This document shows, in pieces, positions 1 to 48,492 of a stretch of DNA of 48,492 nucleotides. The notes under the pieces are model-generated. The model saw only the letters and a list, made by a program, of their open reading frames with translations. It was not told the origin of the DNA and made no database searches. The translations under genes were made by a program, and so were the position numbers. Where the stretch lies: the NCBI GenBank assembly GCA_027487315.1, contig JAIYDW010000066.1:1-48492 (forward strand). Direction: 5' to 3'. Each line of letters starts with the position of its first letter. Position 1 is the first letter of the stretch. Origin of the DNA: Verrucomicrobiaceae bacterium. GTDB lineage: Bacteria; Verrucomicrobiota; Verrucomicrobiia; Verrucomicrobiales; Verrucomicrobiaceae.

Positions 1-1418
1 TAGTGGGCCCAGCCGCTTTGTTGGTCGGTTTTTTTGCCGGTGTTGGGTTTGCCGGGTTTGCCGCGGACGGACATGCGGAAGGGGACGCCGGGGGCGGGCC
101 ATTCTTTGCGGATGACGTTTTCGAGGTAGCGCAGGTAGCTGTCGGTGAGTTTGGCGGCGCGATTGGCGAACATGACGAAGTGGGGCACGGGGAGCGTGGA
201 GTCTTCGGCGCTGTTGACTTGGGTGGCGTAGAGGAGTTTGAAGCTGAATTTGGAGTGGCCGAGCGGGCCGGGGCTGTTTTCGATGGCCTGATGGAGGAGG
301 CGGTTGAGTGAGCCGGTGCCGATGCGGTTGCGGGAGCCTTTGCGGATGCCTTCGATGGATTCGAAGAGCTTGCCGATGAATTGTTTTTCGCGGGCGGAGA
401 TGGCGATCAAGGGGGCGTAGTGGAGGAAGAAGAACTCGCGGCGCATGCTTTCCTCAAGCTCTTCCAGGCGGTCCTTCTTTTTGGCGCTGGGGTGGTAGAG
501 GTCGAACTTGTTCATGACGAGGAGGCAGGGTTTGCGCTCCTGGAGGATGAGCTGGGCGATTTTGCGGTCCTGCATTTTGGCGCCGTCGGCGCAGTCGACG
601 ACGAGGAGGCAGAGGTCGGCGCGTTTGATGCTTTGGAGGGCCTGCTGGACGCTGTAGATTTCGACGGGGGTGTCGACTTTGGCGCGGCGGCGAATGCCGG
701 CGGTGTCGATGAGCTGGTAGTCGCGGCCGTCAAAGGTGGCGTGGATGTCGAGGGAGTCGCGGGTGGTGCCGGCGACTTCGCTGACGATGGCGCGCTCCTG
801 GCCAAGGATGGCGTTAACGAGGGAGGATTTGCCGGCGTTGGGGCGGCCGACGATGGCGATTTTGAGGGGGCGGACGTATTTGCCGGTTTTGGTTTCGGCG
901 GCCTGGCTTTCGGCTTCGGCTTCGAGGTTGAGGCGGTCGCTGATGGTTTTGACGAGGAAGTCGATGCCGATGCCGTGGACGGCGCTGACTTCGGCCTGCT
1001 CGGTGAAGCCGAGTTTGCGGAATTCGCCGGCGCCGAGTCGGCGGCTGGGGGAGTCGGCTTTATTGCAGACGAGGATGACGGGTTTGCTGGTTTTGCGGAG
1101 GATGCGGGCGAGTTCGGCATCGATGGTGGTGATGCCTTCGGCGACGTCGACGACGAAGAGGAGGAGGTCGGCGACTTCGAGGGCGATGGCGGCTTCGGTT
1201 TGGACCTGGGCGGTGAGGACGTCGTCGGTGTTGGCGCCGATGCCGCCGGTGTCCATGATTTCGAAGATGGCGGGTCCGCGTCGGCATTCGGCGGTGATGC
1301 GGTCGCGGGTGACGCCGGCCATGTCATGGACGATGGAGATGTTTTTGCCGGCGAGGCGATTGAAGAGGGCGGATTTCCCGACGTTGGGACGTCCGACGAT
1401 GGCGACGGTTTTAGGCAT
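1..1418 (-). CDS. der: GTPase Der (EngA), ribosome assembly; 3' end at window edge
   Basis: Essential double GTPase that helps mature the 50S ribosomal subunit in the cytoplasm. Translation from the ATG at 1418 starts MPKTVAIVGRPNVGKSALFN, giving the first Walker A motif, followed by the G2-region threonine in AGVTRDR. A second G domain follows with GRPNAGKSSLVN and AGTTRD. The C-terminal KH-like domain is visible (LTDSYLRYLENVIRKEW, then FRMSVRGKPGKP). 472 codons lie in the window and the next codon begins TA at the edge, so the stop is probably the base just outside; the length fits the family. The long reading frames on the opposite strand are shadows. The start codon lies 22 bp from a palindromic element, so its upstream signals may lie within that element. 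Confidence 0.95.
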   Translation of the reverse strand, partial: MPKTVAIVGRPNVGKSALFNRLAGKNISIVHDMAGVTRDRITAECRRGPAIFEIMDTGGIGANTDDVLTAQVQTEAAIALEVADLLLFVVDVAEGITTIDAELARILRKTSKPVILVCNKADSPSRRLGAGEFRKLGFTEQAEVSAVHGIGIDFLVKTISDRLNLEAEAESQAAETKTGKYVRPLKIAIVGRPNAGKSSLVNAILGQERAIVSEVAGTTRDSLDIHATFDGRDYQLIDTAGIRRRAKVDTPVEIYSVQQALQSIKRADLCLLVVDCADGAKMQDRKIAQLILQERKPCLLVMNKFDLYHPSAKKKDRLEELEESMRREFFFLHYAPLIAISAREKQFIGKLFESIEGIRKGSRNRIGTGSLNRLLHQAIENSPGPLGHSKFSFKLLYATQVNSAEDSTLPVPHFVMFANRAAKLTDSYLRYLENVIRKEWPAPGVPFRMSVRGKPGKPNTGKKTDQQSGWAH

Positions 1419-1440
1419 TCTGGTGAAGGGAGCGGGGTTT

Positions 1441-1619
1441 AGCCGGATCTATTGATGAAACTCTACTGCGACTTGCTACAAGCCCACATTTGCGGTGTTG
1501 GGTTTGTTTTGAAAAGCATCGAGCATTTACCAATGCACTCAGCCTTTCAAAACTGCACCCGCCTAGCCAATGCAGGCTTTCGCGGCGTCTCGCTACGCGT
1601 TTCATGAATAGATCAGGCT
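1441..1619. mobile_element. Nested-palindrome element, copy 1 (179 bp)
   Basis: The ends form a 21-bp inverted repeat with two mismatches (1441-1461 against 1599-1619), starting AGCC and ending GGCT. The centre, 1504-1551, is itself a hairpin (TTTTGAAA against TTTCAAAA, and GAGCATT against AATGCACTC) and matches 46 of 48 bases of the centre of the copy at 16566-16746. The outer arms differ from that copy but still pair within this one. It lies between der and pgsA. No transposase is present, so it would be a non-autonomous, MITE-like or REP-like element. A 64-codon reading frame through it has no sign of being a gene. Confidence 0.8.
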
Positions 1620-1623
1620 CGAC

Positions 1624-1638
1624 GGATTGACAGGATTG
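1624..1638. repeat. GGATTGACAGGATTG dispersed motif
   Basis: This short motif resembles the GGATTTACAGGATT / GGGATTAACAGGAT series at 47114-47147. It lies just beyond the palindromic element in the der-pgsA gap. Function unknown. Confidence 0.4.
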
Positions 1639-1660
1639 TTTTTGAAGGAATCGGCTTTAT

Positions 1661-1678
1661 GGCCTGGATTATTTATGA
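1661..1678. repeat. Solo terminus-like motif overlapping the pgsA stop
   Basis: GGCCTGGATTATTTATGA matches 17 of 18 bases of 48180-48197 and 15 of 18 bases of the right terminus (read inward) of the palindromic element at 16566-16746. The pgsA stop codon (TAA, complement of 1673-1675) lies inside it. It may be a remnant or a solitary end of the element. Confidence 0.45.
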
Positions 1679-2251
1679 GCCTGGGGTGGCGGGGTCGGTT
1701 TGGGTGACTTGACGGATGCCGGCGGCGAGGTTGAGGAAGCCGGAGATGGCGGTGAAGGTGCCGGCGAAGACGGTGATGACGACGAGGTAGGGGATGTCGA
1801 GCATGAGCCAGAGGACGGCGGCGAACTGGGCGAAGGTGGCGACTTTGCCGGTCCAGTGGGGCTGGATGTGGCATTTGCCGATGAGGTGATTGATGAGGAA
1901 GGCGCCGCCGATGCTGGCGAGGTCGCGAAAGATGACGAGGATGGGGAACCAGAGGGGGAAGTGCTGGCGCCAGCCGGTGAAGCTGAGGGTGATGATGGCG
2001 GAGAGGAGCAGCAGTTTGTCTGCGAGGGGGTCGAGGATGGCGCCGAGGCGGCTTTTTTGATTGAAATGGCGTGCGACATAGCCGTCGATGGCGTCGCTGA
2101 TGGCGGCGATGGCGAAGATGGCGATGGTGGTCCAGCGGAGGGTTTCATTGGCGTGGCCGTGGGACACGCTGTCCCCGTAGTAGATGGCCACGGCGATGAA
2201 GACGGGGATCAACAGGATGCGGAAGAGGGTGATCTGGGTGGCGTAGGTCAC
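1673..2251 (-). CDS. pgsA: CDP-diacylglycerol-glycerol-3-phosphate 3-phosphatidyltransferase-like protein
   Basis: Membrane enzyme of the CDP-alcohol phosphatidyltransferase family, which makes phosphatidylglycerol phosphate from CDP-diacylglycerol and glycerol 3-phosphate. The catalytic signature DG-x2-AR-x8-G-x3-D-x3-D is intact in DAIDGYVARHFNQKSRLG followed by AILDPLAD. Several hydrophobic helices are visible, including LFRILLIPVFIAVAIYYG at the N-terminus. I chose the GTG at 2251, giving 192 residues, the usual size. The open frame extends to 2404, but that part is proline-rich and does not look coding. No good ribosome binding site is visible. The family also includes phosphatidylserine and cardiolipin synthases, so the exact substrate is inferred from length and closeness to PgsA. 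Confidence 0.85.
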   Translation of the reverse strand: MTYATQITLFRILLIPVFIAVAIYYGDSVSHGHANETLRWTTIAIFAIAAISDAIDGYVARHFNQKSRLGAILDPLADKLLLLSAIITLSFTGWRQHFPLWFPILVIFRDLASIGGAFLINHLIGKCHIQPHWTGKVATFAQFAAVLWLMLDIPYLVVITVFAGTFTAISGFLNLAAGIRQVTQTDPATPGS

Positions 2252-2321
2252 GGTGAGGCGGGCGGGGGAGTGTCGCTCAGGATGGGGGGGATTGCAAACT
2301 GGGGGATTGGGGGTGTGGGGG

Positions 2322-2343
2322 GCCGCACTTTTACAAGTGCGGC
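2322..2343. repeat. Perfect 9-bp hairpin, GCCGCACTT / AAGTGCGGC
   Basis: GCCGCACTT (2322-2330), loop TTAC, AAGTGCGGC (2335-2343). It lies between the divergent pgsA and sigma-factor genes, so it is not at a gene end and has no T-tract. Read on the minus strand it begins GTAGCCGCAC, a decamer also found in the palindrome at 7349-7515 (7370-7379). A REP-like repeat is more likely than a terminator. Confidence 0.55.
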
Positions 2344-2413
2344 TACGAAGGGGTGTGGGGGGATTGGGGGTGGAGGATGAACAAATTGGTGATTGGACAC
2401 ACAAAGAGGGGTG

Positions 2414-3028
2414 ATGACGACGTTAAGCAATCGAACCGAGACTGTGACGATGAATTCTGAACGCGAATGGGAACAGTGTTATGCGGAGTTGGCTCCGAGG
2501 CTGGTGCTGTATGCGCGGCAGTTGACGCCCTGCATGGCGGATGCTGAGGATGTGGTGCAGAATGCTTTTGTGCGGTGGTGGAGGCGGTGTCCGACGGGTG
2601 ACCGGGAGCATGTGCCGCTTTTGTTTGCGGCGGTGCGGACGATTGCGCTGGATTTGCGGCGGGGGACGATGAGGCGGAATCGGCGTGAGGGGGAGAGTTA
2701 TCTGGCGGAGGAGGCGCGGGAGCCGGGGTATTTTGATTCGACGGCGGAGCAGAAGGATCTGGCGCGGCTGGTGGCGGCGTCGATGGAGGGGCTGCCGGAG
2801 GAACAGCGAGAGGTGGTGACGATGCATTTGTGGGGTGGGTTGACGTTTGCGGAGATCGCGGAGGCGATGGGGGCGTCGATCAACACGGTGGCGGCGCGCT
2901 ACCGGTATGCTTTGAAGGCGCTGCAGCGGAAGCTGGAGCCGATGAAGGAGGCGCTGATGGAGCCTCTAACGACCCCAACGCTGGCCTCGATGGCGAGGCC
3001 TGAACGACTTTATCAATCCCAGTCATGA
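2414..3028 (+). CDS. ECF-type RNA polymerase sigma factor
   Basis: Sigma-70 family factor of the extracytoplasmic-function type, which directs RNA polymerase to a specific regulon. Region 2 is visible near the N-terminus (YAELAPRLVLYARQL, then DAEDVVQNAFVRWWRR). Region 4 follows (LPEEQREVVTMHLWG, then the helix-turn-helix LTFAEIAEAMGASINTVAAR). The start is uncertain: ATG 2414 has AGAGGGG very close upstream, ATG 2450 would give MNSEREWEQ, and the frame opens at 2393. The stop overlaps the next start (ATGA at 3025-3028), implying translational coupling to the membrane protein that follows, which is the usual arrangement for a sigma factor and its regulator. The target genes are not evident here. 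Confidence 0.88.
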   Translation: MTTLSNRTETVTMNSEREWEQCYAELAPRLVLYARQLTPCMADAEDVVQNAFVRWWRRCPTGDREHVPLLFAAVRTIALDLRRGTMRRNRREGESYLAEEAREPGYFDSTAEQKDLARLVAASMEGLPEEQREVVTMHLWGGLTFAEIAEAMGASINTVAARYRYALKALQRKLEPMKEALMEPLTTPTLASMARPERLYQSQS

Positions 3029-3450
3029 GCGAAAATTTTGATCACATGGAAATGCTGTTGCGTCGGTTGAAGCCGCAGATGCCGAATCCTGAGCTGCGGG
3101 AGCGGATCGGGGCGGATTTGAAACTGGATGAGGCGTGGCTGCCGAGGCAAGTGAGGCGTGCGCCGCGTTGGCTGGTGGCGACGGGGTGGGCGGGACTGGG
3201 AGCGGCGGCGGCGGTGGTGGCTTTGGCGTTTTTGACGGGTGGAGCGGTTGAGCGTGGCGATGCGGGTGGGCCGGGTGTTGCGCAGTCGGTGGAGGTGGGT
3301 CGGGTGCAAGGCCAGGGGGTGGTGCAGCCGGTGCGGGTGTGGTCGGTGGAGCGTCGGGCGTGGATCGATCCGACAGATGGGGCGGAGATCATGGTGGAGA
3401 TTCCGAAGGCGGATGGGGGTCAGGTGGTGTTGCCGGTGAATTTTCAGTGA
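3025..3450 (+). CDS. Single-span membrane protein, possible anti-sigma factor
   Basis: A 141-residue protein with a basic cytoplasmic N-terminal part of about 45 residues (including LRRLKPQMPNPELRERIGAD), one transmembrane helix at about 48-75 (WLVATGWAGLGAAAAVVALA) and a periplasmic tail. Its start overlaps the sigma-factor stop by 4 bases. Topology and coupling suggest that it holds or releases the sigma factor at the membrane. No zinc-binding HxxxCxxC motif of ZAS-type anti-sigma factors is present, and I recognise no family, so the role is inferred from context only. Confidence 0.6.
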   Translation: MSENFDHMEMLLRRLKPQMPNPELRERIGADLKLDEAWLPRQVRRAPRWLVATGWAGLGAAAAVVALAFLTGGAVERGDAGGPGVAQSVEVGRVQGQGVVQPVRVWSVERRAWIDPTDGAEIMVEIPKADGGQVVLPVNFQ

Positions 3451-3467
3451 TGACGTGAGGTGCGACG

Positions 3468-4208
3468 ATGAAGCGGGCGCTGCTCATTTTGATCTGCTTG
3501 GCGGTGGGAGGAGCGGGTGCGGAAGGGCAGGTGGCGAGGCGTCGGCAATTGCTGCCTGCGGCGCCGATGGCTGAGGGGAGTCGGATTGAGACGGGGGTGT
3601 TTTTGGGGGTGATGAGTTTGCGGGTGCCGGAGGAGGTGAGGGCGCAGTTGTCGCTGCCGGCGGGGTTTGGGTTGGTGGTGGAGGCGATTTTGCCGGGGAG
3701 TCCGGCGGAGAAGGCGGGATTGCTGAGGCACGATGTGTTGCTGGCGTTCGGCGATCAGGAGTTGGTGAATCCAGAGCAGTTGCTGGCGCTGGTGCGGAGG
3801 CGGCACAAGGGGGATGAGGTGGTGTTGAAGGTGATGAGTCAGGCGGCTCTGAAGGAGGTGCGGGTGGTTTTGGATGAGGGACCGGTGGAAACGGTGGTGA
3901 ATCCGGTGGCTGTGGCGACGGGTGGGCGGGCGATGGTGCCTGCTGAAGTGCTGGAGGAGGAAGCGGCGGCGGATTCAGGAGCGCGCGGGAGGGCGGTGAG
4001 GCGGGACGACAGTGGGGAGTATGTCTTGAACCATGAGGAGGCGACGATGATTTTTTCGGCGACACCGAAGGAAGGTGAGGGGGGCTCGTGGCCGGTGGGG
4101 ACAGAGGAGGAGCGGCGAATGGTTCCGGAGCGCTTTCAGGAAAAGATGAGGGGATTGCTGGAGGTGCTGGAAAAGGGGCACCATGCCGAAGCGAAGGTGA
4201 GCGGCTGA
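3468..4208 (+). CDS. Exported PDZ-domain protein
   Basis: A 246-residue protein with a signal peptide (MKRALLILICLAVGGAGAEG) and one PDZ domain at about residues 40-125. The carboxylate-binding loop region reads FLGVMSLRVP, followed by GFGLVVEAILPGSPAEKAGL and VLLAFGDQELVNPEQL, typical of DegP/CtpA-type PDZ folds. No protease domain is attached. The C-terminal third is charged and of unknown fold. It starts 17 bp after the membrane protein gene and is probably in the same transcript. A natural inference is that it senses envelope protein ends and affects the sigma/anti-sigma pair, but nothing in the sequence proves that. Confidence 0.7.
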   Translation: MKRALLILICLAVGGAGAEGQVARRRQLLPAAPMAEGSRIETGVFLGVMSLRVPEEVRAQLSLPAGFGLVVEAILPGSPAEKAGLLRHDVLLAFGDQELVNPEQLLALVRRRHKGDEVVLKVMSQAALKEVRVVLDEGPVETVVNPVAVATGGRAMVPAEVLEEEAAADSGARGRAVRRDDSGEYVLNHEEATMIFSATPKEGEGGSWPVGTEEERRMVPERFQEKMRGLLEVLEKGHHAEAKVSG

Positions 4209-4262
4209 GGGGTTGGAATTCCCCTTTACTGCCGTGTCATCCCGTCTAACGCTGAGGGGACC

Positions 4263-5801
4263 ATGGCAATTCAACGAGCACTTTTATCCGTTTCCGACAA
4301 GTCCGGCCTTCTCGATTTCGCGAGAGGACTGGAAGCCAGGGGGGTGGAGATTCTTTCGACGGGCGGGACAGCGAAGCATTTGGCCGACAACGGGGTGAAG
4401 GTGAAGGATGTGAGTGATTACACGGGCTTTCCGGAGCTGTTTGACGGGCGGGTGAAGACGCTGCATCCGAAGGTGCACGGGGGGCTTTTGCAGCGGCGGG
4501 ATGACGACCAGGACAAGAGGGATGCGAGCAAGCATGAGATTCCGGTGATCGATCTGGTGGTGGTGAATTTGTATCCCTTCGAGCAAACGGTGGCGAAGAA
4601 GGATGTGACGTTGGAGCAGGCGATCGAGAACATTGACATTGGTGGGCCATCGATGCTGCGGTCGGCGGCGAAGAATCACAAGTGGGTGACGGTGGTTTGT
4701 GATCCGGCGGACTATCCGGTGGTGCTGGGGGAACTGGACGAGCATGAGGGGGACACGTCTTTGGCGACGCGGGAGCGTTTGGCGTGCAAGGTGTTCCTGA
4801 GGACGTCGAGCTATGATGCGGCGATTGGCAACTTTTTGAATCATCAGCAGGTGACTCACAAGACGTTCAGCGTGAGCCTGCCGCTTTACAGTGAGTTGCG
4901 GTATGGGGACAACCCGCATCAGAATGCGTCCCTTTACGGGAATTTTGGGGACTGCTACACGAAGTTGCACGGGAAGGAGCTGTCCTACACCAACGTGCTG
5001 GACATCCATGCGGCGGCGGGTTTGATTCATGAGTTCCGGCGGCCGACCTTGGCGATTTTGAAGCACACGAATCCGTGCGGCGTGGGTTGTGCGGATGAGG
5101 ATTTGCGGGAGGCGTGGCAGAAGGCGTTTGAGACGGACAAGCAGGCGCCGTTTGGCGGGGTGATTGTGATCAACCGGTCGATGCCGTTGTCTTTGGCTCG
5201 GGTGATTTCGGAGATTTTCACGGATGTGATCATCGCGCCGGACTTTGATGCGGATGCGCGGGCGCATTTGCAGAAGAAGAAGAATTTGAGGTTGATTCAG
5301 ATGCTGCCGGAGGCGTTTGAGGCGCTGAGTGATCCGGTGATTCGGTCGGCACCGGGCGGGCTGATGGTGATGGATTCGGATCCGCGGGCGTTGGGCTTGG
5401 AAGATTTGGAGACGAAGGTGAAGACGAAGCGTCCGCCGACGCGGGAGGAGCTGGAGGCGATGCGGTTTGCGTGGCGGGTGGTGAAGCATGTGAAGTCGAA
5501 CGCGATTGTGTTCGCATCGCATGACCGGACGCTGGGGATTGGTGCGGGTCAGATGTCGCGGGTGGATTCGTGCCGGATTGCGGTGTGGAAGGCGGCGGAG
5601 GCGGGGCTTTCGCTGAAGGGATCGGTGGTGGCGAGTGATGCGATGTTCCCGTTTGCGGATGGATTGATTGCCTGCGCGGAAGCGGGGGCGACGGCGGCGA
5701 TTCAGCCCGGGGGATCGATGAGGGATGAGGAGGTGATCGCGGCGGCGGACGAGCGTGAGTTGGCGATGGTGTTTACCGGGAGCCGGCACTTTTTGCATTG
5801 A
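4263..5801 (+). CDS. purH: Bifunctional AICAR formyltransferase / IMP cyclohydrolase
   Basis: Carries out the last two steps of purine synthesis: transfer of formyl from 10-formyl-THF to AICAR, and ring closure to IMP. The 512 residues match the usual length. The N-terminal MGS-like cyclohydrolase domain is clear ([48 protein letters not shown]). The transformylase domain carries [14 protein letters not shown], the lysine-histidine motif [11 protein letters not shown] and, near the end, [17 protein letters not shown]. The start ATG is preceded by GAGGGGA. pdxJ and acpS follow with gaps of 7 and 3 bp, so the three are probably one transcript. Confidence 0.97.
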
Positions 5802-5808
5802 TACCGTT

Positions 5809-6567
5809 GTGAGTACTTCTTTGAAATTAGGGGTGAACGTGGATCACGTGGCGACGCTGCGGCAGGCGCGGTATCGGACGATGCCGGAGGCGCACAATGT
5901 GGAGCCGAGTGTGCTGGAGGCGGCGCGCACGGCTTTGAGGGCGGGGGCGCATTCGATTACGATCCACCTGCGGGCGGATCGGCGGCACATTCAGGATGCG
6001 GATGTGTGGGAGTTGCGCAAGGAGCCGGGGTTGTTGATGAATTTGGAGATGGGGAACACGCCGGAGATCGTGGCGATCGCTTTGGAGGTGAAGCCGGCGT
6101 TTGTTTGTCTGGTGCCGGAGCATCGCGAGGAGGTGACGACGGAGGGCGGGCTGGATGTGGCGGGGCTGCGGGTATCACTGGAGCCGACGGTGCGGGCTTT
6201 GGAGGCGAATGGGACACGGGTGAGTTTGTTCATTGATCCGGAAGCGGAGCAGGTGCGGGCTTCGGCGGAGATCGGGGCGAGCATGGTGGAGTTGCACACG
6301 GGGACGTTTGCGAATGAGACGGGTGAGAAGCGGAAGGAAGAGGCGCGGCGTCTGGCTGAGGCGGCGGTGTTGGCGCATGGGTTGGGCTTGCAAGTGAATG
6401 CGGGGCACGGGCTGACGGTGGCGAATTTGAAGGATCTGGCAGGGGTGCCGCATTTGGCGGAGTTGAACATCGGGCATCATTTGGTGAGTCGGGCGGTGAC
6501 GGTGGGGTTGGAAGCGGCGGTGAAGGAGATGCTGGCGGCGATGTCGAACTGTCTGAGCGCTGCTTGA
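5809..6567 (+). CDS. pdxJ: Pyridoxine 5'-phosphate synthase
   Basis: Condenses 3-amino-1-hydroxyacetone 1-phosphate with 1-deoxyxylulose 5-phosphate to form pyridoxine 5'-phosphate, in the DXP-dependent vitamin B6 route. The N-terminal signature LGVNVDHVATLRQAR is followed by the TIM-barrel motifs ITIHLRADRRHIQD, VSLFIDPEAEQV and LQVNAGHGLTVANL, ending with LNIGHHLVSRAV. I chose the GTG at 5809, 7 bp after purH, giving 252 residues. The open frame runs back to 5755 but would then overlap purH with unrelated residues. Its position directly before acpS is the same as in many proteobacteria. Confidence 0.95.
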   Translation: MSTSLKLGVNVDHVATLRQARYRTMPEAHNVEPSVLEAARTALRAGAHSITIHLRADRRHIQDADVWELRKEPGLLMNLEMGNTPEIVAIALEVKPAFVCLVPEHREEVTTEGGLDVAGLRVSLEPTVRALEANGTRVSLFIDPEAEQVRASAEIGASMVELHTGTFANETGEKRKEEARRLAEAAVLAHGLGLQVNAGHGLTVANLKDLAGVPHLAELNIGHHLVSRAVTVGLEAAVKEMLAAMSNCLSAA

Positions 6568-6570
6568 GCT

Positions 6571-6957
6571 ATGGCCATCACCGGGATCGGGATCGACTTG
6601 GTGGAGGTGGAGCGGATTCGTTTGCTGCTGGGCCGGCATGGGGAGCGGTTTAAGGCGAGGACGTTTACGGAGGAGGAGATTCGGTATTGTGATGGGTGCG
6701 CGGATCCGGCGATGCATTACGCGGCGCGGTTTGCGGCGAAAGAGGCGGGGGCGAAGGCCTTGGGAACGGGCTTTGCGGAGGGGGTATCGTGGATGGATAT
6801 TGAGGTGATGCGGAATGCGGCGGGGAGGCCAGAGCTGCGGTTGCACGGGGGGGCGGAAGCGTTGGCGGCGCTGCAGGGAGTGGTGCGATTCCATGTTTCG
6901 CTGACACACACGAAGGAGCAGGCGATGGCGCAGGTGGTGCTGGAGAGTGGGGTTTGA
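6571..6957 (+). CDS. acpS: Holo-[acyl-carrier-protein] synthase
   Basis: Transfers 4'-phosphopantetheine from CoA to acyl carrier protein, switching on fatty acid synthesis. The metal-binding N-terminus ITGIGIDLVEVERI, the middle motif FTEEEIRYC, the helix ARFAAKEAGAKALGTG and the C-terminal SLTHTKEQAMAQVV are all present in 128 residues, the family's usual length. Three bases separate it from pdxJ, so it closes the purH-pdxJ-acpS transcript. A convergent gene follows 34 bp downstream. Confidence 0.95.
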   Translation: MAITGIGIDLVEVERIRLLLGRHGERFKARTFTEEEIRYCDGCADPAMHYAARFAAKEAGAKALGTGFAEGVSWMDIEVMRNAAGRPELRLHGGAEALAALQGVVRFHVSLTHTKEQAMAQVVLESGV

Positions 6958-6991
6958 TTTTGCTTCGTCAAGGAAGCGGCAGAGGCGGGAG

Positions 6992-7339
6992 CTACTGGGA
7001 CTCGTCGTCGAGATGGAAGTGGTGGAGGAGGCGATGGAAGATGGGAGAGAGGAGGAGGGCGACGGCGGTGAGGAAGACGACGCCGCTGAAGAGGGCGTAG
7101 AGGGAGGCGAAGAGTTTGGCGGCGTCGGAGCGCATGGGGTCGATGGGGCCCATGCCGGTGAGGATCATGGAGGCATTGAGGAGGGAGTCGATCCAAGGGA
7201 GGCCCGCGAAGTGATGATAACCGAGGACGCCGATGCCGAGGGCGATGGCAATGACAGCGACTGCGATGGAGAACGAGGCCAGCATTCGGCCAACGAAGTG
7301 GCGAATGGGGAGGAGTTTATCGGTGCGGTGTTCGAACAT
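6992..7339 (-). CDS. Small membrane protein with ion-channel-like layout
   Basis: A 115-residue protein with a short basic N-terminus, a transmembrane helix at about 20-43 (ASFSIAVAVIAIALGIGVLG), a re-entrant-looking segment (WIDSLLNASMILTGMGPID) and a second helix (LFASLYALFSGVVFLTAVAL), ending in histidine-rich FHRLLHHFHLDD. This helix-pore-helix order is that of two-helix potassium channels, but the TVGYG filter is absent (LTGMGP instead), so conduction is only a possibility. It stands alone on the minus strand. A 167-bp palindrome begins 9 bp upstream of its ATG, and so occupies or replaces its promoter region. Confidence 0.6.
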   Translation of the reverse strand: MFEHRTDKLLPIRHFVGRMLASFSIAVAVIAIALGIGVLGYHHFAGLPWIDSLLNASMILTGMGPIDPMRSDAAKLFASLYALFSGVVFLTAVALLLSPIFHRLLHHFHLDDESQ

Positions 7340-7348
7340 ACCAGAGGT

Positions 7349-7515
7349 TAGAGCAGTTTAAGAAAAACTGTAGCCGCACCTTTGGGGCGGCGGAGGCGGA
7401 TCTGGGTCGTCGTCAGCTTGGGACGTATGTTCTCATATGCCCCAGCGCTGCCAACGGCCCATCTCCACCTCCGGCGCTCCCAAATCAACGGCAACCTCTT
7501 TTCTTAAATGCTCTA
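7349..7515. mobile_element. Long imperfect palindrome of a second type (167 bp)
   Basis: The ends pair: TAGAGCAGTTTAAGAAAA (7349-7366) with TTTTCTTAAATGCTCTA (7499-7515), one bulged base. Inside, 7381-7405 (TTTGGGGCGGCGGAGG onward) pairs with 7459-7483 (ending CCGGCGCTCCCAAA), and the centre folds around CATATG near 7434-7439. The whole segment can thus form one long hairpin. It lacks the central sequence of the 1441 and 16566 copies but has the same size and design. It fills the gap between the channel-like gene and the stop of the lamin-tail gene. No coding sequence is seen. Confidence 0.65.
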
Positions 7516-7555
7516 GGAGACGGTTGTTCGGGGTCAAGGTAGACCGGATTCCGGA

Positions 7556-10500
7556 TCATTGGGTGATGGATACCTTGCCGCTGAGAATCGGGGAGGTGGT
7601 TTTGGTTTCGCCGACTCCGGGGATTTGTGGGAGCAGAAAGTAGCCTTTGGCTTTTGAGGTGCCAGACGAGGGGCGGACGATGAGGCCTTGGTATTTCACC
7701 GTGCGAATGAAGGCGGGGGTGTTGTCGACGAGGGTGAATGCTCCGCCGATGACCCCTGTGTTTTTATTGATTGAGAGGGTGACCTTGGCGGGATTCGAGC
7801 CACTGGCGAAGGTTGGGAGGGTCACTGTGTTCGTGCTATTGTAGGTGAAGGTGAGGTCTGGATTGGTTTGTGAGGGATTTGGCCCTGCCTCCATGAAGTC
7901 GAGTGAGGCGGGACCTGGGGCGGGTAGACCGAGGATGATGAATCGGGTTTTTGATGGAGCGAGGTATTTGCCGGTGGCGGTGAGGTTGACGGGGCCGAAG
8001 GTGGTTTTGTAGGTTCGAGTGTTGGTGGTGGGTTTCAGCCAGGTTAACGACCCGGTGATGGAGTTGTCGGTGATGAGCCCGGGAGTGCTTTCGACGAGGC
8101 TTAAAAAGCCGCTGATGGAACCGAGATTCGAATACAAAGGGGAGTGGATGGCGATTTCGCCATTGGGCCCGATGAAGCTCGATGTCGTGATGGAGGATCC
8201 ATCCGAGGCTTTGCCAGCAATCGTGAGGGAACCGGTGGTGCTGACCGTCAAAGCGGCATAACCACTGCCTTGCGGAACGGTGATGACACCCTGGTCGATG
8301 CTGTCAGTTAGATCCATGCCAAAGGAGTAGTAGCCGGCACGGGTGGTTGCGGGATTTGCTGTGCTTGAGGTTAAGCGCCAACCGTTGACTTGCGCGGTGC
8401 CATGGGTGCCGGTGAGGAGGTTGGTATTGGGATCGAGAGTCAGTGAGAGCAATTGTCCGCCGATGGTGACGGTGACTTGGGGTGGAGTTTCATTCAGGTA
8501 GCCAACGGGTGCTGAAAGGGTGGTGGAACCTCGGGTGATCTTTGCGGTGTAGGTGGCTCGGGAGGTGGTGGTGAGGGTGAGGCGGGCACCGAGGTTGGCA
8601 TTTGCCGTGGCATTGCGCGCAATGAGTCCGGTGAAGGTTCCGACCAAGTTTTGAGGCAGTGGAGTGATGACGAGGGGAGCAGAGAGCGTGGCGCTGGTGC
8701 CGGCGCTGTTTGAGGCCCGGACTCGGAGGGTGAAGGAACCGCTGACGGTGGGGCGGCCGGAGATGACGCCGGTGGAAGGGTTCAGTTTGAGGCCAGAGGG
8801 CAACCCGGTGGCTGAGTAGGTTCGGGGAAAATTGATGGCGCTAAAGGAATGGGTGAACAGGGAGCCGACTCGGATGCTGGCGAGTGTGGCAGGGTTCATG
8901 ACGGGGATCTGGCGCGTGGCAAAGACGGTGATGACGAAAGATTTGGCGGCGATGATGCCCGTTGAGTCGGTGAGTTGTGCGATGAAGGAGGCAACGCTTG
9001 GGGTGGTGGGGGTGCCGGTGAGAGTGCCGTCGGGGTTGAGGGAAAGGCCGACGGGAAGGGAGCCGCTGAAGAGGGACCACTGGTAGGGAGCGGTGCCGCC
9101 AGTGGCGAGGAGTGGCTGGTTGTAGGCGAGCGATCTGACGGCGCCGGGGAGGGGTGTCGGGGTGAGGATGGAGATGGGGGATGGGTTGATGGTGATGGCC
9201 AGAGGTTTGGTGGCGGAGAGGCCTCCGGAGTCGTTGATTTGAAGGGTGAAGTTATAGGTGCCCGGGGCGGAGGGGAGACCGCTGAGCGATCCAGCGGAGT
9301 TTAGGGTCACGCCGGGCGGCAAGTTGCCACTGGCGAGGCTCCAGGTGAAAGGAGGGGTTCCGCCTGAGGCGGTGAGGGATTGAGAGAGGGGGGTGCCGGT
9401 CAAGGTATCGGGGAGGGTGGAGGGAGTGGTGATGGTGGGTCGCGTGGCGGCGATGATGACGGTGAAGGTTTTGGAACGCGTGAAGTTGCGAGCGTCGGTG
9501 ACTTGGGCTGTGAAGGTAAAAGAGCCTGTCGCGCTGGGGGTTCCGGTGAGTTGGCCAGCACCGGTGAGTGAGACGGAGGGAGGGAGAGTGCCGCCAGCGG
9601 GTGTCCAGGCCAAGGGGGAGAAGCCATCGGTTGCCTCAAGGGAGTTGGAGTAGAGTTCACCGACGACGCCACCGGAAAGGGGGGAAGGGGAAGTGATGGC
9701 GAGGGTGGAGACAACATTTTGATTCACGGCCCCCGGGGTGGGGGTGGCACCTGTCCAGTTGGTGGCGGTGTTGCCGATGACGAAGGCGTTGGAGCGCTGG
9801 AGCGAATGACCGGTGCCGTCTGGCGAAGTTGGCCAGGGCGCGAGGTCGCGATACTCGACCTTATCCACGTTGGCGAAAAAGGGTGTTGAGCCGACGGTGA
9901 TGAGATTGGCGAACTCGACGGACATGGTCGCGTTGCTAAGTCTCGTGGAATACGGGCCGTAGATGGCGGGTGAGCCGGCACTGAGGCCGTAGGTGCTGCG
10001 GAAGAGGTTGAGGGAATCGGTATCGACTGTGGGGTCAAAGCTGACCAGCAAGACGAAGCCGCGGGGCGGGATGGAGGCGCCGCTTGGCATGAGGTATTCG
10101 ACGTCGCCCTTCAAACGCCAGCCGGAGAGGTCGACGGGAGTGTTGGTGATGTTGTAGAGTTCGATGAATTCGGAGACGGTATCGTCGAGGGCGTTGCGAG
10201 CTGGCGGGCGATACATGACTTCGTTGATGGTGACCGGGCCGAGGCGGGGGGAATTATTGGGGAGGCCTGAACCGGAGCGGAAGGCGGCTGTGGAAGGGGC
10301 ATTGTCCTGACCGAAGGAGGGGCTGGTCAGTCGCCAGAATTCGGCGCCGCCGGAGCTGTTGCTAAGGCCTGAGGCGTTGACGCGGCCGATTGAAGTGTTG
10401 GCGGTGGCAGGGCCGAAGCGGACGAGAGCGCCGAAGCCGGTGATGTTGCCGCTGCTATTGACGGCGCTGAGGAAGACTTCATCGCCGCGGCCGAGCAGGC

Positions 10501-11626
10501 TGAATGGAATGAGGCCGGACTGCATCTGTTGTTCATAGATGACGAGGAAGCCGCCGGGGGGTATGATGGTGTCGGCGGGGATTTGATACTTTTTGCGAAC
10601 GTAGAGGTCATCACTGAGCCACCAGCCGCCGACGTTGACGGGAGTGGTGCCGGTGTTGGAGAGTTCGATGGCGTCTTCGAGGGGTGGGGCGGCGCTGGCG
10701 AGGACCTCGTTGATGACGATGGAGTTGTTGAGGTAGTTGGGGTTTTCGGGTGAGGCGCACTGAGGCATGGAGACGATGGTGGAGGCGCCGTCGGGGAGTC
10801 GGCCCTGAGAGACATCGAGGGCCTGGGTGCCGAAGGTGATGCGATCGATGGTGGTGGTGCCATTGCTTTGAGTGAGGACGATGCTGTCGCCGAGGGCTCT
10901 GAGTTGAAATTTCATGCGGACACCACCGGTGAGGGAGTCGTCGGCCCAGAAGCGTTGGTGGCCGTTTCCTGCGATGAAGGAGAGTGGAGGGAGTTGATTG
11001 AGCTTGGGGGTTGTGGCGTTGTCGCTGAGCCAGAGGCCGGCGAGAGAGACGGGGTTGGCGTCGGTGTTGTAGATTTCGAACCAGTCGACCCCGTAGGCTG
11101 GGTTGGCCATGTATTCATTGATTTTGAGTTTGGTGGGGGAGGCGAGCGCTTGGGGGATGTTGATGGCGCCGATGGAGGGAGTGTTGGCCTGGAAAGAACC
11201 GGAGCCGTTGGGAGAGCGACCGATGGAGAGGTCGGGCGCTTGAGGGCCGAAGTTGACGCTGTCGATCTGGGTGGAGCCGTTGAAGAGGAGGACGCGGTCG
11301 CCATCGGAGCTCAGGCCGAAGCCGGTATGGAGGCCTGGAGAGGTGAAGGCGCTGTCTGCGTAGATGACGAGGTAGCCGCCGGCGTCGATGATGGTGGTGC
11401 TGGGGATGGTGAATTTGCCGGGGAGGAGGGGGTCGTCGGTGATGGAGTAGCCGCTGATGTCGATGCTGGTTGAGCCGGTATTGAAGAGTTCGATGACATC
11501 GGGGAAATCGGTCGCGTTGGAGTGGGCGTTGCGGTTGAAGGCGAGGACTTCATTGATGACGATGGAGGCCTGAGCGACCGAGGTGAGCGCGCAAAGAGAG
11601 CAGAGAGCGAAGAGGAAGCGGAGCAT
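7556..11626 (-). CDS. Giant exported lamin-tail / putative-Ig protein
   Basis: 1356 residues from ATG 11626, beginning with a signal peptide (MLRFLFALCSLCALTSVAQA). Four lamin-tail (LTD) domains follow at about 21-140, 165-280, 301-420 and 464-635, recognised by IVINEVLAFN, FEIYNTDANPVSLAGLWLSD, VINEVLASAA and INEVMYRPPARN-type starts. Four putative-Ig (He_PIG) domains run from about 641 to 1005, with repeats such as SLTGTP, SLSGLPSAPGTYNFTLQIND and VISGRPTVSGSFTLRVRASN. The last 350 residues form a module shared with the NHL protein at 39716-44230. LTD proteins of this phylum often also carry a CotH kinase domain; none is seen here. It is the last gene of the VTC-DUF4956-fusion protein-TolC operon (7 bp after TolC), so it may be exported by or work with those proteins. 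Confidence 0.85.
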   Translation of the reverse strand: MLRFLFALCSLCALTSVAQASIVINEVLAFNRNAHSNATDFPDVIELFNTGSTSIDISGYSITDDPLLPGKFTIPSTTIIDAGGYLVIYADSAFTSPGLHTGFGLSSDGDRVLLFNGSTQIDSVNFGPQAPDLSIGRSPNGSGSFQANTPSIGAINIPQALASPTKLKINEYMANPAYGVDWFEIYNTDANPVSLAGLWLSDNATTPKLNQLPPLSFIAGNGHQRFWADDSLTGGVRMKFQLRALGDSIVLTQSNGTTTIDRITFGTQALDVSQGRLPDGASTIVSMPQCASPENPNYLNNSIVINEVLASAAPPLEDAIELSNTGTTPVNVGGWWLSDDLYVRKKYQIPADTIIPPGGFLVIYEQQMQSGLIPFSLLGRGDEVFLSAVNSSGNITGFGALVRFGPATANTSIGRVNASGLSNSSGGAEFWRLTSPSFGQDNAPSTAAFRSGSGLPNNSPRLGPVTINEVMYRPPARNALDDTVSEFIELYNITNTPVDLSGWRLKGDVEYLMPSGASIPPRGFVLLVSFDPTVDTDSLNLFRSTYGLSAGSPAIYGPYSTRLSNATMSVEFANLITVGSTPFFANVDKVEYRDLAPWPTSPDGTGHSLQRSNAFVIGNTATNWTGATPTPGAVNQNVVSTLAITSPSPLSGGVVGELYSNSLEATDGFSPLAWTPAGGTLPPSVSLTGAGQLTGTPSATGSFTFTAQVTDARNFTRSKTFTVIIAATRPTITTPSTLPDTLTGTPLSQSLTASGGTPPFTWSLASGNLPPGVTLNSAGSLSGLPSAPGTYNFTLQINDSGGLSATKPLAITINPSPISILTPTPLPGAVRSLAYNQPLLATGGTAPYQWSLFSGSLPVGLSLNPDGTLTGTPTTPSVASFIAQLTDSTGIIAAKSFVITVFATRQIPVMNPATLASIRVGSLFTHSFSAINFPRTYSATGLPSGLKLNPSTGVISGRPTVSGSFTLRVRASNSAGTSATLSAPLVITPLPQNLVGTFTGLIARNATANANLGARLTLTTTSRATYTAKITRGSTTLSAPVGYLNETPPQVTVTIGGQLLSLTLDPNTNLLTGTHGTAQVNGWRLTSSTANPATTRAGYYSFGMDLTDSIDQGVITVPQGSGYAALTVSTTGSLTIAGKASDGSSITTSSFIGPNGEIAIHSPLYSNLGSISGFLSLVESTPGLITDNSITGSLTWLKPTTNTRTYKTTFGPVNLTATGKYLAPSKTRFIILGLPAPGPASLDFMEAGPNPSQTNPDLTFTYNSTNTVTLPTFASGSNPAKVTLSINKNTGVIGGAFTLVDNTPAFIRTVKYQGLIVRPSSGTSKAKGYFLLPQIPGVGETKTTSPILSGKVSITQ

Positions 11627-11633
11627 GGGGCGG

Positions 11634-13349
11634 CTATTTTTTGACATCGGTGGCGGCAGGGAGTTCGACACCGCGGCGCAGAACGCGTTCAAGGCCGACG
11701 CCGATGGCTTTTTCGAGTGCGTAAGAGGCTTCGAGGTAGGCGGAGAGCGCGGAGTAGCGATTCAGTTCCATTTGCTGGGAGAGATCCTGGAACTCCTGTT
11801 CGATGCGTTTGGCTTTGAGGAGGTCTTCGATGTCAGCGGTGGCGAGTTGGGAGTCGGCGAGGGATTTTTTCAGGTCGGCATTGAGTTTGGAGATGTCCTG
11901 CTTGCAGTTTTCGAGTTGGGAATCCGCGGAGACGAGGCGGGTGATGGCCTGGCTGATCTCATAGGCGATGAGGCTGCGCTGGAGTTGGATTTGCTGTTCG
12001 ATGGAGAGGGTGGCGGCGAGGGGCACCTCGCGCTGTTTGTTGATGCCGAGCCAATTGAAGATGGGGATGGAGATACCGACCCGGGCGAACCATTCCTCAT
12101 TTTGGCCGGTGCGGCGGAAGCTGTTTTGCTGGGAGTAGCCGAGATCGATGAAGGTGGTGAAGGGGATGCTGGCGGCTTTGGCTTGGGCGAGTTGGGCTTG
12201 GGCGATGGAGAGACGGGCCTGGGCGTTCAACATGTCGCTGCGATAGAGAGTGGCGATGTTGCTGAGGTAGGCGACGTCGAGTTGGGCGGGCTGGCTAATG
12301 AAGGTGGGGGAGAGGGAGGTCTTTATGCGGGTGGGATCGGACAGGCCACAGTAGGCGGCGAGTTCCTGGCGGAGGTTGGCGATCTCACCTTCGAGTGACC
12401 GGATATCGGTTAGGGTGCCGTAGACTTTTGCGCGAGCGGAAGCGAGATCGAGTCCGATTTTTGGAGACTGCTGAGTTTGGAGCCAGTCGCGGTAGGATTC
12501 GCAGTTTTTTTTGCGAAGGGTTTGGGTGGCGAGTCGGGCGTTGAGGATGGCGAGGTCCTGGAAATTGGAGCGGACGGTGCGGACGACGATGTCTTCTTCG
12601 GCGAAGTAGTCGGCCTCGGCGAGGGAGACTTCGGCGGCGGCGCGGAGGATGCGGGCTTTGCGTTCCCAGGGGTGGGGGACTTTGAAGCGGACGAGGGCGC
12701 CCCAGGCGTTGTCACGACCGGTGGTGTCCGGGTGTTCGATGACGCGGCGGTTGGTGGCGACGAGTCTGCGGTTGCTGGATTCGCTCGAGGATTGGGGGCT
12801 GGTGGAGCCGAGTTCGGTCCGACTGCCGGAGGAGGAGGTGGAGGAGTCGCGGGTTTCGTAGATGCGCTCTTCGATAACGTCCTGGGTGGCGCCGGGGGTG
12901 ACGCGCCGTTCGATCATGCGCATGCGGCTGGTGGAGGTGGAGCCGCGCTCACTTTCGAGGGTGGTGCCGTTGAGGGTGGTTTCGGTGGAGAAGGTGTTGA
13001 AGGTGTCGGTGGAGTTGGTGAGGGAGGTGTCGAATTCGGTGAAGGGTTCGCCGACACGGTTGTCGTTGTCGTAGGCGTAGCTGACTCGCAATTCGGGTTC
13101 TTCGAGATTGCGAACGGCTCTTTGCTGGGCGGTGGCAACTTTGACCGCGCCACGCAGTTTTTCGAGTTGAGGAAGATTGGCGATGGCCAGGAGAGTCAGC
13201 TCGCGCTCCGTAATGGGTCCCTGATTTGGGACCATTTCCAAGAGGGTTTGGACTGATGGGATTGAACGTGGCGATGGCTGAGGATCTGCCGCAGACGCAT
13301 AGGTTGGGCCATGCAGCAACACCAGGAGGATGAGATGGGTGAGCCGCAT
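11634..13349 (-). CDS. TolC-family outer membrane channel with long extracellular loop
   Basis: 571 residues with a signal peptide (MRLTHLILLVLLHGPTYASA) and two long coiled-coil repeats typical of outer membrane efflux proteins, for example ILRAAAEVSLAEADYFAEED and LNAQARLSIAQAQLAQAKAA. The short barrel strand VSYAYDNDNRVG and the matching strand WGALVRFKVPHPW are separated by about 115 residues rich in Ser, Thr, Arg and Glu (about 100-220), in the place of an extracellular loop. This insert is much longer than in ordinary TolC proteins. The gene is 9 bp after the membrane fusion protein gene, so the two very probably form one export channel. The inner-membrane partner is not an obvious ABC or RND pump. 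Confidence 0.85.
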   Translation of the reverse strand: MRLTHLILLVLLHGPTYASAADPQPSPRSIPSVQTLLEMVPNQGPITERELTLLAIANLPQLEKLRGAVKVATAQQRAVRNLEEPELRVSYAYDNDNRVGEPFTEFDTSLTNSTDTFNTFSTETTLNGTTLESERGSTSTSRMRMIERRVTPGATQDVIEERIYETRDSSTSSSGSRTELGSTSPQSSSESSNRRLVATNRRVIEHPDTTGRDNAWGALVRFKVPHPWERKARILRAAAEVSLAEADYFAEEDIVVRTVRSNFQDLAILNARLATQTLRKKNCESYRDWLQTQQSPKIGLDLASARAKVYGTLTDIRSLEGEIANLRQELAAYCGLSDPTRIKTSLSPTFISQPAQLDVAYLSNIATLYRSDMLNAQARLSIAQAQLAQAKAASIPFTTFIDLGYSQQNSFRRTGQNEEWFARVGISIPIFNWLGINKQREVPLAATLSIEQQIQLQRSLIAYEISQAITRLVSADSQLENCKQDISKLNADLKKSLADSQLATADIEDLLKAKRIEQEFQDLSQQMELNRYSALSAYLEASYALEKAIGVGLERVLRRGVELPAATDVKK

Positions 13350-13358
13350 CGGGGGGGA

Positions 13359-14450
13359 TTAAAGATTCTCAGGTTTGGGGGCCTTGATGACCAGGCTTAC
13401 GATCTCGCCGGGTCTAAGGTTGAGATCGGGTGGCAGCAAAACTTCCACTGGCAGTCCAACCTCTGGAGTGGCTGTGGGATGCAAGGAGGGATTTGTGATG
13501 AGTTCAAACTGTGAGCCGACGTGCACTACGGTAGAGGTGCTCTTTTGCCGGGACCGTCCGTGGCTTCGGACTTCGACTTCCATGCCGATGGCAGGTTCAA
13601 CGGGCAGGGGTTGGCGGAGATAGCCAATGATGTTTCCGGGTTGCAATGCGGTGATGGTGACGAGCGGCTCGTTAGCGGCGATGCTTTCGCCCTCGGAGTG
13701 CAAGACGCTCGTGACGATGCCGTCGATTGGGGAGCGGAGAGTGATGAGGCGCTGACTTTGTTCCGCATCGCTCAAACGAGTTTCGAGGTTGTTGATGGCA
13801 AGTTTCAAGGAATCATCCGGTTTCGCGTTGAAGGTGGGTTGCAGGTCGCGGAGGACCTGCAGTCGTGAGCCGAGTGCCTCGACGAGTGATTTGCGTTCCT
13901 GCACTTCGGCGTCTGCTGATGCCTTGGCGAGTTCGGCTTCCTGCAGGAAACGAGGGGATTGGGTGGCTTCTTTGACGAGACCTTTGGAGACTTCCAAGTC
14001 CATGTTGGCCCGGCGTTGATTGGCTTCGGATTGGACGAGTGCTATTTTTTCGCTCATCCAGTCGAGATGCAAACGCTCGTAGTCGAGCATCATGCGGCCT
14101 TGCGAATCGTTGACGGATGTCTCGTTGGCTTTCAATCGAAGCAGTGATAGATCACTTTGGATCAGGTCGAGGGAAGCTCGGGTATCGGTAGGGCTTAATT
14201 CTGCGATGGGGTCACCCGCTTTCACCAGGGCCAATCGGCGGATGGTGAGGCGTTGGATGGTGGCGGCGCTGGTGCTGTTGACGCTGACTCGATGAGCTGA
14301 CACTTCGCCCAAAAGCATTGAGGGTGACACGGCGTCATGCCAAAGCATGGATGCGATGAAGGCCGTCATTGCAAACATGAGGATCGGGAGCATGCGGGTG
14401 CGCATGTCCTGGAGTCGAAGTTTGAAAGGTATGGGAACAGGGTTCTTCAT
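13359..14450 (-). CDS. HlyD-type membrane fusion protein
   Basis: 363 residues with one N-terminal transmembrane helix (MLPILMFAMTAFIASMLW, about 20-37). A split lipoyl-like domain surrounds a coiled-coil hairpin: first half GEVSAHRVSVNSTSAATIQR to LALVKAGDPIAELSPTD, coiled coil about 90-215, second half ITLRSPIDGIVTSVLHSEGE. A beta-barrel segment follows (GMEVEVRSHGRS). Such adaptors join an inner-membrane transporter to a TolC channel. It overlaps the DUF4956 gene by 4 bases (14447-14450), so they are translationally coupled, which suggests that DUF4956 is its inner-membrane partner. Confidence 0.85.
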   Translation of the reverse strand: MKNPVPIPFKLRLQDMRTRMLPILMFAMTAFIASMLWHDAVSPSMLLGEVSAHRVSVNSTSAATIQRLTIRRLALVKAGDPIAELSPTDTRASLDLIQSDLSLLRLKANETSVNDSQGRMMLDYERLHLDWMSEKIALVQSEANQRRANMDLEVSKGLVKEATQSPRFLQEAELAKASADAEVQERKSLVEALGSRLQVLRDLQPTFNAKPDDSLKLAINNLETRLSDAEQSQRLITLRSPIDGIVTSVLHSEGESIAANEPLVTITALQPGNIIGYLRQPLPVEPAIGMEVEVRSHGRSRQKSTSTVVHVGSQFELITNPSLHPTATPEVGLPVEVLLPPDLNLRPGEIVSLVIKAPKPENL

Positions 14451-15127
14451 ATCTCAGATTGATTCTCAGCGGCGATGACAAAGACGTGTTCGACGCCAGC
14501 CAGGGCGCGAAGTTCGGCGGCCATTTCTTCCATCAGAGCGGGGTTGCGCATGAGGATGCGGTAAGAGAGTTCCATGCTGCTTCCGACGGTTTGTTGGTTG
14601 GCGCTATGAACCTTGCGAGCATGGCGATTGAGCAAGGAGAGCATTTCGGGTAACTCGCCTGACGGGCGTGACCAATTGACATTCAAGATGACGTCGTAGT
14701 TTTGGCGGGTGCCAAATTCGGTAATCCAAAGGTAGAGGAAGATAGCCGCCATCAGGGTGCAACCGATGACAGCGGTGGTGTAGCGTTGAGTGCCGCAGGC
14801 CATGCCGAGGACGATCCCGGAGAGGAGGTAGGTGGTGTCCAGGGTATCTCGCAAGACGTTTCGGAACCGGACAATGGCGAGGACAGCCATAAGACCGAAG
14901 GCTGTTACGAGGTTGTTCGACAGAACCATCAGAACGAGAGCGACGATCACTGGAAGCACGACGAGTGACTTCACGAACGAGCGAGAATAGGAGAGGCCAT
15001 TGTGAGTCCAGACGTACAGCCAGGCGACAACGTGTCCGCACAAAAAGGAGAGGAGCAGGGACAGGGCTACCAGGCGGTAGTCCATGGGCTGTGGAGTGAT
15101 GTCACCCTGAAAAAAATGCTCAACCAT
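14447..15127 (-). CDS. DUF4956 integral membrane protein
   Basis: 226 residues. The N-terminal half has four or five hydrophobic helices (LVALSLLLSFLCGHVVAWLY, FVKSLVVLPVIVALVLMVLS, AFGLMAVLAIVRFRNVLRD, AVIGCTLMAAIFLYLWITEF). The second half is a soluble domain of about 85 residues. The stretch AIVRFRNVLRDTLDTTYLL is a conserved feature of DUF4956. Function is unknown, but the family commonly lies next to VTC-domain polyphosphate-polymerase-like genes, as it does here: the two genes overlap by 8 bases. The soluble tail could be a cytoplasmic regulatory domain. Confidence 0.85.
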   Translation of the reverse strand: MVEHFFQGDITPQPMDYRLVALSLLLSFLCGHVVAWLYVWTHNGLSYSRSFVKSLVVLPVIVALVLMVLSNNLVTAFGLMAVLAIVRFRNVLRDTLDTTYLLSGIVLGMACGTQRYTTAVIGCTLMAAIFLYLWITEFGTRQNYDVILNVNWSRPSGELPEMLSLLNRHARKVHSANQQTVGSSMELSYRILMRNPALMEEMAAELRALAGVEHVFVIAAENQSEI

Positions 15128-15869
15128 AGGGAAGCTCTACCTTTGGTTGGCGGAAGTGTTGCTCACCGTACAACTCGACACCTCCAGTGTATTTCGCGGC
15201 GCCACATTGCATGATATTGAAGACATGGATCATGTCGCGAAACCATTGAGGGTAGCGAGAGGTGAACTTCAATTCGAGGACAACGTTGTCATTGAAGACG
15301 ACGACGGGTTTTTGCATTCTGGTGTGCAGAGAGAGGTCGAAGCAAGGTTCGACCAGCACCTGACGGTCCATGGTGACGCGCACGCTGTTGTCAAGGCGGC
15401 TGACCCATGCCTCACGGCGGTAGGCCACGTGGGCACGAGGCGTTGCGGCGTTGTTTTGAATGAGGGGCAGGATGACTGAGTAGTCGGCTTGATCCTTGGG
15501 GCGAATGCAGGACGAGTTTCCTGCGAGGGCCGAGGGAAGGGCATCGCGGGTCAGCATGCAGCGTTGCTTTCGAACAACGTCGTTGTACTTGCGCTTGAGT
15601 TCAAGGAATACAGGCGCGTCTGCGTTGTCATCGTAATAGCGCGCACGAAGTTTGTAACGATTGCGGTCCCCGTTGAGGGTGGCGTGATAGGTATTGAGGG
15701 AAGGGGAATCCAAGTAGATGCTGTGAATGGGATAGGAGCGGTCTTCCTGGGCGTGGGCGTCGAGTACCAGATTGGGCGAGATGAAGTCCCGAATGGGTTG
15801 GCTGAGTGACTCGGGGATGATGAATTTCAGCTCAAAGCGTTGCGCTTGGATGGGGTGGTGAGCTGCCAT
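15120..15869 (-). CDS. VTC-domain protein (polyphosphate polymerase-like)
   Basis: 249 residues from ATG 15869. The VTC fold, a tunnel enzyme of the CYTH/TTM superfamily, is indicated by basic and acidic strands: RFELKFIIPESL, SIYLDSPSLNTYHATLNGD with RNRYKLRARYYDD, FLELKRKYNDVVRKQRC, VAYRREAWVS, VRVTMDRQV and VVLELKFTSRYPQWFRDMI. In yeast Vtc4 this domain makes polyphosphate from ATP; bacterial homologues paired with DUF4956 are not characterised. The open frame extends to a TTG at 15968, but ATG 15869 begins at the conserved region. It is the first gene of a five-gene operon, and its promoter should lie within 15870-16014, a gap shared with the divergent DUF1287 gene. Confidence 0.85.
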   Translation of the reverse strand: MAAHHPIQAQRFELKFIIPESLSQPIRDFISPNLVLDAHAQEDRSYPIHSIYLDSPSLNTYHATLNGDRNRYKLRARYYDDNADAPVFLELKRKYNDVVRKQRCMLTRDALPSALAGNSSCIRPKDQADYSVILPLIQNNAATPRAHVAYRREAWVSRLDNSVRVTMDRQVLVEPCFDLSLHTRMQKPVVVFNDNVVLELKFTSRYPQWFRDMIHVFNIMQCGAAKYTGGVELYGEQHFRQPKVELPYG

Positions 15870-16014
15870 GAGTGAAGGTTCGGATAACTTTTCGAAAGGG
15901 TTTGAGGAATCCCAGTATTTATCAATGAATCTGGGGTTTTCGTCACGTGCTTTTTTGCAGTTCGGCAATTGTTAGGGGTCTTTCTCGGGTGCGATCGACT
16001 TGTGTTGGCAGGCG

Positions 16015-16804
16015 ATGCGAATCATATTATGTGGCATGCGGGTTCTATTTGTTCTTGGTTTAGTGACGGCTTTGGGAGTCTGGGCACAAGAGGTGACTGG
16101 GGACTGGAGGGCGCGGTTAGTGGAGGTGGCGATAGAACAGACGAAGGAGGTGGTGCGCTATGATCCGGCGTATGTTCGGATTCCGTATCCGGGTGGGGAC
16201 GTGCCTGCGGGGACGGGGGTGTGCACGGATGTGGTGATTCGGGCGTATCGGAGAGCGTTTCAGTGCGATTTGCAGAAGGCGGTGCATGAGGACATGAAGG
16301 CACATTTTTCGAAGTATCCTCAAAACTGGGGCTTGAGTCGGCCTGATCCGAACATTGATCATCGTCGGGTGCCGAACTTGCAGACGTTTTTGAAGCGTCG
16401 GGGGGCGTCGTTGCCGGTGACGAAGGTGGCGGGGGATTACCTGCCGGGGGATCTGATTACCTGCACGGTGGCGGGGAGATTGCCGCACATCGCGATTGTG
16501 GTGCCTGCGCCGGATGGGGGTAAGGTGCCTTGGATTGTCCACAATATAGGCCAGGGGCCGAAGCGAGCCTGAATGATTCATGAGCCTTCTACTGCAAACG
16601 CTGGAAAGCCCATGTCTGCGGCGTTGAGCTTGTTTTGAAAGGCATCGAGCATTTATCAATGCACTCAGCCTTTCAAAGCCTGCGCTCGCCTTGCAGCCAC
16701 GGGCTTTCCAGCGTTTTCGCAACGAAGTTCATGAATCATCCAGGCTACAGAATCGGCTTTTTGAGTTCCCGCTGACTGGGCACTATCGGTTTTCGGGGGA
16801 GTGA
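16015..16804 (+). pseudogene. DUF1287 exported protein, interrupted by a palindromic element
   Basis: The intact part encodes a signal peptide (MRVLFVLGLVTALGVWAQ) and the DUF1287 domain, an NlpC/P60-like putative cysteine peptidase family. The diagnostic region is YDPAYVRIPYPGGDVPAG then GVCTDVVIRAYR (catalytic Cys candidate), followed by DHRRVPNLQTF, GDLITCTVAGRLPHIAIVV (His) and WIVHNIGQGPKRA. Translation then stops at 16570-16572, inside the element at 16566-16746. Joining 16565 to 16747 gives GPKRQNRLFEFPLTGHYRF then SGE and a TGA at 16802-16804, the expected family C-terminus (TGHYR). So the gene was whole before insertion; the present product lacks its last 19 residues and may be inactive. 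Start choice: ATG 16015 or 16036. Confidence 0.88.
16566..16746. mobile_element. Nested-palindrome element, copy 2 (181 bp), inserted in the DUF1287 gene
   Basis: Terminal inverted repeats AGCCTGAATGATTCATGA (16566-16583) and its near-perfect complement at 16729-16746 (17 of 18). A second pair, AACGCTGGAAAGCCC (16597-16611), is matched perfectly by GGGCTTTCCAGCGTT (16700-16714). The centre at 16630-16677 is a hairpin identical at 46 of 48 bases to copy 1. Removing exactly these 181 bp restores the DUF1287 frame. No protein is encoded, so mobility must depend on a transposase elsewhere. Any target duplication is at most a few bases and cannot be separated from the ends by eye. Confidence 0.88.
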
Positions 16805-16886
16805 GATTGGAGGCAGGAAAGGGGCGGTTGGGAGGGCGGGATTTTTTAGCGAATCGTGATATTTAAGATGAATTTAGCACTTGCTA

Positions 16887-16915
16887 TTTACGTGGTATTT
16901 CATAATTATTATAAT
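16887..16915 (+). promoter_or_regulatory. Probable sigma-70 promoter of the type II secretion operon
   Basis: TTTACG (16887-16892) and a perfect TATAAT (16910-16915) are 17 bp apart in an AT-rich stretch that stands out from the GC-rich surroundings. It lies 49 bp before the gspE ATG and just after the disrupted DUF1287 gene. Confidence 0.6.
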
Positions 16916-16964
16916 ACTTTGGGGTTTTGGGAGTCGAATCTCTCAACGCACCCTTGTTTGTGCC

Positions 16965-18728
16965 ATGCTACCGCTTGTTCAACAGCTTCTGAAAGATGCC
17001 GGCATTGGGGAAAACCCTGATGTGGTGGCGGCTATTGATGAGGCGTGTTACAACCAGACGTCGTTTGTCGATTCGGTTTTGGATTGTGAGGGGGTGAGGG
17101 AGCGGGATTTTTTGGTGGCGCTGGCGCATGCGTTGAGTTTGCCCTGGTGGGAGTTGGATCCGGCGAGGCCGGTGGATGGGACGGTGAGGCGGCAATTGCC
17201 AGCGGAGTTGGCGTTGCGGTATCGGCTGCTGCCATTGGGTTTGGAGACGCCGCCGGAGGGAGTGGATGAGGGGATGACGCTGCTGCATGTGGCGACTTGT
17301 GATCCACTGAATTTGGTGTCGCGACAGCATGTGGCGGCGAGCGTGAATCATGCGATTGTGTGGCATGTGGGACTTCGGACGCAGATCGTGGAGGGGTTGC
17401 AGAAGCTGTATGGATTGGGGGCGGACACGTTTGAGAAGATTCTGAGGGGGCGAGCGGACTGGGCGAATGATGAGTTGCGGGAGGAGGTGACGGTGCTGGA
17501 TGACGAGGAGGATGAAGAAGCGAGCGTGGTGCGGTTTGTGAACCAGATCATTCGACGCGGGCTGGAGCAGCGGGCGACGGATATTCATGTGGAGCCGCAG
17601 CAGGATCGGCTGAGGATTCGGTATCGGATTGACGGGCGTCTGGAGGAGTTGGCGGTGCCGGAGAACATCAAGTCGCTGCAGTCTTCGGTGATTGCACGAT
17701 TGAAGATCATGGCGCGATTGGACATTGCGGAGCGGCGGTTGCCGCAGGATGGCCGGATCAATTTGGAGATGGATGGGTTGGCGATCGATGTGCGGGTGGC
17801 GACGATTCCTTCGGTTGAAGGGGAGAGCATCAGTTTGCGGCTTTTGGGTCAGCAGAAGGTGAGTTTGGACTCGCTGGGGATGATGGACACGATTCGGCCG
17901 GTGGTGGAGGAACTATTGAAGCTGCCGAATGGGATCATTCTCATTACGGGGCCGACCGGGAGCGGGAAGTCGACATCGTTGTATGCGTTTTTGACGGAGT
18001 TGAACAGCACGCATCGTCGGATCGTGACGATTGAGGATCCGGTGGAGTACAAGATGCCGGGGATTGTGCAGATTGCGGTGAAGCCGGAGATTGGGTTGAC
18101 GTTTGCGACGGGGTTGCGGAGCATTTTGCGGGGGGATCCGAACGTGGTGATGGTGGGGGAAATGCGGGATTTGGAGACGACGGAGATTGCGATTCGCGCG
18201 GCGCTGACGGGGCACCTGGTGTTCAGCACGCTGCACACGAATGATGCGATTGGGGGGATATCGCGGTTGGTGGACATGGGAGTGGAGCCGTTTTTGGTGG
18301 CGAATGCGGTGCGGGCGTTTTTTGCGCAGCGGTTGGTGAGGAAGCTGTGCCCGGTGTGCAAGGCACCGGCGGAGTTGGACGATGCTTATTTGAAGTCGGT
18401 GGGTTTTCCGATGAAGCTGGGAGGGACGCCGATGCGGGCGGTGGGTTGTGAGGCGTGCCGGGACAGTGGGTATCAGGGTCGACTGGCGATTTATGAAGTG
18501 TGTTTGGTGACGGGTGCGCTGCAGCATTTGATCAACTCGAGATCGCATCCGGTGGAGATGTATCGGCAGGCGTTGAAGGATGGGTATTTGCCGATGAGGG
18601 AGTATGGCTTTCAGAAGGTGCTAGCCGGGGAGACGACGCTGGAAGAGGTGCTGGCGGTGACGGCGACGGATCGGTCGACGCATGAGATGGAGACGATGGT
18701 GCCGCGTGGGGGGACGGGTGGGTTGTGA
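16965..18728 (+). CDS. gspE: Type II secretion ATPase GspE
   Basis: Cytoplasmic hexameric ATPase that drives pseudopilus assembly. 587 residues from ATG 16965; the open frame starts at 16881 within the promoter region. The N-terminal MshEN-like domain (about 1-150) is followed by the core: DIHVEPQQDRLRIRYRIDGR, Walker A GPTGSGKSTS (about 329), the Asp box TIEDPVEY, Walker B NVVMVGEMRDLETTEIA and the His box GHLVFSTLHTNDA. A tetracysteine zinc motif is intact (CPVC near 462 and CEAC near 494). PilB of type IV pili is very similar; the GspF-M genes that follow and the GspG-type major pseudopilin favour type II secretion. Confidence 0.92.
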   Translation: MLPLVQQLLKDAGIGENPDVVAAIDEACYNQTSFVDSVLDCEGVRERDFLVALAHALSLPWWELDPARPVDGTVRRQLPAELALRYRLLPLGLETPPEGVDEGMTLLHVATCDPLNLVSRQHVAASVNHAIVWHVGLRTQIVEGLQKLYGLGADTFEKILRGRADWANDELREEVTVLDDEEDEEASVVRFVNQIIRRGLEQRATDIHVEPQQDRLRIRYRIDGRLEELAVPENIKSLQSSVIARLKIMARLDIAERRLPQDGRINLEMDGLAIDVRVATIPSVEGESISLRLLGQQKVSLDSLGMMDTIRPVVEELLKLPNGIILITGPTGSGKSTSLYAFLTELNSTHRRIVTIEDPVEYKMPGIVQIAVKPEIGLTFATGLRSILRGDPNVVMVGEMRDLETTEIAIRAALTGHLVFSTLHTNDAIGGISRLVDMGVEPFLVANAVRAFFAQRLVRKLCPVCKAPAELDDAYLKSVGFPMKLGGTPMRAVGCEACRDSGYQGRLAIYEVCLVTGALQHLINSRSHPVEMYRQALKDGYLPMREYGFQKVLAGETTLEEVLAVTATDRSTHEMETMVPRGGTGGL

Positions 18729-18747
18729 TTTTTAAACTGCTTATCTG

Positions 18748-20022
18748 ATGCCGACGTTTGCTTACACTGCTCAAGGGCCTGCTGGATTGATCCAGGGGGA
18801 GCTGAGTGCTGTGGACCGGTCTGAGGCGTTCGCGCTTTTGGGGAGGAAGCGGTTGCAGCCGGTGAAGCTGGTGCAGACGGAGGAGCGGGCGGCGCCGGTG
18901 AAGGCGAGTGTGAAGGGGAAGGTGGCGGGCAAGCCGAAGGCGGAGTTGCATGCGGATGTTTTGCAGTCGGGTGGGGCGCTGCATTTGAAGCTGCCCCAGG
19001 TGGTGTTGTTCACGGAGGAGTTGAGTGATTTGCTGGGAGCGGGAATTCAGTTGGAGCCGGCGTTGGCGACGATGGAGCGGCGGCGGGAGTTGAGCGGCAT
19101 CAAGGTGCTGGCGGCGGCGCTGCGGGCGAAGATTCGGGATGGAATGGCGTTTTCGAAGGCGCTGGCTTCGACGAGTCCGAGTTTTGGGAATCTGTTTTGT
19201 GCCCTTGCCACGGCGGGTGAGGCGAGTGGCACCTTGAGCGCGATTTTGAAGCGGCAGGCGGAGTATTTGAGATCGTTGCAGGCGCTGCGCAGCAAGGTGC
19301 TGTTTGCGATGATTTATCCGGCGTTTTTGATCGCGGCTTCGCTTTCGGTGACGCTGTTGTTTGTGGTGTATTTGATTCCGAAGTTGACGGAGTTGCTGGA
19401 TTCGACGGGGGGCAGTTTGCCGCTGGGGGCGCAGATCATATTGAAGTTCAGTGACTTTGCGAAGACGTGGTGGTGGCTGGCGGCGTTGGGATTGATTTGT
19501 GGGGGAATTTTGTTGCGGGCGTGGCTGGCGAGGCCGGATTCGGCGATTCCGTGGGCGAAATTTCAACTTAGGTTGCCGTTGTTTGGGGCGATTTTGAAGA
19601 CGCGGTTTCAGGTGCAGTTTTTGGAGACGATGGCGAACCTGGTGGGGAATGGATTGCCGATGGTGAATGCGATGCAGTTGACGCATCAGGCGATTGAGAA
19701 TCCGTATTACAAACAGGAGTTTGCGAAGGTGATTGAACTGGTGGCGGAGGGGATGGCGCTGAGTCGGGCGTTGGATCGAAGTGGTTTGTTTCCGCCGTTG
19801 ATGCTGGACATGGTGAGTGTGGGGGAACAGACGGGGGATTTGTCCGGGGCGCTGCAGAAGGCGGGGGAGCGGTTTGACCGGGAGCTGAGCAAGAAGGTGG
19901 ACAAGCTGACGGCGATGGCGCAGCCGCTGATTGTGGTGCTGATGGCGGGGATGGTGGGGATCATGGCCTACCTCATGATCACGAGCATTTTCCAAACGAT
20001 CACGTCGATTCAAACGAAGTAA
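18748..20022 (+). CDS. gspF: Type II secretion inner membrane platform protein GspF
   Basis: 424 residues. After a short N-terminal region (PTFAYTAQGPAGLIQGELSA) come two GspF/PilC repeat domains with FTEELSDLLGAGIQLEPALA and FLETMANLVGNGLPMVNAMQ. Three hydrophobic stretches are seen: MIYPAFLIAASLSVTLLFVV, TWWWLAALGLICGGILLRAW and, at the C-terminus, PLIVVLMAGMVGIMAYLMIT. It forms the platform that GspE acts on. It starts 19 bp after gspE, and gspG follows closely, so they are one operon. Confidence 0.93.
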   Translation: MPTFAYTAQGPAGLIQGELSAVDRSEAFALLGRKRLQPVKLVQTEERAAPVKASVKGKVAGKPKAELHADVLQSGGALHLKLPQVVLFTEELSDLLGAGIQLEPALATMERRRELSGIKVLAAALRAKIRDGMAFSKALASTSPSFGNLFCALATAGEASGTLSAILKRQAEYLRSLQALRSKVLFAMIYPAFLIAASLSVTLLFVVYLIPKLTELLDSTGGSLPLGAQIILKFSDFAKTWWWLAALGLICGGILLRAWLARPDSAIPWAKFQLRLPLFGAILKTRFQVQFLETMANLVGNGLPMVNAMQLTHQAIENPYYKQEFAKVIELVAEGMALSRALDRSGLFPPLMLDMVSVGEQTGDLSGALQKAGERFDRELSKKVDKLTAMAQPLIVVLMAGMVGIMAYLMITSIFQTITSIQTK

Positions 20023-20036
20023 AAAAACCAAACGAA

Positions 20037-20483
20037 ATGCATATGAACATCGCAAAGACACAGAAGAAGGCGCCGCGAGCGAGCGGCTTTACGTTAATTG
20101 AAATGGTGCTGGTGCTGGGCATCGTAGCGCTGCTGGTGGGGGCGGGTATTTTCTCGCTGATCGGTGTGTTGGACACGGGTAAGGAGAGTCGGGTGAAGGG
20201 GGACATCAACACGTTCACGGCGGCGCTTCGGGCGTATGAGACGTCGAACATGTTTCTGCCTTCGACGGAGCAGGGGCTGATGGCGCTGGTAGAGAAACCG
20301 AGTTCGCGCCCGCAGCCACAGAACTGGCGGCCGTTTATGAAGAAGGTGCAATTGGATCCCTGGGGGAACATGTATCACTACCGTCGTCCCGGGACGAAGG
20401 ATAAGGGAGGGTTTGATCTATACTCAGCGGGTGCGGACGGGCAGCCGGATACGGCGGATGACATCGGGAACTGGGGGCTGTAA
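20037..20483 (+). CDS. gspG: Major pseudopilin GspG
   Basis: 148 residues with a prepilin leader cut between G17 and F18 (RASG-FTLIEMVLVLGIV), glutamate at mature position 5 and a hydrophobic helix. The C-terminal part has the GspG hallmarks: NTFTAALRAYETSNMFLPST, EQGLMALVEKPSS, LDPWGNMYHYRRPGTKDKGG and the calcium-site region FDLYSAGADGQPDTADDIGNW. It is the main subunit of the pseudopilus that pushes substrates out. A downstream ATG at 20043 is also possible; the leader is unaffected. Confidence 0.95.
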   Translation: MHMNIAKTQKKAPRASGFTLIEMVLVLGIVALLVGAGIFSLIGVLDTGKESRVKGDINTFTAALRAYETSNMFLPSTEQGLMALVEKPSSRPQPQNWRPFMKKVQLDPWGNMYHYRRPGTKDKGGFDLYSAGADGQPDTADDIGNWGL

Positions 20484-20486
20484 TTG

Positions 20487-20960
20487 ATGACGAGAACTGC
20501 GATCACATTGAACGCCGGTAGGGCGAGCCAGCGGCTCGCTCCACGGGCGTTCACGCTTTTGGAGGTGATCGTAGCGATGAGCATCGGGTTGATTGTGCTG
20601 GGGGTTTCGGTGTTGAGCATTTCTGGGGTGCAGGATGACAACCGATTGAGACGGGTGGCGACGGACATTGAGGGGACGGTGCGGGAGGCGTTGTTTGAAG
20701 CGCTGTCGAGTCAGCGGGCGGTGCGGTTGGCGTTGGATGGGGGATTGGGTGGCGAGGGGAGCGTGATGGTGCGGCGGTTTGGGGAGAAGAAGTTCCGCGA
20801 GGCGCGGCAGGGGGAGTTTTGGGAGTTCAGTCCGACAGGGATTTGTGAGCCGATCGAGGTGCGGGTGCAGCATGAGCTGGGAGAGGTTGAGTTGGCGTTT
20901 GATCCGCTGACTGGGATGGCGAAGCGGCGTGGGATCATTGTGAAAGGAGGGGGGCAATGA
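20487..20960 (+). CDS. gspH: Minor pseudopilin, GspH-like
   Basis: 157 residues from ATG 20487, 3 bp after gspG. The prepilin leader is followed by FTLLEVIVAMSIGLIVLGVS with glutamate at +5. The residue before the cut is alanine (PRA-FTLLE) instead of the usual glycine, which prepilin peptidases tolerate poorly or slowly. The globular part is short and contains FWEFSPTGICEPIEVRVQH, like the GspH fold. Assigned as H by position between G and I. Confidence 0.75.
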   Translation: MTRTAITLNAGRASQRLAPRAFTLLEVIVAMSIGLIVLGVSVLSISGVQDDNRLRRVATDIEGTVREALFEALSSQRAVRLALDGGLGGEGSVMVRRFGEKKFREARQGEFWEFSPTGICEPIEVRVQHELGEVELAFDPLTGMAKRRGIIVKGGGQ

Positions 20961-21376
20961 GGGTGTGTGTTGCCAATGCAGGTAAGAGGAAGGGCGGCTT
21001 TGTGCTGTTGGAGATTGTGATGGCGCTGGGTTTGTTTGCGTTGGTGGCGGTGGGGATGACGCAGGCCCTGGATCAGATCGCGCAGACGTCTAAGTTAGGT
21101 CGGCAGGAAGCGCAGTTGATTCGGGCGTTGGACTCGGCTTTGGCGCAGGTGGTGCATTTGCCGGAGTTCAAGAAATCGAGTTACACGTTTCCTGAGAGTG
21201 ACGAGGGGATTGCGGCGAAGGCTTCAATCGAGCGGGTGGAGTTGTATACCCAAGAGAAGGCTTTGCTGGACAAGATGTATCGGGTTCAGGTGGAAGCCTG
21301 GATCAAGGACGGATCTGAGATTGTGCTGCAGCGCGGCATTGAAACCTATGTTTATTCACCCCAAAGCTCCCTTTGA
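20957..21376 (+). CDS. gspI: Minor pseudopilin, GspI-like
   Basis: 139 residues, overlapping gspH by 4 bases. The leader ends KGG-FVLLEIVMALGLFALVAV, with glutamate at +5 and the usual hydrophobic stem. The small globular domain contains IERVELYTQEKALLDKMYRV. In known systems GspI starts the tip complex with J and K; the role here is by order and shape. Confidence 0.78.
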   Translation: MRVCVANAGKRKGGFVLLEIVMALGLFALVAVGMTQALDQIAQTSKLGRQEAQLIRALDSALAQVVHLPEFKKSSYTFPESDEGIAAKASIERVELYTQEKALLDKMYRVQVEAWIKDGSEIVLQRGIETYVYSPQSSL

Positions 21377-22031
21377 ACGACCGCTGACGGTGCGCTCTGG
21401 CGGCTTTACGCTGCTGGAGGTGCTGGTGGCGATGGCGTTGATCACGTTTGTGATCGGCGGGGTGTATGGCATCTCGGGTGCGGCGGTGGAGTTGGGGCGG
21501 AGCATGAGTGAGGCGCGGGTGGTGGAGACGCGGGTGACGAATTTTGTGTCGGTGTGGCGGGACTACTTTGAGAACCTGCCACCGGACATTCGTTTTTCGG
21601 CCGGGGTGGAGAAGACGTCGCACGGTGGTAGTGGGGCGTTGCTGATTGAGGGTGGGCCGATGCCGTTTGCGTGGCATCCGATGCTGCGGCAAGCAGAGGC
21701 GGTGGAGTTTCGGGTGGAGAAGGGGGAGGTGGGATACTCGCTGGTGGTGCGGCATTTGCAGAAGCCGGAGCGGGCGGTGAAGCCGGGAGACTATGAGGTG
21801 ATCGCGGAGTTGCCTTTGCTTGAGGGCTTGGAGTCGATGACGTGGCAGTTTTACGAGCCGGTGGATGATGAGTGGTATGCGAACTGGGATCCGAAGAAGC
21901 GGCCTGAGGCGCCGTTGTTTTTGCGGTTGCAGTTTCAACTGGGAGAAGATCCGCGGCGGCATGAGCAGGTGTTTTGGGTGGCGAATGATTTGGCGCACCG
22001 GTTGGTTGACCAAGGAGGGGGGAGGCCATGA
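21348..22031 (+). CDS. gspJ: Minor pseudopilin, GspJ-like
   Basis: 227 residues from ATG 21348, which overlaps gspI by 29 bases. The frame is open back to 21198, but that part is the shadow of gspI. The leader SGG-FTLLEVLVAMALITFVIG is standard. The larger globular part (AVEFRVEKGEVGYSLVVRHL, GLESMTWQFYEPVDDEW) resembles GspJ, which has a longer beta domain than H and I. The stop overlaps the gspK start. Confidence 0.78.
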   Translation: MFIHPKAPFERPLTVRSGGFTLLEVLVAMALITFVIGGVYGISGAAVELGRSMSEARVVETRVTNFVSVWRDYFENLPPDIRFSAGVEKTSHGGSGALLIEGGPMPFAWHPMLRQAEAVEFRVEKGEVGYSLVVRHLQKPERAVKPGDYEVIAELPLLEGLESMTWQFYEPVDDEWYANWDPKKRPEAPLFLRLQFQLGEDPRRHEQVFWVANDLAHRLVDQGGGRP

Positions 22032-22972
22032 GGAACACGACTTTCCAGGGTGGAGGAAGGATGAACCGGGGCTCGGCTTTGGTGGCGGTGTTTTTCATGA
22101 TCGCCATTCTTGGGATGGTGATGTATGCGGGGGCGAAGGCGCTGGATGCGGATGCGAAGCATTCGCGGCTGACGCGGGCGCGGGTGCTGGCGAAGCGGTA
22201 TGCGCAGATGGGGATTGAGCTGGGCAAACATCCGCAGATGAAGGATGGGGATCCGTTGTTGTGGCATACGGCGCCGGATGGGGGCGGCTTTGAAGTGAAG
22301 CTGGTGAGTGAGGAGGCGCGGCTGAATGTGAACGTGCTGTTGCAGAGTGGTGATACGACGCTGTTGAAGCGGGTGTTTGTGCGCTGGGGACTGGATGCGC
22401 AGCAGGCGTCGATGATGATTGATGCGCTGAAGGATTGGGTGGATGCGGATGACAAGACGAGTCTGAATGGGGCGGAGAAGCGGGACTATGAGAAGGCGGG
22501 GTTTAAGGGGATGCCGTTCAATCGGCCGTTCAAGGAGTTGGATCAGATGATGCTTGTGTTTGGGATGGAAGAAGTGGATGCCCTCAGGCCGGACTGGCGG
22601 GAGTGGTTTACGATTTATGGGAATGGGAAGGTGGATGTGAATGATGCGCGGACGGAAATGATCGCGTTGATTGCGGATGTGCCGATTGAGCGCGTGGAAC
22701 CGGTGACGAGGTTTCGGGCGGGGATTGACGGGATGCTTCGGACGATGGATGACCAGAAGCTGAATTCGGTGCCGCAGTTGGCGCAGATGCTGGGGATTTT
22801 TCAACCGCAGGTGGTGGCCCAACTCAATCAGTGGGTGCAGTTTCAAGGGCCGATTCGGCGGATTGAGAGCATCGGCAGCATCGGCGGGTTGAGCCGTAAG
22901 TTTGTGTTGATTACCCAAAACCAAAACGCGCTGTGGCGCGGCGAAATTCCTTCCCATGGCAAAGGCACGTAA
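22028..22972 (+). CDS. gspK: Minor pseudopilin, GspK-like
   Basis: 314 residues, with ATG 22028 after a strong GGAGG. Leader RG-SALVAVFFMIAILGMVMY lacks the +5 glutamate, as is normal for GspK, which caps the pseudopilus tip. The large helical domain is visible as ARLNVNVLLQSGDTTLLKRV, IDALKDWVDADDKTSLNGAE and the helix-hairpin-helix part GKVDVNDARTEMIALIADVP. It overlaps gspL by 17 bases. Confidence 0.82.
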   Translation: MRNTTFQGGGRMNRGSALVAVFFMIAILGMVMYAGAKALDADAKHSRLTRARVLAKRYAQMGIELGKHPQMKDGDPLLWHTAPDGGGFEVKLVSEEARLNVNVLLQSGDTTLLKRVFVRWGLDAQQASMMIDALKDWVDADDKTSLNGAEKRDYEKAGFKGMPFNRPFKELDQMMLVFGMEEVDALRPDWREWFTIYGNGKVDVNDARTEMIALIADVPIERVEPVTRFRAGIDGMLRTMDDQKLNSVPQLAQMLGIFQPQVVAQLNQWVQFQGPIRRIESIGSIGGLSRKFVLITQNQNALWRGEIPSHGKGT

Positions 22973-24182
22973 AGCATTGTGTGAGATGATTGTTCCTGGC
23001 GCGAGTGGCTGGGAGCGCTGGCAGGCCCCTGAGGGGCAGGCGGGCAAGCTGGTGGACGCGGCGGAGGCGGACGTGGATGTGTCGTTTAGCAAAGGGCAGT
23101 TGAAGCGGGCGCTGGTGCTGCCGGTGTCGCATGTGTGGGTGATGCCTGCGTGGTTGAAGGGGGATGCGGCTTTGGTGAAGGACATGGCTTTGCTGCACCT
23201 GGAGAGGTTGGGGATTCGGGTGGATGAACCGGAGCGTGCGTTGCAGTTGGTGGAGGTGTCGGTGAAGGATGAGGCACGGTTGATGACGATGCTGGCGCTG
23301 AAGGATGAGCCTTCGCCTTTGAAGGTGAGTTCGGCCTTGCCTGACGAGATCATGGTGAGCGCGGCGAAGTTGCCGCTGGAGGCATCGAGCATTACGGTCT
23401 GGCGTGAGCTGGGGCGGTTGGTGATTGGAATCACGTCCGGTGACAAGCTGGTGTATGCGAGTCCGTTGACGGCGACGCGACTGGATGAACGGGCGATTGG
23501 GGAGTTGAACAATGTGTGTTTGCAATTGGGCTTTCAGCGGGTGCTGGGGCGGGTGGAGCAGTTGGTGGTGTGGCTGCCGGAGGGTGAGGGGGATTTGGAT
23601 TTGATTGAGAGGACCACGGGGTTGCCGGTGAGCCGGCAAGCGGTTCCGGCGTGGGTGATGCCGGAGACGTGGGGGAATGCGCTGGAGCCGCTGGATTTGC
23701 ATTTGGCGAAGCAGATTCAAGAGAAGCGAACCCGGCAGCGGGTGGGGCTTTTGAGTGCGGGGCTGGTTGTGGCGGCGGCGGCTGCGGTGATCATGGTGAT
23801 GATTACTCTGGCGCTGCGGGAGCAGACGATGCTGAGGGAGAAGGTGGCGGAGATGAGTCCGCGCGCGGCGCGGGTGCTGGACCAGCAGAAGGCCTGGCAA
23901 GAGGCGGCGCCGGCGGTGGATCCGAGTCAGGGGCCGTTGCAGTTTTTGCTGGCGGTGCAGGAGCCGGCTTCATCGGGTGATGTGACTTTGATGGAACTGG
24001 AGTTTACGCCAAAGCGGGTGATGCTGAGGGGGCACACAGCGAACGCTTCGACGGCGTTGCAATTCACCCAGGAGATTCACCAGAGTGAGATGCTGCTTGC
24101 GTATGACTGGGGTGAGGCATCGCCACCGGAGTTGGGGGCTGATGAGAGTGCCACCTTTGAACTGAAGGGGGTGCGGCCATGA
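22956..24182 (+). CDS. gspL: GspL-like inner membrane assembly protein
   Basis: 408 residues. The N-terminal two-thirds look like a degenerate actin-like cytoplasmic domain (KRALVLPVSHVWVMPAWLKG; ITVWRELGRLVIGITSGDKL), then a transmembrane helix at about 265-288 (GLLSAGLVVAAAAAVIMVMI) and a periplasmic ferredoxin-like domain (FLLAVQEPASSGDVTLMELE). This matches GspL, which ties GspE to the membrane, or a PilM-PilN fusion. Identity is from layout and operon position; similarity to proteobacterial GspL is low. Confidence 0.7.
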   Translation: MAKARKALCEMIVPGASGWERWQAPEGQAGKLVDAAEADVDVSFSKGQLKRALVLPVSHVWVMPAWLKGDAALVKDMALLHLERLGIRVDEPERALQLVEVSVKDEARLMTMLALKDEPSPLKVSSALPDEIMVSAAKLPLEASSITVWRELGRLVIGITSGDKLVYASPLTATRLDERAIGELNNVCLQLGFQRVLGRVEQLVVWLPEGEGDLDLIERTTGLPVSRQAVPAWVMPETWGNALEPLDLHLAKQIQEKRTRQRVGLLSAGLVVAAAAAVIMVMITLALREQTMLREKVAEMSPRAARVLDQQKAWQEAAPAVDPSQGPLQFLLAVQEPASSGDVTLMELEFTPKRVMLRGHTANASTALQFTQEIHQSEMLLAYDWGEASPPELGADESATFELKGVRP

Positions 24183-24757
24183 AGAAGAGTGAGAAGGTTT
24201 TGTTAGGTTTGTTTGCGGTGCTTTTCGTGCTGATTGTGGGCGGTGGCGGGTTGATGCTGGGGGTCAACAAGTGGCGTTCGATTTCGAGTGACAACGAGAA
24301 GCTGCGGGATCGGCTGGTGGACATGAACATGGCCATTACGCAGGGGGTGGATTGGCAGCGGAAGTCGGATTGGATCGAGGAGCATGTGCCGGCGATGGCG
24401 TCGAGGCAGGAGGCGTCTTCGCGGTTACTGGAGACGCTGCAAAAGCAGGCTGTGGAGATGGGGGTGACGCTTTCGAGCAAGGAGTTTGTGGATCAACGCC
24501 GGGCGATTGGAGAGGATGGGCAACCGGAGGAGGCGACGGGTTATTTTGATCAAGCGACGGTGCGGGTGACGCTGTTGGAAGTGGGTGAGGAGGCGCTGGT
24601 GAAGTGGTTGTATTCGATCAGTGAACCGAAGCAGTTTTTGGGAGTGACGCGGATGCAGATCACTCCAACGGGGCAGGGGAAACAGGTGAACTGCGAGGTG
24701 GAGTTGACGCAGTTTTATCGTGAGAAAACGGCTCCTAAACTGACACGCGCACCATGA
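24179..24757 (+). CDS. GspM-like inner membrane protein
   Basis: 192 residues with a short cytoplasmic start, a transmembrane helix (VLLGLFAVLFVLIVGGGGLM, about 7-26), a coiled-coil region (about 35-95) and a periplasmic ferredoxin-like domain (GYFDQATVRVTLLEVGEEAL then VKWLYSISEPKQFLGVTRMQ). This is the GspM/PilO layout; GspM pairs with GspL. Overlaps gspL by 4 bases and the next gene by 4 bases. Confidence 0.65.
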   Translation: MKKSEKVLLGLFAVLFVLIVGGGGLMLGVNKWRSISSDNEKLRDRLVDMNMAITQGVDWQRKSDWIEEHVPAMASRQEASSRLLETLQKQAVEMGVTLSSKEFVDQRRAIGEDGQPEEATGYFDQATVRVTLLEVGEEALVKWLYSISEPKQFLGVTRMQITPTGQGKQVNCEVELTQFYREKTAPKLTRAP

Positions 24758-25491
24758 GAACTTTCTTTTATATCGTGTTGATGGGCGGGCTTTTGAGCGC
24801 GGGGGTTTGGGCGGTTGACGCTGGGGCAAGCGGGGATGCAGCGGCTGAAGCGATTCGGTCGGCGGTGGTGCCTGATGACTCGAAGCCGACGGATGTGATG
24901 GCGGAGGCGAAGGCGGCGGCTTCACCGGTTCCGGTGCCGCCGTTGACGCACTATGCGGCTTTGTGGGAGAGATCGATGTTTACGACTCATGATTTGCCGA
25001 TCCCTGAGGTGCCGCAGGGACCGGGGTTTGCGGATCAACTGGTGCTTGCAGGCACTTATGAGGTAGATGGCGCGGTGGTGGCGGTGATCTTGGATAAGAT
25101 GACGGCGCAGGTGACTGAGGCGAGGATTGGGTCTGACAATGAGATGGGGATGCGGATCAAGTCGGTGGAGCCGGGGAGTGAGGGGGCGGTGAAGCGGGTG
25201 CAATTGCAGAAGGGGATGCAGAGCGGGTGGATTCAGGTGGCTGAGGCGGTGGTAGCGGGTCCGGTGATGGAAGCGGGTAGTGGGAGTCCTCTCGGGGGGC
25301 AGGGTCAACCAGCGGCGCCTGGTGCGGGCATGATGAATGATGGCGGGCGCGGGATGCCGACTCCGAATGATGCGGGGGCAGGAGGGGCGCCGCCTTCGAT
25401 CGTGCAACCTTTGACGGTGCCGGGGAATGCGGGTGGGGGGGCGATGACGCCGAATCCGAGTTTGGATGATATTCCGCTGCCGCCACCGTGA
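24754..25491 (+). CDS. Exported protein with a GspC HR-like domain
   Basis: 245 residues with a signal peptide (MRTFFYIVLMGGLLSAGVWA). The segment at about 85-150 (FADQLVLAGTYEVDGAVVAV, ILDKMTAQVTEARIGSDNE, MRIKSVEPG) resembles the homology region of GspC, which links the inner membrane to the secretin. The remaining C-terminal 80 residues are Gly/Pro/Ala-rich and probably unstructured. Unlike classical GspC, the N-terminus looks like a cleaved signal rather than a long anchor, and no PDZ domain is seen. It is the last gene of the operon. Assignment is tentative. Confidence 0.5.
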   Translation: MRTFFYIVLMGGLLSAGVWAVDAGASGDAAAEAIRSAVVPDDSKPTDVMAEAKAAASPVPVPPLTHYAALWERSMFTTHDLPIPEVPQGPGFADQLVLAGTYEVDGAVVAVILDKMTAQVTEARIGSDNEMGMRIKSVEPGSEGAVKRVQLQKGMQSGWIQVAEAVVAGPVMEAGSGSPLGGQGQPAAPGAGMMNDGGRGMPTPNDAGAGGAPPSIVQPLTVPGNAGGGAMTPNPSLDDIPLPPP

Positions 25492-25536
25492 TCTTTAGGT
25501 TTTGGGACGAACACTGCCCTTAATCGAGTGCCATTC

Positions 25537-25547
25537 ATGCCTGGCAT
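25537..25547. repeat. 11-bp repeat ATGCCTGGCAT, left of the immunity-like gene
   Basis: Identical to 26160-26170. The sequence is a near-palindrome (centre T). The two copies bracket a single gene of lower G+C. Confidence 0.6.
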
Positions 25548-25562
25548 CTTTGGTCCAATTCA

Positions 25563-26147
25563 CTAGAACCTAACTAATTCCTCGGGCTTGTCGGAGTCCC
25601 ACATGAGTTTGAAAAGGAGGCCGCTGTATCCTTGGTGGTGATACCATTGATAGAGATCTGCCGTGGGTGCCACCGTTGGGTCCGTTGCGATGTAGCGTGG
25701 CCCCGGGTATTCCATCAATCGAAACATTGTTCCAATCGGCACTTTTTCCGGATTGAATCTCGGGTGGGTGATTCGGCGAGGTATCGCCCGCACTTGCTCT
25801 TCCCAATGGCTCTTCTCATAGTCCAGGCAGTCGGTGAAGCGGGTGATGTTGTGAAACCGCATCGGTTTTCCGTCTACCGTGACCGGAAGAAATTCGCCAT
25901 CGGGTTCGAGCAAATCCAACAGAACTTGGTCCTTCTCCGCCTGTTTTGTGAGAATGAAGTCTCCACCTCGAATGTCGATAAACAAACCGAAGGGGCGCTT
26001 TGGTTTGTAGCTCATTAGGGCCAGTGTGCGCCAGCAAGCCGCTAACGGAACGCCCCTGCGTCCCATCTCGTCGGTGTGGTCTTGCCAGTCCAAATACGTC
26101 GTCCCTCGGAGACGGTTTACATCAATCATGACTTGGTAAATCTTCAT
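25563..26147 (-). CDS. Orphan immunity-like protein (Imm11/Imm43-like, DUF1629 type)
   Basis: 194 residues. The C-terminal half contains VDGKPMRFHNITRFTDCLDY, IPRRITHPRFNPEKVPIGTM, FRLMEYPGPRYIATDPT and YSGLLFKLMWDS, resembling the DUF1629/Imm11 pattern found in bacterial immunity proteins and in toxin-linked orphans. No toxin gene is adjacent. G+C is visibly lower than in neighbours, with less G at third positions, and an 11-bp direct repeat brackets the gene, both of which suggest acquisition. Assignment to the immunity family is by pattern only and could be wrong; it is a cytoplasmic soluble protein with no signal peptide. Confidence 0.5.
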   Translation of the reverse strand: MKIYQVMIDVNRLRGTTYLDWQDHTDEMGRRGVPLAACWRTLALMSYKPKRPFGLFIDIRGGDFILTKQAEKDQVLLDLLEPDGEFLPVTVDGKPMRFHNITRFTDCLDYEKSHWEEQVRAIPRRITHPRFNPEKVPIGTMFRLMEYPGPRYIATDPTVAPTADLYQWYHHQGYSGLLFKLMWDSDKPEELVRF

Positions 26148-26159
26148 TTCCGGGACTAA

Positions 26160-26170
26160 ATGCCTGGCAT
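26160..26170. repeat. 11-bp repeat ATGCCTGGCAT, right of the immunity-like gene
   Basis: Perfect copy of 25537-25547, 12 bp upstream of the immunity-like start and before the tail end of the DUF1318 gene. Confidence 0.6.
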
Positions 26171-26174
26171 TTTA

Positions 26175-26822
26175 CTACGCTGCTCGGTCCCCCTTTTGAA
26201 TTTGGCGGATATTAGGGAATCTGTTTGAGTTAGGATAGTGTTTTCCGGTGTTGAGATTGGTGGTGTTAGGGCTTTGGGGTTGAGGGTGGGGTGGGGTTGA
26301 TTTTGTCTGGGGGGTGTCTTTGGTTTCTTTTGGGCCGGTGGCTTGGACCCAGTCGAAGGCGCCGGGGGTTTTGCCGGCGACTTCGATGTATTCGCCTTTG
26401 AAGGCTTGATCGGCGCGGAGTTTCCAGGCTTCGATTTCGATTTCGTTGAGGGGGCGGTTGGATTCTTTGGCTTCGTTGCGCATGAGGAGGGTGCGGTCGG
26501 TGTTTTCCTCTTCGACCGTGCGTTTGACGTGGTCGCCCCATTTGCCAGCGGGGGTTTGGCGGAGGCTGAGGAGGCCGCGATGGTCTTCGCCGACGATGCG
26601 GTTGTTTTTGAGTTCCTGGATTTCGGCCATGCGGTTGCGCTGGCGTTCGACGGCCTCGCCGACAGTGCGGATTTCTTCTTTGTTGCCGGGTTCCTCGCCG
26701 CGGTATTGGTAGACGTCGAGGCGCATGGTGAGGTCGACCTTGAGCGGTTCGGGGGTGGTAAGGGGGATGGCTGGGAGGGTTTTGCAGCCGGTGAGGAGGA
26801 GGAGGGGGAGGAGGCGGAGCAT
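26175..26822 (-). CDS. YdbL-like (DUF1318) lipoprotein
   Basis: 215 residues. A lipoprotein signal is clear (MLRLLPLLLLTGCKT, acylated Cys after LTG). The DUF1318 region covers about 45-150, with MAEIQELKNNRIVGEDHRGL, LSLRQTPAGKWGDHVKRTVE and ENTDRTLLMRNEA. The last 50 residues are Pro/Thr/Asn-rich and low in complexity, probably added sequence. It follows the giant YdbH-like gene by 78 bp on the same strand. In Escherichia coli, ydbH, ynbE and ydbL form an operon for phospholipid transport between membranes; here the lipid anchor and DUF1318 domain are in one protein, with no separate YnbE seen. A GGATTNN repeat array abuts its start codon. Confidence 0.7.
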   Translation of the reverse strand: MLRLLPLLLLTGCKTLPAIPLTTPEPLKVDLTMRLDVYQYRGEEPGNKEEIRTVGEAVERQRNRMAEIQELKNNRIVGEDHRGLLSLRQTPAGKWGDHVKRTVEEENTDRTLLMRNEAKESNRPLNEIEIEAWKLRADQAFKGEYIEVAGKTPGAFDWVQATGPKETKDTPQTKSTPPHPQPQSPNTTNLNTGKHYPNSNRFPNIRQIQKGDRAA

Positions 26823-26824
26823 GG

Positions 26825-26859
26825 GGATTGCGGAATGCGGATTTGGGATTGCGGATTGC
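26825..26859. repeat. Heptamer tandem array, five GGATTNN units
   Basis: Units GGATTGC, GGAATGC, GGATTTG, GGATTGC, GGATTGC. It lies directly upstream of the DUF1318 ATG (26822), where its ribosome binding site should be. The same heptamer is repeated before the AraC-type gene (45122-45177). Confidence 0.7.
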
Positions 26860-26900
26860 AGGGAGTGGAGAGTGGAGAATGGTGTGGACGAGGACGAGGG

Positions 26901-29900
26901 TTAGGGGGTGGGTGGGGGGTCGACTTTCCAGCGGTGGTCTAGGACGTTGATTTCGAAGTTGCGGCTGCCGGTGGGGCCGATGATTTTGAGGTAGCCGGTG
27001 CCTTCGCGGCCGTTGATGCGGGCTTTGGCGTCGACGGTGTCGTATTCGAAGTCGCGGAGGGTTTCGAGGCCGAGGCGGGTGATTTGATCGGTGAGGGCGG
27101 CACCTTGTTTGGGGGGGAGTTTGTCGAGCATGTCGTTGAGGGCGGTGATGGAGAAGCGGCCGGAGGTGGCGTTGACGGCGGTGATATCGGCCTGGTAGAG
27201 TTCTTTGGAGTCGCCTTTGGCGATGAGGGTGCCGTTGATTTTGCCGTCGAGGAGGAAGTAGGCGGGGGTGAGTTTTTCGGTGATTTCGGTGGAGTGGATG
27301 TCGGTGGAGGCGAGCCAGCCGTCCCAGGTGTAGCTGTCGTTGAGGTAGACGTTGAAGCCGCCTTCAAGATAGCCTTCGTAGGCTTCGCCACCGAACTTGC
27401 CGTAGATGCCGTCGAGGTCGTAGGTGACGGAGAGGTGGGCTTTTTCCATGTGGAGTTGTTTCCAGCGGATTTGATCGACCCAGAAGGTTTCGGTGAGGTT
27501 GTTGTCGACGTCTTTGAGGGGCATGTTGAAGCGGACGTGGCCTTTCATGCCGATGAGTTCGAGTTTGAGTTTTTCGAAGGGGTAGTTGTCTGGCGGGATG
27601 TCGAAGGTGGCGTCGAACTGGCCGGTTTCGAGTTTGGTTTTGAAGCTGAAGGGGAAGGGCTGATGGAAGCCAGGGAGGGGGACGCCTTTGGGTGCGAGGA
27701 CGAGTTTGCCGGCGTGAACTTCCAATTCATCGAGGGTCCAGGAAGCCTTTTTGGGATCGTCTTTGATGGCTTCGGAGGCGGCGGCAAGGGCGGGCGCGGG
27801 GTCGGTGGCGGCGATGGCCATTTTGGGGGCGTCGGCGTCGCTCTTGATATCGCCGGCGGCGTATTGGCGGTAGTAGTCGACATACCAGAAGAGGGGCTCG
27901 CCGACGTAGAGGGTGGGGTGGAGGATTTCGACTTTGGTGATGTGCTGGTTGAGGAGGCTGTCGAGGGTGAAGTGGACGAAGATGGTGTCGAGTCTGGCGA
28001 CGGGGCGGAGGGAGCCGTAGGGGGCCGGGATGGTGAGGCTGGAGAGTTCGATGCGCTGGTCGTCGAAGTTTTCGACGAGGCCTTCGGGTTCGAGGGGGGT
28101 GTTGTGGGCGTCGAACTGGACGGCGAAGGTGAGCGGGGGGAGGCCGGGGGCGATTTTTTGCAGGGTGATTTGGAGGTCTTTGATGGCGACGAGGCCGGCG
28201 GACCATTTGGGTTTTTCGGATGGGGGCGGGGTTTGAGGAAGGGAGGGTTGAGAGGGGGTGGGAGAGGAGGAGGTGCCGGGGTCGAGGATGGAGGTGAGGG
28301 CTTCACCGACTTCGACCTGGCCTCCGGTGAGGGTGAGGCTTTCGAGGTGGCGCTGGGTGATGAGGTGGGGGAGTTTGGCTTTGATTTCGAAGCGGCCGAT
28401 GCGGGCGACGGGGAGCGGGGTGGCACTGGAGCTGGTGGCGAGCAGGCGGGTTTCGTCGATGGTGAGGGTGTGGTTTGAGCTGGGGGTGCCGAGGGCGTCG
28501 ATGGGGTCGGTGGTGAGTTGGAAGGAGGTTTCGGCTTCAAATTCGGCGCCCCATTTGCCGAAGAGTTTGACGGTGCCTTCGGTGACGGCGAGGTGGGCGA
28601 AGTGGAGTTTGGCGAGAACGGGATGAGGTGGTGAAGGCGTGGCGGGTGGGAGTGGGGGCGGGGGTGCTGGAGGGTTGTCCTGTTCGGCAGCGTAGGCGTC
28701 GAGATCGACGTGATAGCTGAGGCGGGGTTTGGAAATGTGGAGGCGGTCGATCTGGCCGGTGGTGAAGAGGATGTCGGGGCGGACGATGGCGTCGATGGAG
28801 GCGATGGTGGTGGGAGCGGCGGTGCGGGTGCCGGGGATTTGGGTTTCGACGTTGCGGAGGGTGAGGCGGGTGGGCTGGGAGGAGAGGGGCTGATTTTCTT
28901 CGAGTTGGAGATCGCTGGAGTGCAGTTCGAGCTCGCACTTGAGATGGAGGGGCAGGATGGGAGTGGGTTCGATTTGCAGGCGGGTGTTGGTGAGGGAGGC
29001 GAGGGAGAGGAGGAGTTTGATGGGGGCCGCGGGAGGAGGGGGCGTGTCCTGTGGGATGGGGGTGGGAGGGAACAGGGCGGACTCGAGAGCCGGGGTCCAG
29101 TGGATGTCGGCGTCAGAGGCGGATAGTTTTTCGAGGTGCCACTTTTGGGTGGAGTGATCGAGGCGGGCGGTGGTGGTGAGGGAGGGGAGGAGGATGTGGC
29201 CGGGTTTGGCGTTGAGGGGGCGGATGGCGAGGGAGTCGAGGGTGAGATGGTGGCGGCCGAGCTGGGTGATGGGTTGGCCGGGTTGCCAGAGGATGTCGTG
29301 GGCGTCGTAGGCCGCGTTGAGTTGGAGGGCGATGGGGGGAGCGGCGGGATGCGAGGGGAGACCGTCCGGGGCGTCGAGGGTGAGGTTAGGGACGGAAGCG
29401 CTTTCGATGACGACACCTTTGAACCAGGAGGGGAAGGGTTTGGAAGGTGTCGAGGAGGAGGTGGGTTGGGTGAGTTGGGTGAGGAGCGTGCCAAGGGCGG
29501 GCAGGAGTTTGAGATCGACCTGAGCGGGGGTGTTGAGGGAGTGGATGTGGAGGAGACCGGTTTCGGGGATGAAGGAGAGCGAGAGGGTGAGTTCGGGGAG
29601 GTCGAGCGTGGAGCCGTCCGGGGTGCGGAGATGGAGGTTTTGGAGATGGAAGGTGGCGTTTTTGAGTGATGGAGGTTGGGTGGGGGAGAGGTCGAGTTGG
29701 GTGAGGGAGTGGTCGAGGGTGAATTCGAGATGAGGGGTGGTGGCGTCACCTTCGAGTTGAAATTTGAAGTCGGTGAGATGGATGGATTCGAAGGCGAGAC
29801 GCGGAAGGGTTGGCGAGGTGGGAGTGGTGGGGGGAGGGGTGGCGGGAGCGAAGGAGGAAAGGAGGCGGGGAAGGCTGGCGGCGGAGGTGGTGAGGTGCAG

Positions 29901-30284
29901 GCCGTCGAGGGAGATTTGGCCGAGGTTGGAGCGGTCGGTGAGGAGAGCCTGCCAGTTAGAGAGGGAGGCGGAACGGAGGGAGGCGAAGGGTTGTGGGGCA
30001 TCCTTTTCGCGGAGGGCGAGGGAGGAGAGGCGGATTTCGTCACGGGTGATGTCGAGGTTGGCGAGTTGGGGATCGAACTGGGGCAGAGCGTGTTTGAGGG
30101 CCTGCTGGATGTAGGTGGTGCGGTGGTGCCAGAGGTACCAGGCGGCGAGGGACAGGAGAGCCGTGGAGACGAGGGCGAATCCGAGAAGGTTCAGGAGGAA
30201 CCTTTTTCTGCGGATTCGGGGCTTTGGAGGAGGCGGGGGAAGGCCGGATGGGGGCGATGCTGAGGAGGCCGACGGCGCGGACAT
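26901..30284 (-). CDS. Giant AsmA-like / YdbH-like inner membrane protein
   Basis: 1127 residues. A proline-rich basic cytoplasmic start (PPPPPKPRIRRKRF) is followed by one transmembrane helix (LLNLLGFALVSTALLSLAAW, about 30-50) and a very long periplasmic beta-rich region, which is how bridge-like lipid transfer proteins of the AsmA clan are built. The C-terminal end (YLEGGFNVYLNDSYTWDGWL, IHSTEITEKLTPAYFLLDGK, INGTLIAKGDSKELYQADIT, GRFSITALNDMLDKLPP) resembles the YdbH C-terminal domain. The DUF1318 lipoprotein gene downstream supports the YdbH identity. Probable job: moving phospholipid between the two membranes. It diverges from another AsmA-like giant. Confidence 0.72.
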   Translation of the reverse strand: MSAPSASSASPPSGLPPPPPKPRIRRKRFLLNLLGFALVSTALLSLAAWYLWHHRTTYIQQALKHALPQFDPQLANLDITRDEIRLSSLALREKDAPQPFASLRSASLSNWQALLTDRSNLGQISLDGLHLTTSAASLPRLLSSFAPATPPPTTPTSPTLPRLAFESIHLTDFKFQLEGDATTPHLEFTLDHSLTQLDLSPTQPPSLKNATFHLQNLHLRTPDGSTLDLPELTLSLSFIPETGLLHIHSLNTPAQVDLKLLPALGTLLTQLTQPTSSSTPSKPFPSWFKGVVIESASVPNLTLDAPDGLPSHPAAPPIALQLNAAYDAHDILWQPGQPITQLGRHHLTLDSLAIRPLNAKPGHILLPSLTTTARLDHSTQKWHLEKLSASDADIHWTPALESALFPPTPIPQDTPPPPAAPIKLLLSLASLTNTRLQIEPTPILPLHLKCELELHSSDLQLEENQPLSSQPTRLTLRNVETQIPGTRTAAPTTIASIDAIVRPDILFTTGQIDRLHISKPRLSYHVDLDAYAAEQDNPPAPPPPLPPATPSPPHPVLAKLHFAHLAVTEGTVKLFGKWGAEFEAETSFQLTTDPIDALGTPSSNHTLTIDETRLLATSSSATPLPVARIGRFEIKAKLPHLITQRHLESLTLTGGQVEVGEALTSILDPGTSSSPTPSQPSLPQTPPPSEKPKWSAGLVAIKDLQITLQKIAPGLPPLTFAVQFDAHNTPLEPEGLVENFDDQRIELSSLTIPAPYGSLRPVARLDTIFVHFTLDSLLNQHITKVEILHPTLYVGEPLFWYVDYYRQYAAGDIKSDADAPKMAIAATDPAPALAAASEAIKDDPKKASWTLDELEVHAGKLVLAPKGVPLPGFHQPFPFSFKTKLETGQFDATFDIPPDNYPFEKLKLELIGMKGHVRFNMPLKDVDNNLTETFWVDQIRWKQLHMEKAHLSVTYDLDGIYGKFGGEAYEGYLEGGFNVYLNDSYTWDGWLASTDIHSTEITEKLTPAYFLLDGKINGTLIAKGDSKELYQADITAVNATSGRFSITALNDMLDKLPPKQGAALTDQITRLGLETLRDFEYDTVDAKARINGREGTGYLKIIGPTGSRNFEINVLDHRWKVDPPPTP

Positions 30285-30400
30285 GGGGATGCTTACGCGA
30301 ACATGGGCGGGGTTGCAATTTGTGACTTTTTGGGAAGTTGCCTATTGGTGGAGTTCAGGTTGAGATGTTCGGAGGTGGCGGCAGGTTGTGGGGAGAGATG

Positions 30401-33268
30401 ATGGGTGGACTTTGCAGACGTGTGTTGATTTTGCTGATCCTGAGCGGGGTGGCGGGGGGAGTGCTGTATTTGAACTCGAAGGCGTTTGAGGCGAGATGGA
30501 AGGGGTATCTGGTGGGGCAGTTGGAGGAGCATGGGATTTATGTGGATTTTACGAAGCTGAGTTTTGGGTTGTCGGGCAACGTGGTGGCGCGTGAGTTGCG
30601 CTTCTACAATGACGCGGGGCATGAGGAGTTGCTGGCGTCGTTGGACCGGGTGAAGGTGACGTTTGACATGGGTCAACTGATCAAGGGGAATCCGAGGGTG
30701 GAGGGGTTTGAATTGGAAGAAGCGAATGTGGCCCTGCCGGTGGATCCTGAGCGGCCGGATTTGTCAGTGATTGAGTTGGGGAATTTCAATGCGCGGGTGT
30801 TCTTCAGGGAGCGGCGGCTTCAGGTGGTGCATGCGAGCGGGAAGGTGGCGGGGGTGGGAGTGGATGTTACGGTGGATTTGCAGATGGCGTCCTCGCCGAG
30901 CACTGATGAGGAGAAGCGGGCGGCGCAGAAGGAAGCGGAGCGGCGGTTGGAGTTGCTGAGGGAGTATCGGTCGCAGATCCAGTTGGCGTTGGATTGGCTG
31001 GGGCGGTTTGACTTCAAGAATGCGCCCTTGTTAACGGTGGACATGAGGGGGGCGACGAATGCGATGGAGGCGCTCGAGGTGAAGGTGGCGTTGGAGGCGC
31101 GGGAGTTTGAGTATCAGGGGTATCAGTGCCGGGAGCTGGCGGTGGAGGCGGGTTTGATCAACGGAGAGGTGGCAGTGAACCGGTTGACGCTGGTGGATGA
31201 CCTGGGGCATTTGGATGCGCGGGGAACGTGGCGGCGGGGGGAAGAGGTGGTGGATTTTCGGGTGACATCGAATGCGGATTTGCGATCGGCGGCGGAGGTG
31301 CTGGCGGGGACGTCGGCGTTGAGGGAGGTGGTGTTTTATGATCAGGGACCGAGTTTGGCGCTGGAGGGAAAGTTTTATTTTGGGAAGACGGCGGCGGCGA
31401 TGAAGCGACCGATGGATGTGCGGGGAGAGATTCACTGTCCTCGGTTTGCGAGTCGGGGGGAGGTGTTTGAGGGGTTGAGCGCGAACTTTGGAGTGAGTAA
31501 CGAAGGGATTTATGTGCGCGATGGGATGCTGAGGCACGAGTCGGGTTCACTGGGGTTGCAGGTTTTGCTGCATGAGAAGGAGGGGATGAAGTATCGGGCG
31601 ACGTTGCGCATGGATCCGTCCGTGTTTAAGCCGTTTGTGAAGTTGGAGCAGACGAGGGCGTTGATTGACCGGTTTCACTTTGAGAAGGATGCGAGCATCT
31701 ATTTCAAGCTGGAGGGGGCCGGGCCGACACTGAAGTTTTCGGATTGTCGCAACCGGGGGCACGGAGAGATGAGGGGGATGTCGCATCAGGGGGTGGCGTT
31801 TGAGAAGGTGGATGCGGATGTGGAGTTTCAGGGGCCGGAGTTGATTTTTCGGAATGTGAAAGCGGAGCGTGTGGATGGGTTGGGGGAGGTGGAGGAAGCG
31901 GTGGTGCAACTGAAGGAGCGGTGGGTGCGGCTGAAGGGGGTGAGGTCGAAGTGTGATCCGGTGCCGATTTTGCGGAGTTTTGTGCCGAAGATCGCGGACG
32001 TGGTGGCGCGGTATCAATTGCCATCGGAGACCCTGGTGAATGTGGATGGGGTGTTTGGCTGGGGTGGAGTGGTGGCGTCGGATGCGAGGGTGGGATTTGC
32101 GGCGCTGGAGGGGTCGGGGGTTTATGCTTTGGGAGGGATTGACTACAAGATTGCGGCGCCGCAGGGGGAGTTGCTGTTTGTGCGGGATGAGTTGCGGTTT
32201 GACGTGAACGGGAAGCTTTTTGGAGGGGCGTTCAGCGCGAAGGGGGTGACGGATTTGTCGTCGGAGCGGGATGAGTTGGACGTGGTGGTGCGTGCGGATG
32301 CGTTTGAGTATGATTTGTTCGGTGAACGGATGCGGTTTACGAATGCGAATGCGAAGGTGTCGGGGCGAGGTCGTGAGATCACGTATGATGTGACGACGAA
32401 TCGTGCGGGGGCTCCGGTGACGGTGAAAGGGCGGATGGCGACGGTGGATCCGATCAACAACTACGATGCAGTGGTGACGGTGGATCCGTTCCGGTGGGAG
32501 GTGTTTGGAGAGATGCTGGATTTTAACACCACGAAAGCGACGTTGAAGAGCCGGGCGGGGACGGTGGAGTTTGATGTGAAGGCGAAGCTTTTGATGGGAG
32601 ACTTTGACGCGAAGGGGACTGTTACGACGAAAGGCAGCCAAATTTCGTATCAGGGGCACATGGGGGTCAATGCGGTCAGCTTCAAGCAGTTCTCAAAGGT
32701 GTACACGCCGAGCTATGAAACGGAGGGGGATCTAACGGGGCATTTTGATTTCGCGGGGGTGTTTGGAGACTGGAAAACGTTGAAGGGGGATGGGGTGGCG
32801 ATCATTGTGAACGGGAACCTTTATGCGGTGCCGATTCTGGGGCCGTTGACGCCGTTGCTGGGTGGGTTTTTGCCGGCGCCGATCAAGGGGTTCAACGTGG
32901 CGAAGGAAGCGACGTGCACTTACCGAGTGGAGAATGGATTTCTTTACACGGACAACCTGGAGGCGTTGACGGCGGCGTTTCGCTTGGTGGCGAAGGGGAA
33001 TGCGAATTTCATTGAGGACAAGGTGGCGTTCGATGCGCAGGCGCGGATTCGGGGATTGCCCGGGCTGGTGTTGCGGCCTGTGAGTGAGCTGCTGGAGTAT
33101 CAGGCGCGGGGGACGATTGGAGATCCGGCGTGGAAGTCGAGGTTGTTGAACTTTGGTGGTGGGGCGGCGAATACGGAGGCACCGAAGACAACTGAGGAGC
33201 CGAAGGCGGCGGAGGAGGAGAAAAAGCGACTGCGGTTGCCGAGTTTGTTTCGGCCTGGAGGGAAGTGA
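30401..33268 (+). CDS. Second giant AsmA-like membrane protein
   Basis: 955 residues from ATG 30401, which has GGGGAG 5 bp upstream; the frame opens at a TTG at 30338. N-terminal anchor CRRVLILLILSGVAGGVLYL is followed by the AsmA-like start (GIYVDFTKLSFGLSGNVVAR, EELLASLDRVKVTFDMGQL). The C-terminal part has DGVAIIVNGNLYAVPILGPL, YRVENGFLYTDNLEALTAAF and ARIRGLPGLVLRPVSELLEY, typical of AsmA_2-type C-termini of YhdP-like proteins. It ends in a charged tail (about 925-955). Likely a periplasm-spanning lipid carrier. It shares a 116-bp intergenic region with the YdbH-like gene, so the two may be co-regulated. Confidence 0.72.
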   Translation: MGGLCRRVLILLILSGVAGGVLYLNSKAFEARWKGYLVGQLEEHGIYVDFTKLSFGLSGNVVARELRFYNDAGHEELLASLDRVKVTFDMGQLIKGNPRVEGFELEEANVALPVDPERPDLSVIELGNFNARVFFRERRLQVVHASGKVAGVGVDVTVDLQMASSPSTDEEKRAAQKEAERRLELLREYRSQIQLALDWLGRFDFKNAPLLTVDMRGATNAMEALEVKVALEAREFEYQGYQCRELAVEAGLINGEVAVNRLTLVDDLGHLDARGTWRRGEEVVDFRVTSNADLRSAAEVLAGTSALREVVFYDQGPSLALEGKFYFGKTAAAMKRPMDVRGEIHCPRFASRGEVFEGLSANFGVSNEGIYVRDGMLRHESGSLGLQVLLHEKEGMKYRATLRMDPSVFKPFVKLEQTRALIDRFHFEKDASIYFKLEGAGPTLKFSDCRNRGHGEMRGMSHQGVAFEKVDADVEFQGPELIFRNVKAERVDGLGEVEEAVVQLKERWVRLKGVRSKCDPVPILRSFVPKIADVVARYQLPSETLVNVDGVFGWGGVVASDARVGFAALEGSGVYALGGIDYKIAAPQGELLFVRDELRFDVNGKLFGGAFSAKGVTDLSSERDELDVVVRADAFEYDLFGERMRFTNANAKVSGRGREITYDVTTNRAGAPVTVKGRMATVDPINNYDAVVTVDPFRWEVFGEMLDFNTTKATLKSRAGTVEFDVKAKLLMGDFDAKGTVTTKGSQISYQGHMGVNAVSFKQFSKVYTPSYETEGDLTGHFDFAGVFGDWKTLKGDGVAIIVNGNLYAVPILGPLTPLLGGFLPAPIKGFNVAKEATCTYRVENGFLYTDNLEALTAAFRLVAKGNANFIEDKVAFDAQARIRGLPGLVLRPVSELLEYQARGTIGDPAWKSRLLNFGGGAANTEAPKTTEEPKAAEEEKKRLRLPSLFRPGGK

Positions 33269-33274
33269 GGGGAA

Positions 33275-34222
33275 CTATTTTTCGGCGATGAAGACATCGA
33301 CTTGCTGGCCGACGTAGAGGGGGGTGTCTTTGGGTTTGGGGAGGCGGTAGATGACCTGGAGGACGCGGGTGTCGACGCGTTCGGTGCTGGCGCCGGTAAG
33401 GGAGGCTTTGGGGACGACGAAGGGTTCGATGCGCTCGAACTCGAGCGGGTAGGGGGTGGCGGAGTCGCCCTTGAGGAAGGCGGTGGCAGCCTGGCCGGTG
33501 CGGATGCGCATGGCGTTTTGTTCGTCGACATCGACACGGACTTGGAGGGTATCGACATCGCCGAGGATGAGGGGGGCGGCTTTGTTTTGGCTGGAGGCGT
33601 ATTCGCCGGCGCGGATGTTGACCTGGAGGACAGTGGCGTCTTTAGGGGAGCGGACGGTGAGGCGCTCGATGAGGAGTTGGGTTTGCTCGACATCGGCTTT
33701 GGCGGCTTCGAGTTGAGCGCGGGCGGCGAGGACTTCGGCTTCGGAGATGGCGAGGTCGTTGGTGCGGTTGGTGACGTCGTCCTGGCTGATGGCACGCTGA
33801 TCGGTGACGGATTTGAGGCGATCGAGGGTGGCGCGGGCTTTGTTGAGCTGGGCGAGGGAGACGTCGAGATTGGCCTGGCTGACGGCGATGGCGGCGTTTT
33901 GTTTGCCGAGGGCAGCGCGGAGTTCGCGGTCGTCGATAACGAGGAGGACATCGTCTTTTTTGACTTTGTCCCAGACGCGGACTTTGACTTCGCTGATGAT
34001 GCCGGGAGCGGGGACGCCGATGGCGACGTTTTCACTGAGCGCTTCGATGATGCCGGTGGCGGCGACGCCTCCTGAGTAGGGTTTGACGGGAGGGGTGACG
34101 GGGGGAGGCGGGATGGTGGCGTTGTCCTGGCCATGGATGGTCTGCATGACGGAGGTCATGACGATGACACCTGCGATGGCGAGGATGAAGGTGGCGTAGC
34201 GTACGAGGAGGGCGAGTTTCAT
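33275..34222 (-). CDS. HlyD-family membrane fusion protein (MacA-like)
   Basis: 315 residues from ATG 34222; the frame is open further upstream only as a shadow of the ATPase gene. It has an N-terminal anchor (LALLVRYATFILAIAGVIVM), a lipoyl-like half (ENVAIGVPAPGIISEVKV, WDKVKKDDVLLVIDDRELRA), a coiled coil (about 100-185), the second half LTVRSPKDATVLQVNIRAGE and a beta-barrel (LQVRVDVDEQNAMRIRTGQA). It overlaps the ATPase stop by 4 bases, so permease, ATPase and adaptor form one exporter of the DevBCA/MacAB kind. No TolC partner lies beside it. Confidence 0.87.
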   Translation of the reverse strand: MKLALLVRYATFILAIAGVIVMTSVMQTIHGQDNATIPPPPVTPPVKPYSGGVAATGIIEALSENVAIGVPAPGIISEVKVRVWDKVKKDDVLLVIDDRELRAALGKQNAAIAVSQANLDVSLAQLNKARATLDRLKSVTDQRAISQDDVTNRTNDLAISEAEVLAARAQLEAAKADVEQTQLLIERLTVRSPKDATVLQVNIRAGEYASSQNKAAPLILGDVDTLQVRVDVDEQNAMRIRTGQAATAFLKGDSATPYPLEFERIEPFVVPKASLTGASTERVDTRVLQVIYRLPKPKDTPLYVGQQVDVFIAEK

Positions 34223-34980
34223 CCGTGGGCGAGGTTTGCGATGTGGTCTGGGAGAGGGGAGGAGCCGTCGGCGTCGTGGACGTCGGTGACTTTGCCGTCG
34301 TCGAGGGAGGCGATGCGATTGGCGTGAGAGAAGATGCGGTTGTCGTGGGTGACGATGAGGACGGCGCGTTCGGGGCTGCGGGCGACCTGCTCGAAGATTT
34401 CCATGACAAGGAGGCCGTTTTTGGCATCGAGAGCGGCGGTGGGTTCGTCGCAGATGATGAGGCGGGGGTCGTGGACGAGGGCGCGAGCGATGGCGACGCG
34501 TTGCTGCTGGCCGCCGGAGAGTTGGGAGGGGCGTTTTTTGGCGTGTTCGCCGAGGCCGACCTGTTCGAGGAGGGCGCGGGCTTTTTTTTCGGCGAGGCGC
34601 GTGGAGCAGCCCTGGATCAGGAGGGGGACGGAGGCGTTTTCGATGCAGTTGAGGGTGGGGATGAGATTGAACTGCTGGAAGATGAAGCCGATGGTGTGGG
34701 CGCGAAAGCGGGTGATGGCGGCCTTGGACATTTTGCGGAGGTCGTTGCCGAAGACTTCGAGTTGTCCATCGTCGGCGGCGAGGGTGCCGGCGATGATGCT
34801 GATGAGGGTGGTTTTGCCGCAACCGGAGGGACCGACGAGCATGGTGATATCGCCACAGCGGACGTCGAGGTCGACGCCTTTGAGGACGAGGAGCTTGGTG
34901 CCGCCGTCGCCAAAGCTGCGGGTGACGCCGCGGATGCAGGCGGCGAGAGGTTTTTGAGGTGGTGAGACGGGGTCTGACAC
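34219..34980 (-). CDS. ABC transporter ATP-binding protein (LolD/MacB/DevA type)
   Basis: 253 residues from GTG 34980. Walker A GPSGCGKTT, Q-loop FIFQQFNLIPTLNCIENASV, signature LSGGQQQRVAIARAL, Walker B RLIICDEPTAALD and the switch histidine in IVTHDNRIFSHANRIA are all intact, so it should hydrolyse ATP. It pairs with the FtsX-type permease 13 bp upstream and the fusion protein that it overlaps. Confidence 0.93.
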   Translation of the reverse strand: MSDPVSPPQKPLAACIRGVTRSFGDGGTKLLVLKGVDLDVRCGDITMLVGPSGCGKTTLISIIAGTLAADDGQLEVFGNDLRKMSKAAITRFRAHTIGFIFQQFNLIPTLNCIENASVPLLIQGCSTRLAEKKARALLEQVGLGEHAKKRPSQLSGGQQQRVAIARALVHDPRLIICDEPTAALDAKNGLLVMEIFEQVARSPERAVLIVTHDNRIFSHANRIASLDDGKVTDVHDADGSSPLPDHIANLAHG

Positions 34981-34993
34981 AGAGGGAAGGATT

Positions 34994-36160
34994 TTAGCCG
35001 CGGAAGACCATGGCGGGTTCGAGGCGTGAGACGCGCCAGATGCCGATGAGGGCTGAGAGGCTGCAGATGAAGAGGATGACGCCGAGGACGGCGAAGGGGA
35101 CGGACATGGGCATGTAGAAGGGGGGTTGTTTGTTTTCGAGGGCAGCGCGGGCGAAGAGGCCGGTGAGGAGCATGCCGATGCCGTAGCCGACGAAGCCGAC
35201 GGTGAAGGCCTGGGTGGTGAGCATGGTGCAGAGGGTCCAGTTGGAGGTGCCCATGGCTTTGAGGGCGCCGAGGTGTTTCATGTTTTCCATGACAAAGCTG
35301 TAGAAGGTCTGGCAGGAGATGGCCATGCCGACGATGAAACCGACGACGACGGTGATGCCGAAGGAGATGGGGATGCCGGTGTTGCGAATGTACCACCAGA
35401 CGGTGGTGGTGTTGAAGTCTTTGTCGGAAGAGCCGAAGCCCTGGTTGGTGAAGGCGCGGAGGCCGGTCTGGCGTTCGATGTCGGCGACGGCTTGTTCGAC
35501 GCTGACGCCGGGACGTGGAGCGGCGATGACGGCGGAGAGCATTTTGCGCTGAGGTGGGGTGTATTGGAGGGCGCGCTCGTAGGTGGTCCAGACGTAGGGG
35601 CCGCCGGTGAAGGACATCATGGCGTCGGCGATGCCGACGACGCGGGCTTCCTGGTCGTTGAGTTCGAAGACATCGCCGAGTTCGACGGGGCGGCCTTTGT
35701 CGGAGGCGAGGCGTTTGCGGCCGAGGTCGTCGATGATGACGGCGTGGGGGAGGCGGAGGTCTTCGAGGCGGCCCTGGCCGGGTTGGAGTTTGGGCGGGGC
35801 GCCGGCGAGGGTGGTGGCGTCGATGCCGATGAGTTGGATGATTTTGAAGTTGCCGTTGGCGAGGCGGACGCGCTGGATGCCGGAGTAGATGGGGGAGGCC
35901 CAGGCGATGCTGTCGACGGAGCGGACGCGGGCGACGTCGGTGTCGAGGAGGGGATTGGTTTCGTTGACCTGCTCGACTTGTTTTTCGACGACCCAGATGG
36001 GGGCGGGGACGTTTTTGAGGGTGGCGGTGGTCCAGCTCATGAGGCCGCAGAAGACGGCGGCTTGTTGGGCCATGAGGAAGGTAGCGAAGACGAGACCAGC
36101 GATGAGCATGAGATACTTGCCGGTATCTCCGAAGAGCATTTTGAGAGCGAGGCGGAGCAT
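34994..36160 (-). CDS. ABC transporter permease, FtsX/MacB-like (DevC type)
   Basis: 388 residues. One N-terminal helix (LMLIAGLVFATFLMAQQAAV), a periplasmic domain of about 220 residues (PIWVVEKQVEQVNETNPLLD through the GIADAMMSFTGGPYVWTTYE region), then three C-terminal helices (FGITVVVGFIVGMAISCQTF; FTVGFVGYGIGMLLTGLFAR; PFAVLGVILFICSLSALIGI). ENMKHLGALKAMGTSNW is the FtsX coupling helix. First gene of the three-gene exporter operon. Mechanotransmission type: substrates are probably taken from the periplasm or membrane. Confidence 0.88.
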   Translation of the reverse strand: MLRLALKMLFGDTGKYLMLIAGLVFATFLMAQQAAVFCGLMSWTTATLKNVPAPIWVVEKQVEQVNETNPLLDTDVARVRSVDSIAWASPIYSGIQRVRLANGNFKIIQLIGIDATTLAGAPPKLQPGQGRLEDLRLPHAVIIDDLGRKRLASDKGRPVELGDVFELNDQEARVVGIADAMMSFTGGPYVWTTYERALQYTPPQRKMLSAVIAAPRPGVSVEQAVADIERQTGLRAFTNQGFGSSDKDFNTTTVWWYIRNTGIPISFGITVVVGFIVGMAISCQTFYSFVMENMKHLGALKAMGTSNWTLCTMLTTQAFTVGFVGYGIGMLLTGLFARAALENKQPPFYMPMSVPFAVLGVILFICSLSALIGIWRVSRLEPAMVFRG

Positions 36161-36279
36161 CTTAGGAAAGGGACGAAGCTCGGAAATCAGTGACCGAGCA
36201 ACGAGACACCCATACTACGCCGAGGGATAGGGCGTGGGTAGCGGGAATTTGGGACGCCGGGGGTGGTGGCGACTTTTGG

Positions 36280-37530
36280 CTAAGCAGCGAGAAGTGGGGT
36301 GCCGTAGGGGAGGTCGTCGGGGAGGGGGACGAATTCGCTGATGCGGGCCCAGAGGTTGGAGAAGTCTTTGTTGACGTCGCCGGAGAGGCAGTCGGTGATT
36401 TCGCCGCCGCATTCGGGGTATTTCATGACGACGTCTTTGAACGAGAAATCGGGATGGTAGAAGGCGTAAACGAGTTTGCGCATGTTTTCGATGCTGAGGC
36501 GGATGGTGGCGCCGTAGTCGGTGAATCGCTCTGGGGAGAGGTCGCCTGCGAGGAGGCCTTTGTGGACTTCTTCACCGGCCATGACGCCGGTTTTCAGGGC
36601 GAGGAGGACGCCGCTGCTGAAGACGGGGTCGAGGAAGCAGAGAGCGTCGCCGACGAGGAGAAGTCCGGGGGAGGCGCAATGGCGGGAGTGGCGGGAGTAT
36701 TCGCTGGTGACGTGGTAGCCGCCGGTGGCGGTGCCAGCGCTGAGGTGGTCTTTGATCCATTCGTTTTCCTGGATCTCGCGATTGAAGATGGCTTCGGGGT
36801 CCTTGACGCCGTCGCGGGTGAGGTATTTGCCTTCGGCGACGACACCGACGCTGACCATGTCGTCGTGCTGGGGGATGTGCCAGAACCAGCCTTTGTTGGG
36901 AACGAAGGCGACGGTGGTGGCGCCCTCGTCCATGCCGGGTTCGCGTTTGGAGCCTTTGTAGTAGGTCCAGACGGCGATTTTGTTGAGGTAAGGGTCCTTC
37001 ATGCGCCAGCCGTTGAGGTTGGAGGTGAGGGCCTCTTTGCCGGTGCAGTCGAGAGTGATGGGGGCGCGGTATTCGGAGGCGACGCCGTTGGCGTCTTTGA
37101 CTCGGACGCCGGCGACGCGGCCGTTTTCGTGGATGAGGCCGGTGACGGTGGTTTCCTCGATGATTTGGGCGCCTTTTTCACGGGCGTTGTCGAGCATCAT
37201 GAGGTCGAACTCGGAGCGGACGACCTGCCAGGTTTGGGCGATGGTGTCTTTGTCGTAGCGGGTGTGGAAATAGAAGGGCTGGGAGCGGCGGCCGTCGTTT
37301 TGGACGAAAGTGACGCTGTATTTTTTGACGAAGTTGGAGGTGCGCATTTTGGGCAGCATGCCGAGGCGCTCGAGGGCGTGGAAGGTGAAGGGGATGAGGG
37401 ATTCGCCGATGTGGTAGCGGGGGAATTTTTCGCGTTCGATGATGAGGACGCGGTGGCCGTATTCGGCGAGGATGGTGGCGGCGCTGGTTCCGGCGGGACC
37501 GGCACCGATGATGAGGGCGTCGTAGTTCAT
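36280..37530 (-). CDS. FAD-dependent oxidoreductase, halogenase/geranylgeranyl-reductase-like
   Basis: 416 residues from ATG 37530. Starts with the dinucleotide fold NYDALIIGAGPAGTSAATIL, then the FAD ribose-binding region LIIEREKFPRYHIGESLIPF and the FAD motif GLLLVGDALCFLDPVFSSGV. The motif GWFWHIP corresponds to the WxWxIP signature of flavin-dependent halogenases and the related hydroxylases. Substrate unknown. A lone gene, divergent from the MsbA-like exporter. Alternatives are a polyprenyl reductase or a halogenase without natural-product genes nearby, so a lipid or quinone substrate is at least as likely. Confidence 0.75.
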   Translation of the reverse strand: MNYDALIIGAGPAGTSAATILAEYGHRVLIIEREKFPRYHIGESLIPFTFHALERLGMLPKMRTSNFVKKYSVTFVQNDGRRSQPFYFHTRYDKDTIAQTWQVVRSEFDLMMLDNAREKGAQIIEETTVTGLIHENGRVAGVRVKDANGVASEYRAPITLDCTGKEALTSNLNGWRMKDPYLNKIAVWTYYKGSKREPGMDEGATTVAFVPNKGWFWHIPQHDDMVSVGVVAEGKYLTRDGVKDPEAIFNREIQENEWIKDHLSAGTATGGYHVTSEYSRHSRHCASPGLLLVGDALCFLDPVFSSGVLLALKTGVMAGEEVHKGLLAGDLSPERFTDYGATIRLSIENMRKLVYAFYHPDFSFKDVVMKYPECGGEITDCLSGDVNKDFSNLWARISEFVPLPDDLPYGTPLLAA

Positions 37531-37586
37531 GGGATCAAAAAGAGGGTTCTGCAAAAGGAATAACGTCTGTGGATGTGATGCTTGAA

Positions 37587-37616
37587 ATCATAATTGAGTA
37601 TATGAATGATGCTCAA
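37587..37616 (-). promoter_or_regulatory. Possible promoter of the flavoprotein gene
   Basis: On the minus strand: TTGAGC (37616-37611), 18 bp, TATGAT (37592-37587), followed by the ATG 57 bp on, in an AT-rich island. The same island contains the inverted pair ATTGAG (37593-37598) and CTCAAT (37612-37617), a possible operator, since the gap also serves the divergent exporter gene. Confidence 0.35.
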
Positions 37617-37744
37617 TGGGTATAAGTGAGGCCAGGGTCGAAGCGGGGTGGGTGGGGAAAGGCGGCTCGACAAAAGGTGGGAGAGGTGGTAGTGGGTTGG
37701 GTTCCGCTGGGGGCTAGCAGTCTTGGCGGAGAGTGCACACGAGA

Positions 37745-39676
37745 ATGTCCCAACCTACCAAGAAGAAAAAGGTCAGCCGCAAGGAGATCATCCATCTGAG
37801 TTCTGCGGAACAGTGGCAATTGACGAAGGAGACGGTGGTCAAGCTGGGCCGCTACATGAAGCCGTTCAAGTGGCGGTTTGCGCTGGGGGTGGTGCTGGGG
37901 ATTTTCAGCGGGCTGTTCAATGCGGTGATGCTGCTGGCGTTCAACCTGATTTTTTCGATCGTGCTGAAGGGGGAGACGAAGATTTTTGGGCAGGGATTTG
38001 ATGTGCCGCTTTTGGGCAGGGTGAGTTTGGCGCAGTGGTTTCCGCTGAAGGATGACGGGGAGTTGGGTATGGGGGGGCTGATTCTGGCGTGTTCATTGAT
38101 CCCGCTGCTGATCTTTTGCCGGGGGATGTTCACGTATTTTGGGAACTACTGCATGCTGTGGGTGGGGAATAAGGTGTTGTACAAGCTGCGGAGTGATGTG
38201 TTCACGAGTTTGCTGAAGCAGTCGTTGGGCTTTTTCAATCAGTCGAAGACCGGGGATCTGATTCAGACGGTGTTTAACCAGTCGCGGGTGGCGCAGACGA
38301 ATGCGGTGAGTTTGGCGCAGATCATTGTGCAGAGGCCGGTGGCGATCCTGGCGATTTTGGCGGTGCTGCTCATGAAGGATTGGTTCTTCACGTTGATGAG
38401 TTTGGTGGTGTTTCCGCTGTGCATTTTTCCGGTGATCGCGATTGGCAAGCGGGTGCGGAAGGCGGGGGCGAACGAGGAGCATGAGGCGGGAGCGCTGATG
38501 TCGGTGATGCACGAAAGTTTTGTGGGCATCCGGGTGGTGAAGAGTCATGCGCGGGAGGCGTATGAGGTGAAGCGGTTCAATCGGGCGAACAAGTCGATGC
38601 TGGACAATGTGATGCGGTGGAGCAAGGCGTCTGAGGTGGTGGGGCCGATTGTGGAGACGGTGGCGTCTTTGGGGATCGCTGCGGGGTTGGTTTATGCGGC
38701 GAAGACGGGCACGATGGGGGCGGAGGATTTCTTTTTGATTGTGATCGCGCTGACGCAGATTTATCCGCCGGCGAAGGACTTGAGTAAGATTCAGATATTG
38801 CTGCAGAAGGCGATTGTGGCGACGAGCACGGTGTTCGATGTGCTGGAGCGTGAGCCTGATGTGAAGGATGCGCCGGATGCGGTGGTGTTGAAGGATGCGA
38901 AGGGGGCGGTGACGTTTAAGGACGTGACGTTCCACTACAGTGATCCGAAGGGGAACCGGTTGGATCGGGCGGCGGTGACAGGGGTGAATTTGGATTTGGA
39001 GCCGGGTAAGTTTTACGCGCTGGTGGGGCCGAGTGGGGCGGGGAAGAGCACGTTGTTTTCTTTGCTGCTGCGGTTTTACGATCCTGATAGCGGGTCGATT
39101 TCGGTGGATGGGGTGGACATCAAGCAGATCACGCAGGGGTCATTGAGGGATCATATTGGCGTGGTGAGTCAGGACACGTTTTTGTTTCATGACACGATTT
39201 TGGAGAACATTCGTTATGGGCGGCTGGATGCGACGGATGATGAGGTGATGGAAGCGGCGAAGAAGGCGCATGTGCATGACTTTGTGATGGGGATCAAAGG
39301 TCAGTATGGAGCGGTGGTGGGTGACAGCGGGTGCAACCTGTCAGGCGGGCAGAAGCAGCGGGTTTCGATTGCGCGAGCGATTTTGCGGAACGCGCCGATT
39401 TTGCTGCTGGATGAAGCGACGTCCGCGCTGGATACGGAGTCGGAGAAGATCATTCAGGAGGCGATTGAGCTTTTGTCAGAGGGTAAGACGGTGATCGCGA
39501 TTGCGCATCGGTTGTCGACGATTTTGGAGGCGGATCAGATTGTGGTGATGCAGCATGGGAAGGTGGAGGGGATTGGTCCTCACCATGAGTTGTTGCGTGC
39601 GAGCGAGCTTTATCAGCGGCTGTATCATTTGCAGTACAAGGAGACGGCGGAGCGGATGGCGGCGATGGCGGTTTGA
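37745..39676 (+). CDS. MsbA-like ABC exporter, fused permease and ATPase
   Basis: 643 residues from ATG 37745 (a GTG at 37733 is possible). Six transmembrane helices in the first 340 residues, for example FALGVVLGIFSGLFNAVMLL and AILAILAVLLMKDWFFTLMS, with the coupling region ANEEHEAGALMSVMHESFVG. The ATPase has Walker A GPSGAGKSTLFSLLLRF, Q-loop VVSQDTFLFHDTILENIRYG, signature LSGGQKQRVSIARAIL, Walker B ILLLDEATSALD and the switch AHRLSTI. Such half-transporters dimerise; MsbA flips lipid A, and relatives export lipids or drugs. The envelope-rich setting favours a lipid. An insert of about 40 residues between the first two helices is somewhat long. Confidence 0.88.
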   Translation: MSQPTKKKKVSRKEIIHLSSAEQWQLTKETVVKLGRYMKPFKWRFALGVVLGIFSGLFNAVMLLAFNLIFSIVLKGETKIFGQGFDVPLLGRVSLAQWFPLKDDGELGMGGLILACSLIPLLIFCRGMFTYFGNYCMLWVGNKVLYKLRSDVFTSLLKQSLGFFNQSKTGDLIQTVFNQSRVAQTNAVSLAQIIVQRPVAILAILAVLLMKDWFFTLMSLVVFPLCIFPVIAIGKRVRKAGANEEHEAGALMSVMHESFVGIRVVKSHAREAYEVKRFNRANKSMLDNVMRWSKASEVVGPIVETVASLGIAAGLVYAAKTGTMGAEDFFLIVIALTQIYPPAKDLSKIQILLQKAIVATSTVFDVLEREPDVKDAPDAVVLKDAKGAVTFKDVTFHYSDPKGNRLDRAAVTGVNLDLEPGKFYALVGPSGAGKSTLFSLLLRFYDPDSGSISVDGVDIKQITQGSLRDHIGVVSQDTFLFHDTILENIRYGRLDATDDEVMEAAKKAHVHDFVMGIKGQYGAVVGDSGCNLSGGQKQRVSIARAILRNAPILLLDEATSALDTESEKIIQEAIELLSEGKTVIAIAHRLSTILEADQIVVMQHGKVEGIGPHHELLRASELYQRLYHLQYKETAERMAAMAV

Positions 39677-39715
39677 GGGTGATAACGAAGTTGTTTTGAC
39701 AGCGAAAGGACGAGT

Positions 39716-42700
39716 ATGAGCATGCGACACTGGATGGGATTGATTTGGATCTTGGCGATGGGTGAGGCGGGATTGCAGGGGCAGTATGCGGTGACGCTGG
39801 CGGCGGGTCGGCCGGGGGTGAGCGGGAGTGTGGATGGGGATTTGGCGGTAGCGCGATTCAATCAGCCGCGAGGTGTGGCGGTGCATTCGGCATCGGGGCA
39901 GGTTTATGTGGTGGACGGGTCGAACGCGGTGAGGCGATACACGCCGCTGGTGGGGGTGGCGACGTTTGCGGGGAGTTTGACGACGGCGGGGGCGGTGGAT
40001 GAGACGGGAGTGTTGGCGAGGTTCAACAAGCCGGAGGGGATTGCAGTGGATGACGGGGGGACGGTGTATGTGGCGGACACTCAGAATCACACGATCCGGC
40101 GGATCACATCGGCGGGGGTAGTGACGACGATTGCGGGGACGGCGGGTGTGGCGGGGTCGTTTGATGGGATCGGGGTGAGTGCGGAATTCAATTTGCCGAG
40201 GGCGATTGCGATCGGGCCTGGAGGGGTGCTTTATGTGGCTGATAGTGGGAATCACACGATCCGGAAGATCACGTTTTCGGGAGTGGTGGCGACGGTGACG
40301 ACGCTGGCGGGACAGCCGGGGTTGCCTGGGAACAAGAACGGGACGGGAGTGGGGACGGCGAGCGCACCGCAGTTTCGGAATCCGCAGGGATTGGCAGTGG
40401 ATGCGACGGGGAATGTGTTTGTGGCTGACACGGGCAATCATGCGATTCGGCGGGTGACGCCTTCGGGTGTGACGACGGTGTTTGCGGGGTCGGTGACGAC
40501 ATCGGGATCGGTGGATGGGACAGGGGCGACGGCGCGTTTTTCACAACCGGTGGGGATTGCGATTGATGATGAGGGGGTGCTGCATGTGGGGGACACGGGG
40601 AGTTCGGCTTTGAGGCGAATCACGACAGCGGCGAAGGTGACGACGCCGGCGGGACTGCTGGGTTCGGCGGGGGCGGCGAATGGGGTGGGGACGGCAGCGC
40701 GATTTAGCAGTCCGCGTGGGGTGACGGTGGATGCGGCGGGGAGCATCTTTATTGCTGACAGTGGCAATCAGACGCTGCGGAGGGCGTATGTGCCGGGGCG
40801 GTTGCCGACGATCACGGCGCAGCCGGTTGGGGTGACGGTCGCGGCGGGGCAGAAGGTGGTATTTCAAGTGAAGGCGACAGGGCCGGCGCCGATCATTTAT
40901 CGATGGCAGCGGAACGGGGTGGATTTGGAAGATGAAGTGGGAAGTCGTTTGACGCTGGATGCGGTGACGGAAGCGGATCAGGGGTCTTATCAGGTGATCG
41001 TGGAAAATCCGTGGGGGCTGGTGGCGAGTCAGGCAGTGCCGTTGGTGGTGACGGGGCAGGCGAGTTGGCTTTGGGCGGTGCGGATGGGTGGGGCGGACGA
41101 GGATGCGGCGCTGGATTTGGTGGTGCAGCCGGCGGTGGGGACGAGTGCGGAGAGTTTGTTGGTGGGTGGGCGGAACAAGGGGCATGTGTTGCAGCGGCAT
41201 GCCGTGGCAAGGGGCGCTTTGCTTTCGAGTGCAGTGCTTGATAGGAAAGGGGATGGGGTGAATGCGGTGGCGAGGGATGCGAGCGGGAATGTGTATGCGG
41301 GCGGGGATTCGGTGCTGGTGAACAATGGGAAGCCGGGGCTGTTGGTGAAGCGGTCGGCGATTGGGGCGACATTGTGGAGTCGACTGCTGGCGACGGAGCG
41401 AGGGGGGAACTTTTCACCGGCGAGCAATGCGGATGTGCAGGGGGTGGCGGTGGATAGTCAGGGGGCGGCGGTGGTGACCGGATTTTTTCAGGGGTCGGGG
41501 AAGTTTGGGAATGCGGTGCTGGGGCGTGCGGCATCGACGGTGAATCATGCGTTTGTGGCGAAGTATGCGGCGAATGGGGATGTGGTGTGGGCGCGGGATT
41601 TGTTCAGTCTGCACGATCCTGCGAACAATCTATTTGAGGGCGAGAGTGTGGGCTGGGGGGTGATGACGGATGCGGCGGATGCGGTTTATGTGGTGGGGAT
41701 GATGGGGCCGAACGCGCGGTTTCAAAAAGGGGTGGATGCCACGGAGGCGGAGGACTTTGAGGCGTTTGCGAATGTGAGATCGACGACGCCGTTTGTGGCG
41801 AAGTATGCGGAAGACGGGACGTTGGTGTGGGTTCGGATGGCGCCGTATTCGGGGCATTTTTTCGGGTTGAGGCAGGGGTTGGACGGGCATGTGTGGGTGA
41901 CAGGATTTGATGGGGATCGGGTGGATGCGTCCCAGCAGACGGCGGTGCTGGAGAAGGTGTCGATGGCGGATGGGAGTCTGGCGCAGGCGTTGCGGGTGCC
42001 GGGTGGCAAGGGGGCGTCGGTGGACATCAGTGCGACGCAGGGGATTGCATGGCTGGTGCTGGATCCGGCGGGGAAGCTGGACTATGGAGGGAGGCAATTT
42101 GGGGTGCCGGGGTATCGTTGTTTGAGTGTGGATGCGGTGACGTTAGGGGCGCGCTGGGATTTACCGGTGCTGGGGGCGTTGAGTTTGGCGCCGTTGGCAC
42201 TGAGTGAACAGGCGGACATTCGATTTGGAGCCGGGGGGCTGTTGTATGCGGCGCTCACGTTTGAGACGCCGAGCGATCCGAAGGCGCAGGTGGAGTTTCC
42301 CGGGCGGGTGAAGTTTGGATTGAGCAACCGGAGGACGGATGGGTTCATTGCGGCGATTGGTGAGTTGCCGCGGATTGCGACGGCTCCGGCGAACCGGATG
42401 GCGGTGTTGAATGCGGCGACGAGTTTGACGGTGGTGCCTGGGGGCTTTTTGACGCCGAGAATTCAGTGGCTGCGCAATGGGGCGGTGATGGCTGGACAGA
42501 CGGGGACGACTTTGAGTTTTGCGAATGCGCAATTGGCGAATGCGGGGGCGTATTCGGTGCGGTTGAGCAACGGGATCGATACGGTGACGAGCCCGGTGGC
42601 GCAGTTGGGGGTGGTGGATGTGGCGGGTCCGGGCGTGGTGCCGGGGCCGATCAATGGGCAGGTGAGTTTGAGTGTGGCGACGGCGGGGAATGGGTTGACG

Positions 42701-44230
42701 TATCAGTGGCGGAAGGAAGGCGGGATGCTGCCGAGTGGGCGTTTTTCAGGGGACAAGACGAAGGTGCTGACGCTGCGTGGTTTGGAGAGGCCCGGGGATG
42801 ACGGGGACTATGTTTGCACGGTGACGGGGCCTGGTGGGAATGTGCTGGTGACGGATCCCCGGGTATTGAGTGTGAAGATTCCGCCGGTGATGAATCCGCT
42901 GGTGCTGGCGAACGGGATTGTGAGTCAGGCGAGGTCTGATGCGGCGACGGCGATGAATGATCCGGCGGGGTTTGTGATCACGGGGCTGCCACCGGGGATG
43001 ACTTTTGATCCGGTGACAGGGTTGATTTCGGGTCGACCGAAGGGGCCGGGGGTGTTTCAGGTGCAGGTGACGGCGAGCAATGTGGCGGGGAGGAGCGCGC
43101 CGGTGAGCACTTCTTTTTCGGTGGCTGCGTTGCCGACCGGGGTGGTGGGGAGTTTTGCGGGTTTGATTGAGCCGAACCTGGCAATCAATCAGTCGCTCGG
43201 GGGGAGGGTGGAAATGATCACCAGTTCGACGGGGGCCTTTTCGGGAAGGGTCACTTTGCCGAGCGGGGGCGAATCGATCACAGGGGTGTTGGATGTGGCG
43301 CTGAATGGGGAAGCCAAGGTAGTGGTTCCGGTGGGGGCGATGACGCTGGAGTTGACGCTTTTGCCAGGGCCGCAAACGTTTTCAGGAACGTTGGGGGAAA
43401 CGCCGGGGTCGAGCACGGTCGTGAGCGGATGGCGGAATGTCTGGACGGCGGCCAATCCGGCGACGGTTTATGAAGGACGGTGGAACATGGGGTTGGAGAT
43501 CCCGTCAACGGCGGTTGGGGATGCCGCGATTCCGCAAGGGGACGGGTTTGCCTCGTTGGTCGTGTCAGCTGCGACTGGTAGGGCGACCGTGACTGGAAGA
43601 TTGGGGGAAGGGTCGTTGTTGACTTCGATTGGTTTTGTCAACCAGGCGGGGGAAGTGATGGTTCAGCAGTTTGCGGACGGGGGCGTGAGCTCGATACAGG
43701 GGCGGGTGCCTTTGGCGGTGCCGGGGACGTTTGGGGGGATGCGGTGGTTGAAGGGGGTGCAGGCTGCGCCGGTGAGGACGTATGCGGCGGGATTTGGGCC
43801 GCTGGTTTTGAATGGTCAGGTGGGCAAGCATGTGGTGCCGACAGCGGGACAGATTTTGCTGGGGCTGCCGAATGCGTCGGGCAATGCGAGGTTGTCTTTG
43901 ACTGGTGGTGGATTGACGATGCCTTTGGGGCCGGTGTTTCGAATCACGACGACGCATGCGGTGGTGCTGCCGGTTCCGAATGCGAATGTGCTGACATGCA
44001 CGGTGTTGCCTTTGACGGGACAGTATTCGGGCACCTTTGAGGTGAATGACGCTGATCCGATGATGCCGCTGGAGAGGGTGACGAGGCAGGGGAGTTTCAA
44101 CGGGATGGTGGTTCCTGGCGCTGGAGGGGCGATTGGGATGGGGGCTTTTCTTTTGCCGAAGTTGGAGATGACGATTGCCACGGCGCCGATTTTGTCGGGG
44201 CAGGCGACCCTGGAGGCGGCGGGGCCTTGA
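39716..44230 (+). CDS. Giant exported NHL / Ig / putative-Ig protein
   Basis: 1504 residues with a signal-like start (MSMRHWMGLIWILAMGEAGL) and RBS AAAGGA 5 bp before the ATG. Six NHL repeats (about 30-360) follow the pattern ARFNQPRGVAV, VYVADTQNHTIRRIT. An Ig-like domain comes next (about 365-445: YRWQRNGVDLE and DQGSYQVIVENPWG), then a second propeller-like region of SBBP character (about 450-870; FVAKYAEDGTLVWVRM, VTGFFQGSGKFGNAVLG). Two more Ig-like domains (IQWLRNGAVMAG; YQWRKEGGML and DGDYVCTVTGPGG) and one putative-Ig domain (VTGLISGRPKGPGVFQVQV) lead to a C-terminal module of about 365 residues shared with the lamin-tail giant. Probably secreted or surface-bound; ligand unknown. Confidence 0.85.
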   Translation: MSMRHWMGLIWILAMGEAGLQGQYAVTLAAGRPGVSGSVDGDLAVARFNQPRGVAVHSASGQVYVVDGSNAVRRYTPLVGVATFAGSLTTAGAVDETGVLARFNKPEGIAVDDGGTVYVADTQNHTIRRITSAGVVTTIAGTAGVAGSFDGIGVSAEFNLPRAIAIGPGGVLYVADSGNHTIRKITFSGVVATVTTLAGQPGLPGNKNGTGVGTASAPQFRNPQGLAVDATGNVFVADTGNHAIRRVTPSGVTTVFAGSVTTSGSVDGTGATARFSQPVGIAIDDEGVLHVGDTGSSALRRITTAAKVTTPAGLLGSAGAANGVGTAARFSSPRGVTVDAAGSIFIADSGNQTLRRAYVPGRLPTITAQPVGVTVAAGQKVVFQVKATGPAPIIYRWQRNGVDLEDEVGSRLTLDAVTEADQGSYQVIVENPWGLVASQAVPLVVTGQASWLWAVRMGGADEDAALDLVVQPAVGTSAESLLVGGRNKGHVLQRHAVARGALLSSAVLDRKGDGVNAVARDASGNVYAGGDSVLVNNGKPGLLVKRSAIGATLWSRLLATERGGNFSPASNADVQGVAVDSQGAAVVTGFFQGSGKFGNAVLGRAASTVNHAFVAKYAANGDVVWARDLFSLHDPANNLFEGESVGWGVMTDAADAVYVVGMMGPNARFQKGVDATEAEDFEAFANVRSTTPFVAKYAEDGTLVWVRMAPYSGHFFGLRQGLDGHVWVTGFDGDRVDASQQTAVLEKVSMADGSLAQALRVPGGKGASVDISATQGIAWLVLDPAGKLDYGGRQFGVPGYRCLSVDAVTLGARWDLPVLGALSLAPLALSEQADIRFGAGGLLYAALTFETPSDPKAQVEFPGRVKFGLSNRRTDGFIAAIGELPRIATAPANRMAVLNAATSLTVVPGGFLTPRIQWLRNGAVMAGQTGTTLSFANAQLANAGAYSVRLSNGIDTVTSPVAQLGVVDVAGPGVVPGPINGQVSLSVATAGNGLTYQWRKEGGMLPSGRFSGDKTKVLTLRGLERPGDDGDYVCTVTGPGGNVLVTDPRVLSVKIPPVMNPLVLANGIVSQARSDAATAMNDPAGFVITGLPPGMTFDPVTGLISGRPKGPGVFQVQVTASNVAGRSAPVSTSFSVAALPTGVVGSFAGLIEPNLAINQSLGGRVEMITSSTGAFSGRVTLPSGGESITGVLDVALNGEAKVVVPVGAMTLELTLLPGPQTFSGTLGETPGSSTVVSGWRNVWTAANPATVYEGRWNMGLEIPSTAVGDAAIPQGDGFASLVVSAATGRATVTGRLGEGSLLTSIGFVNQAGEVMVQQFADGGVSSIQGRVPLAVPGTFGGMRWLKGVQAAPVRTYAAGFGPLVLNGQVGKHVVPTAGQILLGLPNASGNARLSLTGGGLTMPLGPVFRITTTHAVVLPVPNANVLTCTVLPLTGQYSGTFEVNDADPMMPLERVTRQGSFNGMVVPGAGGAIGMGAFLLPKLEMTIATAPILSGQATLEAAGP

Positions 44231-44257
44231 CGGGGGCTGACGTTTTTGCGGAATAGT

Positions 44258-45118
44258 TCAGTGGATGACGGTGCTGGGGGGGTGGCCGTGGTAGGCGGTG
44301 AAGCTGCGGGAGAAGTGGGCGGGGCTTTTGTAGCCGAGTTCGTGGGCGACGGCTTTTACCTGGACGCGGGGCTGGCGAAGGAGGATGAGGGCCTGGGACA
44401 TTTTCAGGCGGAGAAGGCACTGGTGCGGGGTCTCGTGGGTGAAGCGTTTGAAGAGGCGTGTGAGGTAGCTGGCGGTGACGTTGCAGGCGGCGGCGGCTTC
44501 TTCGATGCTGGTGAGGCTGGGGTAGTGGCGGAGGAGGTGGTCGCGGCAGCGGGTGAAGGTGGTGTGGGCGGCGTCGGGGTCGGTCTCGGTGGTTTGGAGT
44601 AGGGCGCAGAGGCTGAGGGCGTGCTCGGCGGCTTTGGAGGCGGCAAGGTCTGCGAGCGGGGTGCCGGTGAGGGCGTGGTCGATGATTTGCTCGAGGAGGG
44701 TGGCGATGCGGGTGGGGTCGCTGACGCGCCAGAGGGTGCCGGGTTTGAGTTGGAGTTGGGCGATGAGGCGTCGGGCGGCGGGGCCGTGGAAGTTGAAGAA
44801 GAATTTGACGAGTGGGGAGGCGGGGTCGCTCTCGATGTGATGGGGGACGGTGGCGTCGAAGAGGAAGACGCTGCCGACGGAGACGCTGTGGCGGGTGTCT
44901 TTGAGGACGACGGTGCCGCGACCGCGCCAGACGAATTCAAGGGCGAGGAAGGGGAAGCGATGGCGGTCGATGACGAAGTCGGGGGCGCACCATTCGCAGC
45001 CGCCGCCGACGAGGGTGAGGGTGTCGGGAGTGTGGCGTTGCTTCCAGTCGGGGTAGAAGAAGCGCCGGGTGCTGGTGACCTGGCGGGAGAAGTAGTCGGC
45101 GTCGGGGTGGGCGGGCAC
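44258..45118 (-). CDS. AraC-family transcriptional regulator
   Basis: 286 residues from GTG 45118. The N-terminal cupin-like sensor domain is seen (FPFLALEFVWRGRGTVVLKD, SVGSVFLFDATVPHHIESDP). The C-terminal double helix-turn-helix is typical: SIEEAAAACNVTASYLTRLF with KRFTHETPHQCLLRLKMSQA, then QVKAVAHELGYKSPAHFSRS and FTAYHGHPPS. The frame is open to 45457, but that part is a translated heptamer repeat and Pro/Asn-rich sequence, so it is not counted. It probably senses a sugar or similar small molecule. It stands next to no catabolic operon, so its targets are unknown. The start codon abuts the repeat array at 45122-45177. Confidence 0.85.
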   Translation of the reverse strand: MPAHPDADYFSRQVTSTRRFFYPDWKQRHTPDTLTLVGGGCEWCAPDFVIDRHRFPFLALEFVWRGRGTVVLKDTRHSVSVGSVFLFDATVPHHIESDPASPLVKFFFNFHGPAARRLIAQLQLKPGTLWRVSDPTRIATLLEQIIDHALTGTPLADLAASKAAEHALSLCALLQTTETDPDAAHTTFTRCRDHLLRHYPSLTSIEEAAAACNVTASYLTRLFKRFTHETPHQCLLRLKMSQALILLRQPRVQVKAVAHELGYKSPAHFSRSFTAYHGHPPSTVIH

Positions 45119-45121
45119 GTT

Positions 45122-45177
45122 GGATTGCGGATTGCGGATTTCGGATTGGGGATTGGGGATTGGGGATTGGGGATTTG
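45122..45177. repeat. Heptamer tandem array, eight GGATTNN units
   Basis: Units in order: GGATTGC twice, GGATTTC, GGATTGG four times, GGATTTG. It ends 4 bp from the AraC-type GTG start. Heptamers do not keep the reading frame, so a change in copy number would change spacing to upstream signals, or the frame if translation began upstream. Confidence 0.8.
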
Positions 45178-45269
45178 AGACTGGCAGAAAGATGGGGGGC
45201 AGAAAGAAGTGGGTGTGATTGGTGAGACGTAGAGGGTTTGTGTGGGGTGAAAGGAACGTGGGGTTGGGT

Positions 45270-45752
45270 TTAGTTGTTGGGCGATTTTGCCTTCTGCTCA
45301 ATTTGCTGCAATCGCATGGCCTCAGGGGTTCCCATTTGGTATTGGTCTTCGTGGTATTGGACACCGTCTTTTGGCCAAGAACAGCCACAGAGACGATCGA
45401 CGTATGTGATTGAGCCGTCATCGTAGACGATCCATCCCCAGCCGGCCCATTCATCAAAGACGTCCATGAACTCTCGTAACGTTGTTTTTTGAAACTTCAT
45501 CCAACCTGACGGGACCTCTCTGGAAGATGATTTCCGTAGTCTGACAGTGATGCCTTTCTGGGCGAGGCAGGCTTTCATCTTGTGGTAGGTTTCGTCCAGA
45601 TTCTGGGCTGTCACCGTTCCTGCTTCGAACTCGAGTTCGGAAAGGGTCTGAATGGTCTTCTTGGCGGCTGCGGATAGTTCTCTGGGTTTTTCGGCGCATG
45701 CAGAGATGCCGAGTAGATATGCGATCAAGCACGTAGCGATAGCAAAGGGCAT
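45270..45752 (-). CDS. Small lipoprotein of unknown function
   Basis: 160 residues from ATG 45752 (frame open to 45797). The signal MPFAIATCLIAYLLGISAC has a lipobox ending in Cys, so the mature protein should be lipid-anchored. The body includes LDETYHKMKACLAQKGITVR and FMDVFDEWAGWGWIVYDDGS then ITYVDRLCGCSWP; it has a Trp-rich centre and a Cys-Gly-Cys. I recognise no family. The second half may be a secretin/TonB short-N-like fold, but that is a guess. G+C is visibly lower than in its neighbours. It stands alone between the AraC-type gene and deoA. Confidence 0.6.
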   Translation of the reverse strand: MPFAIATCLIAYLLGISACAEKPRELSAAAKKTIQTLSELEFEAGTVTAQNLDETYHKMKACLAQKGITVRLRKSSSREVPSGWMKFQKTTLREFMDVFDEWAGWGWIVYDDGSITYVDRLCGCSWPKDGVQYHEDQYQMGTPEAMRLQQIEQKAKSPNN

Positions 45753-45869
45753 TCGAAGAGAACTCAAGGGACTTTGTGTTTTGTGTTGAGTGATCAAACT
45801 TGATGCTAAGGCTCAGGGCTTTTTGGGGCGATTGAGTGGCTTGTGGTCGGTTCTCATCGGTGACTTGGC

Positions 45870-47105
45870 TTACTCGATAGTGATGGCGGGGAGGAGTTGG
45901 GCTTGGGCGGATTCGGCTTGGGTGGGGGTGCGGGCGTGGATGCGGAGGAGGAGGTCGCCGGGGTGGATTTGGGTGCCGGTTTTGACGATATGGTCGAGGC
46001 CGACGGCGGGGTCGATGGGGTCGGTGGCGCGGGCGCGGCCGGCGCCGAGTTCGAGGACGGTTTGGCCGAGGATGCCGGCGTCCATGCGGGTGAGGGTGCC
46101 GCTGCGGTCGGCGCGCAGTTCGAGGATGACGGGGGCGGGGTGGGTGGTCGTGGTGAGGGTTTCGAGGGTGACGGGGTCGCCGCCCTGGGCTTCGACCATT
46201 TGTTGGAAGCGGGTCCAGGCGGTGCCGTCGCGGAGGCGGGCGGCGAGGGCTTCACGCGAAGTGGTGGTGACGGCGGTGGCGAGGTCGAGGATGATGGTTT
46301 CGAGGTCGGCGGGGCCGTGGCCCTGGAGGCAGGCGACGCATTCGGCGACTTCGAGGGCGTTGCCGGCGCTGTGGCCGGTGGGTTCGTCCATGGGGTTGAG
46401 GAGGGCGGTGGTTTCGACGCCGAGGAGGTGGCCGACGCGGACCATGGAGTCGGCGAGGGCTTGGGCTTGCTCGCGGGTTTTCATGAAGGCGCCGGAGCCG
46501 TGTTTGACGTCGAGGACGAGGCGGTTGAGGCCTTCGGCGAGCTTTTTGCTCATGATGGAGGCGGTGATGAGGGGGATGGAGGGGACGGTGCCGGTGACGT
46601 CGCGCAGGGCATAGAGTTTTTTGTCGGCGGGGCAGATGTCGGCGGTTTGGCCGATCATGACGCAGCCGAGGGAGGTCATGATTTGATGGACGCGGTCGAT
46701 GGGGAGTTGGGTGGTGAAACCGGGGATGGACTCGAGTTTGTCGAGGGTGCCGCCGGTGATGCCGAGGCCGCGACCGGAGATCATGGGGATCCAGAGGCCG
46801 TCGCAGGCGAGGAGTGGGGCGAGGACGAGGGAGGTTTTGTCGCCGATGCCGCCGGTGCTGTGTTTGTCGACGCGAGGGGGGGCGTCGGCGGGCCAGGTGA
46901 GGACGCGGCCGGAGTGGAGCATGGCGTCGGTGAGGGCGCTGATTTCTTCGGAGGACATGCCACGGAAAAAGATGGCCATGGCGAGGGCGCTCATTTGGTA
47001 GTCGGGCATGTCGCCGGAGGTGAAGGCGGCGATCAGAGCGTGGATCTCGTCGGAGGTGAGTGCGTGGCCTTCGCGTTTACGTTCGATGAGGGAGGGGATG
47101 TGCAT
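45870..47105 (-). CDS. deoA: Thymidine / pyrimidine-nucleoside phosphorylase
   Basis: Splits thymidine (or uridine) with phosphate to the free base and sugar 1-phosphate in nucleoside salvage. 411 residues, a little shorter than usual. The start is MHIPSLIERKREGHALTSDE; the phosphate site DKHSTGGIGDKTSLVLAPLL and the family signature ISGRGLGITGGTLDKLESIP are intact, as is MSKKLAEGLNRLVLDVKHGS. The C-terminal lipoyl-like domain contains GIHPGDLL-type sequence (TQIHPGDLLLRIHA). Thymidine versus general pyrimidine preference cannot be told from sequence. Divergent from gluQRS with only 52 bp between the start codons. Confidence 0.93.
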   Translation of the reverse strand: MHIPSLIERKREGHALTSDEIHALIAAFTSGDMPDYQMSALAMAIFFRGMSSEEISALTDAMLHSGRVLTWPADAPPRVDKHSTGGIGDKTSLVLAPLLACDGLWIPMISGRGLGITGGTLDKLESIPGFTTQLPIDRVHQIMTSLGCVMIGQTADICPADKKLYALRDVTGTVPSIPLITASIMSKKLAEGLNRLVLDVKHGSGAFMKTREQAQALADSMVRVGHLLGVETTALLNPMDEPTGHSAGNALEVAECVACLQGHGPADLETIILDLATAVTTTSREALAARLRDGTAWTRFQQMVEAQGGDPVTLETLTTTTHPAPVILELRADRSGTLTRMDAGILGQTVLELGAGRARATDPIDPAVGLDHIVKTGTQIHPGDLLLRIHARTPTQAESAQAQLLPAITIE

Positions 47106-47113
47106 TTAGGAGA

Positions 47114-47147
47114 GGATTTACAGGATTTTTTTGGGATTAACAGGATG
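47114..47147. repeat. ACAGGAT repeat between deoA and gluQRS
   Basis: GGATTTACAGGATT followed by GGGATTAACAGGATG fills the short divergent gap that must also hold both promoters. Similar to 1624-1638. It looks like a dispersed repeat rather than an operator. Confidence 0.45.
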
Positions 47148-47157
47148 ATTGCGGGTG

Positions 47158-48048
47158 ATGAACAAAGAGGTGGTAACACGATTTGCACCAAGTCCGACGG
47201 GATGGTTGCATTTGGGGCATGTGTTTGCGGCGCGGGAGGCGTGGCGGGCGGCAAAGGAGGCTGGGGGGCGGTTTTTGGTGCGGTTGGAGGACATCGATGG
47301 GACGCGGGTGAGGCCGGAGTATGAGGCGGGGATTTTTGAGGATTTGGCGTGGCTGGGGATGGCGTGGGAGGAGCCGGTGAGGAAGCAGAGTGAGCACTGG
47401 GGGGATTATCGGGAGGCGTTGGGTCGGCTGGAGGAGATGGGGCTTTTGTACCCATGTTTTTGCACACGGAAGGCGATTCAGGAGGAGGTGGCGCGAATGG
47501 GGCAGGCACCGCATGGGCCGGATGGGGTGTTGTATCCTGGGACGTGTCGGGGGTTGAGTGTGGGGGAGCGGGAGGAGCGGATGGCGGGTGGGGAGGGGTA
47601 TGCGCTGCGGTTGGATGTGGCGAAGGCGGTGGCGCGGGTGGGGCGGGAGCTGCGGTGGCGGGATTTGAGGCGGGGGGAGATGGTGGCGCGGCCGGAGGTG
47701 TTTGGGGATGTGGTGCTGGCGCGGAAGGAGGTGCCGACGAGTTATCACTTGGCCGTGGTGGTGGATGACGCGCTGCAGGGGGTGACGCTGGTGACGCGGG
47801 GGGAGGATTTGTTTGAGGCGACGCATGTGCATCGGTTGTTGCAGGCGTTGCTGGGGCTGCCGGTGCCGGAGTGGCGGCATCATCGGTTGATTGTCGATGA
47901 GAAGGGGAAGCGGTTGGCGAAGCGGGATGAGGCGCGGTCGGTGAGGAGTCTGCGGGAAGCGGGATGGGGGGTGGGGGAGGTTTTAGGGGCGCTAGGAGCG
48001 CCGGAGATGGGAGATGGAAGATGGGAGATGGGGGGAGGACGAGGATGA
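47158..48048 (+). CDS. gluQ: Glutamyl-Q tRNA(Asp) synthetase
   Basis: A shortened glutamyl-tRNA synthetase without the anticodon-binding domain; it attaches glutamate to the queuosine of tRNA-Asp. 296 residues from ATG 47158. The HIGH-type motif is in TRFAPSPTGWLHLGHVFAAR, with FLVRLEDIDGTRVRP next. The zinc ligands fit the GluQRS pattern CFC, then Y and C in LYPGTC. The KMSK-like loop reads KGKRLAKRDEARS. The last residues (PEMGDGRWEMGGGRG) are the translation of a heptamer/hexamer repeat and are probably recent additions. Also called yadB. Confidence 0.93.
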   Translation: MNKEVVTRFAPSPTGWLHLGHVFAAREAWRAAKEAGGRFLVRLEDIDGTRVRPEYEAGIFEDLAWLGMAWEEPVRKQSEHWGDYREALGRLEEMGLLYPCFCTRKAIQEEVARMGQAPHGPDGVLYPGTCRGLSVGEREERMAGGEGYALRLDVAKAVARVGRELRWRDLRRGEMVARPEVFGDVVLARKEVPTSYHLAVVVDDALQGVTLVTRGEDLFEATHVHRLLQALLGLPVPEWRHHRLIVDEKGKRLAKRDEARSVRSLREAGWGVGEVLGALGAPEMGDGRWEMGGGRG

Positions 48049-48066
48049 GGACGAGGACGAGGACGA
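48004..48066. repeat. Simple repeats at the gluQRS 3' end: GAGATGG x4 then GGACGA x5
   Basis: Heptamers at 48004-48031 (GAGATGG, one unit AAGATGG), then hexamers GGACGA / GGATGA at 48037-48066. The gluQRS stop (48046-48048) is inside the hexamer part, so slippage there can change the protein's end. Confidence 0.75.
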
Positions 48067-48179
48067 GAAAGGGGAGTTTTGGGGTGTGTGATGCTGGTTG
48101 GGTATTTGTGCGATGCTAAGAGTCTATTTTTGTTTTCAGTTGGAGAGCGGTTAGAGTTGGTGGGTGGGCTCGGGAATGG

Positions 48180-48197
48180 GGCCTGGATTGTTTATGA
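48180..48197. repeat. Solo terminus-like motif overlapping the antiporter start
   Basis: GGCCTGGATTGTTTATGA, 17 of 18 bases identical to 1661-1678 and similar to the ends of the palindromic element. The ATG of the antiporter (48194) lies inside it. Confidence 0.45.
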
Positions 48198-48492
48198 ATA
48201 ACTTGCATTTGGCGGTTCAGTTTTTTCTTCAGCTTGCGGTGATTCTGCTGGCGTGTCGGGTGGTGGGGGCGATTGCGGCGCGGTTTGGGCAGCCGCAGGT
48301 GGTGGCGGAGATGATCACGGGTGTGTGTTTGGGGCCCTCGCTGTTTGGGGCGTTGGCGCCGGAGTGGCAGGCTTGGTTGTTTCCGTGGGATGCGACGCAG
48401 AAGGCGCGGGACACGAGTTGCTATTTGTTTCCGGCGTCGCAGTTGGGGTTGGCGTTGTATATGTTCGTGGTGGGGATGGAGTTTCGGGTGGA
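48194..48492 (+). CDS. Kef/CPA2-type cation:proton antiporter, N-terminal part
   Basis: The gene is cut by the window edge after 99 codons. Residues MNNLHLAVQFFLQLAVILLA form the first helix. ARFGQPQVVAEMITGVCLGP then SLFG is the characteristic loop and second-helix start of monovalent cation:proton antiporters-2, and LALYMFVVGMEFRV gives the G-MEF motif of the third helix. A C-terminal regulatory domain, if any, lies outside. Whether it moves potassium or sodium cannot be told. Confidence 0.88.
   Translation, partial: MNNLHLAVQFFLQLAVILLACRVVGAIAARFGQPQVVAEMITGVCLGPSLFGALAPEWQAWLFPWDATQKARDTSCYLFPASQLGLALYMFVVGMEFRV

Follow-up and report, generated by a model that had tools for sequence, protein, structure and literature searches.

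What might be moved outward, and by what route, by an operon that joins a polyphosphate-polymerase-like protein to a periplasmic adaptor and an outer-membrane channel and that holds no pump gene? The question is raised by a locus in a window of 48,492 nucleotides (the whole stretch of DNA analysed; contig JAIYDW010000066.1, GenBank assembly GCA_027487315.1) from a Verrucomicrobiaceae bacterium. The source genome (5.87 Mb, 98.7 % complete) contains one VTC gene and one DUF4956 gene. PPK1 is also encoded, so the operon is unnecessary for polyphosphate synthesis as such.

Operon layout and genomic setting

Five genes are present on the minus strand at 7556-15869 of the window. A VTC-domain protein of the TTM fold (249 aa, 15120..15869; Pfam VTC, 6.4e-38) is followed by a DUF4956 protein (226 aa, 14447..15127; Pfam DUF4956, 7.6e-14), an HlyD-type periplasmic adaptor (363 aa, 13359..14450; Pfam HlyD_3, 1.1e-06; EmrA-type, 1.5e-15), a TolC/OEP outer-membrane channel (571 aa, 11634..13349; Pfam OEP, 3.2e-15, two repeats) and a giant LTD protein (1356 aa, 7556..11626; Pfam LTD, 3.9e-61; He_PIG, 4.8e-35). 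Successive genes overlap by 8 and 4 bases or are separated by gaps of 9 and 7 bases, a spacing that suggests one transcript for all five; a promoter and terminator scan of the operon gave nothing above chance level. Genes, domains and spacing had been described in an initial annotation; the former were all borne out by coordinates and Pfam E-values, and the overlaps and gaps proved exact.

No ABC, RND or MFS pump gene was found in a Pfam domain scan of the operon. The nearest ABC exporters of the window, two in number, lie at least 18 kb away: the first, a MacB-type permease (34994-36160, minus strand), has its own HlyD-type gene (33275-34822, minus strand), and the second was located at 37733-39676. 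The MacB-type permease and the HlyD-type gene (33275-36160) apparently represent an ordinary pump-linked adaptor, in contrast to the operon. Type II secretion/pilus-like genes adjoin the operon on the plus strand (16881-22972) and include those for a T2SSE ATPase (16881-18728), an N-methylation-motif protein (21198-22031) and T2SS protein K (22028-22972).

The VTC and DUF4956 proteins

The VTC family profile matched yeast Vtc4 at 1.6e-26, and the top 13 Foldseek matches of the AlphaFold model of the window protein (pLDDT 91) were all Vtc2, Vtc3 or Vtc4, with Vtc4 the best. Vtc4 residues K200, R264, R266, K281, K294, Y359, R361, R373, E426, K428 and K458 are all kept in the window protein, in which R75, R77, E199 and K226 correspond to R264, R266, E426 and K458; the position of Vtc4 R253 is occupied by Thr. 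The active-site residues were kept in 47/47 aligned VTC sequences (46/47 at R264). In yeast, R264A/R266A/E426N abolishes VTC activity (PMC9911596), and K458 has been described as catalytic (PMC4641920). An invariant Glu of the bacterial family (E13) stands at Vtc4 Thr198 and probably matches Glu-4 of the acidic patch of TTM hydrolases (PMC4641920), so hydrolysis by bacterial VTC may still occur. R11, K101 and K201 of the window protein are basic as in Vtc4 and E13 is acidic, their mapping to the hydrolase patch being putative. No hydrophobic segment was found in VTC across 174 homologues. From its sequence, the VTC protein is predicted to be a cytoplasmic phosphate-polymer polymerase, and we infer polymerase activity for the bacterial proteins.

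Kinship of DUF4956 with MgtC was indicated by matches of 55 of the 64 DUF4956 homologues to MgtC PF02308 (best 9.8e-07) and by comparison of the two profiles with hhalign (94 % probability, E 1e-07). On these profile matches, DUF4956 belongs to the MgtC superfamily. In the model of the window protein (pLDDT 87), five helices span 17-136 and an ACT-like domain occupies 144-219; a transmembrane N-terminal part with an ACT-like C-terminal domain is likewise found in the MgtC/SapB family. The C-terminal domain aligned with the MgtC C-domain 2lqj over 86 residues (Z 9.9, 2.7 Å), a score tied with those of many other ACT/ferredoxin-like folds. One protein (L115, G004:C373) passes the curated cut-offs of DUF4956 and MgtC alike. 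The invariant residues of DUF4956 are Y38, R87, F88 and R89. Judged from the distribution of charges, the N-terminus lies outside, whereas loops 42-48 and 87-95, the latter with the invariant Arg-Phe-Arg, face the cytoplasm. DUF4956 differs from the MgtC/SapB family in having this Arg-Phe-Arg of its own and in adjoining VTC.

Querying the PDB by sequence with DUF4956 was unproductive; in fold searches with the model, the ACT-like domain filled the list and no match to the membrane domain was seen. VTC-DUF4956 fusion proteins were sought as proof of contact and none was found. The literature searched, which largely excludes subscription journals, yielded no function for DUF4956. MgtC proteins are better known as regulators than as channels, with roles in magnesium and phosphate stress. 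We regard DUF4956 as a candidate inner-membrane conduit.

The yeast VTC complex (Vtc1/Vtc3/Vtc4), a synthase-translocase, offers a comparison. It shares with the bacterial pair a TTM-fold polymerase domain with the catalytic residues mapped above, and the combination of an enzyme with a membrane protein whose cytoplasmic entrance carries basic residues; it differs in that the bacterial enzyme lacks SPX and membrane helices of its own, and in that the bacterial partner is the MgtC-related DUF4956 and not a Vtc1-type protein, with an adaptor and an outer channel following. In yeast VTC, synthesis in the cytoplasm is coupled to translocation by way of a basic-walled channel, whose basic residues face the nascent chain, and the complex requires a potential that is positive on the lumen side (PMC9911596). 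In polarity, the bacterial periplasm corresponds to the yeast VTC lumen. By analogy, and not by homology, the Arg-Phe-Arg of DUF4956 may be likened to the basic residues of the yeast channel. Gram-positive pel operons carry accessory cotH-PPP-DUF4956-DUF4832 genes beside the pel genes, with no function given (PMC7112168). There, too, a VTC-type 'poly-phosphate polymerase' stands beside DUF4956, together with CotH; these accessory genes differ in having no adaptor or outer channel and in being contiguous with Pel polysaccharide genes.

Distribution of the adaptor and its partners

The adaptor resembles those of HlyD/EmrA/MacA-TolC exporters in its N-terminal membrane anchor, its lipoyl-like and hairpin regions and the OEP channel that accompanies it; the absence of an ABC, RND or MFS pump from the operon and the tie of its subfamily to VTC-DUF4956 set it apart. 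The TolC-docking RLS motif (PMC3391258) was present in 17/57 adaptors, at one aligned position, at which the Arg is Val in the window adaptor and the Leu and Ser are retained.

A profile was built from 30 adaptors, all from Verrucomicrobiota, and searched against 388 Verrucomicrobiota genomes, matches above 200 bits being taken as strong. Of 40 strong matches, 37 adjoin DUF4956; most of these are members of the profile, and the seven non-members likewise adjoin DUF4956. The three exceptions comprise one adaptor at the first bases of its contig and two HlyD-TolC pairs; the genome of one such pair has a VTC-DUF4956 locus without an adaptor. Below the strong matches, DUF4956-adjacent fragments scored 160-181 bits, and unlinked full-length adaptors at most 157 bits. 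The same profile was run on 294 Planctomycetota, 249 Pseudomonadota and 198 Bacteroidota genomes. It gave 14, 1 and 6 strong matches, respectively (E ≤ 1e-45 or ≤ 1e-40), every one of which adjoins DUF4956 with VTC (21/21). At one locus (L240) the gene order is altered but the same gene set is still together. The junction between DUF4956 and HlyD measures at most 50 bp in 58/58 loci across phyla (median 2.5 bp), so the arrangement is not due to chance. Distances among VTC, DUF4956 and HlyD proteins are correlated (Mantel r 0.86-0.94, 0/2000 permutations), to which shared species history contributes. This HlyD subfamily is dedicated to the VTC-DUF4956 pair.

No pump family recurred among 79 proteins neighbouring the loci. 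Pairing of the adaptor with a normal pump elsewhere had been named as evidence that would count against a pump-less exporter; the strong matches were found beside DUF4956 instead, and no recurring pump was found. HlyD-TolC pairs unlinked to DUF4956 were seen at L214, L215 and L217, with no pump among the adjacent genes scanned; the pair at L217 (G148:C212) has neighbours of 1256 and 1448 aa and is unlinked to the VTC-DUF4956 of its genome. A plasmid search returned five distant VTC matches and no HlyD match.

DUF4956 was found in 76/388 Verrucomicrobiota genomes, and VTC adjoins it in 83/90 loci of this phylum and in 62/79 loci elsewhere. VTC-DUF4956 pairs are found in bacteria as diverse as Pelagibacter, Chloroflexi, Planctomycetota and Verrucomicrobiota. 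An adaptor of the subfamily lies directly 3′ of DUF4956 in 40/90 Verrucomicrobiota loci, from 21 families. TolC then follows in 25 of these 40 and is not adjacent in the other 15; in Planctomycetota loci, OEP was confirmed at the corresponding position. One of six family relatives of the source genome has DUF4956, there without an adaptor, and the module is therefore patchy. VTC-DUF4956-HlyD is nonetheless a recurrent module, in at least four bacterial phyla. The 79 loci outside Verrucomicrobiota were collected with three DUF4956 sequences that were not of the adaptor-bearing type, so the count of 0/79 with HlyD is uninformative on the distribution of the adaptor.

CotH is the commonest partner of VTC-DUF4956, occurring near 53/79 loci outside Verrucomicrobiota and 42/90 inside, some of them also with an adaptor; an N-terminal anchor or signal was found in 87/110 CotH proteins. 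In monoderms (Chloroflexi, Patescibacteria, Actinobacteria), most loci consist of VTC-DUF4956 and an anchored CotH, and many diderm loci have a CotH of ~930 aa. A Porin_O_P porin (annotated as 'phosphate-selective') is present in 8/90 Verrucomicrobiota loci. In one family of the window's order (L035, L037, L042, L044, L045, L047, L049), Porin_O_P comes after VTC-DUF4956 and replaces HlyD. In Pelagibacteraceae, which have very small genomes, DUF4956, an unknown protein of ~340 aa, CotH and VTC are clustered (L128, L135, L137, L144, L157). Locus L097 holds two divergent VTC-DUF4956 copies and a downstream protein of ~1000 aa (CotH cluster) within ~15 kb of contig. Most simply, VTC-DUF4956 would be an inner-membrane core, which some diderms have supplemented with one or another route across the outer membrane.

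The LTD protein of the window contains four LTD and four He_PIG matches in 1356 aa and, judged by eye, has a hydrophobic N-terminus (MLRFLFALCSLCALTSVAQA). It is predicted from its sequence to be a Sec-exported surface or matrix protein. No CotH domain was found in it; at related loci, most LTD neighbours are of the LTD-CotH type, and the window's protein is a CotH-less form. Two CotH proteins are encoded elsewhere in the source genome. Another protein of the window (1504 aa; 39716-44230, plus strand), which has NHL repeats and Ig and He_PIG domains, matches the LTD-protein profile through its repeats. The suggestion that the LTD protein is the cargo of the exporter was considered and is unlikely, because of its apparent Sec signal peptide and because LTD-CotH or CotH replaces it at other loci.

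Proposed synthesis and export of a phosphate polymer

Taken as a whole, the operon would encode a synthase and an exporter that act as a coupled system on inorganic polyphosphate or a closely related phosphate polymer, a reading that we hold at somewhat better than even odds (about 0.55). The cytoplasmic VTC protein would polymerise the gamma-phosphate of ATP and be docked by DUF4956, through which the growing polyanion would traverse the inner membrane. The driving force would come from polymerisation and from the inside-negative membrane potential, so that no ABC, RND or MFS pump would be needed. The HlyD adaptor would sit on DUF4956 and bridge to the TolC channel, by which the polymer would reach the cell surface, there to be used or bound by LTD or LTD-CotH proteins. 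Counting against this reading are the regulatory role for which MgtC proteins are better known, E13 of bacterial VTC, the Thr at Vtc4 R253 and the Val in the RLS motif of the window proteins, the 15/40 HlyD loci that have no adjacent TolC, and the PPK1 gene of the genome.

Two parts of this proposal had been anticipated in another form. DUF4956 had been suggested as the inner-membrane part of a new tripartite exporter without a pump; a dedicated pump-less DUF4956-HlyD module agrees with this, but conservation of the five genes as one unit is not supported, since TolC is adjacent in 25/40 loci and LTD or CotH proteins occur in a minority. Polyphosphate had been thought to power or accompany export. 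It is itself the likelier cargo, because the Vtc4-like active site is conserved and because of the yeast precedent; by sequence and analogy it is the best reading of the cargo, at slightly favourable odds. A broader version, in which the pump-less VTC-DUF4956-HlyD-TolC system makes and exports polyphosphate, with HlyD-TolC in some diderms, and serves extracellular CotH or LTD proteins, for example as phosphate donor, is put forward only tentatively. In the literature found, with subscription journals mostly outside the search, no bacterial VTC-DUF4956 exporter was described, and that literature held no activity or transport data for bacterial members.

Other functions can be envisaged for the same genes. 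VTC-DUF4956 might be a membrane-bound sensor or regulator responding to phosphate polymer, with HlyD and TolC serving a controlled surface process and carrying no polymer. MgtC acts as a regulator of ATP synthase and of the balance of phosphate or magnesium, and the ACT-like domain of the MgtC-related DUF4956 is of a fold that many regulatory proteins share; we nevertheless consider a sensor or regulator unlikely, as it leaves unexplained the nearly gapless tie of one HlyD subfamily to DUF4956 across four phyla, and the absence of another inner-membrane partner. A surface-phosphorylation system, in which the exported polymer is an intermediate and not the end product and serves CotH or LTD proteins outside the cytoplasm as their phosphate donor or ligand, would fit the frequency of CotH, the anchors or signals that place most CotH proteins where ATP is expected to be scarce, and the LTD-CotH nature of most LTD neighbours. 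Against it, the LTD protein of the window has no CotH domain, although CotH is encoded elsewhere in the genome, and no CotH is known to use polyphosphate; this version appears quite doubtful.

It is, finally, improbable that HlyD and TolC work with a pump encoded elsewhere, as a tripartite exporter of the usual kind, and stand beside VTC-DUF4956 through co-regulation only. Adaptors can be shared between pumps, and HlyD-TolC pairs do occur away from DUF4956 at the three loci named above; but the strong subfamily matches adjoin DUF4956 in 37/40 and 21/21 cases, and no pump recurs among the neighbours or among the genes scanned beside those three pairs.

For the preferred reading, a coupled synthase-exporter, the dedicated adaptor is a direct hint at outward transport by the VTC-DUF4956 pair, and a candidate cargo is suggested by the Vtc4-like active site. 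In some bacteria, polyphosphate may be synthesised and extruded in a single step. If true, this would be a second bacterial polyphosphate route beside PPK, one that delivers the polymer outside the cell, and it would bear on surface biology, the biofilm matrix and phosphorus cycling.
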